Assembly: GCF_014243445.1 (NCBI RefSeq)
Contig: NZ_JACLQD010000002.1
Coordinates: 124,001-188,000, forward strand
From: Paragemmobacter straminiformis
GTDB taxonomy: Bacteria > Pseudomonadota > Alphaproteobacteria > Rhodobacterales > Rhodobacteraceae
Length of the DNA: 64,000 nt
Direction of reading: 5' to 3'
Positions 1 to 64,000 of the stretch are shown here, one piece after another (position 1 is the stretch's first letter; each line of letters starts with the position of its first letter). Made by a program: the position numbers and the translations under genes. The notes under the pieces are model-generated. The model was not told the DNA's origin, did not search any database, and was given only the letters and a program-made list of their open reading frames with translations.

Positions 1-314
1 CGCCTACCGCCCCCGTGCCCCGCGCTTAGCACCGCATAGCCCGTGCATGGAAACACGAACAAGACCAACGGCTAGCACGAAAGCGCTATACCGTTGTTAT
101 TGTGTGGTTTTCTGGATTTCGGCTCTTGCGGCAGGGTCTGCGGTGAAAAGGGCAAAACATAATGAAAACAAGGTGTTGCCCTCTGCGATGGGACCCTCGG
201 ACCTGCATTTGTCAACATCGCAGCGACACGGTCAAGTGCAGGGCAATCCAATGGCTCCATCATCCCCGTTGCAAGATTGTCATCCGACTTCGTTTCGAAT
301 GCTTGAATCGTCAA
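1..314. other. no supported gene; possible short ORF on minus strand
   Basis: I see no recognisable gene here. A minus-strand frame of about 80 codons (314 down to 72) begins with a TTG directly after the stop of the next gene, but it shows no known domain and no clear ribosome binding site. I therefore do not call it. The base composition resembles the island rather than the GC-rich core on the right side of the window. Confidence 0.3.
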
Positions 315-572
315 TCACCCGACGTCTTCGGCCTTCGATCTTCTTCCACTGATCTCGCACAAGACGCCGAGTGCAACCCCGAGCAGGACATAGAGGATAC
401 CGATGTTGATCGCCTCGCCCGTCGTCGCTGCCGTCAGGTAGGCTTGTGCGGCTGCTTGGTTGGCTTCTGCGGTATCGGTGCGGAACGCAACCAAGATGTC
501 AAACGAAACCCGCATGATGCCAAACCAGAACAGCAAATGCGCGATGGCCATTCCGATTCGCGTGAAGAACAT
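315..572 (-). CDS. small predicted inner-membrane protein, unknown function
   Basis: This is an 85-residue protein with two hydrophobic stretches, roughly residues 6-30 (rich in F, I, L and W) and residues 56-76 (IGILYVLLGVALGVL). They are separated by a polar, Ala/Gln-rich linker, so a two-pass inner-membrane protein is predicted. The ATG at 572 was chosen because a GGAG lies about 10 nt upstream. The open frame continues further upstream, but that part is basic and not protein-like. It lies outside the island boundary at 1024-1043 and beside an ArdC remnant, so it may come from an older mobile element. I do not recognise the family. Confidence 0.5.
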   Translation of the reverse strand: MFFTRIGMAIAHLLFWFGIMRVSFDILVAFRTDTAEANQAAAQAYLTAATTGEAINIGILYVLLGVALGVLCEISGRRSKAEDVG

Positions 573-731
573 AAGTTCGCACACTCCGAGAGGCGTCTCG
601 CTTGCTACCTTGGCGCGTGTGTTCGTGGAGTTCAAGCAACGGACAATCCGGCTGCGCCGCTTGGCCGAGGAAGATCCCGCGACTGGGTAGAGGCGCCGCA
701 ACTTCTGTCGCTGGAACAGCATGGATGGGGA

Positions 732-878
732 CTACCCGGCCGCCACAGCCATCTTTTCTTCGGTCAACGCCAACAGGAAGTCCGTGGCGTTTTGGGCTTC
801 GCCGGCTGCCCGGAAGATCGCGCGGCTATCTTCTTTGATCGCTTGCAACCAGCCTTGGATGCAAGCGCCGCTTCGGGC
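732..878 (-). pseudogene. C-terminal remnant of an ArdC-type antirestriction protein
   Basis: About 49 codons resemble the extreme C-terminus of ArdC/DUF1738 zincin-like antirestriction proteins: a WLQAIKEDSRAIF stretch followed by AGEAQNATDFL and a short tail. The N-terminal single-strand DNA-binding domain and the metallopeptidase HExxH region are absent. Upstream of codon ~29 the open frame becomes unrelated sequence, so the gene was truncated, probably by recombination. ArdC proteins are carried by conjugative elements and protect incoming DNA, so this scrap points to an earlier mobile element. The family assignment rests on motif resemblance alone. Confidence 0.55.
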
Positions 879-1023
879 GAAGTCAGGTAAGCGATGCGTC
901 CCACACTTCGGCTCCGACACCTTGCGCGCAGCAAAAACCGCGCCTTTGGGCACAGAGGGCAAGACGAGCGGGAACAGGCAAGGGCTTTCCCTTAACCTGT
1001 TGGTTTCCCATAGAATTTTAGAT

Positions 1024-1043
1024 TTTGGCTCCGGCGGTAGGGA
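1024..1043. repeat. attachment site, distal end of the island (copy of tRNA-Asn 3' end)
   Basis: The 20 bases TTTGGCTCCGGCGGTAGGGA here are identical to 33356-33375, which cover the 3' end and CCA of the tRNA-Asn gene. The match stops abruptly on both sides. This is the direct repeat expected when a tyrosine recombinase inserts an element into the 3' end of a tRNA gene and regenerates that end. It places the left boundary of the island at about base 1024. No gene is seen between the ArdC remnant and this site. Confidence 0.85.
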
Positions 1044-1090
1044 GTGACCTAGCTAAGCCATTGTGATTTCGAAGGAAATGTCTCTCCGTA

Positions 1091-1161
1091 TACGGCGAAG
1101 AACGCTCCGTTGTGCCTTACGCAGTGCCACGGAGAAGTACGGAAGGCAACCGAATTGTGCC
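1091..1161. repeat. degenerate ~70-bp dispersed repeat, copy 1
   Basis: This stretch aligns without gaps to 3921-3991 at roughly three quarters identity. It contains a CTCCGT...ACGGAG inverted repeat with an 18-base centre. Conserved blocks include AAGAAC, CTCCGTTGTG, AGTGCCACGGAG and GAATTGTGC. It lies just beside the dead transposase, so it may be a leftover of an insertion event. Function unknown. Confidence 0.6.
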
Positions 1162-1289
1162 CCTTTTTCCGGGTTTGGCCAACGTCCCGCGCGGGTGAGG
1201 AAAGCCGGTCTTGCAGTGTCGGTTCAGACTGCGGCGTCCAGCAGACCTCGATCCTGAAACGCGATCTCCGCCTCGGGACTCAGTCGGTA

Positions 1290-1965
1290 GATGACCGGAG
1301 GCTGGTATGTGGAGTCACACGGCAAAGGACAGTCAGGACTGCGTTCCGTTTTTCGCCTCGAGCAATGGAAACGCCATTGGTCCGAATGGCCATGGCGAGG
1401 CCTGGGCGCAGGGTTGCGAGCCACGAGAGCATGGCACAGGGCTTTCACGGCAAGATCGCGCTTCAGGCGGTCACTCGTGGCCCAGCCGACGACGCGCCGC
1501 GAGAAGAGAACCATGACGACAGCGAGGTAGTGCCAGCCCTCTGCCGTCCAGACGTAGGAGATGTCCGCCACCCACTTCCGGTCCGAGCCATTTTCCGTGA
1601 AGTCCTGCGCCACGAGGTTCGACGCGACGGGCTAGGCATGTTCGCTGTCCGTCGTGCGCTTGAACCGCCGTTTCTGTCGCGTGATGAACTGGTTCTCCCG
1701 CATCAGACGTGCTGTGCGTTGCCGCCCAATCTCATGGCCCTCGTCGACGAGGTCGCGGTGCATGCACGGGCTGTCATGGCTGCCGTTCGACAACGCGAAC
1801 ACCGTGCGGATATGAGCCAGATAGACCATGTCCTTCTGCTAGCGGCGACAGGCGGGCCTTTCCTGCCTGGCGAAGAAGCCGCTCTGGCTAACACCGAGGA
1901 CACGGCACATCCAGCTGCTCGGAAAGCTGACCTTCTGCGCATCGAAATGAAGCATGAGAATGTGC
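1290..1965 (-). pseudogene. IS3-family transposase OrfB, decayed
   Basis: Read on the minus strand, the frame shows an IS3-family OrfB in pieces: a CRVLGVSQSGFF segment, an HRDLVDEGHEIGRQRTARLM segment, the KRRFKRTTDSEHA linker, and the start of the DDE domain (VADISYVWTAEGWHYLAVV). It carries in-frame stops near 1836 and at 1630-1632, and a frameshift after the ALCHALVARNPAP region. The second and third catalytic acidic residues are lost. It cannot make an active transposase. It differs from the intact IS3-family element at 22223-23458. No terminal inverted repeats were found. Confidence 0.75.
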
Positions 1966-2166
1966 ACCTTGTGGAGAGTGAGCCTCTAATTGCCGAGTTC
2001 CGCCAAGCATCCGAACGGACATTGTGACGCGTTAGTTTTTGGGTGATCTCAGGGTCTTGGCGATGTAGCGAATGCAGGATAGCTTGAGGCGAGTGAACGA
2101 GGTGACGCGCACCTTAGCGGGCGAGACAATGCCTGATGGAGGTGGCAACAGAGGAAGGGGGCCGTC

Positions 2167-2607
2167 ATGAACAAATCCGAACTGTTTGAGTTTTTGCAAA
2201 TGCGAACAACAGAGGTTTGGGATAGTTCGAAACAACCCTATTACTTGGCAAGAGTGCAGCCCGAATTAAGAGACTCCGGGAAGAATTACAGAGAAGCAAC
2301 AGGCGAACAAACGTTGGCTACATTTGCGGAAGCTGTGCCGGGTATTCGTGTGGTTCGACACCCGCACAAGAAAGCGAAAATTGGCCTCGTTCCAGCATCA
2401 TCTCCGTTTGAGTTTTCTGAAATGGAGGGGCAGGCTTCAACTGAAGTCGCTGTACCTGCGTTACAATCGCGTTCGCGGATTTATCGACCGGGCGCGCAGC
2501 GCGTTATTGCTGATTTTATGCAACTTTTGTCGACTTTGGATGATAATGATCTGAAGGATTTTCACATACCGGCCCTTGTTTTGGCGAAATTGTTACGGTC
2601 GAAATGA
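2167..2607 (+). CDS. hypothetical protein, first gene of a two-gene cassette
   Basis: This encodes 146 residues with no family I recognise. The start ATG has a purine-rich GGAAGGGGG about 6-14 nt upstream. The middle (residues ~45-75: an EQTLATFAEAVPGIRVVRH stretch followed by a basic HKKAK patch) has the flavour of a small winged-helix or OST-HTH/LOTUS-type domain, but that is only an impression. The rest is mixed alpha-helical with no membrane segment or signal peptide. Its stop overlaps the start of the next gene (ATGA), so the two proteins are probably made together. AT-rich composition marks it as acquired DNA. Confidence 0.6.
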   Translation: MNKSELFEFLQMRTTEVWDSSKQPYYLARVQPELRDSGKNYREATGEQTLATFAEAVPGIRVVRHPHKKAKIGLVPASSPFEFSEMEGQASTEVAVPALQSRSRIYRPGAQRVIADFMQLLSTLDDNDLKDFHIPALVLAKLLRSK

Positions 2608-3425
2608 AGTTGATAATTGTTGTGGCCACGCCTGACGGGGCCTTGGCGAAAACAGTTGGTCAGAAAAAGACCTCGTTGATTGACTCGGCCGCACTAAGAA
2701 AAGCACTGAGTTTTGGTGTAAATGTGAATGTCTTGTCTGCCGTTCCAGCTTCGGTTCATGATTTCACAAAGTACCTTGTTGATCTTGGGCGCGATGCGGA
2801 CGGTATCATAACTATCCTTGACTCGAGGTTGAATGCTTTCAGCGCGCCTCTTTCTCCCTTCTTTTTTGTTGTTCCGCTCGGAAATGAGAGCGAAAATTTC
2901 AATCATCAGAATTTGCTAAGGTCTGCTTACAACAACGGGCTAAAATCATTCCTGGTGTTCTTCGAGAGATTCACAAAGCTTCAGTATAAGAAAATTCTAC
3001 TGCTGCCTTTTTCGAATTTCACTTCCTCAAAGTTTAGCGATTTGAAGGCGATTTTCTTGGGTGGGATTAGTGCGAGAGGTTTTGGGGATACCCTTGATGG
3101 AGCTATTGCCTCAATGAGAGGATTGCAGAAGCCAAAGACTTCCACCGGGTATCAGGATACATATTTTATTGATGACCGAGGGCGGCACTATCAACTCGGC
3201 CACGAAAGACATGCGCGGGCAGAAACAGGAAGCCCACCACATTCACTCTTGTGCATAGCTGGCGCTCGATTCAGGTTCGGAGTTGGGTTTGAGGATTGGT
3301 TGCATTTCAACGTCTCCTCGGCCCAAGGAGCAATTTCAGGGGATTTTGTCTCGTGTCACGGGGGCACGCTCAATGTCCCGGCGCGCACCCATATAAACCT
3401 GTTCCCAAACGATCACATAGCCTGA
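2604..3425 (+). CDS. hypothetical protein, second gene of a two-gene cassette
   Basis: This encodes 273 residues and starts inside the stop codon of the preceding gene (ATGA overlap), which implies translational coupling. I recognise no family. The first ~150 residues alternate hydrophobic strands and helices (MKLIIVVATPDG, DGIITILDS, FFFVVPLGNES, ILLLPFSNF), as in an alpha/beta fold, perhaps a nucleotide-binding or NYN/TIR-like domain. The last ~70 residues include GHERHARAETG and look like a separate domain. Its place in an island of antiviral genes makes a defence role plausible but unproven. Confidence 0.6.
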   Translation: MKLIIVVATPDGALAKTVGQKKTSLIDSAALRKALSFGVNVNVLSAVPASVHDFTKYLVDLGRDADGIITILDSRLNAFSAPLSPFFFVVPLGNESENFNHQNLLRSAYNNGLKSFLVFFERFTKLQYKKILLLPFSNFTSSKFSDLKAIFLGGISARGFGDTLDGAIASMRGLQKPKTSTGYQDTYFIDDRGRHYQLGHERHARAETGSPPHSLLCIAGARFRFGVGFEDWLHFNVSSAQGAISGDFVSCHGGTLNVPARTHINLFPNDHIA

Positions 3426-3430
3426 AATGG

Positions 3431-3464
3431 TAAGCGGCGCTGACCCAAAGGATAGCGCCGCTTA
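3431..3464 (+). terminator. hairpin after the two-gene cassette
   Basis: There is a perfect 11-bp inverted repeat, TAAGCGGCGCT at 3431-3441 and its complement at 3454-3464, with a 12-nt loop. It starts 6 nt after the stop of the upstream gene. No long T run follows, so it is either a weak intrinsic terminator or an mRNA-stabilising hairpin. Confidence 0.55.
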
Positions 3465-3842
3465 AGAAACCATTGGCTACACAGGTTTGTTCACGCCACC
3501 GCTGCAGATAAGCTAGATCACGGCTTCCCGCTGTTCCAGCTGCCTGACACACGCCCCGGCGCTCAGATACCTCACACACTGGTAGGTTTCATCTGAACGC
3601 ATGACATGATGCGTAGTCACGTAGTAGATATGGTACGACTAGCGCAGTAAGTCAAGCAAAGGTCGACTAAGATTCTACAAAGCCAGCGAACCATGATTGA
3701 AGAGTTCGCGTCGAGGCATCGCCATCTCTTCACACAAACAGGGGCCACGGTGGCGACCCGGTGGACATTTATGCGCGAACGGGAAAGGCCGCCTTGCAGG
3801 GCTTTGCCTTAATCTTCTGATTTCAGGTCTAATTTTTGCCCC

Positions 3843-3878
<36 letters not shown>

Positions 3879-3920
3879 CTAGTTAACGCATTGTTATTTA
3901 TTGGTAATTTTTCATACGTT

Positions 3921-3991
3921 GCCGGCAAAGAACACTCCGTTGTGTCTAGTGGAGTGCCACGGAGAGCTACGGGATGCAGCTGAATTGTGCA
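3921..3991. repeat. degenerate ~70-bp dispersed repeat, copy 2
   Basis: This is the partner of 1091-1161, in the same orientation and at about three quarters identity, with the same CTCCGT...ACGGAG inverted repeat. The two copies bracket the dead IS3 transposase and the two-gene cassette. The segment between them may therefore once have moved or been inserted as a unit. Confidence 0.6.
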
Positions 3992-4123
3992 CGCTGCATC
4001 GCGACCCATCTGCCGTGACCACGTCCCCTAACAATCAGAAGGATAATTTTTGCATAACAGCTTGCGAGCCTCGGATCGTCATGAGTAGTTTGAACTATAC
4101 AACGCTAGATTGATGGATCGTTT

Positions 4124-7100
4124 ATGGATGAGTTGTTAAAGGATGGATTTCTTTCGAGAATTTTCAGTCGCCGCTCATCCGCCAGCGTCCGTGTAGAGGG
4201 GCAGGTCAACGGTTCCGAAAGAGGCTCTGAAAACTGGGCCGACAATCGACACAAAACCGTCCGAACACTCGTTCACGAAGTGCTGTCGTCACCCGCGTGC
4301 CTGATCGTAACGGGATATCAGGATTTTCTCTCGGCTCTGACCATAATTCTCGAGAGCGTTCCCGACATCGCATCGCGCCCGCCGGGAAGCATTCGGATCG
4401 TCTTCGGGACCAACAGTGACAGCAGTCGTACGGTTGGTGGGGCAGGGCGGTCGGTATCTGACGAGGCCCGTTCGCATTTCCTGGGCGCTCGTGGGCTCGC
4501 AGTCAGTGATCTTGCCGATCTGCGCGCGATACTCGCCCTCGAAGCCATCGAACGAGGCGCAATCTCCTTTCGCGCCTTCGATGCCAACAAGGCCGCGGAA
4601 ACCCTTGGGAAGCGCCCCACAATGCTGCACGCCAAGTTATACGTGTCGAAAGAACGGGTCCTTTCCGGCTCTGCCAACTTTTCTAATGCGGGTATGCGCT
4701 CCAACTTGGAGTTCATCGACGATGTCAGCGACTATCCGGACTTGGCAAAAGCGCGTCGTGAAAGTGCTGAGGCATTTTGGAAGATGGGCGAGGACTGGAC
4801 TGAGACTGCACTCGAAATCCTGCGCGGCCTGATCCGCCTCGTGAGTGCCGAAGAGGCAGCAGCACGCTCCTACGTGGAGATGACCGGCTTCATACCATGG
4901 ATGGTAGGTGGGCTAACGAGCGCTGGTAGACCACCTCAGCCGTTTCAAGCCGAACTCGTTTACGAAGCCGCAGGCACGATCTACGAACATGGCTTTGCTT
5001 TCGTTGAAGCGCCGACCGGGGCTGGAAAGACCGATATTGGAAAACATCTCGCCGTTGTCCTGCCTGTGACGCATGGAGAGACGGTTCTCAGCACAGGTGA
5101 GCGGGCAGACCAGCGGCGGCTCGGCACACTCGCTTTGGTGCCTGCAAGCGTTCATGGAAACTGGGAAAAAAACTCGTCCTCAAACTTGAGTCTGATCAAG
5201 CACAGTCACCTTTCGAAGAAGGCGCGAGAGGAAGAGGCAGAGATGAATGAGATTAACCGCAAGATCCAGTCATCGGCGTCAATGATTGTTGACGAGAGCC
5301 ACCGGATGAGCTCTCGCTATCTCGCCCCATCGGCGCGATCCATTGTGTTCGAACAAAGCCCCGCCATATGGACGGCCTGTCTTTCGGCAACTCTTATGGG
5401 CAACCAAGGCCTCGATGGCCTTCTTGCCTTTCATGAAAAGCGCAGCTCGATCTACGTCCCGCCGCAGATCACATCTCGTATCAACGAGCATATGGCAAAG
5501 GTTCGCAGGAGATCGGAATTAATCCGAAACTTGCAGGAACTGGAGGACCGTATGGCAGCGCGCCAAGTTCAAGGCGATCTTTTCGAGCGCCCTGAAGTTC
5601 TTGCGGAGGAGTTGCGGCGAACAAAGTCGCTAATTGTAGAGGGCGGGCTTGAGCCCCGCCAAATCCAATCCGATCTTGCAGCCTCATTGGCCCCCTATGT
5701 GGTCCGGCGCCAGCGCGACTGTATCGGGGAGAGCCCTAACCGGTCCAAGAGTCATTTCACCTATCCCCCGATCAGGCTCGAACGGCTAGACGCCGATTTG
5801 ACCGAACAGCAAGCGCGCGTCATTGCCCGCATTAAGGATTTGGCGGAAGCCATAACCACCGGAACAACACTTGTTTCGGCGGATCCAAAACGGGCGGGGC
5901 AAGCGGAAATTCGGTTCCATGACAAGTCCCGGATCCATATTCGGAACTTCTTGGCAGTGCTGAGGTCCTCTATTTCTTTTGCCCGGATAGAATGGACGCA
6001 AGAGCGCGACAGCGAGACTGATCAGAGGGGCAGGGCTTCAATCGGGGAAAGCTTACGACGAGCTGAACGGCAGAGCCGCCGAGCACTTCAGGTTCCTCCA
6101 GGTGAGCTGCCGGAAGAGCGGCCCAGCGGCGACGATGATAGTAAGACGCCAATTTGCGATCGAATTCGCCGGCTTCTCGACGTTCCTGCCTTGGTGGAAA
6201 TTGACGTACAGCGGGCGAAACAAATGGCGGATATTCTGAACCGCCATGTTCAAGTGATCTTCCTCGCTGAACGGATCGGTGTACTCGAAGTCTATGCAAA
6301 TCTTCTGGTTCGTAATGCCCGAAAGGATGCGGAAATCTTCGTGGTTGCGCCAGGTGTGCCTACATTCGGACAAAGCAAGATCAAGCACCTGCGGAGTGGA
6401 TCAGACGCGCAGGACTACCTGGCAATCGATGGAAAGAAGGCAGATCCGTTGAAGCAACGGGCGATGTTCCTGACGTTTCAAATGGCAGAAGGGATCAATT
6501 TGCAGCGCGCTTCTGCGCTAGGGATTATCGGGGTTACGTCGGACATCAAGGCCATGATCCAAGGTCTTGGCCGAATTGACCGGATCGACAGTCCACATTC
6601 AAAGATTCACTACTTCACGTTCGACCTTCCTGGTCTCGTTCTCTCCTCGGACAAGAAGGCGCGCGAAAGGGTCGAAAGTTTAGCACTTCTTTCCGGGGTT
6701 GGGGCGAAAGACCTGCCTTCAGCCCTTGTCGAGTTTGCGGCAGGCGATGTGACCGAGTTGATTGTTCGACAAATTAGGAAGCCGCGTGAACTACGACCCA
6801 ACAACAAATTTGATATGCTTACGCGTCTTGGGAGGCGGCTAAATGCGTCTCTTGTGGAAGATATGCGCTCGAACAGACCGCGCGGCCTCTGGGGCGCGGA
6901 CCTTTGTCTCCTTAAAGGCAAGGAACCTTCGACAATTTTGGTGCTGAATGGCGAAGCTGGAAGCCTCCGAGACGGCTGCGTGCTGCCTCCGCGTCTCGTT
7001 GCAGTGCGCGAGAGTGGATCTGAGCTGATCGTGACTGGCGACCAGTCAGAGACGGCGCGATTGCTCGATGACGCTTACGCCCTCACTGAAGCACAAGGCC

Positions 7101-7573
7101 GCCATCACGTCCGCCCAACCCTTCAGGATGTACAAGACACCCTGTCGCGGCTTCTCGAAACCTTCGGTGGCCTCACACACTGGGACATCCGACCAGCGAG
7201 GACCGTGTCCTTGCTCTCGTCTCTCAGCAAATTCCTTGGAAGTGATAAGTCGGATGATGGTCACGACCTTCTTGGCAGTCTCACGCTACCCTGTTTGGAA
7301 AAATTGGCCGAGACTTGGGCTGCAATCCTCGACCCGTCTTGGATCCGCGCCAAACAGCAGATCAGTTCGCGCAGCAAATCTGGCATCGAGATCCCGGATT
7401 ATCTTGGTATCGAGGCCATTACGCGCGTTTTCTTGGATGAGCCTGAAGCCTACATACAGAGCGCACACGATGCGATGCAGGAACTCCTTGATGGGTGCCG
7501 GGCAGCGTCTGATGGACAGACAATTTCACTACTCGATCGTGTTGGTGTGATCTTCAGCGTTCAGCGCTCGTAA
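4124..7573 (+). CDS. PLD-nuclease / SNF2-type helicase fusion, putative defence protein
   Basis: A 1149-residue protein. Residues ~55-235 resemble a phospholipase D-type nuclease domain with one HxK motif (H169, K171) followed by SGSANFSNAG. Next comes a superfamily 2 helicase: Walker A APTGAGKT around residues 296-303, Walker B DESH at 390-393, a LSATLMG motif III, and a C-terminal lobe with QGLGRIDRID (motif VI, from residue ~813). The last ~250 residues match nothing I know. PLD domains attached to SNF2-type helicases occur in prokaryotic defence genes such as DISARM relatives, where they act on foreign DNA. A single HKD half suggests a dimeric nuclease. The next gene, a DUF262-DUF1524 protein, follows after 132 bp on the same strand, so the two probably work together. 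Confidence 0.75.
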   Translation: MDELLKDGFLSRIFSRRSSASVRVEGQVNGSERGSENWADNRHKTVRTLVHEVLSSPACLIVTGYQDFLSALTIILESVPDIASRPPGSIRIVFGTNSDSSRTVGGAGRSVSDEARSHFLGARGLAVSDLADLRAILALEAIERGAISFRAFDANKAAETLGKRPTMLHAKLYVSKERVLSGSANFSNAGMRSNLEFIDDVSDYPDLAKARRESAEAFWKMGEDWTETALEILRGLIRLVSAEEAAARSYVEMTGFIPWMVGGLTSAGRPPQPFQAELVYEAAGTIYEHGFAFVEAPTGAGKTDIGKHLAVVLPVTHGETVLSTGERADQRRLGTLALVPASVHGNWEKNSSSNLSLIKHSHLSKKAREEEAEMNEINRKIQSSASMIVDESHRMSSRYLAPSARSIVFEQSPAIWTACLSATLMGNQGLDGLLAFHEKRSSIYVPPQITSRINEHMAKVRRRSELIRNLQELEDRMAARQVQGDLFERPEVLAEELRRTKSLIVEGGLEPRQIQSDLAASLAPYVVRRQRDCIGESPNRSKSHFTYPPIRLERLDADLTEQQARVIARIKDLAEAITTGTTLVSADPKRAGQAEIRFHDKSRIHIRNFLAVLRSSISFARIEWTQERDSETDQRGRASIGESLRRAERQSRRALQVPPGELPEERPSGDDDSKTPICDRIRRLLDVPALVEIDVQRAKQMADILNRHVQVIFLAERIGVLEVYANLLVRNARKDAEIFVVAPGVPTFGQSKIKHLRSGSDAQDYLAIDGKKADPLKQRAMFLTFQMAEGINLQRASALGIIGVTSDIKAMIQGLGRIDRIDSPHSKIHYFTFDLPGLVLSSDKKARERVESLALLSGVGAKDLPSALVEFAAGDVTELIVRQIRKPRELRPNNKFDMLTRLGRRLNASLVEDMRSNRPRGLWGADLCLLKGKEPSTILVLNGEAGSLRDGCVLPPRLVAVRESGSELIVTGDQSETARLLDDAYALTEAQGRHHVRPTLQDVQDTLSRLLETFGGLTHWDIRPARTVSLLSSLSKFLGSDKSDDGHDLLGSLTLPCLEKLAETWAAILDPSWIRAKQQISSRSKSGIEIPDYLGIEAITRVFLDEPEAYIQSAHDAMQELLDGCRAASDGQTISLLDRVGVIFSVQRS

Positions 7574-7705
7574 CCGAGATCGGGATACGATTTAATCTGG
7601 TTGCTTGCGATGACGGTTCACAATGACAACTTCTGCGTGCAGGAAGTGTTGACCCGCGTTTTATTTCCCGTCATTTTTTCGGTAACTTATGTCTGAGGAT
7701 CTTTC

Positions 7706-9529
7706 GTGCAACCTAATTATATCGAAATATCAAAGCTTTTTTCGAATGATGAACGCTTTACCGTGCCCTTGTTCCAGCGCCCATATGTCTGGTCGCGTGA
7801 GGCCCAGTGGGAACCACTATGGGATGATGTAAGAGGTGTTTTGTATAGGCTTGAGCAGCGCAAAGGGGATGCGCCAGTTGCAAGCCACTTCCTTGGTACG
7901 ATCGTGCTTGAGCAAAAGCCGACGCCAACGGGCAGTTTGACGCGGCGTGAAGTCATCGACGGTCAGCAACGGCTCACTACGCTGCAGATCCTGCTGAAGG
8001 CGACTGAGCATGCCATTCAGGTGATCATGCCGGGTCCCGAAGATCCTGACTCCGAAGCTTGGGCCATGGAGCGCGACAAAATCGCTCGGTTAACGAAAAA
8101 CCTTTCCGCAGGAGAGGAGCGGTTCAAGGTTTGGCCGACGAACGAAGACCGCGATCCTTTCCGTCAGGTTCTTGAGGCGAAAGCGGAAGATGGCCTCAAA
8201 GAAAGCAGTACACGGATGGCCGAGGCTTACCGGTATTTTCGGTCCGAAGTATCCAAATATCTCTCCTCCGATCATCCGCTAATTTCGGCACAGCGAATTG
8301 TCACAGCTCTGCGAGACTTTCTGAAATTGATCGTGCTCGACCTCGATCAAAGCGACGAACCACAGGCTATCTTTGAAACATTGAACGCGCACGGAACGCC
8401 GCTGCTGCCGGCCGACCTGATTAAGAACTGGCTGCTTTGGGAAGCTGCGCGCCAGAAACAAGATGTTCAGGGGCTCTACGAGACATATTGGCGACCGTTT
8501 GACAGAGATCATCAATACTGGCGCGGTGTAGTCGGAACGGGTCATGCCGCCCGGCCGCGAGTTGACACCTTCTTGCAGAACTGGCTCAGCAAGGAAACTG
8601 TCGAGCCGGTCTCCCCGAAGCACATTTATGATAGATTTCTTCGGTTTGCTGCAGCGAACACTTTGACAAGCAGTGACGCGTCGGTAGTTGCACAGAACAT
8701 CATGTCTAGCATTCGCAATGATGCGAATTGCTTTTTGCGGATAGACATTCCGAGTGGTAATGGGCGTTTCGATCTGTTCCTTGAGCGGATGAAGTCTTTG
8801 GATCTCGTGGTATTCCACCCGTTCCTATTTGGGTTGATGGATCGGCTTCAACACCTGCCAAATGCACTCGAACAAGTAGCCGTTCTGCTGGAAAGCTATC
8901 TTGTCAGGCGTGTGATTTGCGGCATGCAAACCCGTAGCTATGGTACGCTTAGTTTGAAATTGTTGCGAACGGTACTCGATTCAGACGGCCAGGACGTTCC
9001 CGCTTTGATCAAAGCACAGCTTCTTGGGCTGGACGGCACGGATGAGTGGCCATCGGACGAAGCGTTCGAAAGAGAGTGGATGAGGCGTCAGTTCTACGGT
9101 TATTTCCGTCGCGAAAGAGTTTTGATGATCTTGCGAGCCTTGGAGCACCATTACCAGTCATCGAACGGAAAATCCGAACCGCTCATGACCTTTGATTGGT
9201 CAAAACTGCAGATCGAGCATATCCTGCCTCAGACTTGGCAGCCCAATTGGCCGTTGACACCCGAAGTGACAGCCGAAGAACGAAAGGCCAATATTCAAGG
9301 GATTGGCAATCTTACGCTGGTAAGCCAGGCTCTCAATCCCACGCTATCAAATGCCGCATGGATAGGAAGCGATACAAAGCCCGGCAAGCGTGAGGCGCTG
9401 CATAAGTATGCGATGATGCAGATTAACCGAAGGCTCCTCGATGAATTTGGTGAAAATTGGTCTGACGAGACAATAAAACAGCGTGCAAAGATGCTGTTCG
9501 AGGACGCAAAAATAATCTGGCCGAAGTAA
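7706..9529 (+). CDS. DUF262 and DUF1524 (GmrSD-like) protein
   Basis: A 607-residue protein. The N-terminal DUF262 domain carries VPLFQRPYVW and the ParB-like nucleotide-binding motif IDGQQRLTTL (D85 onward). The C-terminal DUF1524 domain is an HNH-type nuclease, with EHILPQTW (H505) followed by GIGNLTLV and LNPTLSNAAW. This is the single-chain layout of GmrSD-type type IV enzymes, which use NTP hydrolysis to cut modified DNA. The start is GTG at 7706, supported by TGAGGA 8-13 nt upstream; no in-frame ATG fits better. It sits between the PLD-helicase and a small unknown gene on the same strand. Either it is a stand-alone type IV restriction enzyme or it is part of a multi-protein system. Confidence 0.85.
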   Translation: MQPNYIEISKLFSNDERFTVPLFQRPYVWSREAQWEPLWDDVRGVLYRLEQRKGDAPVASHFLGTIVLEQKPTPTGSLTRREVIDGQQRLTTLQILLKATEHAIQVIMPGPEDPDSEAWAMERDKIARLTKNLSAGEERFKVWPTNEDRDPFRQVLEAKAEDGLKESSTRMAEAYRYFRSEVSKYLSSDHPLISAQRIVTALRDFLKLIVLDLDQSDEPQAIFETLNAHGTPLLPADLIKNWLLWEAARQKQDVQGLYETYWRPFDRDHQYWRGVVGTGHAARPRVDTFLQNWLSKETVEPVSPKHIYDRFLRFAAANTLTSSDASVVAQNIMSSIRNDANCFLRIDIPSGNGRFDLFLERMKSLDLVVFHPFLFGLMDRLQHLPNALEQVAVLLESYLVRRVICGMQTRSYGTLSLKLLRTVLDSDGQDVPALIKAQLLGLDGTDEWPSDEAFEREWMRRQFYGYFRRERVLMILRALEHHYQSSNGKSEPLMTFDWSKLQIEHILPQTWQPNWPLTPEVTAEERKANIQGIGNLTLVSQALNPTLSNAAWIGSDTKPGKREALHKYAMMQINRRLLDEFGENWSDETIKQRAKMLFEDAKIIWPK

Positions 9530-9570
9530 AAAGCGTTTCTATTCGCGAAATGTAAAGAAAAGGCTAATCA

Positions 9571-10050
9571 ATGGATCTGGCGCAAAAGACACCGGAGCAG
9601 CTGGAGCGAATCATCTCTCGCCATAGAGACGCGGGAAAAATGAGCGCTGATTTATGTAAGCAAGCTATGGCTGAGTTGTCCACGCGGGTTGTAAAGGGAT
9701 TTAATCTCACGCACGCAATCGATCATCTTATTGATGCTGCAAGGTCAGGTAAGCCAACAGATTTCAAACAGTTGGCAATTGCCTCAGGCGTATTTGATGA
9801 AAAAATTCATGTCTGGGGAAACTGGGCAACCACCTCACTTAAATTGGATCGTTTGTGTATTTACTGTGTTCACCATGGTTTGCCGCAGCTTACGGCGATG
9901 CTGGGAAATGCTGGCGGTAAGATTGGAGACTCCGTATGTGATGGATTTTTGAAAGGTTTGGATGCAGCTGGGATAAAGTATTCAGGTGAGCCTCGCGCGA
10001 TTTATGAAGAGCATCGCAAAATCTGCATTGAATGGGGCGCAAGTGCTTGA
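9571..10050 (+). CDS. hypothetical protein, third gene of the helicase/GmrSD-like set
   Basis: A 159-residue protein, start ATG with AAAAGG about 6 nt upstream, 41 bp after the DUF262-DUF1524 gene. I recognise no domain. It is mostly helical and soluble, with cysteines at C30, C97 and C100 (LCIYCVHHG) and others near C131 and C152. There is no signal peptide or membrane segment. The close spacing suggests an accessory or immunity-like partner of the two upstream proteins, but this is only inferred from position. Confidence 0.6.
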   Translation: MDLAQKTPEQLERIISRHRDAGKMSADLCKQAMAELSTRVVKGFNLTHAIDHLIDAARSGKPTDFKQLAIASGVFDEKIHVWGNWATTSLKLDRLCIYCVHHGLPQLTAMLGNAGGKIGDSVCDGFLKGLDAAGIKYSGEPRAIYEEHRKICIEWGASA

Positions 10051-10223
10051 TCAGATGTCGTCTCCCAAGGATCTTTGATGCTAGCGACAGCTATAGTCAG
10101 GCAGAGCTTGACCGGTCTATTATAACCCCTGATGGGTAGACCTTTCCAGCCGCACAGGTCCAGCTACCCGGAATAAGTGAGGCGGATGCAACGGCCAATG
10201 TCACGCAGTCCGAAACCGTAGAG

Positions 10224-13118
10224 TTACTTTCCATCCGTCAGATCGCCGATTGCGTCGTCGAAAGTAGCCAGCATACTGTCCATGCCGGCGATGATGCGCT
10301 CAATGGTGGCGCGCCGCTTTAGGATGGACGGTGCTTCGAGCATTGCGGCAACGACTTCATCACCAAGTGGGGCCTTACCCGTGTATATCATACGACCGAA
10401 GAGTATGCCGAATGCGGTGGGGTCAAGCTTCTCTTCAGAACAGAACCGCGAAAAGGCTGCATCTCGTTCTGAAGCCCAATATGCAGCGAAAATAGCGTGG
10501 ACGTCGTCGTTCGGACCCAGAAGCGGCATTTTTTCGTCAATGAATCTGCTGATAAGGTCACGTTTGTCGCGCAGTTGCGTTTCTGACAGCAAGAGGTCGA
10601 AAATCCGTTTCCGCTGCGCTTTAGCTTTACCGACAGAGATTTCTCCCTCTTGTACAGCCACATTGAGGTTAGCGAGCAAGGCAACAATGTAGGCGACGTT
10701 GATCTCGTCGCGCCGGATCAGTTCCAGTTCAAAGTCGATTTCTTCCAGCGGCGATGTTTCGTCATCCTCTTTCGGCTCCTTGGTCTTCTGCGCCAGGTCG
10801 AGGTACTTAGATTTAAAATCCTCGAAATCCTGCGGGGCCATGGCGAGGTCGTTCGGTTTGAATTCGCTGTAGCTTGCAAGGACGTTACGGATGCGGATCA
10901 GTTCGCGGAACCGCGTGACAAATTCTGCCTCTGCATTTTCATCCGGCAGATCGTCCACAGCATCCGGGTTCGGAGTCAACGTAAGCAGGTTCCGGACTGC
11001 TTCCTCGAATTTTTCGAGTTGCTCCTCATACGTTCCGACAAGGATTGTCTCCCGGGCATTCTTGTCCGCGAACAGGGCAATAGCTTCGTCTGTGCGTTCC
11101 TTTAGATCGCGGAAACAGACGATGTTCCCTTGGCTCTTCTCCTGACCAAGAATGCGGTTGGTGCGAGAAAACGCCTGGATCAGGCCGTGGAACTTCAAGT
11201 TCTTGTCGACGTAGAGCGTGTTCACCGTCTTCGCGTCGAAGCCTGTCAAAAACATGTTCACGACCAGCAGAATGTCGACACCCTGATCCGGCACAAAACC
11301 CTTTCGATCCCGTGACTTGACCCGCTTTGCGAGGGCGCGGTAATAGGTATAGAACCCACCACCGTCCAAGATGCTTTCATTCGTGCCGTAGCGAGCATTG
11401 TAGTCCGCGACGTAGCCGGCAAGCTTGTCGCGGCGTGGGATCTGGGCGCCGGTCGCTGAATTGGTCGGAAAGTTTGTCTCGGGGATCAGGTCGTCTGCCT
11501 CGGTGTCTTCTTCGTTCGCAGCGTAAGTGAATATCGTCGCAATCTTAAGGTCGTGTGCCCCGGCCTTCCTTCTTTCCTCGAAGCGGTCGTAATACTTTAT
11601 CAGACCGTCGACCGACCCGACGCACATCATGGCCCCGAACTGACGGCCACGGGTCTTGCGGTCGTGGTTGTCGATGACCCAATCCACCACCGCCTCGACG
11701 CGTCGCGGGTCTTCCATCACTTCGCGCGACGCGAGTTGCTTTTCGCGTTCGGCCTTGGCCTCGGGCGTCTCACCCTCAATCGGGGCGGTGGTGGACATGT
11801 ATTCGACCGAGAAGCGAAGCACGTTCTCGTCGCGGATGGCATCCGTGATGACATAGGTGTGCAATCGTTGGCCGAAGAGGTCGGCCGTGGTTCGGCGGCC
11901 CACGGCATTGTCGGCAAAGATTGGGGTGCCGGTAAAACCAAACATCTGCACGCGTGTGAAGAATTCACGGATCTTGCGATGTGCATCGCCGAACTGGCTG
12001 CGGTGGCATTCGTCGAAGATCATTACGACGCGGCTGTCTTTGAGCGCCTGTAGGGCAGGGGAGAAGCTTTCGCGCGAGATTGCGGTGTTCAGCTTCTGGA
12101 TCGTAGTGATGATCAGTTTGCGTCCGGGTTCGAGGAACTGTTTAACCAGCGCCGCCGTGTCATCCGTGCCGTCGACCGATCCCGGCGAGAAGAAGTTGAA
12201 TTCTTGCGTGGTCATGTAGTCGAGGTCGGCGCGGTCCACGACGAAGAGCACCTTTTCGACCTTGGGGTTCTCGCACAGGTTCTGCGCTGCCTTGAAGCTG
12301 GTGAGCGTCTTACCCGAGCCCGTGGTGTGCCAGATATAGCCGTTCTCGCGTCCGGCCTTGACCCGTTCGGTGATCGCCTCGACCGCGTAGTATTGGTAGG
12401 GCCGCAAGACCATCAGTATCTGGTCGCTCTCGTGCAGCACCACGTATTTCGCGATCATCTTCGACAGGTGGCATTTTTCGAGGAAGAAGTCTGCGAACGG
12501 CTCCAGCCGGTTCATCGCCTTGTTGTCGGTGTCCGACCAGGTGAAGGTCTGCTTGAAGCTTTGGTGCCGGTTGTTGGCGTAGTAGCGCGTGTTCACGCCG
12601 TTCGAGATGACGAAGATCTGGACGAACTGGAACAGGCCGCCGGCGGCGGCAAAGCTGTCGCGCTGGTAGCGGTTGATCTGGTCGAAGGCGGCCTTCAGCT
12701 CGACCCCGCGCCGCTTTAACTCGATCTGGCAGAGCGGCAGTCCGTTCACCAGCAGGGTCACGTCATAGCGGTTGGCACGGCGGCCCTGTATGCCGATCTG
12801 TGTCGCGACCTGGTATCGGTTGCGGCACCAGTGCTCGAGGTTCATGAACTGCACGTAATGGCTGCTGCCATCGTCGCGGATCAGGTGGAACCGGTCACGC
12901 AGGGTGTGGGCCTTGTCGAAGACATTGCCCTTTTCCAGATGGTTGCGGATTTTGCCGAACTCGGCATCCGAATAGGTGGTTTCGTTCTGCGCGCCCAGTT
13001 CGGCCCGCAGGTTGGCCCAAAGCGCCGTCTCGGTCGGCAAGGATACCGGCGCCCAGCCTTTGGCTTTGAGCCGCTCGATCAGGATTGCTTCAAGCTGGGC
13101 TTCGGACTGGATGGACAT
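10224..13118 (-). CDS. hsdR: type I restriction endonuclease subunit R
   Basis: A 964-residue translocase/nuclease subunit of the type I complex. The N-terminal nuclease domain has a PD-(D/E)xK core (RYDVTLLVNGLPLCQIELK). The SF2 motor follows, with Walker A TTGSGKT, the DEAD-box variant DECH and the motif FTGTP. The C-terminal helical region for complex assembly is complete, and the length is typical of the family. The ATG start lies 9 bp after the hsdS stop, so it is the last gene of an hsdM-hsdS-hsdR operon. It cuts DNA lacking the methylation set by HsdM/HsdS. It appears intact. Confidence 0.95.
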   Translation of the reverse strand: MSIQSEAQLEAILIERLKAKGWAPVSLPTETALWANLRAELGAQNETTYSDAEFGKIRNHLEKGNVFDKAHTLRDRFHLIRDDGSSHYVQFMNLEHWCRNRYQVATQIGIQGRRANRYDVTLLVNGLPLCQIELKRRGVELKAAFDQINRYQRDSFAAAGGLFQFVQIFVISNGVNTRYYANNRHQSFKQTFTWSDTDNKAMNRLEPFADFFLEKCHLSKMIAKYVVLHESDQILMVLRPYQYYAVEAITERVKAGRENGYIWHTTGSGKTLTSFKAAQNLCENPKVEKVLFVVDRADLDYMTTQEFNFFSPGSVDGTDDTAALVKQFLEPGRKLIITTIQKLNTAISRESFSPALQALKDSRVVMIFDECHRSQFGDAHRKIREFFTRVQMFGFTGTPIFADNAVGRRTTADLFGQRLHTYVITDAIRDENVLRFSVEYMSTTAPIEGETPEAKAEREKQLASREVMEDPRRVEAVVDWVIDNHDRKTRGRQFGAMMCVGSVDGLIKYYDRFEERRKAGAHDLKIATIFTYAANEEDTEADDLIPETNFPTNSATGAQIPRRDKLAGYVADYNARYGTNESILDGGGFYTYYRALAKRVKSRDRKGFVPDQGVDILLVVNMFLTGFDAKTVNTLYVDKNLKFHGLIQAFSRTNRILGQEKSQGNIVCFRDLKERTDEAIALFADKNARETILVGTYEEQLEKFEEAVRNLLTLTPNPDAVDDLPDENAEAEFVTRFRELIRIRNVLASYSEFKPNDLAMAPQDFEDFKSKYLDLAQKTKEPKEDDETSPLEEIDFELELIRRDEINVAYIVALLANLNVAVQEGEISVGKAKAQRKRIFDLLLSETQLRDKRDLISRFIDEKMPLLGPNDDVHAIFAAYWASERDAAFSRFCSEEKLDPTAFGILFGRMIYTGKAPLGDEVVAAMLEAPSILKRRATIERIIAGMDSMLATFDDAIGDLTDGK

Positions 13119-13127
13119 CGGGCACCG

Positions 13128-14342
13128 TTACACGAACATCTGTTGCAGGAGGCCCTTCTTGAAGGCCTCCATTCTTGAGGTCTGGCTACGAACGGCGGCA
13201 ATCTTGTCGTCTATCGCTAAAATGGCGTCGGCTATTTTGCGTTGCTCGTCTATGCAGGGGACGGCCAGTCTGATTGAAGCAAGAGCTGGATACTTCAGAT
13301 TCCACGTATCCGACGTCAGACCCTGTGAGCTACGCTCGAAAAGAAAAATCACAGACGGAAGTTTGAAGTAGTAACCCCAAAAATCCATTACCTGCGGTGA
13401 CGTAGCATAGATGACTGTATATGCCGGACTGACAATACCGTTGTATTTTGAAACTCCACTGGCCCCCTGCCACATGCGCATTGAGTTGTATGCAATATCT
13501 CCTGCTCGGACGGATTTGTAGTTTGATAGATCTGCGCTAGCGCCATCTGTTCGATCAATCTCAGCAGCGCGGACTACGCCTTTGTTCATCGTGACCGAAA
13601 GCAACTCGGCTAATATGTCGCCCCGTTGGGCGCGCTCGACAAACACCGCTCCAAGGCGTTTTTCTTCCCAGTCTGGAAAAGCGGATCCATCTTCGCGGGT
13701 GAAACGAATTTTTTGCGAGAAGAGCTTCTGCATCAGCCCCGCCTTGAACCGCGTTAGCGCTGCTTCTTTCCGCCGCAGCCCCGAAATTTTGCCATCCACC
13801 GCACCGAGGAAAGACGCGATTTTTTGCTGTTCGGGGAGGGTTGGAAGAGCGACAGTGAAATCCGAAAGGATAGCTTGGCTGAGGTTGCTGATATTTGTTC
13901 CGCCGCCCATTTCATCCAGATAGCGCCGAAACTTTGGGCCTCTAAAAAGGCGGCCGCCAAAAATTGAATCAACACTTTTCGAGGTGCGTCGTCCCCGAAT
14001 GGTAAAGCCAGAAAAGGACGCCACCGCCTGCATGCGTCCGATGTGGAGGCACCGTCCAATCAACGCCTTGTTTCCATTGGAGCGGACAAAAAGTAGGTCG
14101 TTCTCTTGCAGCACGTCTCGATCGGTAAGCTTCTCAGAAATATGAACCGTGGGAAGGCTCTCAACATCGTCGAAATACTCGTTCCTCTGGAACTCCGAAA
14201 CTCCCAGAATCCGGACCTCCTCACCTGTCATGTCTCGGGTAAAGTTTAGCCCATTTCGGAATTCATAGACGCTTCCTGCTTTCGTAAGTCGCCACTCCCC
14301 AGCAAACTCTGGAAATCGCAGCTTCGGAATAGCCCCGCTCAT
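13128..14342 (-). CDS. hsdS: type I restriction-modification specificity subunit S
   Basis: A 404-residue subunit with two target recognition domains, each followed by the conserved helical spacer. The first spacer contains LPEQQKIASFLGAVDGKI and KAGLMQKLFS; the second contains DEQRKIADAILAIDDKI and KKGLLQQMF. Each recognition domain reads half of a bipartite DNA target, which cannot be predicted from sequence here. The ATG start overlaps the hsdM stop by 4 nt, with a GGAG upstream. It is complete at both ends. Confidence 0.95.
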   Translation of the reverse strand: MSGAIPKLRFPEFAGEWRLTKAGSVYEFRNGLNFTRDMTGEEVRILGVSEFQRNEYFDDVESLPTVHISEKLTDRDVLQENDLLFVRSNGNKALIGRCLHIGRMQAVASFSGFTIRGRRTSKSVDSIFGGRLFRGPKFRRYLDEMGGGTNISNLSQAILSDFTVALPTLPEQQKIASFLGAVDGKISGLRRKEAALTRFKAGLMQKLFSQKIRFTREDGSAFPDWEEKRLGAVFVERAQRGDILAELLSVTMNKGVVRAAEIDRTDGASADLSNYKSVRAGDIAYNSMRMWQGASGVSKYNGIVSPAYTVIYATSPQVMDFWGYYFKLPSVIFLFERSSQGLTSDTWNLKYPALASIRLAVPCIDEQRKIADAILAIDDKIAAVRSQTSRMEAFKKGLLQQMFV

Positions 14343-15892
14343 ACCGGAGACTCCAGCCCAAGCTCGGCGCAGAAGGCACGGATTTGCGCGTCGATCGGGG
14401 CCATGTCCTTTTCGACCTGATCCAGTTCCTGCGCCACGGCGGCAAGATCAATCTCGGCCTCTGCCTCGAACGTATCCACATAGCGGGGAATGTTCAGGTT
14501 GTAGTCGTTACCAGCGATCTCGGCGACACTGGCGCGGTGACTAAACTTTGCCTCCTCGTTCCGAGTGCGATATGCAGTGACGATACGGTCGACATCCTCG
14601 TCCCGCAGGCGGTTTTCATTCTTGCCCTTCTCGAAACACGAAGAGGCGTCGATGAACAGCACATCGTCCGTCTCGCGGCATTTCTTGAAGACCATAATGC
14701 AAGTCGGAATGCCGGTGCCGTAGAAGATGTTGGCGGGCAGGCCGATGACGGCATCGAGCCAGTTCTTTTCCCGGATGATGTATTCGCGGATCACCCCTTC
14801 GGCGCCGCCACGGAACAGCGCACCGTGGGGCAGGACCACAGCCATCGCACCATTCTCGTCGAGATGGGCCAGCATATGGGTGACGAAGGCATAGTCCGCC
14901 TTCGACGACGGAGCGAGCTTCCCATATTTGGCAAAGCGGTCGTCCTGCAGGAACAGCGGCCGCGCCGACCATTTGGCCGAGAAAGGCGGATTGGCGACGA
15001 TCGCCTCGAACTGCATCCCCTCATGCTGGGGGTGTTCCAGCGTGTCTTCCTGCTTCAGGTCGAAGTTGCGGTAATGCACCCCGTGCAAGATCATGTTCAT
15101 GCGTGCGAGGTTATAGGTCGTGCGGTTCATCTCCTGCCCGAAGAAGTCGCCCACATCGCTTACCTCGCGCGCCACACGCAGGAGCAGGGACCCCGACCCG
15201 CAGGTCGGGTCATAGACCGATTTCAGCCGCGTTTTGCCGGTGGTGACAATGCGGGCGAGGATCGTGGAAACCTGTTGGGGCGTGTAGAACTCACCCGCCT
15301 TCTTGCCAGCGCCGCTGGCGAACTGGCCGATGAGGTATTCATAGGCGTCGCCCAGCACATCGGCCTTGGCATCATCCAGCCGGAAATCGATGGCATCGAG
15401 GTGGGTCAGAACACGCGAAATGAGGGCATTCTTGGCTTCTTCGGTGCGGCCAAGCTTGGTGGATGTCAGGTCGAGGTCTTCGAAGAGATGATCGAAGTCT
15501 TCCTCGGACGCAGTGCCCATGGTCGAACGTTCGATGTTAGACAGGATTGTTGCCAGGTCGCCTAAGATGAAAGCCCCTTCTTCCCCTCGCTTCGCGACTG
15601 CCGAGAAGAGTTCGGACGGCTTGAGGAAGTAACCAAGCGCCTCGACCGAGGCGTCCTTGACGGCGTCGAGCACGGCAGCACCCTCGGCCGACGTTTCGTC
15701 AATATCGGTGAAGTCGATCTTGTCGTTGTCGAGGATGCGCGTGGCGTAGGCGTGCATCCGCTCGGAAAGGTACTTGTAAAAGATGAAGCCCAAAATGTAG
15801 TCGCGGAACTCATCCGCATCCATTTTGCCGCGGAGGGTATTGGCGATATCCCACAGTTTTTGTTCAAGTTTTTTCTTCTGTTCGTCGGTCAT
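14339..15892 (-). CDS. hsdM: type I restriction-modification DNA methyltransferase subunit M
   Basis: A 517-residue N6-adenine methyltransferase subunit. An N-terminal HsdM helical domain (EQKLWDIANTLRGKMD) is followed by the SAM-binding motif DPTCGSGSLLL and the catalytic motif NPPF (VANPPFSAKW). The open frame extends upstream to a TTG, but the ATG at 15892 gives the usual MTDEQKKKLEQ-type start and has GGGGAC upstream, so I chose it. It leads the minus-strand operon and is coupled to hsdS by an ATGA overlap. Confidence 0.95.
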   Translation of the reverse strand: MTDEQKKKLEQKLWDIANTLRGKMDADEFRDYILGFIFYKYLSERMHAYATRILDNDKIDFTDIDETSAEGAAVLDAVKDASVEALGYFLKPSELFSAVAKRGEEGAFILGDLATILSNIERSTMGTASEEDFDHLFEDLDLTSTKLGRTEEAKNALISRVLTHLDAIDFRLDDAKADVLGDAYEYLIGQFASGAGKKAGEFYTPQQVSTILARIVTTGKTRLKSVYDPTCGSGSLLLRVAREVSDVGDFFGQEMNRTTYNLARMNMILHGVHYRNFDLKQEDTLEHPQHEGMQFEAIVANPPFSAKWSARPLFLQDDRFAKYGKLAPSSKADYAFVTHMLAHLDENGAMAVVLPHGALFRGGAEGVIREYIIREKNWLDAVIGLPANIFYGTGIPTCIMVFKKCRETDDVLFIDASSCFEKGKNENRLRDEDVDRIVTAYRTRNEEAKFSHRASVAEIAGNDYNLNIPRYVDTFEAEAEIDLAAVAQELDQVEKDMAPIDAQIRAFCAELGLESPV

Positions 15893-16368
15893 GCCCGTCC
15901 CCAATGTTGCTCTTGCCAAGGAAATGGGTCTGCGCCTCGGTTCGCAGAAGATTTTTGTCAGGTTTTCACCTGTGGCTGCAACCCCTTGTTGTAGGAGGCG
16001 GGTATCGGTCGTCGTTCGCAGCCCATCAGGTGGCCGAGCCTGCGCCGTTCCGCCTGCGGCGGGCCTTCGGCGGTTTTCTTATTTGTTCTATACTGTTCTA
16101 TTACATTCTATAGCGGGATATGCCTTAAAAAACAGATGCTTATGGGGTTAATCACGCTATGAAAGCGGTGTTCAGGCCGCACAAGGCGCCTTTGGCGATG
16201 TATTTGACGAAGTTGCGACCTACGAACGAGGCACCCGGGGTTGAAAAAGCGGCGACAGCCAATGGAGTCAACGGCGGACAGATAGAGCACGGATTCAAAC
16301 CCGATTCCGATTAATCACTCGGCCTACCCAGATTTCGTTCAACACGAGACGGATAGGGCCATGTTGTG
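15893..16368. other. divergent intergenic region
   Basis: No gene is supported in these ~475 bases. The region separates the minus-strand hsd operon from the plus-strand recombination module and must hold promoters for both. An AT-rich patch around 16080-16135 is the most promoter-like part, but I cannot assign -35 and -10 boxes with confidence. Confidence 0.5.
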
Positions 16369-17157
16369 ATGCACAAATTCAAGATCTCCGCGAACGCACG
16401 TGACTTTTTACGAACCTTTGATCTCGGGGCTCCCGAGATCAGGCTGGTTTACGCACTTTTCTTTGTGATGCAGCGCATTGAAAGCAATCAATCCATCAAC
16501 GAAGGGGAAACCATTCGTGCTTACCTCTCTGATCTGAGGAAGTCGGCTTTACCCCCGGAACGGGGAACCAGACTGCTTCGCTGTGTCATCGACCGGCTTC
16601 ATAAAACAGACCTGTTTAAAGTGTTGAATGTCACGAATTGTAGCCAGTTCATCGAATATCAATTTGGCGATGCATTCATCGACAAAATCTGGGATGTTCC
16701 GACCAGATATGTGGTCGCGAATGTCAAGGAAATACGGGAGTGCAGGACTTCGCATGAGATCCATTTTTTAATGCTTGTTTGGGGTTGCCATAAACAAACG
16801 TACCCATATTTTGAATTAAGGGCTGATGAGTGGGGCGATCGAAGCTGCCAAAAGAGATGGAAATTAGCGGCCGCACGGATCTCGAAGCGCCTTGGCTATA
16901 CTTTGGTACTTTGTCCTGACATTCAGCAATTCAGCAGAACACTGCGCCGTGTTAAGGTCCGGGTAATGACTCAAGGCTGTATCTGGTATAGAAAATCTTT
17001 TTATTCATCATCCGGATGTACCGAACTATACGAAGCCAAGGATGGTGCTTGCAGAAAGCTTACAAATCAGCAATTGATTGAACGCAGGATTGGCAGTGTA
17101 TTCGTACATGATGGGCAAGAACCCGATGAAGTCAGCTTGCTTGATGGCGAGACTTAG
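16369..17157 (+). CDS. hypothetical protein at the head of the recombination module
   Basis: A 262-residue protein of unknown family. The ATG at 16369 follows directly on a GTG, and GGATAGGG lies about 10 nt upstream. The first half is helical; residues ~120-200 (NVKEIRECRTSHEIHFLML, then KRWKLAAARISKRLGYTL) could form a winged-helix DNA-binding unit of the sort seen in plasmid Rep or relaxosome proteins. That is a weak impression. It is followed after ~90 bp by an HTH-like gene and then by two recombinase genes on the same strand, so a role in controlling or starting recombination is plausible. Confidence 0.55.
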   Translation: MHKFKISANARDFLRTFDLGAPEIRLVYALFFVMQRIESNQSINEGETIRAYLSDLRKSALPPERGTRLLRCVIDRLHKTDLFKVLNVTNCSQFIEYQFGDAFIDKIWDVPTRYVVANVKEIRECRTSHEIHFLMLVWGCHKQTYPYFELRADEWGDRSCQKRWKLAAARISKRLGYTLVLCPDIQQFSRTLRRVKVRVMTQGCIWYRKSFYSSSGCTELYEAKDGACRKLTNQQLIERRIGSVFVHDGQEPDEVSLLDGET

Positions 17158-17245
17158 CACATCCATAATTGTTTTATTAACATTTTGGCATTGTATTTTT
17201 TAATCTGCAGCAATCGAACCCAACTTCTCACAATAGAGGTTGGGA

Positions 17246-17770
17246 ATGCACATCGAAACGTCAATCACTTGTCACCGCCGCATTGAAGAAGCTGCGTTTC
17301 TTCTGGGCCTTAGCTATCGTTCAACCCTTCGGCTGATACGAGATCACGAGGTCTGCGTTGTTGATGAATGCATCGATTTAGGTGGTTTGCTTCTGTGTCT
17401 TGGAGTGCCAAGCGATGTTGTCGTCCAATCTATCCATCTTAAGCGGATATTCCTGACTGGAAGCGAGTTAGCTCAGCGGCTTGGTATCTCATCACGAACA
17501 GTTTCCACATACGCGCGCGGAACTCGCAGACTTGAAGGATTTCCACGCTCCATTCGTATAAGTGAGAAAGTCAGGCTATTCTTCGAAAGCGATTTGCAAG
17601 AAATGGAATTTGGAACTTCTAATCAATCGGACTTTACTTTTACACCTGTGCATGCACCTAACGATCCAGCCGAATCCGTCATTACAGAGTTAAATATTTC
17701 AACTATCCAGTTCAATCTTGAGGAGCTTATTCCTCGTCCGCCAAAGAATAAACGGGTTCGGAAAAAATGA
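17246..17770 (+). CDS. putative helix-turn-helix protein of the recombination module
   Basis: A 174-residue protein. Two short segments look like MerR- or excisionase-style HTH units: EEAAFLLGLSYRSTLRLI near residues 13-30 and GSELAQRLGISSRTVSTYARG near 75-95. The C-terminus is basic (PPKNKRVRKK). The ATG at 17246 was preferred over the TTG at 17240 because AGAGG lies 7-11 nt upstream. Position directly before the recombinase genes fits a recombination directionality factor or regulator, though the family is not recognised. Confidence 0.6.
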   Translation: MHIETSITCHRRIEEAAFLLGLSYRSTLRLIRDHEVCVVDECIDLGGLLLCLGVPSDVVVQSIHLKRIFLTGSELAQRLGISSRTVSTYARGTRRLEGFPRSIRISEKVRLFFESDLQEMEFGTSNQSDFTFTPVHAPNDPAESVITELNISTIQFNLEELIPRPPKNKRVRKK

Positions 17771-17776
17771 CAAACA

Positions 17777-17793
17777 TCCCAATTTTTTTGGGA
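17777..17793 (+). terminator. small hairpin after the HTH-like gene
   Basis: TCCCAA and TTGGGA form a 6-bp stem with a T5 loop, 6 nt past the stop of the upstream gene. It may attenuate transcription into the recombinase gene or have no role. Confidence 0.3.
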
Positions 17794-17878
17794 GCGGAAA
17801 GATTTGATATGCATGTCATTTTTCACTTCTGATTTTGAAATTATAGCCAATGTATCATTTATCCAGAGGAGTTCTATC

Positions 17879-19645
17879 ATGATGAATATTATTCCTGGTC
17901 GTGCAAGTTCTTTCGCGGATGTCGTTGAATGGGCAAGATTGAACCGCGGTTTGGATGACTTCCGCGCCGTCGCTCGCGTTGAGAAACTCTGGGAGAACGT
18001 TCCTCTTTTTAGCCGCCCAGCAGATCTCGGTGGATTCGAAAAGCAGTTCCCCCTTCATGGTTTTGATCCGGCTGTGCACAAGTCAGAGTTTGCATACAAG
18101 GCTTGGCGTCGCAAAGTCGTCTCTGTCTTGAAGGCATTCGCGGCGAGGCAAACCACTTCGTCGGCCTTGGTAAAACAGGTTGAGACAGACGGTGTGCAAC
18201 TTGTCTGGCAGCGGCTGTTAGGTCTCGTTGTTCAACATGTGGAGTCCAGCGCCGAGCCTGCTCTCAAACCGCAGCAAATGCTCCCAGTTCAGTTTCTTTC
18301 GCGGCATTCGGTACGACTTGGCATCACGCCTGCCGACCTGTCGGCACAAACTTTGACCCGACTTGGTGCTGATCTTGACGGGAACGACCGCCGGACCGTA
18401 ATCGCGGCACTTCGAATACTGAACCGCTTGCGGTCGGTTCCAAGGATTGAAGCTCTGTTGGGAGCAGAAGCTTACACCCTCTCGCCATGGCCTCGAAGGC
18501 ACGCAATCGGTGAACTACCCGAGGCGCTAAGGTCCGAAATCGAACAATGGCTTGACGTTTCTTGTGGCGGCAGTTTCGACCTCGTCGCTGATATGCTGAT
18601 CAACGCTACATCTAAAAGTGATCGCGCAAAGAAGAGCGTTGCTCTTAGGCGGTTTTGCGAAGCGGCCATTGAAGTTGATCCGGCGCGCAACTGCAGCACC
18701 CTTGCGGAGTTTATGAACGTTGAGATCGCAACGGCAGTCTTGCGCCGATGGCTCCAACATGGAGACAAGAAAAGACTCTCCAATCGAACTATCTCTAGCT
18801 ACTTCAAAGCAGTCAAAACCGTTGCGGCGCATAACCAGGTCGATGTGGCCGGGTTCTGCGTTCTTGAACGGACGACCGTGGTCCTCACCGAAGGACGGCG
18901 TGACGGTGATATCATGTCGTTACGTGTAAGGAAGTTCTGTGAAACGTTACTCGGCACAAAAAGTCTTCAAGTCAAACTGTTAACACTTCACGTTCAAGCG
19001 CGCCGTCTCGCACAGTCCCTGCTCGACAGAGCAGAGGCAAATGAGCGCGAACTATCCGGAATGGAACTCTATCGTGTCCGACAGCTGGGTGCTTTTGCGG
19101 CCTTCTGCGCAATAGAAACTTGCGCCGTCCCTTTGCGGATCGAGAACGTCATGCGGCTGACCTTCCGCGGGCCGGATGCCAATCTGCTCATGCCAACTAC
19201 CGCAACTCCTTTCGCGCGCATCATGCTTCCGGGGAAGGTTGTGAAGAACCAGAAGCCCGTTGATGCAGCACTCCGACAAGATCGCCGGAACGGCTTGGAT
19301 ACCTTGCGCTGGTATCTGAGTCAGGTTCGCCCGCTTTTTCCTAGCAGCGACGGGAACGACCATCTGTTTCCCGCAGTGCGTGGAGATGGGCCGTTGTCGA
19401 AGACGCTCTTTCGAAACTGGTTTATTAAGATCAGTCGGAGCCTCGGCCTACCGATGCGTCCGCACAACTTCCGCCATGGCCTCGCGTCACTGCTGATTCA
19501 ACAGTTTCCGGGACAGTATGAAGCGGTTGCAGTTCTCTTGGGTGACACAGAGAGCACTGTCAGGAAATACTACGCATGGGTAAATCGTCGTTTGCAGATC
19601 GAAGCGGCCCAAGCTCTCGTCGTGGAGCTGGCAAATGCGGCGTGA
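17879..19645 (+). CDS. tyrosine recombinase of the recombination module
   Basis: A 588-residue protein. The C-terminal third is a tyrosine recombinase catalytic domain: Arg I in VPLRIENVMRLTF, the HxxR box in RPHNFRHGLASLL, an LLGD in place of the usual LGH, and the nucleophile region STVRKYYAW. The long N-terminal part (~350 residues) would hold the core- and arm-binding domains. The ATG at 17879 has GAGGAG 7 nt upstream and was chosen over the TTG at 17804. It overlaps the next gene by 11 nt, so the two are co-translated. It is distinct from the island integrase at 30833-33205 and may move a smaller element nested in the island. Confidence 0.8.
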   Translation: MMNIIPGRASSFADVVEWARLNRGLDDFRAVARVEKLWENVPLFSRPADLGGFEKQFPLHGFDPAVHKSEFAYKAWRRKVVSVLKAFAARQTTSSALVKQVETDGVQLVWQRLLGLVVQHVESSAEPALKPQQMLPVQFLSRHSVRLGITPADLSAQTLTRLGADLDGNDRRTVIAALRILNRLRSVPRIEALLGAEAYTLSPWPRRHAIGELPEALRSEIEQWLDVSCGGSFDLVADMLINATSKSDRAKKSVALRRFCEAAIEVDPARNCSTLAEFMNVEIATAVLRRWLQHGDKKRLSNRTISSYFKAVKTVAAHNQVDVAGFCVLERTTVVLTEGRRDGDIMSLRVRKFCETLLGTKSLQVKLLTLHVQARRLAQSLLDRAEANERELSGMELYRVRQLGAFAAFCAIETCAVPLRIENVMRLTFRGPDANLLMPTTATPFARIMLPGKVVKNQKPVDAALRQDRRNGLDTLRWYLSQVRPLFPSSDGNDHLFPAVRGDGPLSKTLFRNWFIKISRSLGLPMRPHNFRHGLASLLIQQFPGQYEAVAVLLGDTESTVRKYYAWVNRRLQIEAAQALVVELANAA

Positions 19646-21020
19646 TTGGAGAACGGCAGAACAGATCCTCGGAGAGCCACGCTGGGCGGGTCTAACGGAG
19701 CGGGCAGGGTATTTGAGCCTCTCTTATCTGAGAGATGTCGACCGCTTGTTTAAACTCTGCGACGACCGTGGGATCCAGCACATCGATGATGTAACCGAAG
19801 ATTTGATCAATGACGTAGATAAAGGCGGCGTGAGCTCCTGCTTCCCGAGGCGCCTCGCTAAAGCTTTGCAGATCCTGTTACCCGGCACAATACTGGCGGA
19901 ACGGGCGGCGCAGAATGCACGGCAACGCCATCAAGCATGGGTTCAGTCTCGACCAAAACAGAGGACGGGCCGCGACTATGGGGCGACCAAGACCGTTCCC
20001 GAAAGCGCGTTGCCTCATGCTTGGCAGCTAGCTCTAGCCGACATGCGGTCTGGCCTCGGTTCAGCAACTGAGCGCCCTCCGGCACCACTTATCATCAAGA
20101 CCATTGCGATGAAGCTTCGCCAGCTCGCAAAGTCTTCGTTGGATGCAGGGGCGTCGGTAGAGCTGAGCGAGGAAAGTCTTGCGGCACTGCATCGCGACAT
20201 GAACGCACGCGGTCTTTCAAGCTACACTAAACGCGCCACGTGTTCTGCCCTGGGTCGCTTTGCGAAATTTATCAATGCACCCAAGGTGGTCTGCGACAAG
20301 CTTCGAGAGCTGACAGCTTTGCACGACGCGAACACGAGTAAAGAGGTAAAGCGAAAAGAGGTCATCTTGCACGAAGTCGACGTGAGTGCTCGGTCTGTTT
20401 TGTCGAAGGCAAAGGAGCTTCTAGCGAAGTCTACGCAAACGACAAATCTCAGAAGCGCCCTTACGTGCAGGAATGAGGCGTACTGTCTGGCTGTGTTCAC
20501 CTTCCTGCCATTGCGGCTCAGTGATACCCGATTTCGCTTCGGAGAGGAACTGACATGGGAAAATGGATGCTGGCACCTTGGACTGACGACTAGCAAAAAC
20601 GGTCATGACTACTCAACGCGCATGAATCCAGACCTTAATCCGTTCATTGATGCTTTAGCATTGAACGGGTTAAGCGAAGCATATCTCGAATTGGCGCGAA
20701 CCGAGGTAGTTCGGGATAGACGCCCAGTCTTGATCACTCGGTCTCAGGACGGCGTTGGGTACAACTATGTTTCGGATGTTTGGCGAAAGTACTTCAAGAC
20801 CGGCGAACATATCGCAAGAACTGAAATGCATGAAGCTTTCGCTGGCATCAGCGGACCTCTTGGCACCGAGCTAGCGCTTGCAGCCTGCGCTCAACATTCA
20901 CCGCAGTCTGCCTCGCATTACCACAGCCACCGAATTCGTACGGATCGATTAGCGAAGATGCAGCGAGGCTTGGCTAATCTGGCCTCCGGAATTCCAGACA
21001 AGAATTTTGATTTCGAATGA
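19635..21020 (+). CDS. degenerate tyrosine recombinase-fold protein
   Basis: A 461-residue protein that starts within the end of the preceding recombinase gene. Its C-terminal half follows the recombinase pattern but with altered catalytic boxes. Arg I is kept (LPLRLSDTRF). The HxxR box reads HEAF, with no second Arg. The last box is QHSPQSASHYHSHR. It is probably catalytically impaired and acts as a partner subunit. Tandem recombinase-fold proteins, including ones lacking active-site residues, are known from Tn554-like and SE-type integrative elements; whether this module belongs to either is not established. Confidence 0.65.
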   Translation: MRRDWRTAEQILGEPRWAGLTERAGYLSLSYLRDVDRLFKLCDDRGIQHIDDVTEDLINDVDKGGVSSCFPRRLAKALQILLPGTILAERAAQNARQRHQAWVQSRPKQRTGRDYGATKTVPESALPHAWQLALADMRSGLGSATERPPAPLIIKTIAMKLRQLAKSSLDAGASVELSEESLAALHRDMNARGLSSYTKRATCSALGRFAKFINAPKVVCDKLRELTALHDANTSKEVKRKEVILHEVDVSARSVLSKAKELLAKSTQTTNLRSALTCRNEAYCLAVFTFLPLRLSDTRFRFGEELTWENGCWHLGLTTSKNGHDYSTRMNPDLNPFIDALALNGLSEAYLELARTEVVRDRRPVLITRSQDGVGYNYVSDVWRKYFKTGEHIARTEMHEAFAGISGPLGTELALAACAQHSPQSASHYHSHRIRTDRLAKMQRGLANLASGIPDKNFDFE

Positions 21021-21027
21021 AGTCCTG

Positions 21028-21084
21028 TTCACCCGTTCTCGTTTCAGGCTTTCCATTGTGAAGCCCGAAACGAGAACGGGTGAA
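21028..21084. repeat. 24-bp inverted repeat (large hairpin) after the second recombinase gene
   Basis: Arms at 21028-21051 and 21061-21084 are complementary over 24 bp with one mismatch and flank a 9-nt loop. The repeat starts 7 nt after the stop at 21020. It is longer than a usual intrinsic terminator and has no T tract. It could stop transcription, or it could be a structured recombination site for the neighbouring recombinases. Confidence 0.8.
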
Positions 21085-21196
21085 ACTGAAAGATAGGTGC
21101 AGAAGCTGTCCGGAGGGAAAGGAGACCATCTCCGGCGTCGTGCGCCCCGCGAGCAATCACGTTCGTGCGGTCGGAAAACATCAGAAGGAATAATCG

Positions 21197-21610
21197 ATGT
21201 TTCATGACCTAAACCTGTCGATGAACTCAAGTTCCGCCTTTGCGGACCTGCAGCTCTATCTTTCAGATCATTTTGACGCCTTTGCCCATGCCGCCGGGCT
21301 CCTTGGTGGACGTGCTGGTCAGCAAAGAACTGTCGCCCTCATCCGCGACCTTGGTGAGGCATCTGAACTTTCTCGACGACTTACACGGGAACTGCAGTTT
21401 TTAAAGGAGCTGCTGACGCTCGAACATGTCGGTAACCCTGATAGACCAGAGTCCGATTTCTTTGCTGCGATCAATCCCGACGCCCCGTATGTCACGGAAA
21501 TCTGCTTGCTGTCCGAAGGGCTGGTTGAACGCATCGATGCCATTGAAACCAAGTGCGAGGCCATTCCCGTTCGGTCGGGCGTAGTCGCACACGCTTCGAA
21601 TGAGGTGTGA
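21197..21610 (+). CDS. small hypothetical protein of the recombination module
   Basis: A 137-residue acidic protein, predicted mostly helical, with no recognisable domain. The ATG has AGAAGGA about 8 nt upstream. The sequence includes LIRDLGEASELSRRLTRELQFLKELL, which could form a coiled coil, so oligomerisation is likely. The next gene begins next to its stop with GAGGTG as ribosome binding site, indicating one operon. It may be an accessory factor for the upstream recombinases. Confidence 0.55.
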   Translation: MFHDLNLSMNSSSAFADLQLYLSDHFDAFAHAAGLLGGRAGQQRTVALIRDLGEASELSRRLTRELQFLKELLTLEHVGNPDRPESDFFAAINPDAPYVTEICLLSEGLVERIDAIETKCEAIPVRSGVVAHASNEV

Positions 21611-21612
21611 TC

Positions 21613-22023
21613 ATGCAGCGAGGTGTTTCGGACTACGCTATCGCATCGCGCAGTATTCTCTGGACGATGGAACTCTCTCGCGAGGTCGCCAAAGTCGTCG
21701 CTCGGTATCCAGTTCTGTTGATCAGGGATGATGTTCGGCAAATGCGCGAAGATTATAGATCTGGCGACATTTGGACCGACCGACATGATGCTACACTGGA
21801 CCGCATCAAGGCACACTGCCGGCTAGCAATCTTGCAGAAACTGCCCGCCTACGCAGAGGTTTTTGACAGCGAACAGGTCGAAGACTGCGAGCTTCTTGAT
21901 CCAGAACTGGCCACCCATCGTCAGATATGGATCACGGTTGATCGTTTCAAACGGATCCGTCGGTCGGCACAGGACCACATTTCAATGCTTGAGGCGTTGC
22001 CATGCACGTGCCGAGCCAGCTGA
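21613..22023 (+). CDS. small hypothetical protein, last gene of the recombination module
   Basis: A 136-residue protein of unknown family. The ATG at 21613 has GAGGTG 5 nt upstream; a GTG at 21607 overlapping the previous stop is an alternative. The sequence is helical and charged (REVAKVVARYP, RIKAHCRLAILQKL) with two Cys near the C-terminus (LPCTCRAS). It is tightly linked to the preceding small gene, and the pair may act as one functional unit. Confidence 0.55.
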   Translation: MQRGVSDYAIASRSILWTMELSREVAKVVARYPVLLIRDDVRQMREDYRSGDIWTDRHDATLDRIKAHCRLAILQKLPAYAEVFDSEQVEDCELLDPELATHRQIWITVDRFKRIRRSAQDHISMLEALPCTCRAS

Positions 22024-22128
22024 GTTAGAGACTCGATTTCCAAAAAATGGTTCTTTGAAGCAAACTCTTCGGCTGACATGGAGTGGTTGCGGCAGCGTTA
22101 TGCGTTCTGGCCGGTACAATCAATCATA

Positions 22129-22152
22129 AGGGGCGGCCATAGGGCCGCCCCT
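22129..22152. terminator. GC-rich hairpin downstream of the recombination module
   Basis: AGGGGCGGCC and GGCCGCCCCT form a perfect 10-bp stem around a 4-nt loop, about 105 bp after the last module gene and 70 bp before the insertion sequence. No T run follows on the plus strand. It probably still ends or stabilises the transcript. Confidence 0.5.
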
Positions 22153-22274
22153 ATCCCAGCGGCCAACACTGTTGACCTGCCCCCTGGTCGTCCCTCGTTC
22201 ATAACGAGAGTCCTTGGGGTTGTGATCCGATCCCCAACGTTGGACCGCCCGAAGGCAGAGTTTTCAGGCTTCGC

Positions 22275-23099
22275 TCAGGGTGACGGGCTGGTGACGCCCC
22301 CTGATTTCGTCAGCATGATCGGGACCTTGTTGCCGATCGCGCCGTGTGGCCGTTCCTCGTTGTAGTATCTACGCCAAGCCTCCAACTTTTCTGCCGCGTC
22401 CGCAAGGGTCAGGAACCAATGCTGGTTCAGGCACTCGGTCCGGAAGCGTCCATTAAAGGCTTCGATGAAGGCGTTGTCTGTTGGCTTGCCTGGGCGCGAG
22501 AAGTCGAGGACCACCCCGCGCTGATAAGCCCAGAGGTCCATGTCGCGCGAGACGAACTCGCTGCCCTGATCGACGCGGATCGTCTTGGGATAGCCAGCTG
22601 TGCGGCACACTCGGTCGAGCGTCGCGACCACATCCTCGCCGCGGTAGCTGTAGCGAACGTCCAGAACCGGCACGTAGCGCGAGAAGGTGTCAACGACGGT
22701 CAGAACCCGCAACTTTTTGCCCGTCGCCAGCTGGTCGTGAACGAAGTCCATCGCCCAGACATCATTCGGTCCGACAGCCACGGCACGGTCATCGCGCAGC
22801 TTCGCCTTCACCCGCCGTTTGGGCGTCTTGTGCCTGAGCTGCATGCCCAACTCCCTGTAAATCCGATAGACTTTCTTGACGTTGATGCCCCAGCCTTCGC
22901 GGTCCAGCAGAACGTGAACGCGCCGGTAACCATACCGGACCCGCGTTTCACAGATCTCCTTGATCCGCTTCGCCACGGCAGCCTGATCGGTGCGGCGGGA
23001 TTGGTAGTGGAACGTCGAACGGTCAAACCCGATGGCCCCACAAGCCTGCCGGATCGACACCGCCCAATCGCTGCACATCCCGCGAACAAGTTCGCGCAT
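22275..23099 (-). CDS. IS3-family transposase OrfB (DDE integrase domain)
   Basis: The catalytic part has an N-terminal HTH_21-like region (RRVHVLLDREGWGINVKKVYRIY) and an rve integrase core. The DDE triad is seen in WAMDFVHDQL, RVDQGSEF and DNAFIEAFNGRFR. The frame is open upstream to 23258 and overlaps orfA, so OrfB is expected to be made as an OrfAB fusion by -1 frameshifting near the AGAAAG at the end of orfA. The coordinates given start at the first internal ATG. It appears complete and possibly active. Confidence 0.85.
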   Translation of the reverse strand: MRELVRGMCSDWAVSIRQACGAIGFDRSTFHYQSRRTDQAAVAKRIKEICETRVRYGYRRVHVLLDREGWGINVKKVYRIYRELGMQLRHKTPKRRVKAKLRDDRAVAVGPNDVWAMDFVHDQLATGKKLRVLTVVDTFSRYVPVLDVRYSYRGEDVVATLDRVCRTAGYPKTIRVDQGSEFVSRDMDLWAYQRGVVLDFSRPGKPTDNAFIEAFNGRFRTECLNQHWFLTLADAAEKLEAWRRYYNEERPHGAIGNKVPIMLTKSGGVTSPSP

Positions 23100-23110
23100 C
23101 CGACCAGGCT

Positions 23111-23431
23111 TCAGAGCTTTCTGCGGATGACGTCCTGCAGCATCTCGCGGTCCAGCGTCAGGTCCGCCACGATCTTCTTCAGCCGCGCATTCTCGTCCTC
23201 GAGCTGCTTGAGCCGCTTCATCTCGGTCGGAAGCAAACCGGCATACTTCTTCTTCCAATTGAAGTAGGTCGCCTGGCTGATCCCCGCCTTGCGGCAGATC
23301 TCCGCAACTGGCGTGCCGTCTTCGCCCTGCTTGATGATGAACGCCTTCTGGGCGTCCGAGAAATTGCTCGCCTTCATCCGATTCCGCTCCTCTCCCAGCC
23401 GGAAAAGCGTAGCCGAAAACTCCAGCTTCAA
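23111..23431 (-). CDS. IS3-family transposase OrfA (HTH protein)
   Basis: The open frame gives 106 residues; the family-typical start MKASNFSDAQKAFIIKQ lies 18 codons in, at about 23377. A helix-turn-helix (PVAEICRKAGISQATYFNWKKKY) is followed by a leucine-zipper-like helix (MKRLKQLEDENARLKKIVADL). OrfA binds the IS ends and controls transposition. Its stop overlaps the orfB frame, as expected for programmed frameshifting. Confidence 0.85.
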   Translation of the reverse strand: MKLEFSATLFRLGEERNRMKASNFSDAQKAFIIKQGEDGTPVAEICRKAGISQATYFNWKKKYAGLLPTEMKRLKQLEDENARLKKIVADLTLDREMLQDVIRRKL

Positions 23432-23458
23432 ACGGTCCAGTTTGGGGGGATCAGATCA

Positions 23459-23850
23459 GAACGAACCGTAGCTGTCAGCGATTACCCGGAGGCGTGGCCG
23501 TAAGCACTTTTGCCCCCGATGCGCGTTGCCGTCTGAACCGTCCTGTTCCACTCGCAAAACCTGCATCGTCAGTGCGTTTCCACACAGCCTCGGCCCAGAG
23601 CGGACCTTGGCGAGATTTGTGTCGCTGCGGCGCAGTTTCGCTAAACCGGCCATTCGCTGAACGGTAGTGGGCACATCGACCCCCTCGGAACCGTAACCAG
23701 CCTCGCACAGATTGAAACTCGCCATCTCGCCGAAGATGGATCATTCCGAAGCCTATCGCAGACCCGAACTCTGCTTACAAAACTTAAAGACCTGCTTCTC
23801 CACCGAAAAACCGAACTATAAGCAAACGGCTAGGGCCACAAACGCCACAT
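23459..23850. other. spacer between the insertion sequence and the Avs-like gene
   Basis: I recognise nothing in these ~390 bases. Overlapping short frames exist on the minus strand, but none has a domain or a clear ribosome binding site. It lies downstream of the Avs-like gene and may contain its terminator. Confidence 0.4.
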
Positions 23851-26800
23851 CTAATAGATTGTTTCGGACGCCTTTTTGGCGAACCAGAAGCGAGGGGGCT
23901 CACCGCTGCGCTTCAAACCCACATACAGTCCTCGGACACCGGTTGAATCATTGTAGCTCCTGCTTGACTTATATTTCGAGAAACTGAGCTTGAAGATGAG
24001 GCTTTGCCTGTAGGATTTGAGCGCATCGTCAAGCCAGCCGTGTTTCGCCCACAGGATAGCACCCTCATCCTGATATCTGCTCCTATGACTATCGGGGTCC
24101 GGCTGCCACTCGCCCCAAACTTCGCTCTTCAATACGAGCCTGTTTGCGCGGTCACGCCAATGGCGTTCATCATCGTCAGATGTCAGCCCGAGTAGCTTGT
24201 TGAGCGCCAATCCCAGCCTTGGACGGGCCATAGCTCGCCGGGTGGCCCACTCGTCACGCTCGTCAATGCCAATGGGATACTTCTCCGGCTCCCATATCAA
24301 CGGACGGAACGGCGTCTCCCCTGCGTGTCGGTCAACACGCCCATCTGACCAGAAACTTGGCAGCCAGAAATCGTGCTCAGTTGTTTTGGAGAACTTCGCA
24401 CACTGCCCAACCGCGCCCCTCTCCTGGATTAGAGCGGACATGAACCTGACGAATACGCCATCCGGTGACTTCCAATCTCCACAGAGGGGCAAGAAGCCAT
24501 CCCCAAGGCCCTCGGGGAACCCAACCTTCCGAAACAGCGCTTCATCATCTACGAGTGTTTCCTGGCTTCCTTTTCGTTCACCCAGGAGGTTCTGTCGCGC
24601 CTGCGCCGGAACAGAATCCTTGTGGTCGAACAACCACGATCCGTCCCTAAACGATACGTCGTTTTCCCTTAGCCACTCGTTCCAGGGATTCTTGTCTTTT
24701 GAGTCATAGCTGGCGCGCACGACGGGACGTGATTTCACCAGCTTCGTTGCGGCATGGAGGAGCGCATGCTTTTGCACGTGAGCACTATACGTCTCGTACC
24801 TATCGTCTGCGTCGTGCCTGTAACGAACGCCACCGGGGAAGTCTGACATACTCGTTGCACCGCGCCACTGTTGAATGACTTCATCGGCAATGCAGTCGTG
24901 GGCTTCGTTGTCCGACATCCAGAAGAGCCTCGCCAGATTTGACACCTTGTATTTGTCAAAGTCGTAGTCGAAATCTAAATCGATCCGCCGATCCTGGTTG
25001 CCTGGCCAACCATTGCGCACAATGACACCATGCGGAGGCGTCTGAATTTCACTCAATAGTTTGGTGCCCAGAGAGCTCGCGCCTCCATCGCCCTCTATGT
25101 GTGCCAAAGATCGAGCGAGATGAAGCCTGTTAATCGCATGCAAATCGGTTCGGTTTGCGAGTGCCTCAAGCTGTGGCCTAAGGGCTTCCAGTTCTTTGCC
25201 GTGATGCAGGGAGGCACGGGCTATCCCCATCAAGAGCCATTGCTGTGAATTCATGAATGCAAAGTGGTGACTGTCGGAGGCCAGTGATGCGTTCTCATTC
25301 ACGTCGAAACGGCCAAGCAATTGCTTGACGTCCTCGGTCAACCCGACATCAATCATACCCTTCAGGCTTCTTGCCGCCCGCCATCTGACGAAGGCATCAC
25401 TGTCTCCGAGTAAGTGCCAGATGATGTCAGCAACAACCTCGCTCTCGCTGCTCCTGCCCGCAAATGCACTGCGATACGATCCTTCGCCGATCTCATCGCC
25501 CACCTTGGCAGCCGAGCTCGACAGAAGACTCTCAAACGCCTCCAAAGCTGTCGATGGCTCAGTGTGATCACACAGGCTGGTGGCTAACTGAAGCCACTCG
25601 TCACCCCCGAGTTCAAGGCGCTCTTTTGCTATAGTTTCCAAGACCGATTGCAGCACAAACTTCGGATCGCCGCACAGCTCAGTCAGGCGGTAGATTTGCC
25701 TCGAAATGCTCGAGTAGCGAAGTTCGAAAAGCTCCGAGCCCTTGAATGCGAATAACCTCTTGATCACCCCAAAAACATTGTTCCTCACATGCGCCGTAGT
25801 GCCAGCCCATTCCTCCACATATTCGATAATCAGACGCAGCGCGTTATCAAAATCAAGTTCAGCGGATTCACAAAGTGCCTCGATAAGGTTCAGTCTGTTT
25901 GAATACGGGCATGTTTTACGTATCTCATCGAACAGGCGCTTCCTGTAGTCGAACTGCAATAATTCATTAACTTGGATTTCCTGCAACGCTTGATCCAGCG
26001 AGTGTGCGGACGTCGGATCAAACCTTGCGAGGATAGCTGCAAAGGCTTCCTCGCGAGACTTTTCGGTCTGCTTTCTTGTGCCTACATGGAGACTTTGATC
26101 AGTGACCGTACCGCTGTGATTCAATCTCGCACTCTCATGGTCGCGCCTATGCCGTGCTGCGGCTCGCAGGTCCCGAAGGCGGTCCCTCAATGCCTCATCG
26201 CCAATCTCTTGATAGGTATCCACACAGTCTATTAGGCTCTCCCACAGTGTTGGCCACCCTCCGAAACTGTGTTCGCTATCCAGCTTTCCCGCCACCAGTG
26301 AGAAGATGGCTTGCCTATCTCCCGGCTTGGCGACCGAAAGCAAATCAGCGAGGCCTTTTCCGACTTGCCACTCATGCCAACCGTGATCCTCACACACCGT
26401 AAGCAGTACAGCCGCGCGCCGTGGGTCCAGGCGCCCTGCCTTCGCAAGGTAACAGGCCAGTTGGGGAAGGCCGTAGGAATAATCCACGACGTCCTGGTCG
26501 GACCAGCGTATCAGCTTGTAGATTGCGGGAAAGCCGACGGAGGAAGAGGCAGCGCGTCCGAACAAAGTCCATCCAAACTTTGACGGTTCATGTTGGAAGA
26601 TTGTGTGACAAAGATTCATGAGACGGTGCGAGAGCTCCGGCTTGATATATCCCCCAGGCTGCTCAGCCGCGTAATGAAGGGCGGAATAGATCAAGTCGAA
26701 ATCATCTCCGCCCATCTGATCAAGCTGCGCCAAGCCTTGGCTGTAATACTCCTGTGCCTCCGCAATGCTCATCGGCACCAATGATCCGGCTAGTTGCCGA

Positions 26801-29800
26801 TAAGACTCACCGCGCTGCTCAATGTATTCGTCCTGCACAATGTCTCTGGAAAGGGAGCTTGCGAAGGCCCCTGCCACATCAGAAAGGTTCGGGCGTCGGA
26901 CAATAAGTGCGAAAACGCTCAACTTCTCGCTAAGGGAGAACCGATTCGCTTCGACAATCCCTAAAATATCTTCCGCTTCTCGTTTCTCGACGGTCTCACA
27001 ATGCCCAAGCAATACCTTAACCAATCCAAAGCCGACATGGCGGGCAACAATATCTCTCCCGGTCTGGGAGTTCCAATGCACATCCGGCCGCAGTGCTGAC
27101 TTCCAAATCTCCAAGTAAGTCGCCAAAACACTGCTAGATATCACCTGTCCAGAAAGAACAGCGCTCTCTATTGGTTTAACAAGTTGCAGGATGCATGTGG
27201 CGCCTTTGACGATGTTGTCCTGCTCATGTTCTGAGAACTGCTTGCGCTTATCGGCTAGTTTACCCCTCCGTTGCTTGCGATGTTTATCCTCGACTGTGAG
27301 GCTATCGAGGAAGGTTTTTAGATCTGCCGCTGAACCGATTTGTTTCGTCGTCGAAGTTACTTCTACGTCCTCTGGTATCAGGTGGCGAAACGACAAAGGC
27401 TTACCTTCAGACCACGCTCCGACGCATGCAGATTGAATCGGCACCCATATACTATTCCTGCCGTACCGCTCGCCGTAGTCATAGCTTGATGGCCTCCGGT
27501 GGCGATACAGTTTGAGCACCTGCCTTGCCGATCGCCTGGAGTTCACGATCATGGAGGCCATTGCCGCGCTGGAGACCGCACCTTGCAGTTCCATCTCGTA
27601 GTCTGAATCGTCCTCCGGCACTGTCTTCCTGTACCGCGCCGTAAGAGCGCTGGCCGCTCGCGAAACGGCTCTCAGTCTGCTTTTCGAAAGGCCACGGTCA
27701 TTCGCTAGAAGCCCGATCTGGAGGGTGAGGGACAGGCACCTCTTGGAGGCAGCGAACTTGGCAAGAGTCTGCAACGCCTCACTTCCATTCGCTATTTCGT
27801 GCTGCGCGCACAGCGTGATCAGCTCTTCGATGACAGATAGAGCAAACCTAAAGCGCCAAATTTGCATGTTGCGATTAAATGACGAGAACTCATTCTTCAA
27901 CACACTCAGGAACATCACCGCAGCAACATCGGATGCTTCCGGACCCGAACGCTGAATCCTTTTGGCCTCATCATCATTGTGGAGATACCAGTTTATCCAG
28001 CCAATTGCCCTGTTCTGATGAATGCGCGCTTCGTCTAGCTCATCTGAAAAACTGTACGCGACGATGAGGCGCGCATCACGAGCACCGCGCCATCCGGACC
28101 GATCGTTGAACAGTCGGCGTGATGCATCAGAGTCTCCCAGGACAGTCGCCAATGCCGGAGAGCGCCGGATGAACTGATCGCCCCTCACGTTTGCCGAAGC
28201 CACTTGCGAGAGTTCCATCGCGAGGCGCAAGACACGGTCCAGGTCATACTCGCGTGTGGCAAGCGAGAAAGCCGCGTATAGGCGCGCAAGCCTTAACCTC
28301 CGACGTCCATATTCGGATTCAACGACAGCCGGAAATTTATCTGATCTTGCAAGCTGATAAGCCCGGTTGCTGTCGCCAATGACCACAAGGAAATGCGGCA
28401 GCGCCTCTGCAGCGTAGACCGAGTCCTTCTGGCGCGCTTGAAGCCGTTGGGCGATGGACTGTTGGGCTGTGGCCTCGCTTGCGTACTGTTCCTTGATATA
28501 GGTCTCAGTCGGCTCGTCTCGGATTATTGCCCCGTGTTTGACTAGCTCAAGCATGGGCGCGAGATCGGATGCGGCGCTATTGACCTGGGATTCTGACCAG
28601 CCCAACGCCTCTGCAAGTTCAGTCAATGGGATAGGCGGCGGAAGAAGTGACAGAGCTGCGAAAAATTCTCGAACGTCATTTTCGCTCCAGCCTGCCGAGT
28701 GCAAGTCACCAATTATCTTGCGACACTTTTGTTCGATCAATTCCTCCACAGATATTTCGGTCTGGGGCGCGTTACCGGAAACATTTGTGTCCCAGCTTTT
28801 TTCCAGGTATTCGAGGACACGGGCATTTCCACGGGAACGCGCGAGAGCCGTTGAGAACTCTACATCCGTGATGTTCTCGCGCCTTGTCTCAAGAAAGCGC
28901 CGCGCTTCCATTTCAGTGAAGGGTTCGAGCTTAAGACGCTTAGTTTGGCTATTACCGATGACGCGATCCATCCTATGAGGACGTGCGGTGAGCAACAGCT
29001 TCACGCCCTCGATAGGCTCTGCGCTGAGCGATGCAAGCAGAAGCCTCGGAAAGGCAGGTTCATTGCGTGCATCAGCTTCAAGCTGCGCATTGTCTGCAGC
29101 GTCCAAGATAACCAGTACGCCTTGCATGGCGGACTGTTTCTTGACGGTCTCACTCGCTTGTTTGAGGCGCTTTCGGGCGACTTCGACCAATCCATAGTGA
29201 TCGCTGTCGCTTGGAAGAAGTGGATCGCATAGCCCGCGAGCCGCCAGTTCATTGATGATTTGGAGCAATCCAATCCGAGGCAGGTGTCGGGCCTGAGCTT
29301 CGGAGCGATACGAACCGCCTCCGAAACAATCGAAAACGACGACCTCTAGCGTATCCGTCAGATTTGCCGCAAGGCTCTGGATGAAGACAGTTTTCCCAAC
29401 ACCGCCGTCGGCATGGAGGAACACCGGTAGATTGCAGGTCAAGACCCTGTCTCTTACATCTAGCTGGGCGCTCCGCTCAACGACGTCACCAACATCAACG
29501 AACCGCGTATCCGCCGGAAAAAGATGATCCTCATCACACTCAAGCGCATTGAGGACGTCCTCCCGCCTGATAGAGTTATTGCCCTGTCCCTCAATCTGCG
29601 CCTTCTCCCGGACAAGCTCCACAAGAGCGAACAGCCTTTTCGCCGCCTGACCGGCGGAATTAGCTGACCAGTCACTGACCGTTCTTCGCAAGAATCGATT
29701 CTGTGAAGGCAGATCGCTTGTCGAGGCCCGGAACTCGATCAGCGGAAATATGTCCCCCGCCTCAATTTTTTCTTCCTGACACCAGGTTTTAAGGTACTGA

Positions 29801-30267
29801 AGTTGTGTCTGAGCGCTACTCGTTGTAGGCGCACCTCCCGACTTTGCACAAGAAATGGCGCCCCAAAGTTCATCTGAGAACTCAGCGTTTGTCACGAACC
29901 CAAACGAGAGTTTCTGCGCGATCTCCTCCTGCGTCACGCTCACCCGAAATTCCCGTAGTGTTGCGGCGAACTTCTTGATCGTTTTTTTGAGATAAGATGA
30001 TGTGACGGGCTCGGCGGCCTCTTTGTATTTGAACTGCAAGATTTGCTGAGCCGTGCAGGTCGCGAAAGTGTCGCCGCTCCCATAGTAGAGAACGAGATCA
30101 GCGATATCTTCTGCCTCTTTGCCAAGTTTGAGGCTTTCGTGCGGAGAAAGTCCTTCGACGACGATCGCAAAGAGATCGTCCTTTGGAAACACAAGCTGGA
30201 GGGCGCGCCGTGCCGCCCACCGTTCGTGAAAGGTGTGCCCGGCTCGTGATACTCTGACCGTGTCCAT
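23851..30267 (-). CDS. Avs-like antiviral STAND NTPase with N-terminal nuclease-like domain
   Basis: A protein of about 2138 residues. The N-terminal ~150 residues look like a Cap4/DUF4297-type PD-(D/E)xK nuclease: D57 in DIADLVL and Q78-F-K80 in ILQFK. A STAND NTPase follows, with Walker A GGVGKT near 288-293, a Walker B VLVILDAADNA near 395 and an LLLTARPHR motif. The remaining ~1500 residues are helical-repeat-like, the usual sensor part. Avs proteins recognise conserved phage proteins such as portal or terminase and then cut DNA. The frame is open to a TTG at 30444, but the ATG at 30267 gives a start (MDTVRVSRAGHTFHERWAARRAL) that fits the family; I see no strong ribosome binding site. 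I cannot assign an Avs subtype. Confidence 0.85.
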   Translation of the reverse strand: MDTVRVSRAGHTFHERWAARRALQLVFPKDDLFAIVVEGLSPHESLKLGKEAEDIADLVLYYGSGDTFATCTAQQILQFKYKEAAEPVTSSYLKKTIKKFAATLREFRVSVTQEEIAQKLSFGFVTNAEFSDELWGAISCAKSGGAPTTSSAQTQLQYLKTWCQEEKIEAGDIFPLIEFRASTSDLPSQNRFLRRTVSDWSANSAGQAAKRLFALVELVREKAQIEGQGNNSIRREDVLNALECDEDHLFPADTRFVDVGDVVERSAQLDVRDRVLTCNLPVFLHADGGVGKTVFIQSLAANLTDTLEVVVFDCFGGGSYRSEAQARHLPRIGLLQIINELAARGLCDPLLPSDSDHYGLVEVARKRLKQASETVKKQSAMQGVLVILDAADNAQLEADARNEPAFPRLLLASLSAEPIEGVKLLLTARPHRMDRVIGNSQTKRLKLEPFTEMEARRFLETRRENITDVEFSTALARSRGNARVLEYLEKSWDTNVSGNAPQTEISVEELIEQKCRKIIGDLHSAGWSENDVREFFAALSLLPPPIPLTELAEALGWSESQVNSAASDLAPMLELVKHGAIIRDEPTETYIKEQYASEATAQQSIAQRLQARQKDSVYAAEALPHFLVVIGDSNRAYQLARSDKFPAVVESEYGRRRLRLARLYAAFSLATREYDLDRVLRLAMELSQVASANVRGDQFIRRSPALATVLGDSDASRRLFNDRSGWRGARDARLIVAYSFSDELDEARIHQNRAIGWINWYLHNDDEAKRIQRSGPEASDVAAVMFLSVLKNEFSSFNRNMQIWRFRFALSVIEELITLCAQHEIANGSEALQTLAKFAASKRCLSLTLQIGLLANDRGLSKSRLRAVSRAASALTARYRKTVPEDDSDYEMELQGAVSSAAMASMIVNSRRSARQVLKLYRHRRPSSYDYGERYGRNSIWVPIQSACVGAWSEGKPLSFRHLIPEDVEVTSTTKQIGSAADLKTFLDSLTVEDKHRKQRRGKLADKRKQFSEHEQDNIVKGATCILQLVKPIESAVLSGQVISSSVLATYLEIWKSALRPDVHWNSQTGRDIVARHVGFGLVKVLLGHCETVEKREAEDILGIVEANRFSLSEKLSVFALIVRRPNLSDVAGAFASSLSRDIVQDEYIEQRGESYRQLAGSLVPMSIAEAQEYYSQGLAQLDQMGGDDFDLIYSALHYAAEQPGGYIKPELSHRLMNLCHTIFQHEPSKFGWTLFGRAASSSVGFPAIYKLIRWSDQDVVDYSYGLPQLACYLAKAGRLDPRRAAVLLTVCEDHGWHEWQVGKGLADLLSVAKPGDRQAIFSLVAGKLDSEHSFGGWPTLWESLIDCVDTYQEIGDEALRDRLRDLRAAARHRRDHESARLNHSGTVTDQSLHVGTRKQTEKSREEAFAAILARFDPTSAHSLDQALQEIQVNELLQFDYRKRLFDEIRKTCPYSNRLNLIEALCESAELDFDNALRLIIEYVEEWAGTTAHVRNNVFGVIKRLFAFKGSELFELRYSSISRQIYRLTELCGDPKFVLQSVLETIAKERLELGGDEWLQLATSLCDHTEPSTALEAFESLLSSSAAKVGDEIGEGSYRSAFAGRSSESEVVADIIWHLLGDSDAFVRWRAARSLKGMIDVGLTEDVKQLLGRFDVNENASLASDSHHFAFMNSQQWLLMGIARASLHHGKELEALRPQLEALANRTDLHAINRLHLARSLAHIEGDGGASSLGTKLLSEIQTPPHGVIVRNGWPGNQDRRIDLDFDYDFDKYKVSNLARLFWMSDNEAHDCIADEVIQQWRGATSMSDFPGGVRYRHDADDRYETYSAHVQKHALLHAATKLVKSRPVVRASYDSKDKNPWNEWLRENDVSFRDGSWLFDHKDSVPAQARQNLLGERKGSQETLVDDEALFRKVGFPEGLGDGFLPLCGDWKSPDGVFVRFMSALIQERGAVGQCAKFSKTTEHDFWLPSFWSDGRVDRHAGETPFRPLIWEPEKYPIGIDERDEWATRRAMARPRLGLALNKLLGLTSDDDERHWRDRANRLVLKSEVWGEWQPDPDSHRSRYQDEGAILWAKHGWLDDALKSYRQSLIFKLSFSKYKSSRSYNDSTGVRGLYVGLKRSGEPPRFWFAKKASETIY

Positions 30268-30832
30268 TCGTCGTCCGACTTCGCGCACTGTAACCTCGAG
30301 CGTTGTAATATAACCGTATATTGGCAAGAGATCACAGGCCAGCACAGAATGTAGGCTGAGTTTGTTGCAAAAGACCAATTCAATAATGAGCCTTAGCGCG
30401 TCGCCGCTGGCGCTCGTGGCGCGGTGATCGAATGCCTGCTCCAAGTGGATACCTTAACTATTCCGCTGCATCCGCATTTCTCGGCTTTCCGCCCGTAACA
30501 GACCGGGCGCCGGCCGTGTTGCGCCGGCGACGGACGTCCGCTTCTACGTCCTAAGATCCATAGTATGCTGCACCGCTGTCAGGCGGCTCTCCGCCCATGC
30601 CGGTCTTAGAAGCAGATTTCTTTGCAACTTCGGCGTCGGCCTAACGTGAGGTCAAATGAATAGGACAGGCGGCCGCCACAAAGCTGAGGGGTTGCTGAGT
30701 GCGGTTGGGCTACTTTGCCGTAGTGGGTTCAACGCCACCGAAACCTATGCCGACAGTGGTTTCACGGCAGTCCAGGGCCATCAAGCAGTTCGTCGGCTCG
30801 ATGGTCCCGGGCGCTGCTCCATAAGCTACCGA
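30268..30832. other. intergenic region between integrase and Avs-like gene
   Basis: No gene is supported in these ~565 bases. The part nearest 30267 must contain the promoter of the minus-strand Avs-like gene; an AT-rich stretch around 30304-30330 is a candidate. Bases 30500-30540 are a GC-rich patch with short inverted repeats (GCCGG...CCGGC) that may end transcription of the integrase gene. Confidence 0.4.
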
Positions 30833-33205
30833 TTACATCGCTCTGGTCAGCGCGAAGAGTTGGGCCACTTTTCCGGCTTCCGGAGTTCCAAACGGCTTCA
30901 ACACCATCGAGATGTCGAAATCGATCTGCTCGATGCCTTCCTTCAGCTGCTCGATCGGGAAGCCGTCCGAGTAGTGCTTCACGTTGACGTCGTTGTTCGT
31001 GTGACCAAGAAGGGCGTAGCGGATTTCCCGCGATAGATTCAGTTCGATCAGGCGTTGGTTCACCGATTTGCGGAAGCTGTGGAAATCCTTCCGTTTGACG
31101 TACACATCGTGCTTGCGGCGATATTCCGTGAACTCCTTCGAGATCGCTGCTCCCAAGGTGTCGCGCGAGCCTTTCGCGAGATGCGGGAAGAGGCAGACTT
31201 CACCTTGTGTTCGACGCAGGTCGACCAATTTCAGCAGTCCGAGCTCGATCAGTGACGAATGAAGCGGAATCCTGCGGCGTGCAGCCTTGTTTTTCAGGCT
31301 ACGGCCGAAATCGTCCGTGACATCGACCAGCCAGATCCCGCGCTCGGTCTTGAAGTCGCCGACGCGCAGTTGAAGCGTCTCTTCGAGGCGCATTCCCGTG
31401 AAGAGGGCAATCATGACCGACCAGAACATCGGGTTACCAACGTCGTCGAGGCTACTCGAGAAGAGCGGGGTGCGCAGAAGCTTGATGAGATCATCCGCCC
31501 ACACCTTGCGAGAGCGGTCGCCTTCTGCCTTCTGTTTGGTTTCCAGCTGGGCCGAGGTCCAGATGACATTGCTCATCGGATTCTTTGCGATGTGGTCCTC
31601 GGCGTAGACAAACGTAAAGAAGCGCTGCAACTCCTGCATCTTGCGATAGATCGTGTTGGCACTCAGGCGCTCGATGCTGACGTCGAAAACGGCATCGCGG
31701 ATGTTGCCTTCCGAAAGTTTCTCTGCCTTCCAATGGGCCTCGACAAGAGATTTCAGTTCGGCTTCTTCCGTGTCGGCCTCTGCGATGATGTCGTCGATGC
31801 TGCGTTGGCCCGAATCCAGCTCTTCCATCTTGGTCCCCGACCGGCAGAAGGTGTTCGGGAGCTTGCAGAGTTTCTCGAAGAAGCTTGCGCACATGTCGGG
31901 TGTAATCTTTCCGACCTCGGTATCTTCCATCACGGCACGGAAGATGCGCATCGTCGCACCGGCGTTTTCCAGCTGCTTGTCGGTCTTCTCTCCAGTGCTG
32001 ACCTGCCCTTTGGCCGGTCGGTTGAAAGGGTAACCGGCTTTAAGGTGCGCAAGATAGCGTTCCGACATCTCGCTCAGGAGAGGGGTCCTGGTTCGATAGG
32101 GGATATGGCCTGCCCTGGCGACGCCTGCCTGAAATGCCTCACCATTTGCCGGCACTACGCTGGTGCTCTGCCCAAACGCCATTGTCTCGGAGGTTCGAGC
32201 GATGGACGTTGGCGCGGCGGCCGCACGATTATTGATGGTCGGATCATTAGTGAATGCGGAGGTATAGGACCAAGGATCGAGCGTCCCGGAGCCAACATCC
32301 TGTGATGCACCTTCATCCGACTCCTGGGTGACCTCGCATTCAGAAGATTGCGCTGTCGTAGCCGGTTGTACTTCCATCGGTGGGCTTGTCGTTTCGTGGT
32401 CTGAATCTGCAACCTCGGGGCTGGATGCCGGAGCCGCGGAAAGATTGGCGATTTCGGTGACTATGGGTGCGGCGGCAACCGGGACGGCTGATGCGAAACA
32501 TCCTGCAACAGGTGCGGACTGCACGTTTGACGTTGCCCCGCTTGCGGTGAAGCAAGCGGATTGACTGGCAAAAACCGGCGGCGCGACAGGCGGGCGTGAA
32601 GCGAGAAACACAACTTCACTCTCGCTCCGGACTTGCTGTCGGGCGGAGCGGAAAAAGACCGACGGCTCGTCGAACTCGCCGCCGTCGCGGGCTATGCGCT
32701 CTTTTGTTGCATCGAGCAGACCGCGTACAGTCTGGTGGGCTGCACTTCGCCATTCACTGCTGTCCTCATCCGGCGTGAGGCCGAGGTTCCGGGCAGCAGC
32801 CCTCATGATGTCGTGAACGAGGCTGTAATCACGAAGCAGGATGGCCTCTTTGAGTGAGGCGACCAGGGCGTCGAGCTTCGCCTGTTCGATAAGGGCTTCG
32901 TTGCGCGTCCGTGCCGGCGCCAGGGCACGCAGCCGATCAGCCTCGCGCACTTCGCGTGCGAGGGTCTCGGTGATCAGGGCGTGAATTTCGGACGTGTTCA
33001 TCTCGACGGACCCGGCAGCTTCGAACAGTTGGCTCGACAGCTCCGTAAGCCGGAGAGCGAGAGGGATGGCTATCATCGGGTCTCCGGTTCGCAGAGACAA
33101 ATGAAAGATGGAGGTTTGAATCCCTAATTTTCTCGGCGCCCTCCGTCGCCAGAAGTAGCCCGAGGGCCTGAGTTCGAGATGGGGGATGGTCTGCTCCGGC
33201 TTCAT
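30833..33205 (-). CDS. island integrase, tyrosine recombinase
   Basis: A 790-residue tyrosine recombinase. The N-terminus (LELRPSGYFWRRRAPRKLG) is the short domain found in large proteobacterial integrases of tRNA-targeting islands. A poorly conserved Ala/Pro-rich linker (residues ~210-370) precedes the core-binding and catalytic domains. Catalytic residues are visible: Arg in FTGMRLEETL, HSFR, ALLGH and the nucleophile Tyr in NVKHYSDG. The ATG at 33205 has GGAGGAG upstream, while the longer TTG start is unlikely. It lies next to the tRNA-Asn attachment site and very probably catalysed insertion of this island. Five GTGCCC boxes lie directly upstream. Confidence 0.9.
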   Translation of the reverse strand: MKPEQTIPHLELRPSGYFWRRRAPRKLGIQTSIFHLSLRTGDPMIAIPLALRLTELSSQLFEAAGSVEMNTSEIHALITETLAREVREADRLRALAPARTRNEALIEQAKLDALVASLKEAILLRDYSLVHDIMRAAARNLGLTPDEDSSEWRSAAHQTVRGLLDATKERIARDGGEFDEPSVFFRSARQQVRSESEVVFLASRPPVAPPVFASQSACFTASGATSNVQSAPVAGCFASAVPVAAAPIVTEIANLSAAPASSPEVADSDHETTSPPMEVQPATTAQSSECEVTQESDEGASQDVGSGTLDPWSYTSAFTNDPTINNRAAAAPTSIARTSETMAFGQSTSVVPANGEAFQAGVARAGHIPYRTRTPLLSEMSERYLAHLKAGYPFNRPAKGQVSTGEKTDKQLENAGATMRIFRAVMEDTEVGKITPDMCASFFEKLCKLPNTFCRSGTKMEELDSGQRSIDDIIAEADTEEAELKSLVEAHWKAEKLSEGNIRDAVFDVSIERLSANTIYRKMQELQRFFTFVYAEDHIAKNPMSNVIWTSAQLETKQKAEGDRSRKVWADDLIKLLRTPLFSSSLDDVGNPMFWSVMIALFTGMRLEETLQLRVGDFKTERGIWLVDVTDDFGRSLKNKAARRRIPLHSSLIELGLLKLVDLRRTQGEVCLFPHLAKGSRDTLGAAISKEFTEYRRKHDVYVKRKDFHSFRKSVNQRLIELNLSREIRYALLGHTNNDVNVKHYSDGFPIEQLKEGIEQIDFDISMVLKPFGTPEAGKVAQLFALTRAM

Positions 33206-33228
33206 GGTCGCTCCTCCGTCGGAGCGCG

Positions 33229-33279
33229 GTGCCCGGGCTGTGCCCTGCAAGTGCCCCGAATGTGCCCTGGAGTGTGCCC
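33229..33279. promoter_or_regulatory. five phased GTGCCC boxes upstream of the integrase
   Basis: GTGCCC occurs at 33229, 33240, 33251, 33262 and 33274, with spacings of 11, 11, 11 and 12 bp, so all copies lie on one face of the helix. They sit between the integrase start (33205) and the attachment site (33356). This position suits arm-type binding sites for the integrase, or an autoregulatory operator. Function is inferred from layout only. Confidence 0.65.
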
Positions 33280-33299
33280 CTGCCGGGTGCGGAAAGAAG

Positions 33300-33326
33300 A
33301 AAAGCCCCGCGATTTGCGGGGCTTTT
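33300..33326 (-). terminator. intrinsic terminator between tRNA-Asn and integrase
   Basis: An A-flanked GC stem (AAAGCCCCGC and GCGGGGCTTT, loop GATTT) lies 30 bp past the 3' end of the tRNA-Asn gene. Read on the minus strand it is followed by TTCTTCTTT, and on the plus strand it ends in a T run, so it works in both directions. It lies on the island side of the attachment site. Confidence 0.8.
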
Positions 33327-33355
33327 TCCTTTGAAATCAGAGCTTTAAGGGCTCA

Positions 33356-33375
33356 TTTGGCTCCGGCGGTAGGGA
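33356..33375. repeat. attachment site, tRNA end of the island
   Basis: This is the second copy of the 20-bp repeat found at 1024-1043. It covers the final 15 nt of tRNA-Asn, the encoded CCA and two further bases. The tRNA remains intact because the inserted element carries the same 3' end. It marks the right boundary of the island. Confidence 0.85.
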
Positions 33376-33432
33376 TCGAACCTACGACCAATTGATTAAC
33401 AGTCAACTGCTCTACCGCTGAGCTACGCCGGA
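33358..33432 (-). tRNA. tRNA-Asn (anticodon GTT)
   Basis: The 75-nt sequence folds as a full cloverleaf: acceptor TCCGGCG paired with CGCCGGA, discriminator G and encoded CCA, D arm GCTC/GAGC, anticodon loop CTGTTAA with GTT, and T arm GTAGG-TTCGATC-CCTAC. It decodes AAC and AAU. The 5' end is at 33432. Its 3' end serves as the integration target of the island. Confidence 0.97.
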
Positions 33433-33500
33433 ACACGGGGGGTCTATAGCAACGGGTTTGCGGGGCGTAAAGGGGGAAAGCGCAGAAAAGAGCGGGGGCG

Positions 33501-34388
33501 TCAGGAAAGGTGGAATGCGGTGTCGTGACGAAGGAGGTCCGGCGTCGAGACCGATCCTTTCGACGTCAAATCAATGAGATGGGCAAGGACGTTGCGGCGG
33601 GCGGCGGGAAGGAGCGCGGGGGCGATGTCGGTGTAGACGCGCTGCGTGAGGGTGGTCGCGTCGGCGGGTCCCAGCGTCAGGGCGTCTAGGATCTGCGCTT
33701 CGCGTTGCAGGCGGTGGTCGATCAGCGCGCGCAAGCGCTCTGCGGGGGTTTCCACCGGCTCGCCATGGCCGGGCAACAGGCGCAGCCAGGCTTGGCTGGC
33801 AAGGCGGCGCAGGGAATTCATGTAGTCGGTCATGTCACCATCGGGGGGCGAGACGATGCTTGTGGACCATCCCATGACATGATCGCCGCTGAAGAGGACA
33901 TCCTCTGCCGCAAAGCACAGATGCGCCCCGAGGTGTCCGGGGGTGTGCAGCGCCGTGACGCTCCATGATGCGCCCGCGACGGTTTCGCCGTCGGCCAGAT
34001 GCCGGTCGGGCGCGAAGGAATGGTCGAGCCCTTCGCCCCCACCGGCCATGCCGGCCGCGGCGAGGCTGGACATGAGCGGGCTGCGCCCCGCCGTCGCACC
34101 GCCAAAGGCAAGGACGGGCGCGCCCGTGGCTGCCGAGAGGCGCGGCGCCAGCGCCGAATGGTCAAGATGCGGATGGGTGACGAGAATATGGGTGATGCGC
34201 TCGCCCGCTGCGAGCGAGTCGAGGATCGCCGCAAGATGCGCCTCGCTGGCGGGGCCGGGATCGATCACGGCGACATCGCCCCGACCGAGCAGATATGTGT
34301 TCGTGCCGGTGCCTGTCAGCGCAGAGGGGTTCGGTGCGCGCAGGGTGCGGATCTCGGTCATGGGGCTTGGTCTTTTCATATGGGGCAT
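33501..34388 (-). CDS. MBL-fold metallo-hydrolase
   Basis: A protein of up to 295 residues with the metallo-beta-lactamase fold. The zinc-binding motif HPHLDH is present (THPHLDHSAL), with further histidines in LHTPGHLGAH and FSGDHVMGW. The C-terminus carries a winged-helix-like tail of the kind seen in LACTB2-like hydrolases. The substrate is unknown. The start is uncertain: ATGs at 34388, 34379 and 34361 are all possible and none has a strong ribosome binding site; homologues often begin near MTEIRTLRAPN (34361). It is divergent from the sensor kinase, with about 21-48 bp between starts. It is the first core gene to the right of the island. Confidence 0.85.
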   Translation of the reverse strand: MPHMKRPSPMTEIRTLRAPNPSALTGTGTNTYLLGRGDVAVIDPGPASEAHLAAILDSLAAGERITHILVTHPHLDHSALAPRLSAATGAPVLAFGGATAGRSPLMSSLAAAGMAGGGEGLDHSFAPDRHLADGETVAGASWSVTALHTPGHLGAHLCFAAEDVLFSGDHVMGWSTSIVSPPDGDMTDYMNSLRRLASQAWLRLLPGHGEPVETPAERLRALIDHRLQREAQILDALTLGPADATTLTQRVYTDIAPALLPAARRNVLAHLIDLTSKGSVSTPDLLRHDTAFHLS

Positions 34389-34409
34389 CGGGCGTTACTG
34401 TGTCAGGTG

Positions 34410-35723
34410 ATGTCATTCAAATCCATCATGCCGCGCAGCCTTTACGGCAGGGCCGCCCTGATTCTGATCGTGCCCATCGTCACGATACAGTTGGTGGTAT
34501 CCGTAACCTTCATACAGCGCCATTTCGAAAAGGTGACGCGGCAGCTGACCGGCGGTGTGATCGCCGAGCTGGTGTTGATCGAGGGTGAGGTCAACGCCGC
34601 TTCGACCCCCGACGCGGCACGGGTGCGGCTGGCCGAACTGGCCCGAACCTTGCAGATCAAGGCCGTTCTGCCCGCGCCCGACCCCTTGCCGCCCGCCGAC
34701 CGGCGCGAGTTCTACGACCTGTCGGGACGGGTCGTGATCGACACGCTGCGCGGCGGGTTTCCCGAACTCGGTCCTGTCGACCTGATCACCGATGGCGATG
34801 TGAACCTGCAACTTCCGTCGCGCTGGGGGCAAATCGGGTTGCAGCTCGACCGCGGGCGTTTTTCGGCAAGCAATCCGCACCAGCTGCTGGTGCTGATGAT
34901 CGTGGCCTCTGTGCTGCTGACGATCATCGCCTTCATGTTCCTGTCCAACCAGTTGCGCCCCATCAAGCTTTTGGCCGAGGCGGCCGAGGCCTTCGGAAAG
35001 GGGCAGATCATTCCCTATCGTCCCCGCGGCGCGACCGAGGTGCGGGCGGCGGGGAACGCCTTTCTTGACATGCGGTCGCGGATCGAGCGGCAGATCGAAC
35101 AGCGCACGCTGATGCTGTCCGGTGTCAGCCATGATCTGCGCACACCGCTGACGCGCCTGCGGCTAGGGCTGTCGATGTTGCCCGAGGATGACGAGACGCA
35201 GGCCTTGCTGGGCGATGTGGCCGATATGGAACGGCTGGTGGGCGAGTTCCTGTCCTTTGCCCGTGGCGACGCCACCGAGGAGAGCGCCGAGGTCGACCCG
35301 ATGGCGATCGCCCGCAAGGTGGCCGAGAATGCGGGACGCTCGGGCCAGCAGGTCGCGGTCAATGGCGGGGCGGGCGACATCAGGGTGCGTCTGCGACCGC
35401 AGGCGGTGACGCGGGCGCTGGAGAACCTTGTCGGCAACGCGCTGCGCTACGGATCGCGGGCGGTGATTACGGTTTTGGCCAATGAACGGGCGTTGCGCTA
35501 CGTCGTCGAGGATGATGGCCCCGGTATCCCCGAGACGCGGATCGACGAGGCGCTGTCCCCGTTTGCGCGGCTGGACGATGCGCGCGACCCGAACCGCGGG
35601 GGCGGGGTGGGGCTTGGCCTGTCCATCGCCTCGGATATCGCGCGCAGCCACGGCGGAAGCCTGCGGCTGGGTCGCAGCGAAACTCTGGGCGGCTTGCGGG
35701 CCGAGCTGATGCTGGCACGCTAG
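34410..35723 (+). CDS. EnvZ-type sensor histidine kinase
   Basis: A 437-residue inner-membrane kinase. A first membrane segment (LILIVPIVTIQLVVSVTF, residues ~17-35) is followed by a ~125-residue periplasmic domain, a second segment (LMIVASVLLTIIAFMFL), a HAMP linker, the HisKA box SHDLRTPLTRLRL with H241, and a HATPase domain with an N box (ENLVGNALRYG) and G boxes (DDGPGI, GVGLGLSI). The layout matches EnvZ-like osmosensors. The open frame extends far upstream, but that part is antisense to the MBL gene, so I chose the ATG at 34410. No response regulator is adjacent here. Confidence 0.9.
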   Translation: MSFKSIMPRSLYGRAALILIVPIVTIQLVVSVTFIQRHFEKVTRQLTGGVIAELVLIEGEVNAASTPDAARVRLAELARTLQIKAVLPAPDPLPPADRREFYDLSGRVVIDTLRGGFPELGPVDLITDGDVNLQLPSRWGQIGLQLDRGRFSASNPHQLLVLMIVASVLLTIIAFMFLSNQLRPIKLLAEAAEAFGKGQIIPYRPRGATEVRAAGNAFLDMRSRIERQIEQRTLMLSGVSHDLRTPLTRLRLGLSMLPEDDETQALLGDVADMERLVGEFLSFARGDATEESAEVDPMAIARKVAENAGRSGQQVAVNGGAGDIRVRLRPQAVTRALENLVGNALRYGSRAVITVLANERALRYVVEDDGPGIPETRIDEALSPFARLDDARDPNRGGGVGLGLSIASDIARSHGGSLRLGRSETLGGLRAELMLAR

Positions 35724-36190
35724 TCGCGGCCGAGGTCCATCGTCCAGTAAAGCTGGCCGTCCGCACCCCGTGCCACGCCGATGCCGACATCTTGCAGGCT
35801 GCGGCCAAGGATGTTGCGGCGGTGGCCTTTGGAATTCATCCAGCCCGACATGACCGAAGGCGCGTCGAAGTATCCGGCCGCCACGTTCTCGGCGATTTCG
35901 CGAAAGCCGTATCCGGCACGTTTCATGCGCGCGGGAAGGGTCGAGCCGTCCGAGCCTTCGTGGCTCATCCGCATGTTTGCGGCATTGTCACAGGTATGGT
36001 CCTGTGCGGCCCCGGTCAGGGCCGGATGCGCGGAAAGGGGCGGCAAGCCCTTGGCTTTGCGCTGGTTATTGGCAAGGGCGACCACCTCGGATCTGAGGGA
36101 TGCGGCATTGGCAGGGGTCTCGCACGGGGCGGCAAGGGCCGGAACCGGCAGACACAGGGCAAGGGCAAGGGCAAGGGCGATCCGGCGCAT
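35720..36190 (-). CDS. secreted SCP/CAP-domain protein
   Basis: A 156-residue exported protein. Residues 1-20 form a signal peptide (MRRIALALALALCLPVPALA). The CAP domain follows, with NQRKAKGLPPLSAHPALTGAAQDH, a MSHEGSDG segment, FREIAENVAAGY and SKGHRRNILG. Bacterial SCP/CAP proteins are extracytoplasmic, and their substrates are mostly unknown. The ATG has AAAGG upstream. The hexamer GGCAAG is repeated in the signal-peptide DNA and gives the LALALAL string. It converges with the kinase gene (4-nt overlap) and lies just downstream of the ynj-type operon on the same strand. Confidence 0.85.
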   Translation of the reverse strand: MRRIALALALALCLPVPALAAPCETPANAASLRSEVVALANNQRKAKGLPPLSAHPALTGAAQDHTCDNAANMRMSHEGSDGSTLPARMKRAGYGFREIAENVAAGYFDAPSVMSGWMNSKGHRRNILGRSLQDVGIGVARGADGQLYWTMDLGRD

Positions 36191-36200
36191 GGGTGACCTT

Positions 36201-36848
36201 TCACGGGCTAAGCGATGATGTGGCGGTGCCAAACGGGTCGAGAACCGGCCCTGCGGCGGCGCGGGCGTCCTCGATATCATGGGTGACGAGCAGGACGGGA
36301 AGGCCGAGGTTGCGGGCGCGGTCGAAGACGAGGCTGCGCATCTGGTCGCGCAGGGCGGTGTCGAGCCGCGAGAAAGGCTCGTCAAGCAGAAGGGCCTGCG
36401 GTTCGGCGAGCAGGCAGCGCAGCAGCGCGACACGGGCGCGTTCGCCTCCCGACAGGGTCGCAGGATCGCGCGGCCCGAATCCGGCAAGACCGGCCGAGCC
36501 GAGGGCAGAGTCGATTCTGGCGCTTCGGTCCGTCATGCGGGCGGGCAGCGCAAAGCCGAGGTTGCCTGCGACGGAAAGATGGGGAAACAGCAGATCATCC
36601 TGAAACAAAAGCCCGATCCGCCGCAGCCGGGTGGGCAGGGCGGTCACGTCGCGCCCGCCCAGCAAAACGCGGCCCGTCACGGCAAAATCGGGCGGCAAGG
36701 TGCCGATGATCGCGCCAAGCGCACTCGACTTGCCGGCACCCGAAGGCGCCATAAGCGTCACGATCTCGCCGGGGCCGATCGTCAGGTCGAGCGCCACGAG
36801 GCGGCGGCCGGCAAGGGTGACGGTCAGGTTTTCAAGGCGCAAGGTCAT
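36201..36848 (-). CDS. ynjD: ABC transporter ATP-binding protein, YnjD-like
   Basis: A 215-residue ATPase with Walker A (APSGAGKSS), Q-loop (LLFQDDLLFPHLSV), signature (LSGGERARVALLR), Walker B (ALLLDEPF) and switch His (LLVTHD). Length and context fit YnjD, the ATPase of the YnjBCD importer. Its start overlaps the permease stop by 4 nt. Thiamine-type ThiQ is the closest alternative, since the two families are related, but the gene order favours Ynj. The substrate is unknown. Confidence 0.8.
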   Translation of the reverse strand: MTLRLENLTVTLAGRRLVALDLTIGPGEIVTLMAPSGAGKSSALGAIIGTLPPDFAVTGRVLLGGRDVTALPTRLRRIGLLFQDDLLFPHLSVAGNLGFALPARMTDRSARIDSALGSAGLAGFGPRDPATLSGGERARVALLRCLLAEPQALLLDEPFSRLDTALRDQMRSLVFDRARNLGLPVLLVTHDIEDARAAAGPVLDPFGTATSSLSP

Positions 36849-38500
36849 GCCAGCATTCTCCGCCGATGCCGCCAGACGATGCGCGGCAAGGCAAGTGCGA
36901 TCCAGAAGCAGAGCGCCGGAAGCAGAAGTTGCAACAAGGCGAAACTGCCGATGATGCGGCGGTTGCCCCCCGAGGACAGGGCGACGGCCTCGGTCGTGAG
37001 CGTGGTGACGCGCCCGCCGCCAAGAAGGAGCGTCGGAAGGTAAAGGCCGACCGACACCGCCATGCCCACGGCAAAGGCTGTCAGCACCGGAGCCAGCAAC
37101 AGGGGCAGGCGCATCTGCCAGAAGATCCGCGCTTCGGTCGCGCCAAGGGCGCGTGCGGCGATGGCAAGGCGCGGGTCGAGGTTGCGGAAGGGTTGCGACA
37201 GCGAGAGAAAGACATAGGGCAGCACAAAGACCACATGCGCTGCGGCGACGGCGATCCAGTTGCCTTCAAGTTTCGCTGCCAGCGCAAGGGTTTGCAGACC
37301 GGGAAGAAAGACGACCTGCGGCACCAGCAGCGGCAGGTAAAGCAGCATCATGGCGCGGGGCGTCGCGCGAAGGCCGTGGCGCGCCTCGGCCTCGAGACAG
37401 CCGAGGGCGAGGGCGAGGGCGGCGAGGGTGGCGGCAACGGCGATGGCGATGGTGCGCGCCGTGGCAGGGGCAAGGTCGGGAAGGGCGGTCCGCCATGCCG
37501 CCAATGACAGGCTGGCGGGCAGGGCATCGGAAAAGCGCCAGTCGGCGGCGACGGACCAGAGGGCCTGCGCCGCGAGGCCCGCGAAAAGCGCACCGGCCAG
37601 AAGTGTTGCGGCAAACAGGGCAAACCGGCGCACCGGCCGGTCGAGAGCGGCGGCGCGGTGGCCCGACATTGCCCAACGGATCAACAGGGCGCGCGCGGCG
37701 ATTTCGGCCATGCGCCAGAGTGTCAGGGCAAAGAGGACAAGCGCCAATTGCAGGACCGCCCCCGCCGCCGCAAGGTTCTGGCTGGTCAGGCTGGGTGCCA
37801 TTTGCCAGTTGACGACCTGTTGCGACAGGGTGGGCGGCAGGGTCGGGCCAAGGATCAGCGCCATGTCGACGACGGTCATCGCATAGGTCAGCACGGCATA
37901 GACCGGCAGGCGGAGTTGGCGGTAGAGCGCGGGCAGAATGGTCAGCAGGAAGCCGCTGGCACGGCCGTAACCGAGGCTTGCCGCAGTGGTAAGCCTGCGC
38001 TCGGGATCTGTCGCGGCAAGTGAGGAAAGCGCCATAAGCAGCAGAAAAGGCAGCTCTTTTGCGATAAGACCCGCTGTCAGGGAAAGGCCCCACGGGTCAT
38101 TCAGGATCAAGAGGTCGGGCGGAGAGGTCCAGCCCGTTGCCCAAGGCGAGAGGGCGCGGGCGATCCAGCCCGACGGGGCGATCAGGAAGGCAAGTCCAAG
38201 TGCTGCGGCGGCATGGGGCACCGCAAGCAGCGGGGCGAGCAGGCGGCGGATGCGGTCGAAGGCAGGGCTGCCATAGAGCGCGGCGAGGATGGCCAGGCAG
38301 AGGCCAAGTGCGACAGCGGTCGAGGCAAGACCGGTGCCCAGCGACAGGGCCGAGGCGCGGGGAAGGCCGGGCCATGCGGCGAGGTCGCGAAAAGCTGTCG
38401 CGCCATCGGCAAAGGCGGGCATGAGCGTGCCCGCAAGCCCCGCCAGCACCGGCACCGCCATGAGGGCGAGTGTCAGGCGCGGCAGGGCGCGAAGGCTCAT
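36845..38500 (-). CDS. ynjC: ABC transporter permease, YnjC-like (fused double permease)
   Basis: A 551-residue inner-membrane protein with two permease halves, each with about six membrane segments. Typical loop signatures are visible in the first half (TTAASLGYGRASGFLLTILP) and in the second (AIAARALGATEARIFWQMRLPLLL). Such fused permeases occur in YnjC, ThiP and iron transporters. The ATG at 38500 overlaps the stop of the binding-protein gene (ATGA), so I preferred it to upstream starts. It also overlaps ynjD, giving a compact three-gene importer operon. Confidence 0.8.
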   Translation of the reverse strand: MSLRALPRLTLALMAVPVLAGLAGTLMPAFADGATAFRDLAAWPGLPRASALSLGTGLASTAVALGLCLAILAALYGSPAFDRIRRLLAPLLAVPHAAAALGLAFLIAPSGWIARALSPWATGWTSPPDLLILNDPWGLSLTAGLIAKELPFLLLMALSSLAATDPERRLTTAASLGYGRASGFLLTILPALYRQLRLPVYAVLTYAMTVVDMALILGPTLPPTLSQQVVNWQMAPSLTSQNLAAAGAVLQLALVLFALTLWRMAEIAARALLIRWAMSGHRAAALDRPVRRFALFAATLLAGALFAGLAAQALWSVAADWRFSDALPASLSLAAWRTALPDLAPATARTIAIAVAATLAALALALGCLEAEARHGLRATPRAMMLLYLPLLVPQVVFLPGLQTLALAAKLEGNWIAVAAAHVVFVLPYVFLSLSQPFRNLDPRLAIAARALGATEARIFWQMRLPLLLAPVLTAFAVGMAVSVGLYLPTLLLGGGRVTTLTTEAVALSSGGNRRIIGSFALLQLLLPALCFWIALALPRIVWRHRRRMLA

Positions 38501-39708
38501 GGGGCGACCCCGTAGCGGGTGACCCAATCCGCGGACAGGCGTGTCATCCAGCTTGAATGGGGTTCGAGAAGGGCCGGGCCAAGCGCTTCGGGCGGCAGGG
38601 TGGCAATGCCAAGGTCAAGCGCGTCGAAACGGGATTTGTCCTCGGGAGCAAGGGCTTGCAGGTCGAGAACGGTCTGGAACCCTAGCACGCCCGGGTCTTG
38701 GGCGCGGGCCTGCACCTCGGGGTCGAGCAGCAGGTTGGCGATGACCTGCGCGCCCTCGGGATGGGCGGCGTTGAAGGGGATGGCGACGAATGAGGCATTG
38801 CCGATGGTGCCGCCCTGAAGCGTGAAGGTGCGGATCGTGTCGGCAAGGTTGCCTGCCGCGATCTCGGCGCTGGCGCGACCGGGGTTGAAGGCGAAGGACA
38901 GGAAGGTCTCGCCATCGGCGAGAAGCTGCCCCAGCGCGGGTTCATTGGCCGGAAAGGCGCGGCCCTGCCGCCAGAGGGCGGGGTGGATGCGGTCGAGAAA
39001 GGCCCAGAGGGGGGCCGTCTGTGCGGGGTAGGCGGCATCGTCAACCGGCATTTGCAGCAAGGCCGGATCGGGCATGGTGCCGTAGAGCACCTGCTTAAGA
39101 AAGGTGGTGCCAAGATAGTCGGGCGGCTGCGGATAGGTGAAACGGCCCGGATTGGCGGTGATCCATTCGCCAAGGGCATCAAGGGTTTGCGGGGCGTCCT
39201 TTACCTGCGCGCTGTCGTATTCGAACACCAGTTGTGCCATGGCCCAGGGAGATTCGAAGCCATCGGTCGGCAGGGTGAAGTCGGTCACTGTGGCGGGTTT
39301 GCCCTTGGTGTCGACGAGCGGCCAGTTGGGCAGGCCCTGCGCGAAGGGGCCGAAAAGAAGCCCTGCGGATTTCATCGCGGCAAAGTTCTCGCCGTTGATC
39401 CAGATGAGGTCGACGGCGCCGCCGCTGGTTTGTCCGGCGGCTTTTTCGGCCTGAACGCGGGAGACGGCATCGGTGGTGGCGGCAAGTTTGACCTGTTCGA
39501 GGGTGACGCCGTAGCGGCTTTGCGCCTGTTCGCCGACCCATGCGATGAAGGCGTTGATCTTGGGATCACCCCCCCATGCGTGCCAGTAGACGGTTTGCCC
39601 GCGCGCGGCGGAAAGAAGGCTATCCCATTCGGCTGCAAAGGTTTTTCCAGCCAGCGCCGGCGAGAGGGCAAGGCCTGCGAGAAGGCGTCCGAAGTCCCGT
39701 CTTTGCAT
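38497..39708 (-). CDS. ynjB: ABC transporter substrate-binding protein, YnjB-like
   Basis: A 403-residue periplasmic protein. The N-terminus MQRRDFGRLLAGLALSPALA carries a twin-arginine pair before a hydrophobic stretch, suggesting Tat or Sec export. The mature part matches YnjB-type binding proteins (TVYWHAWGGDPKINAFI, AVDLIWINGENF, YLGTTFLKQVLYG). The start at 39708 fits family length; the open frame upstream is antisense noise. First gene of the operon. The ligand is not known for this family. Confidence 0.85.
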   Translation of the reverse strand: MQRRDFGRLLAGLALSPALAGKTFAAEWDSLLSAARGQTVYWHAWGGDPKINAFIAWVGEQAQSRYGVTLEQVKLAATTDAVSRVQAEKAAGQTSGGAVDLIWINGENFAAMKSAGLLFGPFAQGLPNWPLVDTKGKPATVTDFTLPTDGFESPWAMAQLVFEYDSAQVKDAPQTLDALGEWITANPGRFTYPQPPDYLGTTFLKQVLYGTMPDPALLQMPVDDAAYPAQTAPLWAFLDRIHPALWRQGRAFPANEPALGQLLADGETFLSFAFNPGRASAEIAAGNLADTIRTFTLQGGTIGNASFVAIPFNAAHPEGAQVIANLLLDPEVQARAQDPGVLGFQTVLDLQALAPEDKSRFDALDLGIATLPPEALGPALLEPHSSWMTRLSADWVTRYGVAP

Positions 39709-39806
39709 GGTTTTCGCTTTCCTTGGGTCTGTGCTTGGGCTTGGATATGCAAGCAGGGGCCGACGTGGCAACAAGGAAGTGGCAAGCCCTACGGAAAGGT
39801 GAAGCG

Positions 39807-40457
39807 ATGCTGGACGGGGTGATGCGGCGGGTGATCGACCCCGGACTGAACGCGGCGGGGCGGGCCTTGTCCAAGCGGGGCGTGGGGGCGGATGCGGTGA
39901 CACTGGCGGGGCTGGCCCTCGGGCTGGCGGGGGCGGGGGTGATCTGGGCCGCAGGGCCGTGGTGGGCGGCCCTGACGCTGGTGCTGGCAAGCCGGTTGCT
40001 TGACGGGTTGGATGGGGCCGTGGCGCGGGCAAGGGGCAAGACCGATTTCGGCGGATACCTTGATATCGTTTGCGATTTTGCCTTTTACGCCGCCATTCCG
40101 CTGGCCTTTGGCCTGCGCGATCCGGACCAGAACGGGGCAGCCGCCGCCTTTTTGCTGGCCAGTTTCTACATCAACGGTGCCACGTTTCTGGGCTATGCGG
40201 TGCTGGCCGAGAAGCGGGGAATGCAGACCGACGGCAGGGGGGAGAAGTCGCTGTATTTCACCGCCGGATTGCTGGAAGGAACCGAGACCATCGTCTTTTT
40301 CGCGCTGCTTTGTCTGTTTGCCGATGGCTTCGTGCCCTTGGCCGCGATCTTCGGGACCTTGTGTCTGGTGACGGCGCTTGCCCGGGTGGGGATGGCGGCG
40401 CGGGTGTTCCGGGCGGGTGCCGCGCCTGCCGCGACGGACCCGCAGATACCGTTGTAA
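39807..40457 (+). CDS. ynjF: CDP-alcohol phosphatidyltransferase, YnjF-like
   Basis: A 216-residue integral membrane enzyme with the CDP-alcohol phosphatidyltransferase motif DGLDGAVARARGKTDFGGYLD (Dx2DGx2ARx8Gx3D) and several membrane helices. It should transfer a phosphatidyl group from a CDP-activated donor to an unidentified alcohol. GGAAAGG lies upstream of the ATG at 39807. It is divergent from ynjBCD across ~100 bp. In E. coli a YnjF of this family lies in the same ynj gene group, which supports both assignments. Confidence 0.8.
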   Translation: MLDGVMRRVIDPGLNAAGRALSKRGVGADAVTLAGLALGLAGAGVIWAAGPWWAALTLVLASRLLDGLDGAVARARGKTDFGGYLDIVCDFAFYAAIPLAFGLRDPDQNGAAAAFLLASFYINGATFLGYAVLAEKRGMQTDGRGEKSLYFTAGLLEGTETIVFFALLCLFADGFVPLAAIFGTLCLVTALARVGMAARVFRAGAAPAATDPQIPL

Positions 40458-40734
40458 AGGTTGGCAAAAACGCCGCTGCGGTAAGTGCGCGTTAAGGGGG
40501 CGGGATGCACGAGAGATGCACGCTTTTTCGCAGACGCCCCTTTTCGCGGTGCGTTTTCTAGGGAAATTCTTAACCACCTTGCGCTTAACCTTTGCGCGGC
40601 ACGGTCGTCTTGCAGCTTGAAGCGGGCGCGGCGCGAACCATGATTAGGCGGGGGTGCCCTTGCAGCCCCCCGCGACCACCACTAAGACTCACTCGACTGA
40701 GCGATGTCATACCAGAGAAGAGGCCCGGAGCGAG

Positions 40735-41367
40735 ATGCGCGATCCTGTTGATCACTACATGAACACCCTCGTCCCGATGGTCGTCGAACAGACGAGCCGC
40801 GGGGAACGTGCCTATGACATTTTCAGCCGGATGCTGAAGGAGCGGATCATCTTCATGTCCGGCCCCGTGCATGACGGCATGTCGTCGCTGATCTGCGCGC
40901 AGCTCTTGTTCCTCGAGGCGGAGAACCCGTCGAAGGAAATCAGCATGTACATCAACTCGCCCGGGGGCGTGGTGACGTCGGGGCTGTCGATCTATGACAC
41001 GATGCAATACATCAAGCCCAAGGTCTCGACCCTTGTGATCGGGCAGGCGGCGTCGATGGGGTCGCTTTTGCTGACCGCGGGGCAGAAGGGCATGCGTTTC
41101 AGCCTGCCCAACAGCCGCGTCATGGTCCACCAGCCCAGCGGCGGCTATCAGGGGCAGGCGACGGATATCATGATCCACGCCCGCGAGACGGAAAAGCTGA
41201 AGCGCCGCCTGAACGAGATTTACGTCAAGCACACCGGCAACGACCTTGCGACGGTCGAAGCGGCGCTCGAGCGGGACAATTTCATGTCGGCCGAGGATGC
41301 AAAAGCCTGGGGCCTGATCGACGAGATCGTCGAAAGCCGTGGCAAGGCGGACGATACGTCGAAGTAA
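40735..41367 (+). CDS. clpP: ATP-dependent Clp protease proteolytic subunit
   Basis: A 210-residue serine peptidase that forms the barrel of ClpXP. Catalytic residues are S107 (GQAASMGS), H132 (VMVHQPSGG) and D181 (RDNFMSA), all at the expected spacing. The ATG at 40735 has GGAGCG upstream. A strong hairpin follows the gene, and clpX lies 130 bp downstream. The ~280 bases before clpP contain no gene and should hold its promoter. Confidence 0.98.
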
Positions 41368-41372
41368 GAAAC

Positions 41373-41403
41373 CGCCCCCCGCCGACGGGCGCGGCGGGGG
41401 GCG
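41373..41403 (+). terminator. hairpin between clpP and clpX
   Basis: Perfect 11-bp stem CGCCCCCCGCC/GGCGGGGGGCG with a 9-nt loop, 6 nt after the clpP stop and followed by ATTT. It probably ends or attenuates clpP transcription, so clpX would have its own promoter in the ~90 bases that follow. Confidence 0.75.
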
Positions 41404-41496
41404 ATTTGGCATTGTGGGGGGAAAGGGCTTGGCCTAGACTTTCCGTGTAACGATCCTGAAAGCGGCCCTTCGGGGTTGCGGACGCAGAGGAAAACG

Positions 41497-42765
<1,269 letters not shown>

Positions 42766-42788
42766 GGCCGGTTGCCACGGGCGCAAGG

Positions 42789-42815
42789 GGGCGGGCCTAA
42801 GGGTCCGCCCTTTTG
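42789..42815 (+). terminator. clpX terminator
   Basis: GGGCGGGCC and GGTCCGCCC form a 9-bp stem with one G-T pair around a short loop, followed by TTTTG, 24 nt after the clpX stop. A typical intrinsic terminator. A second short hairpin of the GATTTTTC family follows at 42829-42847. Confidence 0.8.
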
Positions 42816-42828
42816 CTTTGAGGGCAAC

Positions 42829-42847
42829 GATTTTTCTGCGAAAAATC
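42829..42847. repeat. GATTTTTC-TGC-GAAAAATC hairpin repeat
   Basis: Perfect 8-bp palindromic arms around TGC. The same type of short hairpin recurs at 51416-51472, 56481-56499 and 56749-56767, always between genes. It probably acts as a small terminator or a repeated extragenic palindrome. Confidence 0.7.
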
Positions 42848-42951
42848 CGGCCCCGCGCGGTGGACGGCGGACGGGTCTTGAACCTGCCCGCGCGGAGGGG
42901 GTAGGTTCGGGCAGCGCCACAGGTTTCTTGCGCGGCGCGGAAGGCCCCGCC

Positions 42952-43590
42952 ATGTCAGACCCCCAGATCACGCCGGAGTTGTTGCTGCGCGGCTATGCGG
43001 CGGGCATCTTTCCGATGGCCGAGGGGCGGGACGATCCGGAAATCCACTGGATCGATCCGCGCCGGAGGGGGGTGTTGCCTCTGGACGGGTTCCATATCTC
43101 GCGCAGTCTGCGGCGGCGGATCCTGACCTGCGGCTGGGATGTGCGGGTGGACACGGATTTCGCGGGGGTGGTGCAGGGCTGCGCCGAGCGCGAGGAGACA
43201 TGGATCAACGCCGAGATCTTTCAGCTATACACCGCGCTGTTCGAGGCGGGATTTGCCCATTCGGTCGAGGTATGGGAGGGCGAGGCGCTGGTCGGCGGGG
43301 TTTACGGCGTGACGCTGGGGGCGGCGTTCTTCGGGGAAAGCATGTTCTCGCGCCGGACCGATGCGTCGAAACTGGCGCTGGCCTATGCGGTGCATCGCCT
43401 GCGGGCGGGCGGGTTCACGCTGTTTGACACGCAATTCATCACGCCGCATCTGGCCAGCCTTGGCGGGGTCGAGATCGCGCGGGCCGAATACAGGCGGCGG
43501 CTGGCCGAGGCGCTTGAGGCGCGTGCCCGCTTTGCGCCCGAGGGTTACTGGCCGTCGCCTTCGGATGTGGCGGGGTCTTCGGCGGGCTGA
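42952..43590 (+). CDS. aat: leucyl/phenylalanyl-tRNA--protein transferase
   Basis: A 212-residue enzyme that adds Leu or Phe to N-terminal Lys or Arg and so makes substrates for ClpAP (N-degron pathway). Family hallmarks: LLRGYAAGIFPMAE at the N-terminus, WIDPRRRGVLPLDGFHISRSLRR, GFAHSVEVWEG, GGVYGVTLGAAFFGESMFS and FDTQFITPHLASLGG. The ATG at 42952 begins MSDPQITPELL. Its 3' end overlaps the convergent DUF2155 gene by 46 bp. Confidence 0.96.
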   Translation: MSDPQITPELLLRGYAAGIFPMAEGRDDPEIHWIDPRRRGVLPLDGFHISRSLRRRILTCGWDVRVDTDFAGVVQGCAEREETWINAEIFQLYTALFEAGFAHSVEVWEGEALVGGVYGVTLGAAFFGESMFSRRTDASKLALAYAVHRLRAGGFTLFDTQFITPHLASLGGVEIARAEYRRRLAEALEARARFAPEGYWPSPSDVAGSSAG

Positions 43591-43973
43591 TCGGCGGCCG
43601 GGTCTACGGGGGGCGGCAATTCGGGCGTGACGCAGCGCAGCACCCAGACATCGTAGCGCGGATGGTCCAGCGCCGAGAGGGCGGGGGAGGAGGCGATCAT
43701 CCAGCCGTCGAACACCGGCTTTGCCACATCTTTCTCGAGGATGGTCAGATGGGCTTCGGCATCCGAGGCGGGGTTGTCGGCTGGGTAGCGGCAGGAATCG
43801 AGCCGGATGGTCAGGCGGCCGCTTTCGGCCTCTTGTCCGAGGGTGAGTTCGATATCGGCGGTTTCGCCTGTCAGCTTGTCGAGCCAGCGCAGGACGCCCG
43901 CGTCGGCATCGGCAAAGTCCTGCGCCGCAGCGAGCTGCGGCAGCAGGACCAGCGCCGCGACGAGGCGTTTCAT
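43545..43973 (-). CDS. exported DUF2155-domain protein
   Basis: A 142-residue protein with a signal peptide (MKRLVAALVLLPQLAAA). The DUF2155 domain follows, with ADAGVLRWLDKLTGE, RLTIRLDSCRYP, VFDGWMIASSPALSALDHPRYDVWVLRC, and a Pro/Asp-rich tail. The family is confined largely to alphaproteobacteria and its function is unknown. It overlaps the MlaD-like gene upstream by 4 nt and the convergent aat gene downstream by 46 bp. Confidence 0.85.
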   Translation of the reverse strand: MKRLVAALVLLPQLAAAQDFADADAGVLRWLDKLTGETADIELTLGQEAESGRLTIRLDSCRYPADNPASDAEAHLTILEKDVAKPVFDGWMIASSPALSALDHPRYDVWVLRCVTPELPPPVDPAADQPAEDPATSEGDGQ

Positions 43974-44473
43974 GGCGCGCCCCCGGCGGCAGGATCGGCG
44001 GCAGGATCGGCTGCGGGATCGGCGGATTTGTCGCCGCCGCCCGCGAATTTCATCATCAGCGAAATGACCGAGACGGCACCTTGGGTGTCTTCGATCTCGG
44101 CGCCCGCGGCGTAGTTCTCGGGCGAGCCGCCGGGGACGAGTTCGACGAAATTGCCGCCCAGAAGCCCCTCGGACGAGATGAGGGCTGCGGAATCGTCGGG
44201 AAGCTGGACGCTGCCCTGCACCGAAAGCGTGGCATCGGCGAAGAAGGTCTGCGGGTTGAGGGCGAGGGCCGTGACGGTGCCGACCTTGACGCCGGCAAGG
44301 CGGACGTCGGTGCCGACGGTCACGCCTTCGACCGAGCGGAAGGAGGCGCGCAGGTCATACTGGCCGCTGGAGGATTGCCCCGTGCCGGTAAGCTGGCCTG
44401 CATAGACCAGAAAGCCGATGGCTGCGGCGAGAACGGCGGCGCCTGCGGCGACCTCTGCCTTTGATCCGGCCAT
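43970..44473 (-). CDS. MlaD-family (MCE domain) lipid transport protein
   Basis: A 167-residue protein with one N-terminal membrane anchor (AAGAAVLAAAIGFLVYAG) and an MCE domain (LRASFRSVEGVTVGTDVRLAGVKVGTV, SSEGLLGGNFVELVPGG). MlaD binds phospholipids in the periplasm as part of the MlaFEDB system that keeps outer-membrane asymmetry. The other mla genes are not nearby. The C-terminus has a short ADPA repeat. The gene lies in a three-gene minus-strand operon with the NDUFA12-like and DUF2155 genes. Confidence 0.85.
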   Translation of the reverse strand: MAGSKAEVAAGAAVLAAAIGFLVYAGQLTGTGQSSSGQYDLRASFRSVEGVTVGTDVRLAGVKVGTVTALALNPQTFFADATLSVQGSVQLPDDSAALISSEGLLGGNFVELVPGGSPENYAAGAEIEDTQGAVSVISLMMKFAGGGDKSADPAADPAADPAAGGAP

Positions 44474-44483
44474 CAGAGCGCCC

Positions 44484-44858
44484 TCATTCCGGCTGCCACG
44501 CCTCGTAATCCTTGCGCGCGACGGGTTCGCTGCGGCGGATCGAGCCGGTGGGGGCATAGGCGGCTGTCGTGCCGGTCAGGTTTTCCTGATGCGGCTTTTC
44601 CCATGCCTTGTGCGGCAGGGGCGAGGTGGTGGGCGGGGCGTCCCAAGTGTGGTGCAGCCAGCCGTGCCAGTCGGGCGAGACGCGGCTTGCCTCGACCTCG
44701 CCGTTGAAGATCACCCAGCGGCGTTTGGCATCGCGGGTTTCGTAGTAGATGTTGCCCTGCGCATCCTCGCCCACCTTGACGCCGCGACGGGCGGTGAAAA
44801 GCTGGGTTCCGAGGGTCTGGCCGTTCCACCACGTCACGAGCCGCTTGAGGAAATCCAT
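44484..44858 (-). CDS. NDUFA12-like NADH:ubiquinone oxidoreductase accessory subunit
   Basis: A 124-residue protein of the NDUFA12 (B17.2) family, an accessory subunit of complex I in alphaproteobacteria and mitochondria. Matching segments: [58 protein letters not shown]. The ATG at 44858 has AGAGGCGG upstream. It is the first gene of a three-gene operon with the MlaD-like and DUF2155 genes, a grouping common in this lineage. Confidence 0.92.
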
Positions 44859-45059
44859 GATCCGCCTCTTTGAAAACAATCGCCTTCCATATGGCGGAAA
44901 GGCGGGGCGAGGTCCAGAGGCTAGCGGGGGGGGTGTGGCAAGAAGCGGGGGCTGCCCGCGCGATATCCGGGGCGGGGAGGGGGCTTCGCGGAGGTGCGGG
45001 CTTTACAAAGGCGGGGAAGTCGGCCCCCTTTGGCAGACAGGCAAGAGGGGTGCAGCAAG

Positions 45060-45683
45060 ATGGGTATCAAACATCCGAGGTTCCTGCTGTTTCTGGTCGT
45101 GGCGCTTGTCGCGGGGGCGGCGGCGCGGGCGGTCGTGCCGCTGGAGGAGGCGGTGGTTCTGGGCTTCGATGCGGGGGCGCTGGTCTTTCTGGGCAGCTGC
45201 CTGCAACTGTGGCTGGTGGACCATCCCGATGCCATCCGGCTGCGCGAGGCCCGCGATGACGGGGGGCGGGTGCTTCTGGCGCTGGTCGCGCTGATGGTGC
45301 TGGCGTCTGTGCTGCTGGCGCTGGCCCTGATGATCCGCGCCCGCAACGCCATCGGCGGCGAGGTTGCGGCGATCATCCTTGGCACGCTGGTTCTGGCATG
45401 GCTTTGCGCCAATCTGGTGCATGCCTTCCATTACGCCAATCTTTACCACGCGCCGCCCGCGCGGCAGAAGCCGGGGGGATTGCGCTTTCCCGGCGGAGAG
45501 GTGCCGCTTTTCGCGGATTTCTGCTACTTTGCCTTTGTGATCGGGATGACCTCGCAGGTGTCGGATGTGGCGATCGAAAGCCGTCCGATGCGCAGGCTGG
45601 CGACGCTGCACGGGTTGCAGGCGTTCTTCTTCAACCTCGGGGTGCTGGCGCTAACGATCAACATGCTGTCGCAGGCGCTGTAG
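45060..45683 (+). CDS. DUF1345 integral membrane protein
   Basis: A 207-residue inner-membrane protein with about five hydrophobic segments. The DUF1345 signature is seen in the AIILGTLVLAWLCANLVHAFHYANLYH region and in FADFCYFAFVIGMTSQVSDV. Function unknown. The ATG at 45060 lies after an AGAGGGG. It is divergent from the NDUFA12-like operon. Confidence 0.85.
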   Translation: MGIKHPRFLLFLVVALVAGAAARAVVPLEEAVVLGFDAGALVFLGSCLQLWLVDHPDAIRLREARDDGGRVLLALVALMVLASVLLALALMIRARNAIGGEVAAIILGTLVLAWLCANLVHAFHYANLYHAPPARQKPGGLRFPGGEVPLFADFCYFAFVIGMTSQVSDVAIESRPMRRLATLHGLQAFFFNLGVLALTINMLSQAL

Positions 45684-45740
45684 GGGGGCGCTTTTCCGGC
45701 GGGGCGTTTTGGGGTGTGCCGTGTTCGGCGCGCCGTTTGA

Positions 45741-45807
45741 GGGGGGGGCCAGCCCCCCGTCCGGCCTTGGGCCGGACTCCCCCCGGGATATTTGGGGCAA
45801 GAGGAAG
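45741..45807. repeat. dispersed intergenic repeat, copy 1
   Basis: A G/C-rich inverted-repeat block (GGGGGGGCCAGCCCCCC, then GGCCTTGGGCC) is followed by a CCGGGATATTTGGGGCAAGAGGAAG tail. Closely similar arrangements occur at 56604-56668, and the tail alone recurs at 52895-52918, 62108-62130 and inverted at 56682-56703. The sequence resembles a repeat that I recall as frequent between Rhodobacteraceae genes. Confidence 0.7.
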
Positions 45808-45817
45808 CGGGCGGGGT

Positions 45818-45890
45818 GGAGCGTTCGTGGCGGGCGGAGCGTTCGGGGCGGGTGGAGCGTTCGGGTCGGGTGGAGCGTCAGGGGGCGGGT
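45818..45890. repeat. 18-bp tandem repeat, about four units
   Basis: Four adjacent units beginning GGAGCGT, starting at 45818, 45836, 45854 and 45872. The first three are 18 bp and differ by a few bases; the last is about 19 bp. The array lies between the DUF1345 gene and accC and encodes nothing plausible. Confidence 0.8.
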
Positions 45891-45930
45891 GGGGGAGATG
45901 CAGAAGGGGGGCCGAAGCCCCCCTTTGCCG

Positions 45931-47280
45931 TCACTCCGCGAATTGCGCGGCGAGCCATTTTTCCAGCCAGTGGATGTTGTAATCGCCGTTCTGGATATCG
46001 GGTTCGGCAAGCAGCATGTGGAAAAGCGGGACCGAGGTGTCGATGCCGTCGATGATGAGTTCGCCAAGCGCGCGTTTCAGGCGGGCGAGCGCCTCGGGGC
46101 GGTCGCGGCCATGCACGATCAGCTTGCCGATCAGGCTGTCGTAATAGGGCGGGATCGAATAGCCGCCGTAAAGCGCCGAATCCATCCGCACGCCAAGCCC
46201 GCCTGGGGCGTGGAACACGCGCACCTTGCCGGGGCAGGGGGCGAAGTTGGGCAGCTTCTCGGCGTTGATCCGCACCTCGATGGCGTGGCCGTTGATCTCG
46301 AGGTCGGACTGTTCGAAGGACATCGGCAGGCCTGCCGCGACGCGGATCTGTTCGCGCACGAGGTCGACGCCGAAAATCGCTTCGGTCACGGGGTGTTCGA
46401 CCTGAAGGCGGGTGTTCATTTCGATGAAATAGAACTTGCCGTCTTCATAGAGGAATTCGACCGTGCCCGCGCCGATGTAGTTGATTTTGGCCACGGCCTC
46501 GGCGCAGATCGTGCCGATTTCCGAGCGCATCTTGGGGGTGATCGCGGGGCCGGGGGCTTCCTCGAACACCTTCTGGTGGCGGCGCTGGAGCGAGCAGTCG
46601 CGTTCGCCCAAGTGGACCGCGCGGCCCTTGCCGTCACCGAAAACCTGGATCTCGATGTGGCGGGGCTTCTGGAGGTATTTCTCGATATAGACTTCGTCGT
46701 TGCCGAAGGCGGCCTTCGCCTCGGACCGGGCGGTGCGGAAGGCGACTTCGAGTTCCTCGGCGTTCCGGGCCACCTTCATGCCGCGCCCGCCGCCGCCGGC
46801 GGTGGCCTTGATGATGACCGGAAAGCCGATGGCCGCCGCGGTGCCGATTGCCGTCTCGAAGTCGGCGACGCCGCCTGCGGAGCCAGGCACCACGGGGATG
46901 CCGAGGGCGGCGGCGGTTTCCTTGGCGGTGATCTTGTCGCCCATGATGCGGATATGTTCCGCCGAGGGGCCGATGAAGGTGATGCCGTGGTCTTCGAGCG
47001 CCTGCGCGAAGGCGGCGTTCTCGGACAGGAAGCCGTAGCCCGGATGCACCGCTTGCGCGCCCGTGATCTCGCAGGCCGAGATGATCGCGGCCTTGTTGAG
47101 ATAGGAGTTGGTCGAGGAGGCGGGACCGATGCAGACCGATTCATCGGCCATGCGGACATGCATGGCATCGGCGTCTGCGGTGGAATGAACGGCGACCGAC
47201 TTGATCCCCATTTCCCTTGCCGCGCGGATCACGCGCAGCGCGATCTCGCCGCGGTTGGCGATCAGGATCTTTTCGAACAT
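45931..47280 (-). CDS. accC: acetyl-CoA carboxylase biotin carboxylase subunit
   Basis: A 449-residue ATP-grasp enzyme that carboxylates the biotin on AccB, the first step of fatty acid synthesis. Hallmarks: [23 protein letters not shown] at the start, the GGGGRGMK glycine-rich ATP loop, [31 protein letters not shown] and the RINAE motif. Complete and of normal length. It follows accB after 12 bp. Confidence 0.98.
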
Positions 47281-47292
47281 GGCGCGCGCCCC

Positions 47293-47784
47293 TTATTCGA
47301 TGATGAGGAGCGGCGCGCCGTATTCGACGGGGGTGCCGTCGTCGACGAGGATGCGCTTGACGGTGCCGGATTTGGGGGCGGGGATGTGGTTCATCGTCTT
47401 CATCGCCTCGATGATGAGGACGGTCTGGCCTTCGGTCACGGTGGCGCCGACGGTGATGAAGGGCGTGGCACCGGGTTCGGCGGCCATGTAGCAGGTGCCG
47501 ACCATCGGCGAGGTCACGGCGCCCGGATGCTGGGCGGGATCTTCGATCGCGGCGGGGGCGGCGGCGGCAGGGGCTGCGGCTGCGGGCGCTGCGGCATAGG
47601 CCACCGGAGCGGGGGCCGCGACTTGCGTCGTCACGATGTTGGCCTGTTTCACAACGCGCACTTCGAGGCTGTCGTCTTCGCCGTATTCGCGTTTGACCGA
47701 AAGCTCGGTCAGGTCGTTCTTGTTCAGAAGTTCGGCCAGTGCCGAAATGAAGGCGACGTCCGCGTCGGAGTTCTGTTTGCTCAT
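47293..47784 (-). CDS. accB: acetyl-CoA carboxylase biotin carboxyl carrier protein
   Basis: A 163-residue carrier. An N-terminal helix is followed by an Ala/Pro-rich flexible linker (residues ~68-92) and the biotinyl domain, with the target lysine in EAMKTMN and the thumb region PSMVGT-like (SPMVGTCYMA). The ATG at 47784 has AGAGGAC upstream; homologues start near MSKQNSD, so I rejected the longer frame. First gene of the accB-accC operon. Confidence 0.97.
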   Translation of the reverse strand: MSKQNSDADVAFISALAELLNKNDLTELSVKREYGEDDSLEVRVVKQANIVTTQVAAPAPVAYAAAPAAAAPAAAAPAAIEDPAQHPGAVTSPMVGTCYMAAEPGATPFITVGATVTEGQTVLIIEAMKTMNHIPAPKSGTVKRILVDDGTPVEYGAPLLIIE

Positions 47785-47985
47785 GCCGTCCTCTGTTGGC
47801 GTTTTCGCCATTGGTTCTAATCGGGTCGTGCCGCGCGGGCCAAGCGGGGGCGCGGAACGTTCCGGCGCTTATACGCCACCCCGTTCAGGGTGAAAAGCGC
47901 CGATGTTTGCCGCGAAATTCATCATTCAAACCGTGTTGGGGAAGGTTTACGCGAGAATTTGCGCGGAATCTGCGGCGCGGGTTAT

Positions 47986-48001
47986 TTTACCATTTGATAA
48001 A
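47986..48001. promoter_or_regulatory. possible RutR-like operator upstream of preT
   Basis: TTTACCATTTGATAAA matches the RutR palindrome TTGACCANNTGGTCAA at 11 of 14 defined positions and lies 55 bp before the preT start. The match is imperfect, and this AT-rich stretch could simply be promoter. A RutR-type regulator is encoded at 57244-57891. Confidence 0.35.
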
Positions 48002-48056
48002 AAACAAAGCCTGTGCCAGCCTTTTCCCAACGAGAAAAGCAACAGGGAGCAATGCC

Positions 48057-49397
48057 TTGTCCAACAGTCCGCTGACCCCCGGCATCGTGCCGAACCGTTT
48101 GCCCGAAGCCACTCTGGCGCAGAATTTCGGGGACCATATCGCTCCGCTCGACCGGCACGAGGCGCGGGTTGCGGCGGACCGGTGCTATTTCTGCCACGAT
48201 GCGCCCTGCATGACGGCCTGTCCCACGGGAATCGATATTCCGCTGTTCATCCGCCAGATCGCGACCGGAACGCCCGATGCGGCGGCGCGGACGATTCTGT
48301 CGCAGAACATCCTTGGCGGCATGTGCGCGCGGGTCTGTCCGACCGAGACGCTGTGCGAGGAGGTCTGCGTGCGCGAGGTGGCCGAGGGCAAGCCCGTCGA
48401 GATCGGGCGGTTGCAGCGCTTTGCCACCGATACGCTGATGGCCAAGGGCGTGCATCCCTTTGCGCGGGCCGCCGCGACCGGCAGGCGCGTGGCCGTGGTG
48501 GGGGCGGGGCCGGCCGGTCTGGCCTGTGCGCATCGCCTTGCGATGAAGGGGCATGAAGTCGTCATCTATGACGGGCGCGGCAAGCCCGGGGGGCTGAACG
48601 AATACGGGATCGCCAGCTACAAGGCGGTGGACGATTTCGCGCAGGCCGAGGTGGCGTGGCTGCTGAAGATCGGCGGGATCACCGTGAAGAACGGCATGAT
48701 CCTCGGGCGGGATGTCATGCTGGCCGATCTGCAGCGCGGGTATGACGCGGTGTTCCTCGGCTTCGGCCTGGCGGGGGTGAATGCCTTGCGGGCCAAGGGC
48801 GAGGATCTGGCGGGTGTGGCGGATGCGGTGGAGTTCATCGCCGGTCTGCGGCAGGCGCGCGACAAGGGGGCCGTGCCGGTGGGGCGCAATGTCGTGGTGA
48901 TCGGCGGCGGCATGACGGCGGTGGATGCGGCGGTGCAGTCGAAGCTGCTCGGGGCCGAAAGCGTGACCATCGTCTACCGGCGCGGGCAGGAGAAGATGGC
49001 CGCATCGGGCTATGAGCAGGAGCATGCGGCGGCGGCGGGGGTGCGGATCATCCACAACGCGGCCCCCGTGGCGGTGCATGGCGACGGGGCCGTGGCCGAG
49101 GTGGAATTCGCCTATACCGAGGATAGGGCCGAGGGGCTGAAGATCGGGGCCGAGACCTTCCGGCTGAAGGCGGACCAGGTGTTCAAGGCCATCGGCCAGA
49201 CGCTGGCGGGCGCGCCCGAGGGGCTGATGGTGCAGGGCGGCAAGATTGCCACCACGGGCGCGGGGCGTACGAGTGTGGCGGGCGTCTGGGCGGGCGGCGA
49301 TTGCGCGGGGGGCGGCGAGGACCTGACCGTCACGGCGGTGGCGCAGGGGCGCGATGCGGCGGAGGATATCCACGCCGCGCTGGCCGCGAAAGGATAG
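48057..49397 (+). CDS. preT: dihydropyrimidine dehydrogenase subunit, NAD(P)-binding (PreT)
   Basis: A 446-residue flavoprotein. The N-terminal Fe-S domain resembles glutamate synthase small subunits (CYFCHDAPCMTACPTGIDIP, MCARVCPTETLCEEVC). An FAD-binding GAGPAGLACAH and an NAD(P)-binding VIGGGMTAVDAA follow. With PreA it forms the dehydrogenase that reduces uracil and thymine using NAD(P)H. The start is TTG at 48057, supported by AGGGAG 7 nt upstream; the nearby ATG is out of frame. preA follows after an inserted dedA-type gene. Confidence 0.92.
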   Translation: MSNSPLTPGIVPNRLPEATLAQNFGDHIAPLDRHEARVAADRCYFCHDAPCMTACPTGIDIPLFIRQIATGTPDAAARTILSQNILGGMCARVCPTETLCEEVCVREVAEGKPVEIGRLQRFATDTLMAKGVHPFARAAATGRRVAVVGAGPAGLACAHRLAMKGHEVVIYDGRGKPGGLNEYGIASYKAVDDFAQAEVAWLLKIGGITVKNGMILGRDVMLADLQRGYDAVFLGFGLAGVNALRAKGEDLAGVADAVEFIAGLRQARDKGAVPVGRNVVVIGGGMTAVDAAVQSKLLGAESVTIVYRRGQEKMAASGYEQEHAAAAGVRIIHNAAPVAVHGDGAVAEVEFAYTEDRAEGLKIGAETFRLKADQVFKAIGQTLAGAPEGLMVQGGKIATTGAGRTSVAGVWAGGDCAGGGEDLTVTAVAQGRDAAEDIHAALAAKG

Positions 49398-49467
49398 GCG
49401 ATGTGCGGCGGCACTTCACAGGGGGGGTCCGCGTTCCCATCTAGGGAGCGGGCAACCTGTGCGGGGG

Positions 49468-50001
49468 ATGATGTCGGTCGACGCGGTTTTGCAATTCCTC
49501 GAGCGGCATCAGGATTGGTCGTTTCTGGTCACCCTCGTCTTCGCTTTCGCCGAGACGCTGGCCTTTCTGTCGCTTCTGGTGCCGTCGACCGCGATCCTTG
49601 TCGGGGTGGGCGCGCTGATTTCGACGGGCGCGCTCGACTTCCTGCCGATCTGGGCGGGGGCGGCGACGGGGGCGGTGATCGGCTCGTCGGTGAGCTGGTG
49701 GCTGGGGGCCCGCTATGGCGAGGCCTTGCTGAAACGCTGGCCGATGAACCGCGACCCGTTGCTTGTGGCGCGCGCGACCGAGGCCTTCCGGCGCTGGGGG
49801 CTGCCTGCGGTCTTTATCGGGCATTTCTTCGGACCGCTTCGGGCCATCGTCTTCCTGTTTGCCGGAATGACGCGGATTCCCTTTTGGCGGTTTCAGCTGG
49901 TGAACCTGCCCGGTTGTCTGGTCTGGGCTTGGTTCGTGCCGAAATCGGGCGAGATCGGCGGCGAGATCATCGGCTGGCTTTGGGGGCTGTTCGGGGTCTG
50001 A
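49468..50001 (+). CDS. DedA-family membrane protein
   Basis: A 177-residue inner-membrane protein of the DedA/SNARE-associated family: LVTLVFAFAETLAFLSLLVPSTAIL, the GAVIGSSVSWWLGARYGEALL segment, and GHFFGPLRAIVFLFAGMTRIPFWRFQ with its conserved Gly/Arg. DedA proteins are linked to lipid flipping and membrane homeostasis. It lies between preT and preA on the same strand; a functional link to pyrimidine degradation is not evident. The start could be either ATG of the ATGATG at 49468. Confidence 0.88.
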   Translation: MMSVDAVLQFLERHQDWSFLVTLVFAFAETLAFLSLLVPSTAILVGVGALISTGALDFLPIWAGAATGAVIGSSVSWWLGARYGEALLKRWPMNRDPLLVARATEAFRRWGLPAVFIGHFFGPLRAIVFLFAGMTRIPFWRFQLVNLPGCLVWAWFVPKSGEIGGEIIGWLWGLFGV

Positions 50002-50085
50002 CCCGCGCCCTGCCGTGCCGCCCTGTCACACACACTCAGGACCGCGCGGCACGGACCGCGGCGGCTCTTCAACATGGAGGTTCTC

Positions 50086-51384
50086 ATGGCTGACCTTTCC
50101 GCGAATTTCATCGGCATCCCCTCGCCCAACCCGTTCTGGCTGGCCTCGGCCCCGCCGACGGACAAGGAATACAACGTCCGACGCGCCTTTGATGCGGGCT
50201 GGGGCGGGGTGGTGTGGAAAACGCTGGGGTCCGAGGGGCCGCCGATCGTCAACGTCTCGGGCCCGCGCTACGGGGCCATCTGGGGGGCGGACCGGCGGCT
50301 TCTGGGGCTGAACAACATCGAACTGATCACCGATCGCCCGCTTCAGGTGAACCTTGATGAAATCCGCCGCGTGAAGCGGGATTATCCCAAACATGCGCTG
50401 GTCATCTCGCTTATGGTGCCCTGCGACGAGGAGTCCTGGAAAGACATCCTGCACCGGATCGAGGATACCGGCGCCGACGGCGTCGAGCTGAACTTCGGCT
50501 GCCCGCATGGCATGGCCGAACGCGGCATGGGGTCGGCCGTCGGGCAGGTGCCGGAATATATCGAGATGGTCACCGCATGGGTGAAGCACTATTCGAAGAT
50601 GCCCTGCATCGTGAAGCTGACGCCCAACGTCACCTCGATCCTGCCGCCTGCCATGGCGGCCAAGCGCGGCGGGGCGGATGCGGTGTCGCTGATCAACACG
50701 ATCAAATCGGTGACCAATGTCGACCTCGACCATTTCTCGCCCTTTCCGATGATCGACGGGCAGGGCAGCCACGGCGGCTATTGCGGACCGGCGGTCAAAC
50801 CCATCGCGCTGAACATGGTGGGCGAGATCGCCCGCCACAAGGACACGCGGGGCCTGCCGATTTCGGGGATCGGCGGCGTCACAACCTGGCGCGACGCGGC
50901 CGAGTTCATGGCGATGGGGGCGGGCAATGTGCAGGTCTGCACCGCCGCCATGACCTACGGGTTCAAGATCGTCGAGGAGATGATCTCGGGCCTGTCGCAA
51001 TACCTTGACGAGAAGGCGATGACGCTGGATGCGCTGGTCGGACGGGCCGTGCCGAATTTCGTGGAATGGCAGGACCTGAACCTGAACTACGTCACCAAGG
51101 CGAAGATCGACCAGGATGCCTGCATTTCCTGCGGGCGCTGCTATGCCGCCTGCGAGGATACCAGCCATCAGGCCATCGCCATGAGCCCCGAGCGGGTGTT
51201 CACGGTGAAGGACGAGGAATGCGTGGCCTGCAACCTTTGCGTCAACGTCTGCCCCGTGGAGAATTGCATCACCATGGTCGAGATGCCCAAAGGCGCCCTC
51301 GATCCGCGCACGGGGCGCAGCGTTGGCGACTACGCAAACTGGACCACGCATCCCAACAACCCCTCGGCCCAGGCGGCGGAGTGA
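50086..51384 (+). CDS. preA: NAD-dependent dihydropyrimidine dehydrogenase subunit PreA
   Basis: A 432-residue FMN-binding catalytic subunit (dihydroorotate dehydrogenase-like barrel) with a C-terminal pair of 4Fe-4S clusters (CISCGRCYAAC and CVACNLCVNVCPVENC). The substrate side shows VELNFGCPHGMAERGMGSAVGQ and VKLTPNVTSI. The ATG at 50086 is preceded by GGAGG with 5-nt spacing, so the ATG at 50074 is less likely. Together with PreT it performs the first reductive step of uracil and thymine catabolism. Confidence 0.96.
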   Translation: MADLSANFIGIPSPNPFWLASAPPTDKEYNVRRAFDAGWGGVVWKTLGSEGPPIVNVSGPRYGAIWGADRRLLGLNNIELITDRPLQVNLDEIRRVKRDYPKHALVISLMVPCDEESWKDILHRIEDTGADGVELNFGCPHGMAERGMGSAVGQVPEYIEMVTAWVKHYSKMPCIVKLTPNVTSILPPAMAAKRGGADAVSLINTIKSVTNVDLDHFSPFPMIDGQGSHGGYCGPAVKPIALNMVGEIARHKDTRGLPISGIGGVTTWRDAAEFMAMGAGNVQVCTAAMTYGFKIVEEMISGLSQYLDEKAMTLDALVGRAVPNFVEWQDLNLNYVTKAKIDQDACISCGRCYAACEDTSHQAIAMSPERVFTVKDEECVACNLCVNVCPVENCITMVEMPKGALDPRTGRSVGDYANWTTHPNNPSAQAAE

Positions 51385-51415
51385 GGCGCCGGTTCTGCGG
51401 GCGTTGCGCGGGGGC

Positions 51416-51472
51416 GAAGATTTTTCGGACGAAAAATCTTCGGGCGGAAAAATCTTCGGAGGAAGATTTTTC
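51416..51472. terminator. paired hairpins between preA and a convergent gene
   Basis: Two perfect stems: GAAGATTTTTCG with its complement (51416-51441, 12 bp), and GAAAAATCTTC with GAAGATTTTTC (51447-51472, 11 bp). Both carry runs of A or T, so they can terminate from either side. They sit between preA and the convergent gene at 51482 and belong to the GATTTTTC hairpin family. Confidence 0.75.
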
Positions 51473-51481
51473 GCGCTTCGC

Positions 51482-51715
51482 CTAGCAGACGAGGCGCATT
51501 TCGCCGGTGTTGCACAGGACGATGTATTGGCCGCCGATTTCGATCAGGTGGAATTTGCGGCGTCGCACTTCGGCCTCAAAGGCCGCGCGGCCCATTTCGC
51601 GCTCGATGCTGGCGACCGAGCGGCGGACGATTCCGCCCCGCGCGACGGCTTGTGCCGAAAAGAGCGTCCGGATCCACGGTTCGTTGCGGGCAGGGGGCGA
51701 AGGGCGGTGCGACAT
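51482..51715 (-). CDS. small hypothetical protein
   Basis: A protein of about 77 residues (start MSHRPSPPARNEPW at 51715; ATG 51721 is an alternative). It shows RTLFSAQAVARGGIVRRSVASIEREMG and a strand-rich end (FHLIEIGGQYIVLCNTGEMRLVC). Similar short proteins are common in Rhodobacteraceae but their role is not known to me. It is convergent with preA and divergent from the flavin-dependent oxidoreductase gene. Confidence 0.65.
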   Translation of the reverse strand: MSHRPSPPARNEPWIRTLFSAQAVARGGIVRRSVASIEREMGRAAFEAEVRRRKFHLIEIGGQYIVLCNTGEMRLVC

Positions 51716-51804
51716 GTTCATGGGGACGGTATGACGGCACAAGGTTAAGGGCGGGTTAACGCAGCCCGCTTGCGGCGTCGGGCTTTCGCGCCTAGCTTTG
51801 CGGG

Positions 51805-52809
51805 ATGCAGAATTATTCCCTCCTTGATCTATGTCCCGTGCCCGAAGGGGCGACGCCTGCGCAGGCTTTGGCCAATACCGCCGATCTGGCGCGCCATGCC
51901 GAGGCTTGGGGCTATCACCGCTACTGGCTGGCCGAGCATCACAACATGCCGGGCATCGCCTCGGCGGCGACCGCTGTCGTGATCGGCCATGTCGCGGCGG
52001 CGACGAGGACGATCCGGGTGGGGGCGGGGGGCATCATGTTGCCGAACCATGCGCCGCTGGTCGTGGCAGAGCAGTTCGGCACGCTGGCCACGTTGTTTCC
52101 CGGGCGGATCGAGCTTGGCCTTGGACGGGCGCCGGGGACGGATATGGCGACCGCGCGGGCCTTGCGGCGGCATATGGAGGCGGGTGACGAGTTTCCGCAG
52201 GATGTGCTGGAGCTGCTGGGCTATTTCGCGCCCGACGACGCCGGGGCGCGCATCCGCGCGGTGCCTGCGACGGGGACGCAGGTTCCGGTGTGGATTCTGG
52301 GATCGTCGCTCTATGGCGCGCAGCTTGCGGCCTATCTGGGGCTGCCCTATGCCTTTGCCTCGCATTTCGCGCCTGCCCTTCTGGGGGCGGCTTTGGAGAC
52401 CTATCGCGCGACTTTTCGCCCGTCGCAATGGCTGGACAAGCCCCATGCGATGATGGGGATGGGGGTCTGCGCCGCCGGGACGGATGCCGAGGCGGAATTG
52501 CTGCGATCGTCGCAGATCCTTGCCTTTGCGCGGTTGCGCACGGGGCGGCCGGGCCTGCTGCCGCGCCCGACGTCCGACCTGTCCGAGGTGGGAGAGGCGG
52601 CGATGGCCGAAGTGCGGGGGGCGATGTCCTGTTCGGCGGTGGGCAGTGCCACTACGGTGCGGCGGCAGATGGCGGCACTGGTCGACAAGTTCCGCCCCGA
52701 CGAGGTGATGCTGACCGGCATGATCCATGACCACGCGGCAAGGCTGCGGTCTTTCGAGATCGCGGCAGAGGTTGCGGCGGGGCTGGTTTCGGCAAAGGCG
52801 GCGGCCTGA
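51805..52809 (+). CDS. LLM-class flavin-dependent oxidoreductase
   Basis: A 334-residue bacterial luciferase-like monooxygenase: [12 protein letters not shown] at the start, [54 protein letters not shown], and [12 protein letters not shown]. It belongs to the subgroup of short YhbW-like proteins. FMN-dependent oxidation of an unknown small substrate is expected. It is a single-gene unit next to pyrimidine genes; a link to that pathway is possible but unsupported. Confidence 0.9.
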
Positions 52810-52894
52810 CGCGGCGCTTGCGGCCGATCCGGGCGGCTTGCCTGCGGTCTGCGCCTGACCCGCACCGGTTGCGACCGTGTCGGGCGTTGCAGAT

Positions 52895-52918
52895 GAGTAT
52901 TTGCGCAAGGCTGAAGGC
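52895..52918. repeat. dispersed intergenic repeat tail, copy 3
   Basis: GAGTATTTGCGCAAGGCTGAA, a variant of the tail found at 45786-45807, 56646-56668 and 62108-62130. It lies between convergent genes. Confidence 0.65.
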
Positions 52919-52943
52919 GGAGCGGGGGGCTTTGCCTGCGGCC

Positions 52944-53564
52944 TCAGGGGGCCAGCAATTTGCGAAAGAGCGTGTCGAGGTAGTCGCCCGCTTCGGCGAA
53001 AGGGTCGTGGCCCGCGCCGAGGACGGCACGGGTCTGGGCGTCGAAATCGGCGTAATGCTGGGTGAGGGCCCAGATCGAGAACACCAGATGCACGGGCGGC
53101 AGGCGGGCGATGCGGCCCTGATCCATCCAGCCTTGCAGGACCTTGGCCTTTTCATCGACCAGCGTTTTCAACTCGCCCTCGATGGCGTCGCGCATGCGGG
53201 GCGCGCCTTGCAGGATTTCATTGGCGAAAAGGCGGCTTTCGCGGGGAAAGTCGCGCGAGAGTTCCACCTTGCGTTTCACGTAGCCGAGGATTTCGTCCAG
53301 GGGGTCGCCCTTGGGGTCGAGGTCGCGCAGCGGGTCGAGCCATGTGGCCAGAAGGCGGGTGAGCAGGGCCTGATGCATCGCCTCTTTCGAGGGGAAGTAA
53401 TAAAGCAGGTTGGGTTTGGACAGGCCTGCCACTTCGGCGATCTGGTCGAGCGTCGCGCCGCGGAAACCATAGGTCGAGAAAACGTCGAGCGCCGCTTCGA
53501 GGATGGTCTCGGAGTTCTTCTGCTGGATGCGGGTGCGGGGCTTGCTGTCGGATGCGCCGGTCAT
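52944..53564 (-). CDS. TetR-family transcriptional regulator (RutR-like)
   Basis: A 206-residue regulator. The N-terminal HTH (ILEAALDVFSTYGFRGATLDQIAEVAGLSKPNLLYYFPSKEAMHQALL) is followed by a C-terminal ligand domain of the RutR/YcdC type (FANEILQGAPRMRD, IWALTQHYADFDAQTRAVLG). The ATG has AAAGG upstream. It resembles the regulator at 57244-57891 in the same positions, so the two are paralogues. The ligand is probably a pyrimidine or a degradation product, by analogy. Confidence 0.85.
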   Translation of the reverse strand: MTGASDSKPRTRIQQKNSETILEAALDVFSTYGFRGATLDQIAEVAGLSKPNLLYYFPSKEAMHQALLTRLLATWLDPLRDLDPKGDPLDEILGYVKRKVELSRDFPRESRLFANEILQGAPRMRDAIEGELKTLVDEKAKVLQGWMDQGRIARLPPVHLVFSIWALTQHYADFDAQTRAVLGAGHDPFAEAGDYLDTLFRKLLAP

Positions 53565-53673
53565 GACTTGCCTTTGGGTCGCCCTGCGGTGCGGGGCTTC
53601 GGATGGCTTTGAATCTGGCGGAAAAACCCGCAGGATGCAAACGGTGGAATGCGGCGCAGACGGGGGGGCATGC

Positions 53674-54057
53674 ATGGCTGGCGTGGTGCGCGACGGGCGG
53701 GCGATGGTGGCGGGCATGTCGCCCCTGCTGGTCGAGGGGCGCTTTGCCTTTGTCACGGGCGCGCCCGGGTTGCTGGCCGTGGCGCTGGCGATGTTCCGCG
53801 AGGCGGAGGGGATGTCGCTGATCGTGCCGGCGGCGCATGCGCCCGAGGCGGTGGCGATGCGCTGCATCACGCTTCAGGTACAGTCGGCCCTTGACGGGGT
53901 GGGGCTGACGGCGGCGGTGGCGACGGCGCTGGCCGCCGAGGGCATCGCCTGCAACATGGTCGCGGCGCATCACCACGACCATGTCTTCGTGCCCGAGGAG
54001 AGCGCCGCGCGCGCGGTCGAAGTGCTGCTTGCCTTGCAGGCCCGCGCGGCGGGCTAG
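53674..54057 (+). CDS. ACT-domain protein
   Basis: A 127-residue protein with a duplicated ACT-like fold: SPLLVEGRFAFVTG with MSLIVPAAHA, then CITLQVQSALDGVGLTAAVATALAAEGIACNMVAAHHHDHVFVP. ACT_3-type small proteins bind amino acids or related ligands; the specific role is unknown. The start at 53674 has a G-rich ribosome binding site upstream. It is divergent from the TetR gene. Confidence 0.8.
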   Translation: MAGVVRDGRAMVAGMSPLLVEGRFAFVTGAPGLLAVALAMFREAEGMSLIVPAAHAPEAVAMRCITLQVQSALDGVGLTAAVATALAAEGIACNMVAAHHHDHVFVPEESAARAVEVLLALQARAAG

Positions 54058-54058
54058 G

Positions 54059-54145
54059 TCACTCGATCAGGGCCATCATGCCGAAGGGCAGGGCCGTCAG
54101 CATGGCGGTGATGATAAGCATGGCGGTGGTGAGGCCTTTGAACAT
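54059..54145 (-). CDS. 28-residue predicted single-span membrane peptide
   Basis: ATG at 54145 with AAAGGAA 5-6 nt upstream opens a 28-codon frame, MFKGLTTAMLIITAMLTALP followed by FGMMALIE, ending in TGA at 54059. The centre is a hydrophobic helix long enough to span the membrane. The clear ribosome binding site and clean stop support a real small gene. It is convergent with the ACT-domain gene, with one base between stops. Function unknown. Confidence 0.55.
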   Translation of the reverse strand: MFKGLTTAMLIITAMLTALPFGMMALIE

Positions 54146-54232
54146 CGGGTTTCCTTTGCCGGTTGCGGTTCGTTTGCACAAAGGCAGATAGGTCTTTCGC
54201 GGCCCGATGGAAGAGGGGCGGCCAGAACGATG

Positions 54233-54988
54233 TCAGCTTTCGCCACGCACGCGGGTCAGCACGATGTCGAGCGCGGGGTGCCATGCGTCGAGTGCGCCTT
54301 TCGCCCCGAGCGCGCGGACGAGGGCTTCGGTGATGCCGCCGGGTGTGGCGATGCCGGGGGTGATTTCGGCAAGGCTGGCGGTTTCGTTCAACAGAACGGT
54401 CGCGTTGCCGATCAGGGTTTCGGCGATCAGGCGGCGGGCGTCGGACCCGTCCATGCCGTTGGCGGCGAACCAACGGGTCAGGCTGTCCATCAGGAAGAAG
54501 CTGGCACCCGAGAGCGCGCCGAAGGCGGTGGCCGTGACGAAGGCGGTTTCGTCGGTGAAGCCGTGGACAGGGCCGAGGGTGGCAAGGAAAGCGTGCCATG
54601 CGGGATCTGCGGGGTAGAGCAGGCAGGGCCCCGCGCCATAGGCATTGGCATGGCCCGGCATCATCGTGCAATGCGCGGCGGCGGGGCCGACCGCGGCGGC
54701 AAGCGGCGCAAGGCGGGTGCCTGCCATCGCCGAGAGGACGGATTGGCCCGCGTGGAAGCGCAGGGTTTGCAGGATTGCCAACCCGTCGCGGGCGGGCAGG
54801 CAGACCAGGACCAGATCGGCCCCGTCCACCACCTGCTGGTTCGAGGCGGCAAGGGTGACATCGGGGCGGGCGCCAAGCGTTTTGGCACGGCGCGAGGGGG
54901 CGACGAGGAAGCCGAACCCCTTGCCCGCCGCGCCGCGGATCAGGAATTCGGCAAGGTGGCCGGTGCCGAGGATGCCGATGGTGGTCAT
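54233..54988 (-). CDS. ProC-like NAD(P)-dependent dehydrogenase
   Basis: A 251-residue protein with an N-terminal Rossmann fold (IGILGTGHLAEFLIRGA) and a C-terminal dimerisation domain of the pyrroline-5-carboxylate reductase type (ATAFGALSGASFFLMDSL, TPGGITEALV). It is slightly shorter than housekeeping ProC and divergent in the active-site region, so it may act on another imine or on a pathway-specific substrate. It lies 57 bp downstream of the aminotransferase on the same strand, which suggests a shared function. Confidence 0.8.
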   Translation of the reverse strand: MTTIGILGTGHLAEFLIRGAAGKGFGFLVAPSRRAKTLGARPDVTLAASNQQVVDGADLVLVCLPARDGLAILQTLRFHAGQSVLSAMAGTRLAPLAAAVGPAAAHCTMMPGHANAYGAGPCLLYPADPAWHAFLATLGPVHGFTDETAFVTATAFGALSGASFFLMDSLTRWFAANGMDGSDARRLIAETLIGNATVLLNETASLAEITPGIATPGGITEALVRALGAKGALDAWHPALDIVLTRVRGES

Positions 54989-55045
54989 TTGCGGGGCCGT
55001 CCGTTCAGGGGGAAAGGGGCGTTGCGGCCGGGGGGCATGCGCGGG

Positions 55046-56365
55046 TTACGGCATTTCGTCCAGCACTTCGGCCACGGCCTTGGCGGTGGCTTTGATGTCG
55101 TCCTCGGTGTGGACGATGGCCGAAAGGGAATGCAGCGTGGCCGAAGGGTTCATGTAGATGCCCTTGTCGAAAAGCCGCAGGACGAAGTTGCGGAACTTGA
55201 CGCGGTCGACATGGGTGCAGAAATCGCGGAAATCGTTGATTTCGGGCTGGTCGGTGAAGAAGATCTGGAACATCGAATTGACCGATTGCACCACCATGCC
55301 GTGCCGGTTCGAGGTTTTCGCCACGCGGGTCAGCTCGGCCGCCATCGACTGGCCGAGGGTCTTGATACGCTTGAAACCGGCCTGATCGTTTTCGAGCATG
55401 GTCTCGAGCATGGTCTTGGTCACATGCAGCGCAAGGCGGCCCGCGTTATGGGTGCCGAAATGCAGCACCTTGCCCCATTCGAGGCCGGCCATCACATCAG
55501 CCCGCCCGCCGATCATCGCCATCGGCAGGCCGCCGCCAAGCGCCTTGCCATAGGTCACGATATCGGGGGTCAGGCCGTAAAGCTCGGCGCAGCCGCCCGC
55601 GGCGAGGCGGAAGCCGGTGACGGTTTCGTCAAGGTAGAAGAGCGCGCCGTATTTGCGGCAGAGGTCCTCGATATGTTTGAGGTAGCCCGGTTTCGGCGGG
55701 ATCACGCCCATGTTGGACATGACGCCTTCTGTCACCACGCAGGCGGCCTCGGCGCCGTGCAGGCGCATCGCGGTTTCGATCGCGTCGAAATCGTTCCAGC
55801 GGACGACGATCGTGTCCTTCCACGCCTCTTCGGGGATGCCCGAGGAGTCGGGGATGCGGATCGGATCGTTCGGATGGCCGAACATGGTGGGCGGCAGCGG
55901 GTTGGTGTTGACGAGGACCGCGTCCCACCAGCCGTGGTAATGGCCTTCGAACTTGATGATCTTGCGCCGTCCGGTATGGCCGCGGCAGAGGCGGAAGGCG
56001 GCCATGGCGGCCTCGGTTCCGGTGTTGGCGAAGCGGACCTTGTCGACATGGGGAAGCAGGGAGACGAGCATTTCGGCCACCTCGACCTCGACCTCGAGGG
56101 CGGTGGCGAAATGGGTGCCGCGGGCGACCTCGCGCGTGACGGTCTCGACGATGCGGGGATGGGCGTGGCCCAGGGGAAGCGCGCCGAAGGCCATCATCCA
56201 GTCGATGTACGCGCGCCCGTCGACATCATAGAGGCGCGCGCCCTGACCGTGGCTCATGTAGCGGGGGGCGCCGCCGAAGGTGGCGGGGCCGCGCGAGGCG
56301 GAGGAGACGCCTTCGACCAGCACCTTCATGCCGCGGTCGAAAAGGGATTGCGAGGTGTTGGACAT
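55046..56365 (-). CDS. class III aminotransferase, GSA-aminomutase-like
   Basis: A 439-residue PLP enzyme related to glutamate-1-semialdehyde aminomutase. Seen: SSASRGPATFGGAPRY, a LPLGHAHPRIVE glycine region, FANTGTEAAMAAFRLCRG, FEGHYHGWWD, and the PLP lysine in TYGKALGGGLPMAMIGG. The ATG at 56365 has GGAGG upstream. A housekeeping HemL is unlikely in this setting; a role in transaminating beta-alanine or 3-aminoisobutyrate, the end products of pyrimidine breakdown, is an inference from its neighbours. Confidence 0.85.
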   Translation of the reverse strand: MSNTSQSLFDRGMKVLVEGVSSASRGPATFGGAPRYMSHGQGARLYDVDGRAYIDWMMAFGALPLGHAHPRIVETVTREVARGTHFATALEVEVEVAEMLVSLLPHVDKVRFANTGTEAAMAAFRLCRGHTGRRKIIKFEGHYHGWWDAVLVNTNPLPPTMFGHPNDPIRIPDSSGIPEEAWKDTIVVRWNDFDAIETAMRLHGAEAACVVTEGVMSNMGVIPPKPGYLKHIEDLCRKYGALFYLDETVTGFRLAAGGCAELYGLTPDIVTYGKALGGGLPMAMIGGRADVMAGLEWGKVLHFGTHNAGRLALHVTKTMLETMLENDQAGFKRIKTLGQSMAAELTRVAKTSNRHGMVVQSVNSMFQIFFTDQPEINDFRDFCTHVDRVKFRNFVLRLFDKGIYMNPSATLHSLSAIVHTEDDIKATAKAVAEVLDEMP

Positions 56366-56776
56366 GGAGGCCTCCGGCTTCGGTCTGCGGGAAGGGTAGG
56401 GCCGTGGACGGGGGGCGCAAATCCGGAACCGACAGGGAATGTCGGGGCGGGACGCTTTGCGTGGAATTTTCCGGCGGGACGAATTTTCTGCGAAAATTCG
56501 GGGCCGGGATTCGGGGCCGGGATTCGGGGCCAGGATTCGGGGGCTGCATTCGGGGGCGGTGGCAGGTGCAGTGCCTGGGCCTTGCAAACGGGCTGGCGGA
56601 AGGAGGGGGGCCAGCCCCCCATCGGCCGCTGGCCGATTCCCCCCGGAGTATTTCCGGCAAGGATGAAGGGCGAAAGCTGCGTTCATCCTTGCCCAAATAC
56701 TCGACTTTTCGGGTGGTCGGCGGGGGCTGCGCCGGACGGAAGGGCGCGGATTTTTCGCAGAAAAATCGTGTTGCCC
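56366..56776. other. repeat-rich intergenic region
   Basis: No gene is supported in these ~410 bases. From left to right they hold a GAATTTTC-TGC-GAAAATTC hairpin (56481-56499), a short tandem array based on GGGGCCGGGATTC (~56500-56555), a full copy of the dispersed G/C-rich repeat (56604-56668) with an inverted tail copy (56682-56703), and another GATTTTTC hairpin (56749-56767). The promoter of the aminotransferase gene must lie close to 56365-56450. Confidence 0.7.
56604..56703. repeat. dispersed intergenic repeat, copy 2 with inverted tail
   Basis: GGGGGGCCAGCCCCCC and GGCCGCTGGCC are followed by CCCCGGAGTATTTCCGGCAAGGATGAA (to 56668). The same tail then appears in reverse orientation, ending near 56703, so that the pair forms a larger inverted repeat. 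It matches the copy at 45741-45807. Confidence 0.75.
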
Positions 56777-57229
56777 CTAGTCTGGCAGCAGCGTGCGGAT
56801 GGCGCGCACGGCAAGCGCGTGATCATCGGCCTGCGGCAGGCCCGAGACGGTGAGGCAGGCGACCATGCCCGCGCCCTTGACGCAGATCGGCACCGCGCCG
56901 CCCTGCGGGGCGTAGTCGGTGCTGTTCAGCCCGTGTTTCGACAGGTCTTCGTCCTTGGCCTTCATCACGGCCTGCGCGTGGAACGAGGCTTTGCGGAAGG
57001 CGAAGGCGGTGTTCGACTTGCGCCGTGCCCAGTTGTCGTTGAGCGGCGCCGAGCCGGGGAGGGCCGCATGAAACAGCGTGCGGTCCTGCGTGCGGATGTT
57101 CACCACGATGGGCAGTTTGTCCAGCTTGGCCATGTTCACCACGGTCAGGCCCAGCCGCAGGGCGGTTTCCTCGGAGAACTCGGGCAGGGACAGGCTGGCG
57201 GCTTCGGTTTCGAAATCTTGCGGGGTCAT
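56777..57229 (-). CDS. UPF0303 / GlcG-HbpS-like protein
   Basis: A 150-residue protein of the UPF0303 (DUF336) family: PEFSEETALRLGLTVV, PIVVNIRTQDRTLFHAALPGSAPLNDNWARRKSNTAFAF, YAPQGGAVPICVKGAGMVACLTVSGLPQADDH. These small alpha/beta proteins are often annotated as heme-binding or heme-degrading; their true substrate is mostly unknown. It lies 14 bp downstream of the RutR-like gene on the same strand, so the two are co-transcribed. Confidence 0.85.
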   Translation of the reverse strand: MTPQDFETEAASLSLPEFSEETALRLGLTVVNMAKLDKLPIVVNIRTQDRTLFHAALPGSAPLNDNWARRKSNTAFAFRKASFHAQAVMKAKDEDLSKHGLNSTDYAPQGGAVPICVKGAGMVACLTVSGLPQADDHALAVRAIRTLLPD

Positions 57230-57243
57230 CGGGATTCCTTGGC

Positions 57244-57891
57244 TCAGGCGGCACCGATGCCGCGCAGGATGATGGATTTGACGCTGGCCTTGGCATCGCG
57301 CCATTGCTGGTCGGTGAGGGGTTTGCCGTGGTTCAGCGTTTCGATCTGGTGGCCGAAATCGGCGTAGTGCTGGGTGGTGGCCCAAAGCATGTAGAGCAGG
57401 TGGCGCGGGTCGATGGGGGCCATCTTGCCGGCGTCGATCCATGTCTGGATGGCGCGGATGCGGCCGTCGGTCCAGTCTTTCAGCGTGGTTTCGAGATAGT
57501 CCTGGATGACGGGCGCGCCCTGCATCACTTCGGAGGCCCAGACCTTGGAGCCGTGCGGGTGGCGGCGCGAGATTTCCATCTTGGCGTCGATATAGCCGCC
57601 GATGCCGGTGGCGGGGTCTTCGGCGCCGTCGAAGCTGGATGCGGCGTCGAGCCAGATTTCGAAGATGTCCTGCACCACGCGGCGGTAGAGTGCCTCTTTG
57701 GTGGGGAAATAGTAATGCAGGTTGGCTTTGGGCAGGCCCGCCAGATCGGCGATGAGTTGCATCGTTGCGCCGCCGAAGCCTGCCTCGGCAAAGACGCGCT
57801 CGGCGGCGTTCAGGATCAGCCGTTCATTCTCGCGCCTGATTTCTGTGCGGCGCGGGGCTTTGATGCGCGTGATCTGGGCAGGCGGGGGCAT
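57244..57891 (-). CDS. rutR: TetR-family regulator, RutR-like
   Basis: A 215-residue regulator. The N-terminal HTH (LILNAAERVFAEAGFGGATMQLIADLAGLPKANLHYYFPTKEALY) is followed by a C-terminal domain like that of RutR/YcdC (ASEVMQGAPVIQDYLETTLKDW, LYMLWATTQHYADFGHQ). RutR is a uracil-responsive regulator of pyrimidine catabolism. Two close matches to the RutR operator lie in the divergent promoter region upstream, which supports the name and suggests autoregulation plus control of the amidohydrolase gene at 58042. Confidence 0.85.
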   Translation of the reverse strand: MPPPAQITRIKAPRRTEIRRENERLILNAAERVFAEAGFGGATMQLIADLAGLPKANLHYYFPTKEALYRRVVQDIFEIWLDAASSFDGAEDPATGIGGYIDAKMEISRRHPHGSKVWASEVMQGAPVIQDYLETTLKDWTDGRIRAIQTWIDAGKMAPIDPRHLLYMLWATTQHYADFGHQIETLNHGKPLTDQQWRDAKASVKSIILRGIGAA

Positions 57892-57912
57892 CGGGGCATC
57901 CGGACATTTTCG

Positions 57913-57928
57913 TTGACCAAGTGGTCAG
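57913..57928. promoter_or_regulatory. RutR-type operator 1
   Basis: TTGACCAAGTGGTCAG fits the known RutR consensus TTGACCANNTGGTCAA except for the last base. It lies 22 bp before the start of the RutR-like gene, in the divergent promoter region. Confidence 0.8.
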
Positions 57929-57946
57929 GTTGTGCTGCGCTGGCCT

Positions 57947-57962
57947 TTGACCATACGGTCAG
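57947..57962. promoter_or_regulatory. RutR-type operator 2
   Basis: TTGACCATACGGTCAG matches the RutR consensus at all but two positions. It lies 34 bp from operator 1 and 80 bp before the start of the amidohydrolase gene, so each divergent gene has its own site and the two could bind cooperatively. Confidence 0.75.
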
Positions 57963-58041
57963 GAAACGAGTCGTTCAACGTCAGCTTTGAAGGCGTGGCA
58001 TGCGGGCGCGTCAGACGCCCCACCACAGGGAGAGCATCATC

Positions 58042-59292
58042 ATGTCGGCACCGGGGGAAAACCTGCGGATCAATTCGGCGCGTCTTTGGGACAGCCTGAT
58101 GGAGATGGCGCTTGTGGGCCCCGGCGTGGCGGGGGGCTGCAACCGCCAGACGCTGACCGATGCCGATGGCGAGGGGCGGCATCTGTTCCGGCGCTGGTGC
58201 GAGGCGGCGGGGATGACGATGGGCGTGGACAGCATGGGCAACATGTTCGCCACGCGGGCGGGCACCGACCCCGCGGCGCTGCCGGTCTATATGGGAAGCC
58301 ATCTCGACACCCAGCCCACGGGCGGAAAATATGACGGGGTGCTGGGGGTTCTGGGCGCGCTCGAGGTGGTGCGGTCGATGAATGACATGGGCATCAGGAC
58401 CAGGCACCCCGTGGTCGTGACGAACTGGACCAACGAGGAGGGCGCGCGTTTCGCGCCCGCGATGCTGGCAAGCGGCGTCTTTGCGGGCATCCACAGCGAG
58501 GACTATGCCAAGAGCCGCCGCGATATGGACGGCAAGCTGTTCGGCGAGGAGCTGGCGCGGATCGGCTGGGTGGGCGACGAGGTGGTCGGCGCGCGCAAGA
58601 TGCATGCGATGCTTGAGTTGCATATCGAGCAGGGGCCGATCCTCGAGGCCGAGGGCAAGACCATCGGTGTCGTCACGCACGGGCAGGGGCTGTGGTGGCT
58701 GGAAATCACCCTGACGGGGAAGGACGCGCATACGGGCAGCACGCCGATGAACATGCGTGTCAACGCGGGGTTGGGCATGGCGCGGATCACCGAGCGGGTG
58801 CATCAGATCGCGATGAGCCATCTGCCCAATGCCGTGGGGGCGGTGGGGCAGGTCAAGGTTTTCCCCAACAGCCGCAACGTGATTCCGGGCAAGGTGGTCT
58901 TTACCGTCGATATCCGCAGCCCCGAGCAGGCCAAGCTCGACGCCATGAAGGCCGAGGTGATGCGCGCCGCCCATGCGGTGGCGGCAGAGTTGGGGCTTGG
59001 CTGCGGGATCGAGGAGGTCGGGCATTTCGACCCCGTGACCTTTGACGCGGGTTTGGTGAGGATCGTCCGGCAATCGGCTGAAAAGCTTGGATATTCCCAT
59101 ATGGATATCGTGTCCGGCGCGGGTCATGACGCCTGCTGGATCAACCGCGTGGCGCCGACGGTCATGATCATGTGCCCCTGCGTGGACGGGTTGAGCCACA
59201 ACGAGGCCGAGGAGATCAGCCCCGAATGGGCGGCGGCGGGGACGGATGTGCTGCTGCATGCGGTGCTGGAAGTGGCAGAGGTTGTGTCCTGA
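58042..59292 (+). CDS. Zn-dependent hydrolase, beta-ureidopropionase / N-carbamoyl amino acid amidohydrolase
   Basis: A 416-residue M20-family metal hydrolase of the HyuC/AllC type. Metal and catalytic residues are visible in GSHLDTQPTGGKYDG, TNWTNEEGARFAP, LELHIEQGPILE, GAGHDACWI and GLSHNEAEEI. In this operon its likely job is to hydrolyse N-carbamoyl-beta-alanine and N-carbamoyl-3-aminoisobutyrate, the third step of pyrimidine breakdown. The ATG at 58042 follows an AGGGAGAG. It is the first gene transcribed from the RutR-controlled region and is followed by the dihydropyrimidinase gene. Confidence 0.9.
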   Translation: MSAPGENLRINSARLWDSLMEMALVGPGVAGGCNRQTLTDADGEGRHLFRRWCEAAGMTMGVDSMGNMFATRAGTDPAALPVYMGSHLDTQPTGGKYDGVLGVLGALEVVRSMNDMGIRTRHPVVVTNWTNEEGARFAPAMLASGVFAGIHSEDYAKSRRDMDGKLFGEELARIGWVGDEVVGARKMHAMLELHIEQGPILEAEGKTIGVVTHGQGLWWLEITLTGKDAHTGSTPMNMRVNAGLGMARITERVHQIAMSHLPNAVGAVGQVKVFPNSRNVIPGKVVFTVDIRSPEQAKLDAMKAEVMRAAHAVAAELGLGCGIEEVGHFDPVTFDAGLVRIVRQSAEKLGYSHMDIVSGAGHDACWINRVAPTVMIMCPCVDGLSHNEAEEISPEWAAAGTDVLLHAVLEVAEVVS

Positions 59293-59385
59293 GGCGGGAC
59301 GCGGGGGGCTTGCTGCCCGCCGCACCGACCGGGGACGGTTTCAGACAGGGACTAAGGGCTGCGTGCCCGTGCAGGGAGAGACGAG

Positions 59386-60840
59386 ATGGCTTCGACGATC
59401 ATCAGGAACGGCACCGTTGTCACGGCGGATCTGAGCTACAAGGCGGATGTGCGCGTCGAGAATGGCGTGATCACCGAAATCGGGCCGAACCTTGCGGGGG
59501 GCGAGGTGCTGGATGCCACGGGGTGCTATGTCATGCCCGGCGGGATCGACCCGCATACGCATCTCGAGATGCCGTTCATGGGCACCTATTCGGCCGATGA
59601 TTTCGAGAGCGGCACGCGGGCGGCGCTGTCGGGGGGGACGACGATGGTCGTCGACTTCGTGCTGCCCGGACAGGGGCAGGGGCTGATCGATGCCGCGCAG
59701 ATGTGGCACAACAAGTCGGGCCGCGCGCATTGCGACTATAGCTACCACATGGCGGTGACGTGGTGGGGGCAGAAGGTCTGGGACGAGATGGAGGATACGG
59801 TCAAGGCCGGTATCACCAGTTTCAAGCACTTCATGGCCTACAAGGGCGCCTTGATGGTGAACGATGACGAGATGTTCCATTCCTTCCGCCGGGTGGGCGA
59901 CCTTGGCGGGGTGGCGCTGGTCCATGCCGAGAATGGCGATGTGGTGGCGGAGCTGACCGCGAAACTGCTGGCCGAGGGGAATACGGGGCCCGAGGCGCAT
60001 GCCTATTCGCGCCCGCCTGCGGTGGAGGGCGAGGCCACGAACCGCGCCATCATGATCGCCGACATGGCCGGGGTGCCGCTTTACGTGGTGCATACGAGCT
60101 GCGAGGAGGCGCACGAGGCGATCCGCCGGGCGCGGCAGGCGGGAAAGCGCGTCTGGGGCGAGCCTTTGATCCAGCATCTGACGCTGGACGAGAGCGAGTA
60201 TTTCCACCCCGACTGGGACCACGCCGCGCGGCGCGTGATGTCGCCCCCCTTCCGCAACAAGCAGCATCAGGACAGTCTGTGGGCGGGGCTGCAATCGGGA
60301 AGCCTGTCTTGCGTGGCGACCGACCATTGCGCCTTTACCACCGCGCAGAAGCGGTTCGGGGTGGGCAATTTCTCGAAGATTCCGAACGGGACCGGCGGCC
60401 TCGAGGACCGGTTGTCGATGCTTTGGACGCATGGGGTGGCGACGGGGCGGCTGACGCCCGAGGAATTCGTCGCCGTCACCTCGACCAATATCGCCAAGAT
60501 CCTGAACATGTATCCGAGGAAGGGTGCGGTTCTGGTCGGGGCGGATGCGGACCTTGTGGTGCTGGACCCCGCGCTGGGCAAGACGATCACGGCGGCGCGC
60601 CAGCAATCGGCCATCGATTACAACGTGTTCGAGGGGCAGGAGGTCAAGGGCCTGCCGCGCTATGTGCTGAGCCGCGGTCAGGTGGCCGTGACCGAGGGCA
60701 AGGTGACGAGCCGCGAGGGGCATGGCCGCTTTGTGCCGCGCGAGGCGCGGCCGAGCGTGAACCGTGCGCTGGCCAAGTGGAAGGACCTGACCGCGCCGCG
60801 TCCGGTGGTGCGGACGGGAATTCCGGCGACGGGGGTGTGA
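59386..60840 (+). CDS. hydA: dihydropyrimidinase (D-hydantoinase)
   Basis: A 484-residue cyclic amidohydrolase. Metal ligands are in GGIDPHTHLEMPFMG, the carboxylated lysine lies in SFKHFMAYKGALMVNDDEM, and further ligands are in HAENGD, VHTSCEEA and TDHCAF. It opens dihydrouracil and dihydrothymine rings, the second step of the reductive pathway. The length is typical. It lies 93 bp after the ureidopropionase-type gene in the same operon. Confidence 0.95.
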   Translation: MASTIIRNGTVVTADLSYKADVRVENGVITEIGPNLAGGEVLDATGCYVMPGGIDPHTHLEMPFMGTYSADDFESGTRAALSGGTTMVVDFVLPGQGQGLIDAAQMWHNKSGRAHCDYSYHMAVTWWGQKVWDEMEDTVKAGITSFKHFMAYKGALMVNDDEMFHSFRRVGDLGGVALVHAENGDVVAELTAKLLAEGNTGPEAHAYSRPPAVEGEATNRAIMIADMAGVPLYVVHTSCEEAHEAIRRARQAGKRVWGEPLIQHLTLDESEYFHPDWDHAARRVMSPPFRNKQHQDSLWAGLQSGSLSCVATDHCAFTTAQKRFGVGNFSKIPNGTGGLEDRLSMLWTHGVATGRLTPEEFVAVTSTNIAKILNMYPRKGAVLVGADADLVVLDPALGKTITAARQQSAIDYNVFEGQEVKGLPRYVLSRGQVAVTEGKVTSREGHGRFVPREARPSVNRALAKWKDLTAPRPVVRTGIPATGV

Positions 60841-60848
60841 GAGAGGGA

Positions 60849-61193
60849 ATGGAACGATTGGGAATGCGTTGTTTTGTCGGGGCGATAACCTCGGTCTGTT
60901 TCATCGCCGGATGTTCGATGACTTTGCCTGTTGCGGGACAGATGGAGTCCGGCACGGAAAGCTTCAGCGGAACCGCGACAGGTTACATGGATGGCGGTGG
61001 CAATCTGAGCCTTGTTTCGAACAAGGGCCGCACCTGCACCGGCAATTTCGTCTATGTGACCGGCCGGAACGGGGAAGGTGTGTTTACCTGCAGCGATGGC
61101 AGTTCGGGTCCGTTCAAGTTCGTCTCGACGGGAACGCGAGGGACCGGCACAGGCACGATCGGTGGTGCGCCGTTCACCTTTACCTTCGGATAG
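60849..61193 (+). CDS. small predicted lipoprotein
   Basis: A 114-residue exported protein with a hydrophobic leader ending in a lipobox (CFIAGC, then SMTLPVAG). The mature part is Gly/Ser/Thr-rich and probably all-beta (GTATGYMDGGGNLSLVSNKGRTCTGNF, TGTRGTGTGTIGGAPFTFTFG). Function unknown. It sits between the dihydropyrimidinase and the ABC ATPase, 8 bp from both, so it is part of the operon. Confidence 0.8.
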   Translation: MERLGMRCFVGAITSVCFIAGCSMTLPVAGQMESGTESFSGTATGYMDGGGNLSLVSNKGRTCTGNFVYVTGRNGEGVFTCSDGSSGPFKFVSTGTRGTGTGTIGGAPFTFTFG

Positions 61194-61200
61194 AACGGGC

Positions 61201-62001
61201 ATGAAGGATACACTCAACAAGGACGCGCCGGTGATCGAGGCGAAGGGGCTCAATCTGGTGTTCCAGACCGCCGACGGGCCGGTGCATGCGCTGAAGGATG
61301 TGAACCTGACGGTGGGCAAGGGCGAGTTCGTGTCCTTCATCGGGCCGTCGGGTTGCGGCAAGACGACCTTCCTGCGCTGCGTGGCGGCGCTCGAGCATCC
61401 GACGGGGGGCAGTCTGACCGTCAACGGCATGACGCCCGATCAGGCGCGGCAGGCGCGGGCCTACGGCTATGTGTTCCAGGCGGCGGGCCTCTATCCGTGG
61501 CGGACGATTGCGGGCAACATCCGGCTGCCGCTTGAAATCATGGGGTTTTCGCGGGCCGAGCAGGAAGAGCGGATCGAGCGGGTGCTTGAGCTGGTCGAGC
61601 TTGGGGGGTTCGGCAAGAAGTTTCCGTGGCAGTTGTCGGGGGGGATGCAGCAGCGGGCCAGCATCGCGCGGGCCTTGGCCTTTGACGCCGATATCCTGCT
61701 GATGGACGAACCCTTCGGCGCGTTGGACGAGATCGTGCGGGACCGTCTGAACGAGGAGGTGCTGAAGCTGTGGGCGCGGACGGAAAAGACCATCGGCTTC
61801 GTCACCCATTCGATCCCCGAGGCGGTCTATCTGTCGACCAAGATCGTGGTGATGAGCCCGCGTCCGGGGCGGATCACGGATATCATCGACTCGCCTTTGC
61901 CAAAGGAGCGGCCTCTGGACATCCGCGACAGCCGCGAATTCATCGAGATCGCCCATCGGGTGCGCGAAGGCTTGCGGGCGGGGCACGGCGATGAGGTCTG
62001 A
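61201..62001 (+). CDS. ABC transporter ATP-binding protein, SsuB/TauB-type
   Basis: A 266-residue ATPase: Walker A GPSGCGKTT, Q-loop VFQAAGLYPWRT, signature LSGGMQQRASIARAL, Walker B ILLMDEPFGALDE, and switch His FVTHSI. It belongs to the nitrate/sulfonate/pyrimidine-precursor importer class. With the permeases at 62562 and 63422 it forms an importer, presumably for a pyrimidine or a breakdown product. The substrate-binding protein is not in the window and probably follows the last permease. Confidence 0.9.
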   Translation: MKDTLNKDAPVIEAKGLNLVFQTADGPVHALKDVNLTVGKGEFVSFIGPSGCGKTTFLRCVAALEHPTGGSLTVNGMTPDQARQARAYGYVFQAAGLYPWRTIAGNIRLPLEIMGFSRAEQEERIERVLELVELGGFGKKFPWQLSGGMQQRASIARALAFDADILLMDEPFGALDEIVRDRLNEEVLKLWARTEKTIGFVTHSIPEAVYLSTKIVVMSPRPGRITDIIDSPLPKERPLDIRDSREFIEIAHRVREGLRAGHGDEV

Positions 62002-62107
62002 GGGGATGCGCATGACGGTCGTGCGGCTTTGCCTTGCCGACCCTGCCCGCGCGGGGAGAACGGGGCGCTTGCGCGACGAGGGCGCGTTCGTGGCTGCGGG
62101 TGGAATT

Positions 62108-62130
62108 GAGTATTTGGGCAAGGGTGAAAG
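62108..62130. repeat. dispersed intergenic repeat tail, copy 4
   Basis: GAGTATTTGGGCAAGGGTGAA, a variant of the tail at 56646-56668. It lies in the ~230-base stretch between the ATPase gene and the DMT-like gene, where I see no other feature. Confidence 0.7.
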
Positions 62131-62229
62131 GGCAGGGTTTTTCCGCGCGGCGGGGCGAGGGCGCGCGTCCCGTGCCGTGGCGCGCGGGGCGGCGGTCGGG
62201 ATCGCGTCTTCGCGCAGCGGGGGCGCGGC

Positions 62230-62565
62230 ATGAGCGGGGGCGCGTTGATCTGGCTGGGTGCGGCGATGGCGGCTTTCGTGGCGGCCAATTCGGTGCTGCG
62301 GACCTATGCCCATTCGGGCGTGATGCTGACGCTGGCGGGGGCGCTGGGGCTGTTCCTTGTCGGCAACCTGATCATGGTGCGGGTGATGCGCGAGGGCGGG
62401 CTGGCGCTGGCCGTGGCGATTTCGAGCGTGGTGCAGCTGGTGCTGCTGGCCCTGATCGGGGTCTTGTGGTTCGGCGAGAAGCTGACGCCCTTGCAGATGG
62501 CGGGGGTGGTGCTGGGCATCGTGTCGGTGGCGCTGATCGCATGGCCGCAGGGAGGCGCGTCATGA
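62230..62565 (+). CDS. small DMT/EamA-like membrane protein
   Basis: A 111-residue inner-membrane protein with four hydrophobic segments, like one half of an EamA protein or a small multidrug resistance-type subunit (LTLAGALGLFLVGNLIMVRVMREGG, AISSVVQLVLLALIGVLWFGEKLTPLQMAGVVLGIVSVALIAW). The WFGEKLTPLQMAGVVLGI segment is typical of the DMT superfamily. Its stop overlaps the permease start (ATGA), so it is translationally coupled to the ABC importer. It probably acts as a dimer. Confidence 0.8.
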   Translation: MSGGALIWLGAAMAAFVAANSVLRTYAHSGVMLTLAGALGLFLVGNLIMVRVMREGGLALAVAISSVVQLVLLALIGVLWFGEKLTPLQMAGVVLGIVSVALIAWPQGGAS

Positions 62566-63425
62566 ACCGTGTGCTGCCCGTCCTGACGGTGATCGGGGTG
62601 ATCGTGGCGGTCTGGTATGCCGCGACGGTCTGGATGAACCGGACATGGGTTTACGACCAGGCCGCGCGCGACGGGGTGGAGGTGAGCTTTGCCCAGCTGG
62701 TGCCCGCCACGCTGAATCAGGAGCGGCCCGTGCTGCCCGCGCCGCATCAGGTGGTGACGGAGCTGGTGAAATCGACCTTCGGCATGAAGGTGACGTCGAA
62801 GAAATCGCTGGTCTATCACGGCTGGGTGACGCTGTCGGCCACGCTGCTGGGCTTTGCCATCGGCACGGGGGCGGGGGTGTTGCTGGCCGTGGGGATCATC
62901 CACAACCGCGCGATGGACCTGTCGGTGATGCCTTGGGCCATCGCCTCGCAGACGATCCCGATCCTTGCCATCGCGCCGATGATCATCGTGGTGCTGAACT
63001 CGATCGGGGTGCAGGGCTTGCTGCCGAAGGCGATCATCTCGGCCTACCTGTCGTTCTTTCCGGTGGTCGTGGGGATGGTGAAGGGGCTGCGCTCGCCCGA
63101 TGCGATGCAGCTTGACCTGTTGCGGACCTATAATGCCACCGGATCCGAGACCTTTGCCAAGCTGCGCCTGCCGTCGTCGATGCCCTACCTGTTCACGAGC
63201 CTGAAGGTCGGCATCGCGGCATCGCTGGTGGGGGCCATTGTCGGGGAATTGCCGACGGGGGCGGTGGCGGGCCTGGGTGCGCGGCTGCTGTCGGGAAGCT
63301 ATTACGGGCAGACCGTGCAGATCTGGGCGGCGCTGTTCGCGGCGGCGCTGGTGGCGGCGGCGCTGGTGGCGCTGGTGGGCGTGATCGAGGGCCGCGTGCT
63401 GCGGCGGATGGGGATGGCGCGATGA
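62562..63425 (+). CDS. ABC transporter permease
   Basis: A 287-residue permease of the SsuC/TauC class with a first membrane helix (VLTVIGVIVAVWYAATVW), a ~70-residue periplasmic segment, then five more helices. The cytoplasmic coupling loop is seen in LRTYNATGSETFAKLRLPSSMPYL. GGAGG lies upstream of the ATG, which overlaps the preceding stop. Its own stop overlaps the start of the second permease. Confidence 0.9.
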   Translation: MNRVLPVLTVIGVIVAVWYAATVWMNRTWVYDQAARDGVEVSFAQLVPATLNQERPVLPAPHQVVTELVKSTFGMKVTSKKSLVYHGWVTLSATLLGFAIGTGAGVLLAVGIIHNRAMDLSVMPWAIASQTIPILAIAPMIIVVLNSIGVQGLLPKAIISAYLSFFPVVVGMVKGLRSPDAMQLDLLRTYNATGSETFAKLRLPSSMPYLFTSLKVGIAASLVGAIVGELPTGAVAGLGARLLSGSYYGQTVQIWAALFAAALVAAALVALVGVIEGRVLRRMGMAR

Positions 63426-64000
63426 TCTGGGTGATCCTGTCGCTGGCCTTCTGGGCCGGGGCCTGGGCCGCGAATGTGCGGCTGTCGCATTCGGCAATGG
63501 TCCAAAGCCGCGCGGGGCGTCTGGCGGTGCCCGCGCTTTTCGGTGTGACCATTCTGGTCGTCTGGGAGGGCATGGTGCGCGGGCTGGGCGTGCCCGGTGT
63601 GATCCTGCCGCCGCCGAGCGCCATCGCGGCGCGCTTCGGGGCCGAGTTGCCGACGCTTTGGGCAGATTTCCGCCAGACCTTCGTCAAGGGCGCGCTTTCG
63701 GGATATGCCATCGGCTGCGGTGCCGCCTTCCTGACGGCGATTGCCATCGACCGTTCGCCCTTTTTGCAGCGCGGCCTGCTGCCTGTGGGAAATTTCGTCG
63801 CCGCCTTGCCGATCGTGGGGATCGCCCCCATTCTGGTGATGTGGTTCGGTTTCGACTGGCAGTCGAAGGCGGCGGTGGTCGTGGTGATGGTGTTCTTTCC
63901 GGTGCTGGTGAACACGGTCGCGGGGCTTGCGGCATCCGAGCGGATGCAGCGCGACCTGATGGCCACTTGGGGGGCGAGTTACTGGCAGTCCTTGCTGAAG
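63422..64000 (+). CDS. second ABC transporter permease (partial, cut by window end)
   Basis: The ATG at 63422 overlaps the stop of the first permease, and the frame remains open to the end of the window (193 codons seen). It starts MIWVILSLAFWAGAWAANVR, has a helix LAVPALFGVTILVVWEG, the LPPPSAIAARF segment typical of SsuC/TauC permeases, and the start of a coupling loop (ERMQRDLMATWGASYWQSLLK). It pairs with the first permease to form a heterodimeric channel. Confidence 0.88.
   Translation, partial: MIWVILSLAFWAGAWAANVRLSHSAMVQSRAGRLAVPALFGVTILVVWEGMVRGLGVPGVILPPPSAIAARFGAELPTLWADFRQTFVKGALSGYAIGCGAAFLTAIAIDRSPFLQRGLLPVGNFVAALPIVGIAPILVMWFGFDWQSKAAVVVVMVFFPVLVNTVAGLAASERMQRDLMATWGASYWQSLLK

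What the first reader, a model, noticed from the sequence alone, without database searches (positions are those of the whole stretch)
4124..10050. Candidate defence system: PLD-helicase, DUF262-DUF1524 protein and a small Cys-containing protein
Three same-strand genes with short gaps (132 and 41 bp) combine a single-HKD PLD nuclease fused to a SNF2-type helicase, a GmrSD-like NTPase/HNH nuclease, and a 159-residue protein of no known family. Each large protein has relatives in defence, but I do not know this trio as a described system. The C-terminal ~250 residues of the helicase are also unassigned.
Basis: partly seen in the sequence, partly recalled or inferred. Interest (0 to 1): 0.8.

Follow-up and report, generated by a model that had tools for sequence, protein, structure and literature searches.

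The report
PLD helicase beside interchangeable restriction enzymes
The three neighbouring genes are real and lie in a bacterial defence island, but they are not a conserved trio: the large helicase-nuclease belongs to a small family whose close relatives sit beside different restriction enzymes in other bacteria, here a GmrSD-type one, and the third, small gene looks like an unrelated neighbour.

Summary
The genes are as described: PLD-helicase 4124-7573, GmrSD-like DUF262-DUF1524 protein 7706-9529, 159-residue protein 9571-10050, in a low-GC island with type I RM and an Avs3a-like gene. The trio is not a conserved system. In an even sample of 275 same-family genomes the helicase occurs in 13, the DUF262 protein in 10, the small protein in 4; only the window's own genome appears in two of these lists. 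None of 45 helicase loci, flanks often cut, holds the other two.

Following the helicase gave an unexpected pattern. Of 21 distinct close relatives (window included) 17 lie beside a restriction system on the same strand, and one beside an McrBC remnant: SauUSI-like type IV enzyme 14, McrBC 1, type I RM 1, GmrSD-like 1 (the window). None of these partners was found in 23 distant relatives, 16 of them with at least 1 kb on both sides. I propose a PLD-type DNA-degrading helicase paired with interchangeable, mostly modification-dependent restriction enzymes. Pairing is shown by gene order; mechanism is inferred.

The parts
4124..7573 (+). PLD-helicase, 1149 aa: PLD nuclease motif (H169, K171, G182-S183, N185), SF2 helicase core (about 270-835), conserved C-terminus without assigned fold
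7706..9529 (+). GmrSD-like DUF262-DUF1524 protein, 607 aa (GTG start); proposed restriction partner of the helicase
9571..10050 (+). 159-aa protein of a small family; probably a passenger, not part of the module
10224..15919 (-). Convergent type I RM genes: HsdR 10224-13118, HsdS 13128-14342, HsdM 14339-15919; neighbouring system, not counted as part of the module

Best explanation
A two-gene restriction module plus a passenger gene. The first gene encodes a PLD nuclease driven by an SF2 motor that has no detected modified-base reader (no DUF3427, unlike SauUSI). The second encodes a GmrSD-type enzyme that should cut DNA carrying modified cytosines with the help of NTP. In relatives the helicase stands beside a SauUSI-like enzyme, McrBC or a type I RM system instead, so the restriction partner is exchangeable. 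Inferred steps: the partner recognises foreign, mostly modified, DNA and cuts it or stays bound as a roadblock; the PLD-helicase, probably a dimer through its PLD domains as SauUSI is, loads on that DNA, travels along it and shreds it. Shown: domains, intact motifs, same-strand pairing, different partners on different branches. Inferred: dimer, loading, shredding, co-transcription, anti-phage effect. I put the paired-module anatomy at about 0.65 and this mechanism at about 0.3; the score given is for the statement as a whole.
For: 17 of 21 distinct close relatives lie beside a restriction system on the same strand, 1 more beside an McrBC remnant: SauUSI-like in 14 (gaps 48-66 bp in the 12 measured; 66 bp across the record ends in L003), McrBC 13 bp downstream in L127, HsdR-M-S 125 bp upstream in L006=L017, GmrSD-like 132 bp downstream in the window. 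The partner of the 14 has PLDc_2 (below cut-off), ResIII and DUF3427 and is PADLOC's type IV methyl-directed enzyme, E 2.9e-118. None of these partners was found at E<=1e-10 in 23 distant relatives. In the tree the McrBC, GmrSD, type I and SauUSI lineages branch one after another with local supports 0.997-1.0. PLD and helicase residues are fixed across the family. SauUSI, with the same PLD-SF2 core, translocates and shreds (PMC7913695 abstract and passages); its crystal structure is Foldseek rank 9 for the low-confidence helicase model (E 5.1e-3).
Against: The helicase-GmrSD pair was seen only in the window, and the McrBC and type I pairs in one or two loci each; 14 of the 17 pairings are one clade, so the independent pairings number about four. 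An earlier tree with other rows put the window with L006/L017 at support 0.340, so the exact branching is not firm. L022 has no partner with both sides visible; L019 and L020 are cut downstream. SauUSI-like relatives at 60% and 54% lack the helicase, and SauUSI works alone (PMC3874153 passages), so these partners do not need it. SauUSI-like and type I enzymes carry motors of their own. BrxU and HEC-06 act without a partner (PMC11411939 passages). No experiment here shows interaction or joint transcription.
Confidence: 0.45

Rival explanations
1. Layered but independent defences: the PLD-helicase is a stand-alone system and the GmrSD-like protein a stand-alone type IV enzyme that sits behind it, as BrxU sits with BREX and HEC-06 with Hma clusters. 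Each covers phages that the other misses.
For: The 23 distant relatives of the helicase showed none of the partners. The nearest DUF262 relatives follow other defence clusters: L055 (50%) the DUF499-DUF3780-DUF1156-PLD system, L084 (40%) a DrmMI-like methyltransferase gene. BrxU and HEC-06 are reported to act independently (PMC11411939, PMC12707154 passages).
Against: 17 of 21 close relatives of the helicase have a restriction partner on the same strand at short range, which independence alone does not predict.
Confidence: 0.35
2. Chance neighbours in a defence island: recombination brought the three genes together and their order means nothing.
For: The island also holds type I RM, an Avs3a-like gene and recombinase genes. 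The three genes differ in GC: 0.558, 0.518, 0.471. The helicase-GmrSD pair was seen once.
Against: Recurrent short-range same-strand restriction neighbours in close relatives, about four different kinds on different branches.
Confidence: 0.15
3. The trio: one three-component system, the 159-residue protein included.
For: Same strand, gaps of 132 and 41 bp, no terminator-like site on the + strand in either gap.
Against: Co-occurrence in 1 of 275 family genomes, the window's own; 0 of 45 helicase loci; the 69% relative of the small protein (L083) has neither partner in 20 kb.
Confidence: 0.04

Closest known systems
SauUSI (type IV, modification-dependent; PMC3874153, PMC7913695, passages)
   Same: N-terminal PLD nuclease followed by an SF2 motor; a true SauUSI-like gene is the helicase's neighbour in 14 close relatives.
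   Different: The window's helicase has no DUF3427 match, is about 200 residues longer than the 949-aa SauUSI-like neighbour protein of its relatives and has its own conserved C-terminus.
GmrSD / BrxU / HEC-06 (DUF262-DUF1524 type IV enzymes)
   Same: Protein 2 has both domains with intact motifs and matches HEC-06 (E 3.1e-54) and, best, Orf5 (E 3.2e-94) models of PADLOC. GmrSD-like genes near type I RM and inside other defence clusters are known (PMC4619093, PMC11411939 passages).
   Different: Here it follows a PLD-helicase of a family for which I found no description.
DUF499-DUF3780-DUF1156-PLD-helicase anti-phage system (NF042964, NF042963)
   Same: There, too, a PLD-helicase is followed by a relative of protein 2 (50%). 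PMC7641849 describes related archaeal clusters (passage).
   Different: That PLD-helicase does not align with the window's (best E 0.18), and the window has no DUF499, DUF3780 or DUF1156 gene among those examined beside the helicase.
CoCoNuT systems (McrBC with helicases, PLD nucleases in type III-C; PMC11090510 passages)
   Same: McrBC beside helicase and PLD proteins, as in relative L127.
   Different: Not tested against CoCoNuT profiles; that their helicases are of another superfamily is recalled.

Membership tests
GmrSD type IV restriction (protein 2) | DUF262 and DUF1524 domains in one protein | tested here: met
   both above curated cut-off
GmrSD type IV restriction (protein 2) | DGQQR nucleotide motif and His-Me nuclease motif | tested here: met
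   DGQQR 85-89, IEHILP 503-508, GNL 534-536
GmrSD type IV restriction (protein 2) | NTP-dependent cleavage of DNA with modified cytosine | not testable with these tools
   needs biochemistry
SauUSI (protein 1) | PLD nuclease motif and SF2 ATPase motifs | tested here: met
   Pfam scores under cut-off
SauUSI (protein 1) | C-terminal DUF3427/SRA reader | tested here: not met
   no DUF3427 match at E<=0.1; the SauUSI-like neighbour in L003 does match
DISARM DrmC / Dpd DpdK (protein 1) | NCBIfam equivalog score above cut-off | tested here: not met
   21.5 and 20.1 bits against cut-offs of 133 and 100
PLD-helicase of the DUF499-DUF1156 system (protein 1) | match to NF042964 / PADLOC PLD_Helicase | tested here: not met
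   neither model among matches at E<=0.1; no alignment
Conserved three-gene system | the three genes occur together in unrelated genomes | tested here: not met
Mokosh (protein 1) | helicase of the Mokosh kind with PLD (recalled) | not tested
   whether the PADLOC version used holds Mokosh models was not checked

The most novel reading that the evidence does not exclude
A reader-less PLD-helicase family that serves as a common DNA shredder for unrelated restriction enzymes: SauUSI-like, McrBC, GmrSD-like and type I enzymes each supply recognition in a different lineage, and the helicase turns their recognition or cut into destruction of the DNA. That would be a shared, partner-swapping effector, mainly of type IV restriction.
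Probability: 0.25. Interest if true: 0.75.

Novelty: new variant of a known kind. Interest (0 to 1): 0.5.

Why it matters
The type IV enzymes SauUSI and BrxU are described as acting on their own. One helicase-nuclease that recurs beside three unrelated type IV kinds and one type I system would suggest a common second step in destroying modified DNA and would give an uncharacterised protein family a testable job. It also shows why a gene trio in one island should not be read as a system before comparison: the small gene drops out and the constant element proves to be the helicase.

Tried and rejected
Trio as a system: rejected on co-occurrence. A decayed SauUSI-like partner in front of the window's helicase: looked for and not found; the best window match of that protein lies in the HsdR gene, and in the own genome only partial matches of 24-29% identity turned up. 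Relatives of the small protein in viral contigs: none in two scans. Its single-sequence fold failed (mean pLDDT 44.6); I draw nothing from it. Helicase fold: mean pLDDT 59.7, pTM 0.38; used only for 'SNF2-like core'. No sequence of known structure matched the helicase profile at E<=0.1. Conserved cysteines of the small protein: suggested, dropped. Attachment repeat: the 25-base 3' end of the tRNA-Asn occurs once in the genome, so no exact repeat of that length. Helicase in phage records: no match. Family scan of the neighbours of 23 loci (21 distant or intermediate, and the partnerless L020 and L022): 102 of 103 neighbour proteins were scanned; the families listed hold no restriction enzyme, but only the first 25 of 111 Pfam and 25 of 37 PADLOC families were shown, so single matches may be hidden. 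The direct partner search uses one or two representatives per partner and would miss remote ones.
Full report
Observation. The consensus scans show no terminator-like or promoter-like site on the + strand in either gap, though such scans were near chance level overall; co-transcription is possible, not shown. Protein 1 scores below Pfam cut-off for PLDc_2 and DEAD, but its catalytic positions are fixed: H169, K171, G182, S183, N185 in 41 of 41 aligned relatives and E196 in 40 of 41; the aspartate of a classic HKD motif is not conserved. Helicase motifs lie in invariant columns of 26 aligned sequences. Protein 2 is a clear GmrSD-family protein with intact motifs, best matched in PADLOC by Orf5 (E 3.2e-94) and HEC-06 (E 3.1e-54) models. 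Protein 3 matched no family.

Surroundings. Behind the trio, on the other strand, are HsdR, HsdS and HsdM (Pfam). Farther on come an excisionase-like protein (17240-17770), two proteins with weak recombinase matches (17804-21020), an IS3 transposase (22275-23258), an Avs3a-like protein of 2197 residues (PADLOC E 1.1e-175) and an integrase (30833-33250) next to a tRNA-Asn gene. GC is 0.547 in 1-33300 and 0.660 in 33500-64000. I read this as a mobile defence island. The host is probably one of the Rhodobacterales: the helicase relatives come from organisms of that order by their titles, one being titled only Proteobacteria, and genome G418 of the window's own family carries the helicase at the coordinates of a Neotabrizicola shimadae plasmid.

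Is the trio a system? No. Helicase relatives were collected from plasmids (3 records), viral contigs (1 locus; the same contig again) and genome contigs (41 loci). In these 45 loci (L003-L047), with flanks up to 10 kb and often cut by contig ends, no relative of the DUF262 protein or of the small protein was found at E<=1e-3. In an even sample of 275 genomes of the window's family the helicase occurs in 13 (E<=1e-6), the DUF262 protein in 10 (E<=1e-20), the small protein in 4 (E<=1e-6), and the only genome in more than one of these lists is the window's own. In an even sample of 385 genomes of the class the helicase occurs in 1 (the window's own), the DUF262 protein in 20 (E<=1e-20), the small protein in 5 at E<=0.01, of which only the own genome and G154 are convincing.

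What travels with the helicase? Clustering of neighbours showed one conserved partner directly upstream on the same strand, a protein of about 949 residues. It has PLDc_2 (below cut-off), ResIII and DUF3427 domains and is PADLOC's type IV methyl-directed restriction enzyme (E 2.9e-118), so SauUSI-like; SauUSI is PLD-ATPase-DUF3427/SRA (PMC3874153 and PMC12707154 passages). It accompanies 14 distinct helicase loci: L003, L007-L016, L018, L021, L125, with gaps of 48-66 bp in the 12 measured and 66 bp in L003 across the record ends, if that plasmid is circular. L127 (56% helicase) has McrB- and McrC-like genes downstream on the same strand, gap 13 bp (AAA_5; McrC PF10117 E 2.5e-70). L128, a related decayed locus, keeps 25 residues of McrB and 45 of McrC just behind a broken helicase. 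L006 and L017 carry identical sequence and are counted once; they have HsdR-M-S upstream on the same strand, gap 125 bp. The window has the GmrSD-like gene.

Count. 21 distinct close relatives with the window (56-65% identity): SauUSI-like 14, McrBC 1, McrBC remnant 1, type I RM 1, GmrSD-like 1, none 3. Of the three without partner, L019 and L020 come from one metagenome bin and are cut 12 and 172 bp behind the match; L022 has more than 1 kb on both sides. Among 23 distant or intermediate relatives (31-36%; L034 and L039 incomplete) none holds any of these partners or the small protein at E<=1e-10; 7 of the 23 have less than 1 kb on at least one side. L134, a short piece, was left out of that set.

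Tree. In one search (41 rows, L019, L034 and the broken L128 left out) the close relatives branch as L127 (McrBC), then the window (GmrSD), then L006/L017 (type I), then the SauUSI clade with L020 and L022, local supports 0.997 to 1.0. In an earlier tree with other rows the window grouped with L006/L017 at support 0.340. Either way the deep branches have different restriction partners: about four pairings, three with type IV enzymes. SauUSI-like enzymes do not need the helicase: two plasmid relatives at 60% and 54% lack it.

The GmrSD-like protein. Contexts of its four closest relatives found were looked at. L055 (50%, Methylocystis heyeri plasmid, listed there as two adjacent DUF262 genes) follows the PLD-helicase of the DUF499-DUF3780-DUF1156 anti-phage system, which does not align with the window's helicase. 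L084 (40%) follows a DrmMI-like methyltransferase gene and a further gene of no clear family. L056 (38%) and L085 (37%, interrupted) have no recognisable defence partner by my reading. The plasmid search gave 300 records, of which I viewed the surroundings of 2. GmrSD-like genes near type I RM or embedded in other defence clusters, and BrxU and HEC-06 acting on their own, are published (PMC4619093, PMC11411939, PMC12707154, passages).

The small protein. The family sample gave one relative of 69% (L083) and two of 33-35% (L122, L123) besides the window. Plasmids gave eight full-length matches of 28-32% with E from 1e-5 to 0.2, two of them the same stretch; six of the eight surroundings were viewed. 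Neighbours are tyrosine recombinase genes (L052, L053), SOS peptidase genes (L052, L054, L058), an HNH gene and a Dnd cluster (L057), and in L083 and L123 a second small protein, 65% identical over 127 residues between the two, not found in the window. I read that second protein as nuclease-like by eye; Pfam gave no match.

Mechanism. The family shares SauUSI's PLD-SF2 core without its modified-base reader. SauUSI is a dimer held by its nuclease domains; it moves along DNA, and a pile-up against a bound molecule is proposed to shred the DNA (PMC7913695, abstract and passages). The simplest working model is that the restriction partner supplies recognition, and perhaps the roadblock or cut, while the PLD-helicase supplies destruction. 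Every step beyond gene order and intact motifs is inference. The main rival is two independent layers that share an operon.

Novelty. Searches for print on this pairing listed no paper, by title and start of abstract, on this helicase family beside type IV enzymes. Passages of nine papers were seen, none read whole, and the library lacks most subscription journals. CoCoNuT systems link McrBC with helicases and, in type III-C, PLD nucleases (PMC11090510 passages), so PLD and helicase proteins beside McrBC are not new as such.

Noticed in passing
23851-30444 (-): A 2197-residue protein with a NACHT domain that matches PADLOC Avs3a over residues 62-1045 (E 1.1e-175).
   Followed up: partly
3849-3878: A run of 30 G, the only G or C run of 9 or more in the window, about 250 bp before the helicase start; possibly a length-variable tract or an assembly artefact.
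   Followed up: no
17240-21020 and 30833-33432: An excisionase-like protein and two weak recombinase matches in a row, and a separate integrase beside a tRNA-Asn gene: two sets of mobility genes in one island.
   Followed up: partly
2167-3425: Two overlapping genes (146 and 273 aa) before the helicase; the first has a weak, below-cut-off match to the MmeI target-recognition domain (E 0.024); no relative of either in 45 helicase loci at E<=1e-3.
   Followed up: partly
L003: A 16.6 kb Neotabrizicola plasmid record with SauUSI-like gene, PLD-helicase and a SIR2 defence gene (PADLOC E 9.8e-128); the SauUSI-like gene of Rhodobacter sp. CZR27 also has a SIR2 gene next to it.
   Followed up: no
L083:9986-11115 and L123:9686-10964: The 159-residue family paired with a second small unknown protein (65% identical over 127 residues between the two loci).
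   Followed up: partly
L006 / L138: A contig listed as viral is identical, over the 14.8 kb held, to a Pseudorhodobacter antarcticus contig with an integrase gene and HsdR-M-S; it may be a bacterial island, not a virus.
   Followed up: no
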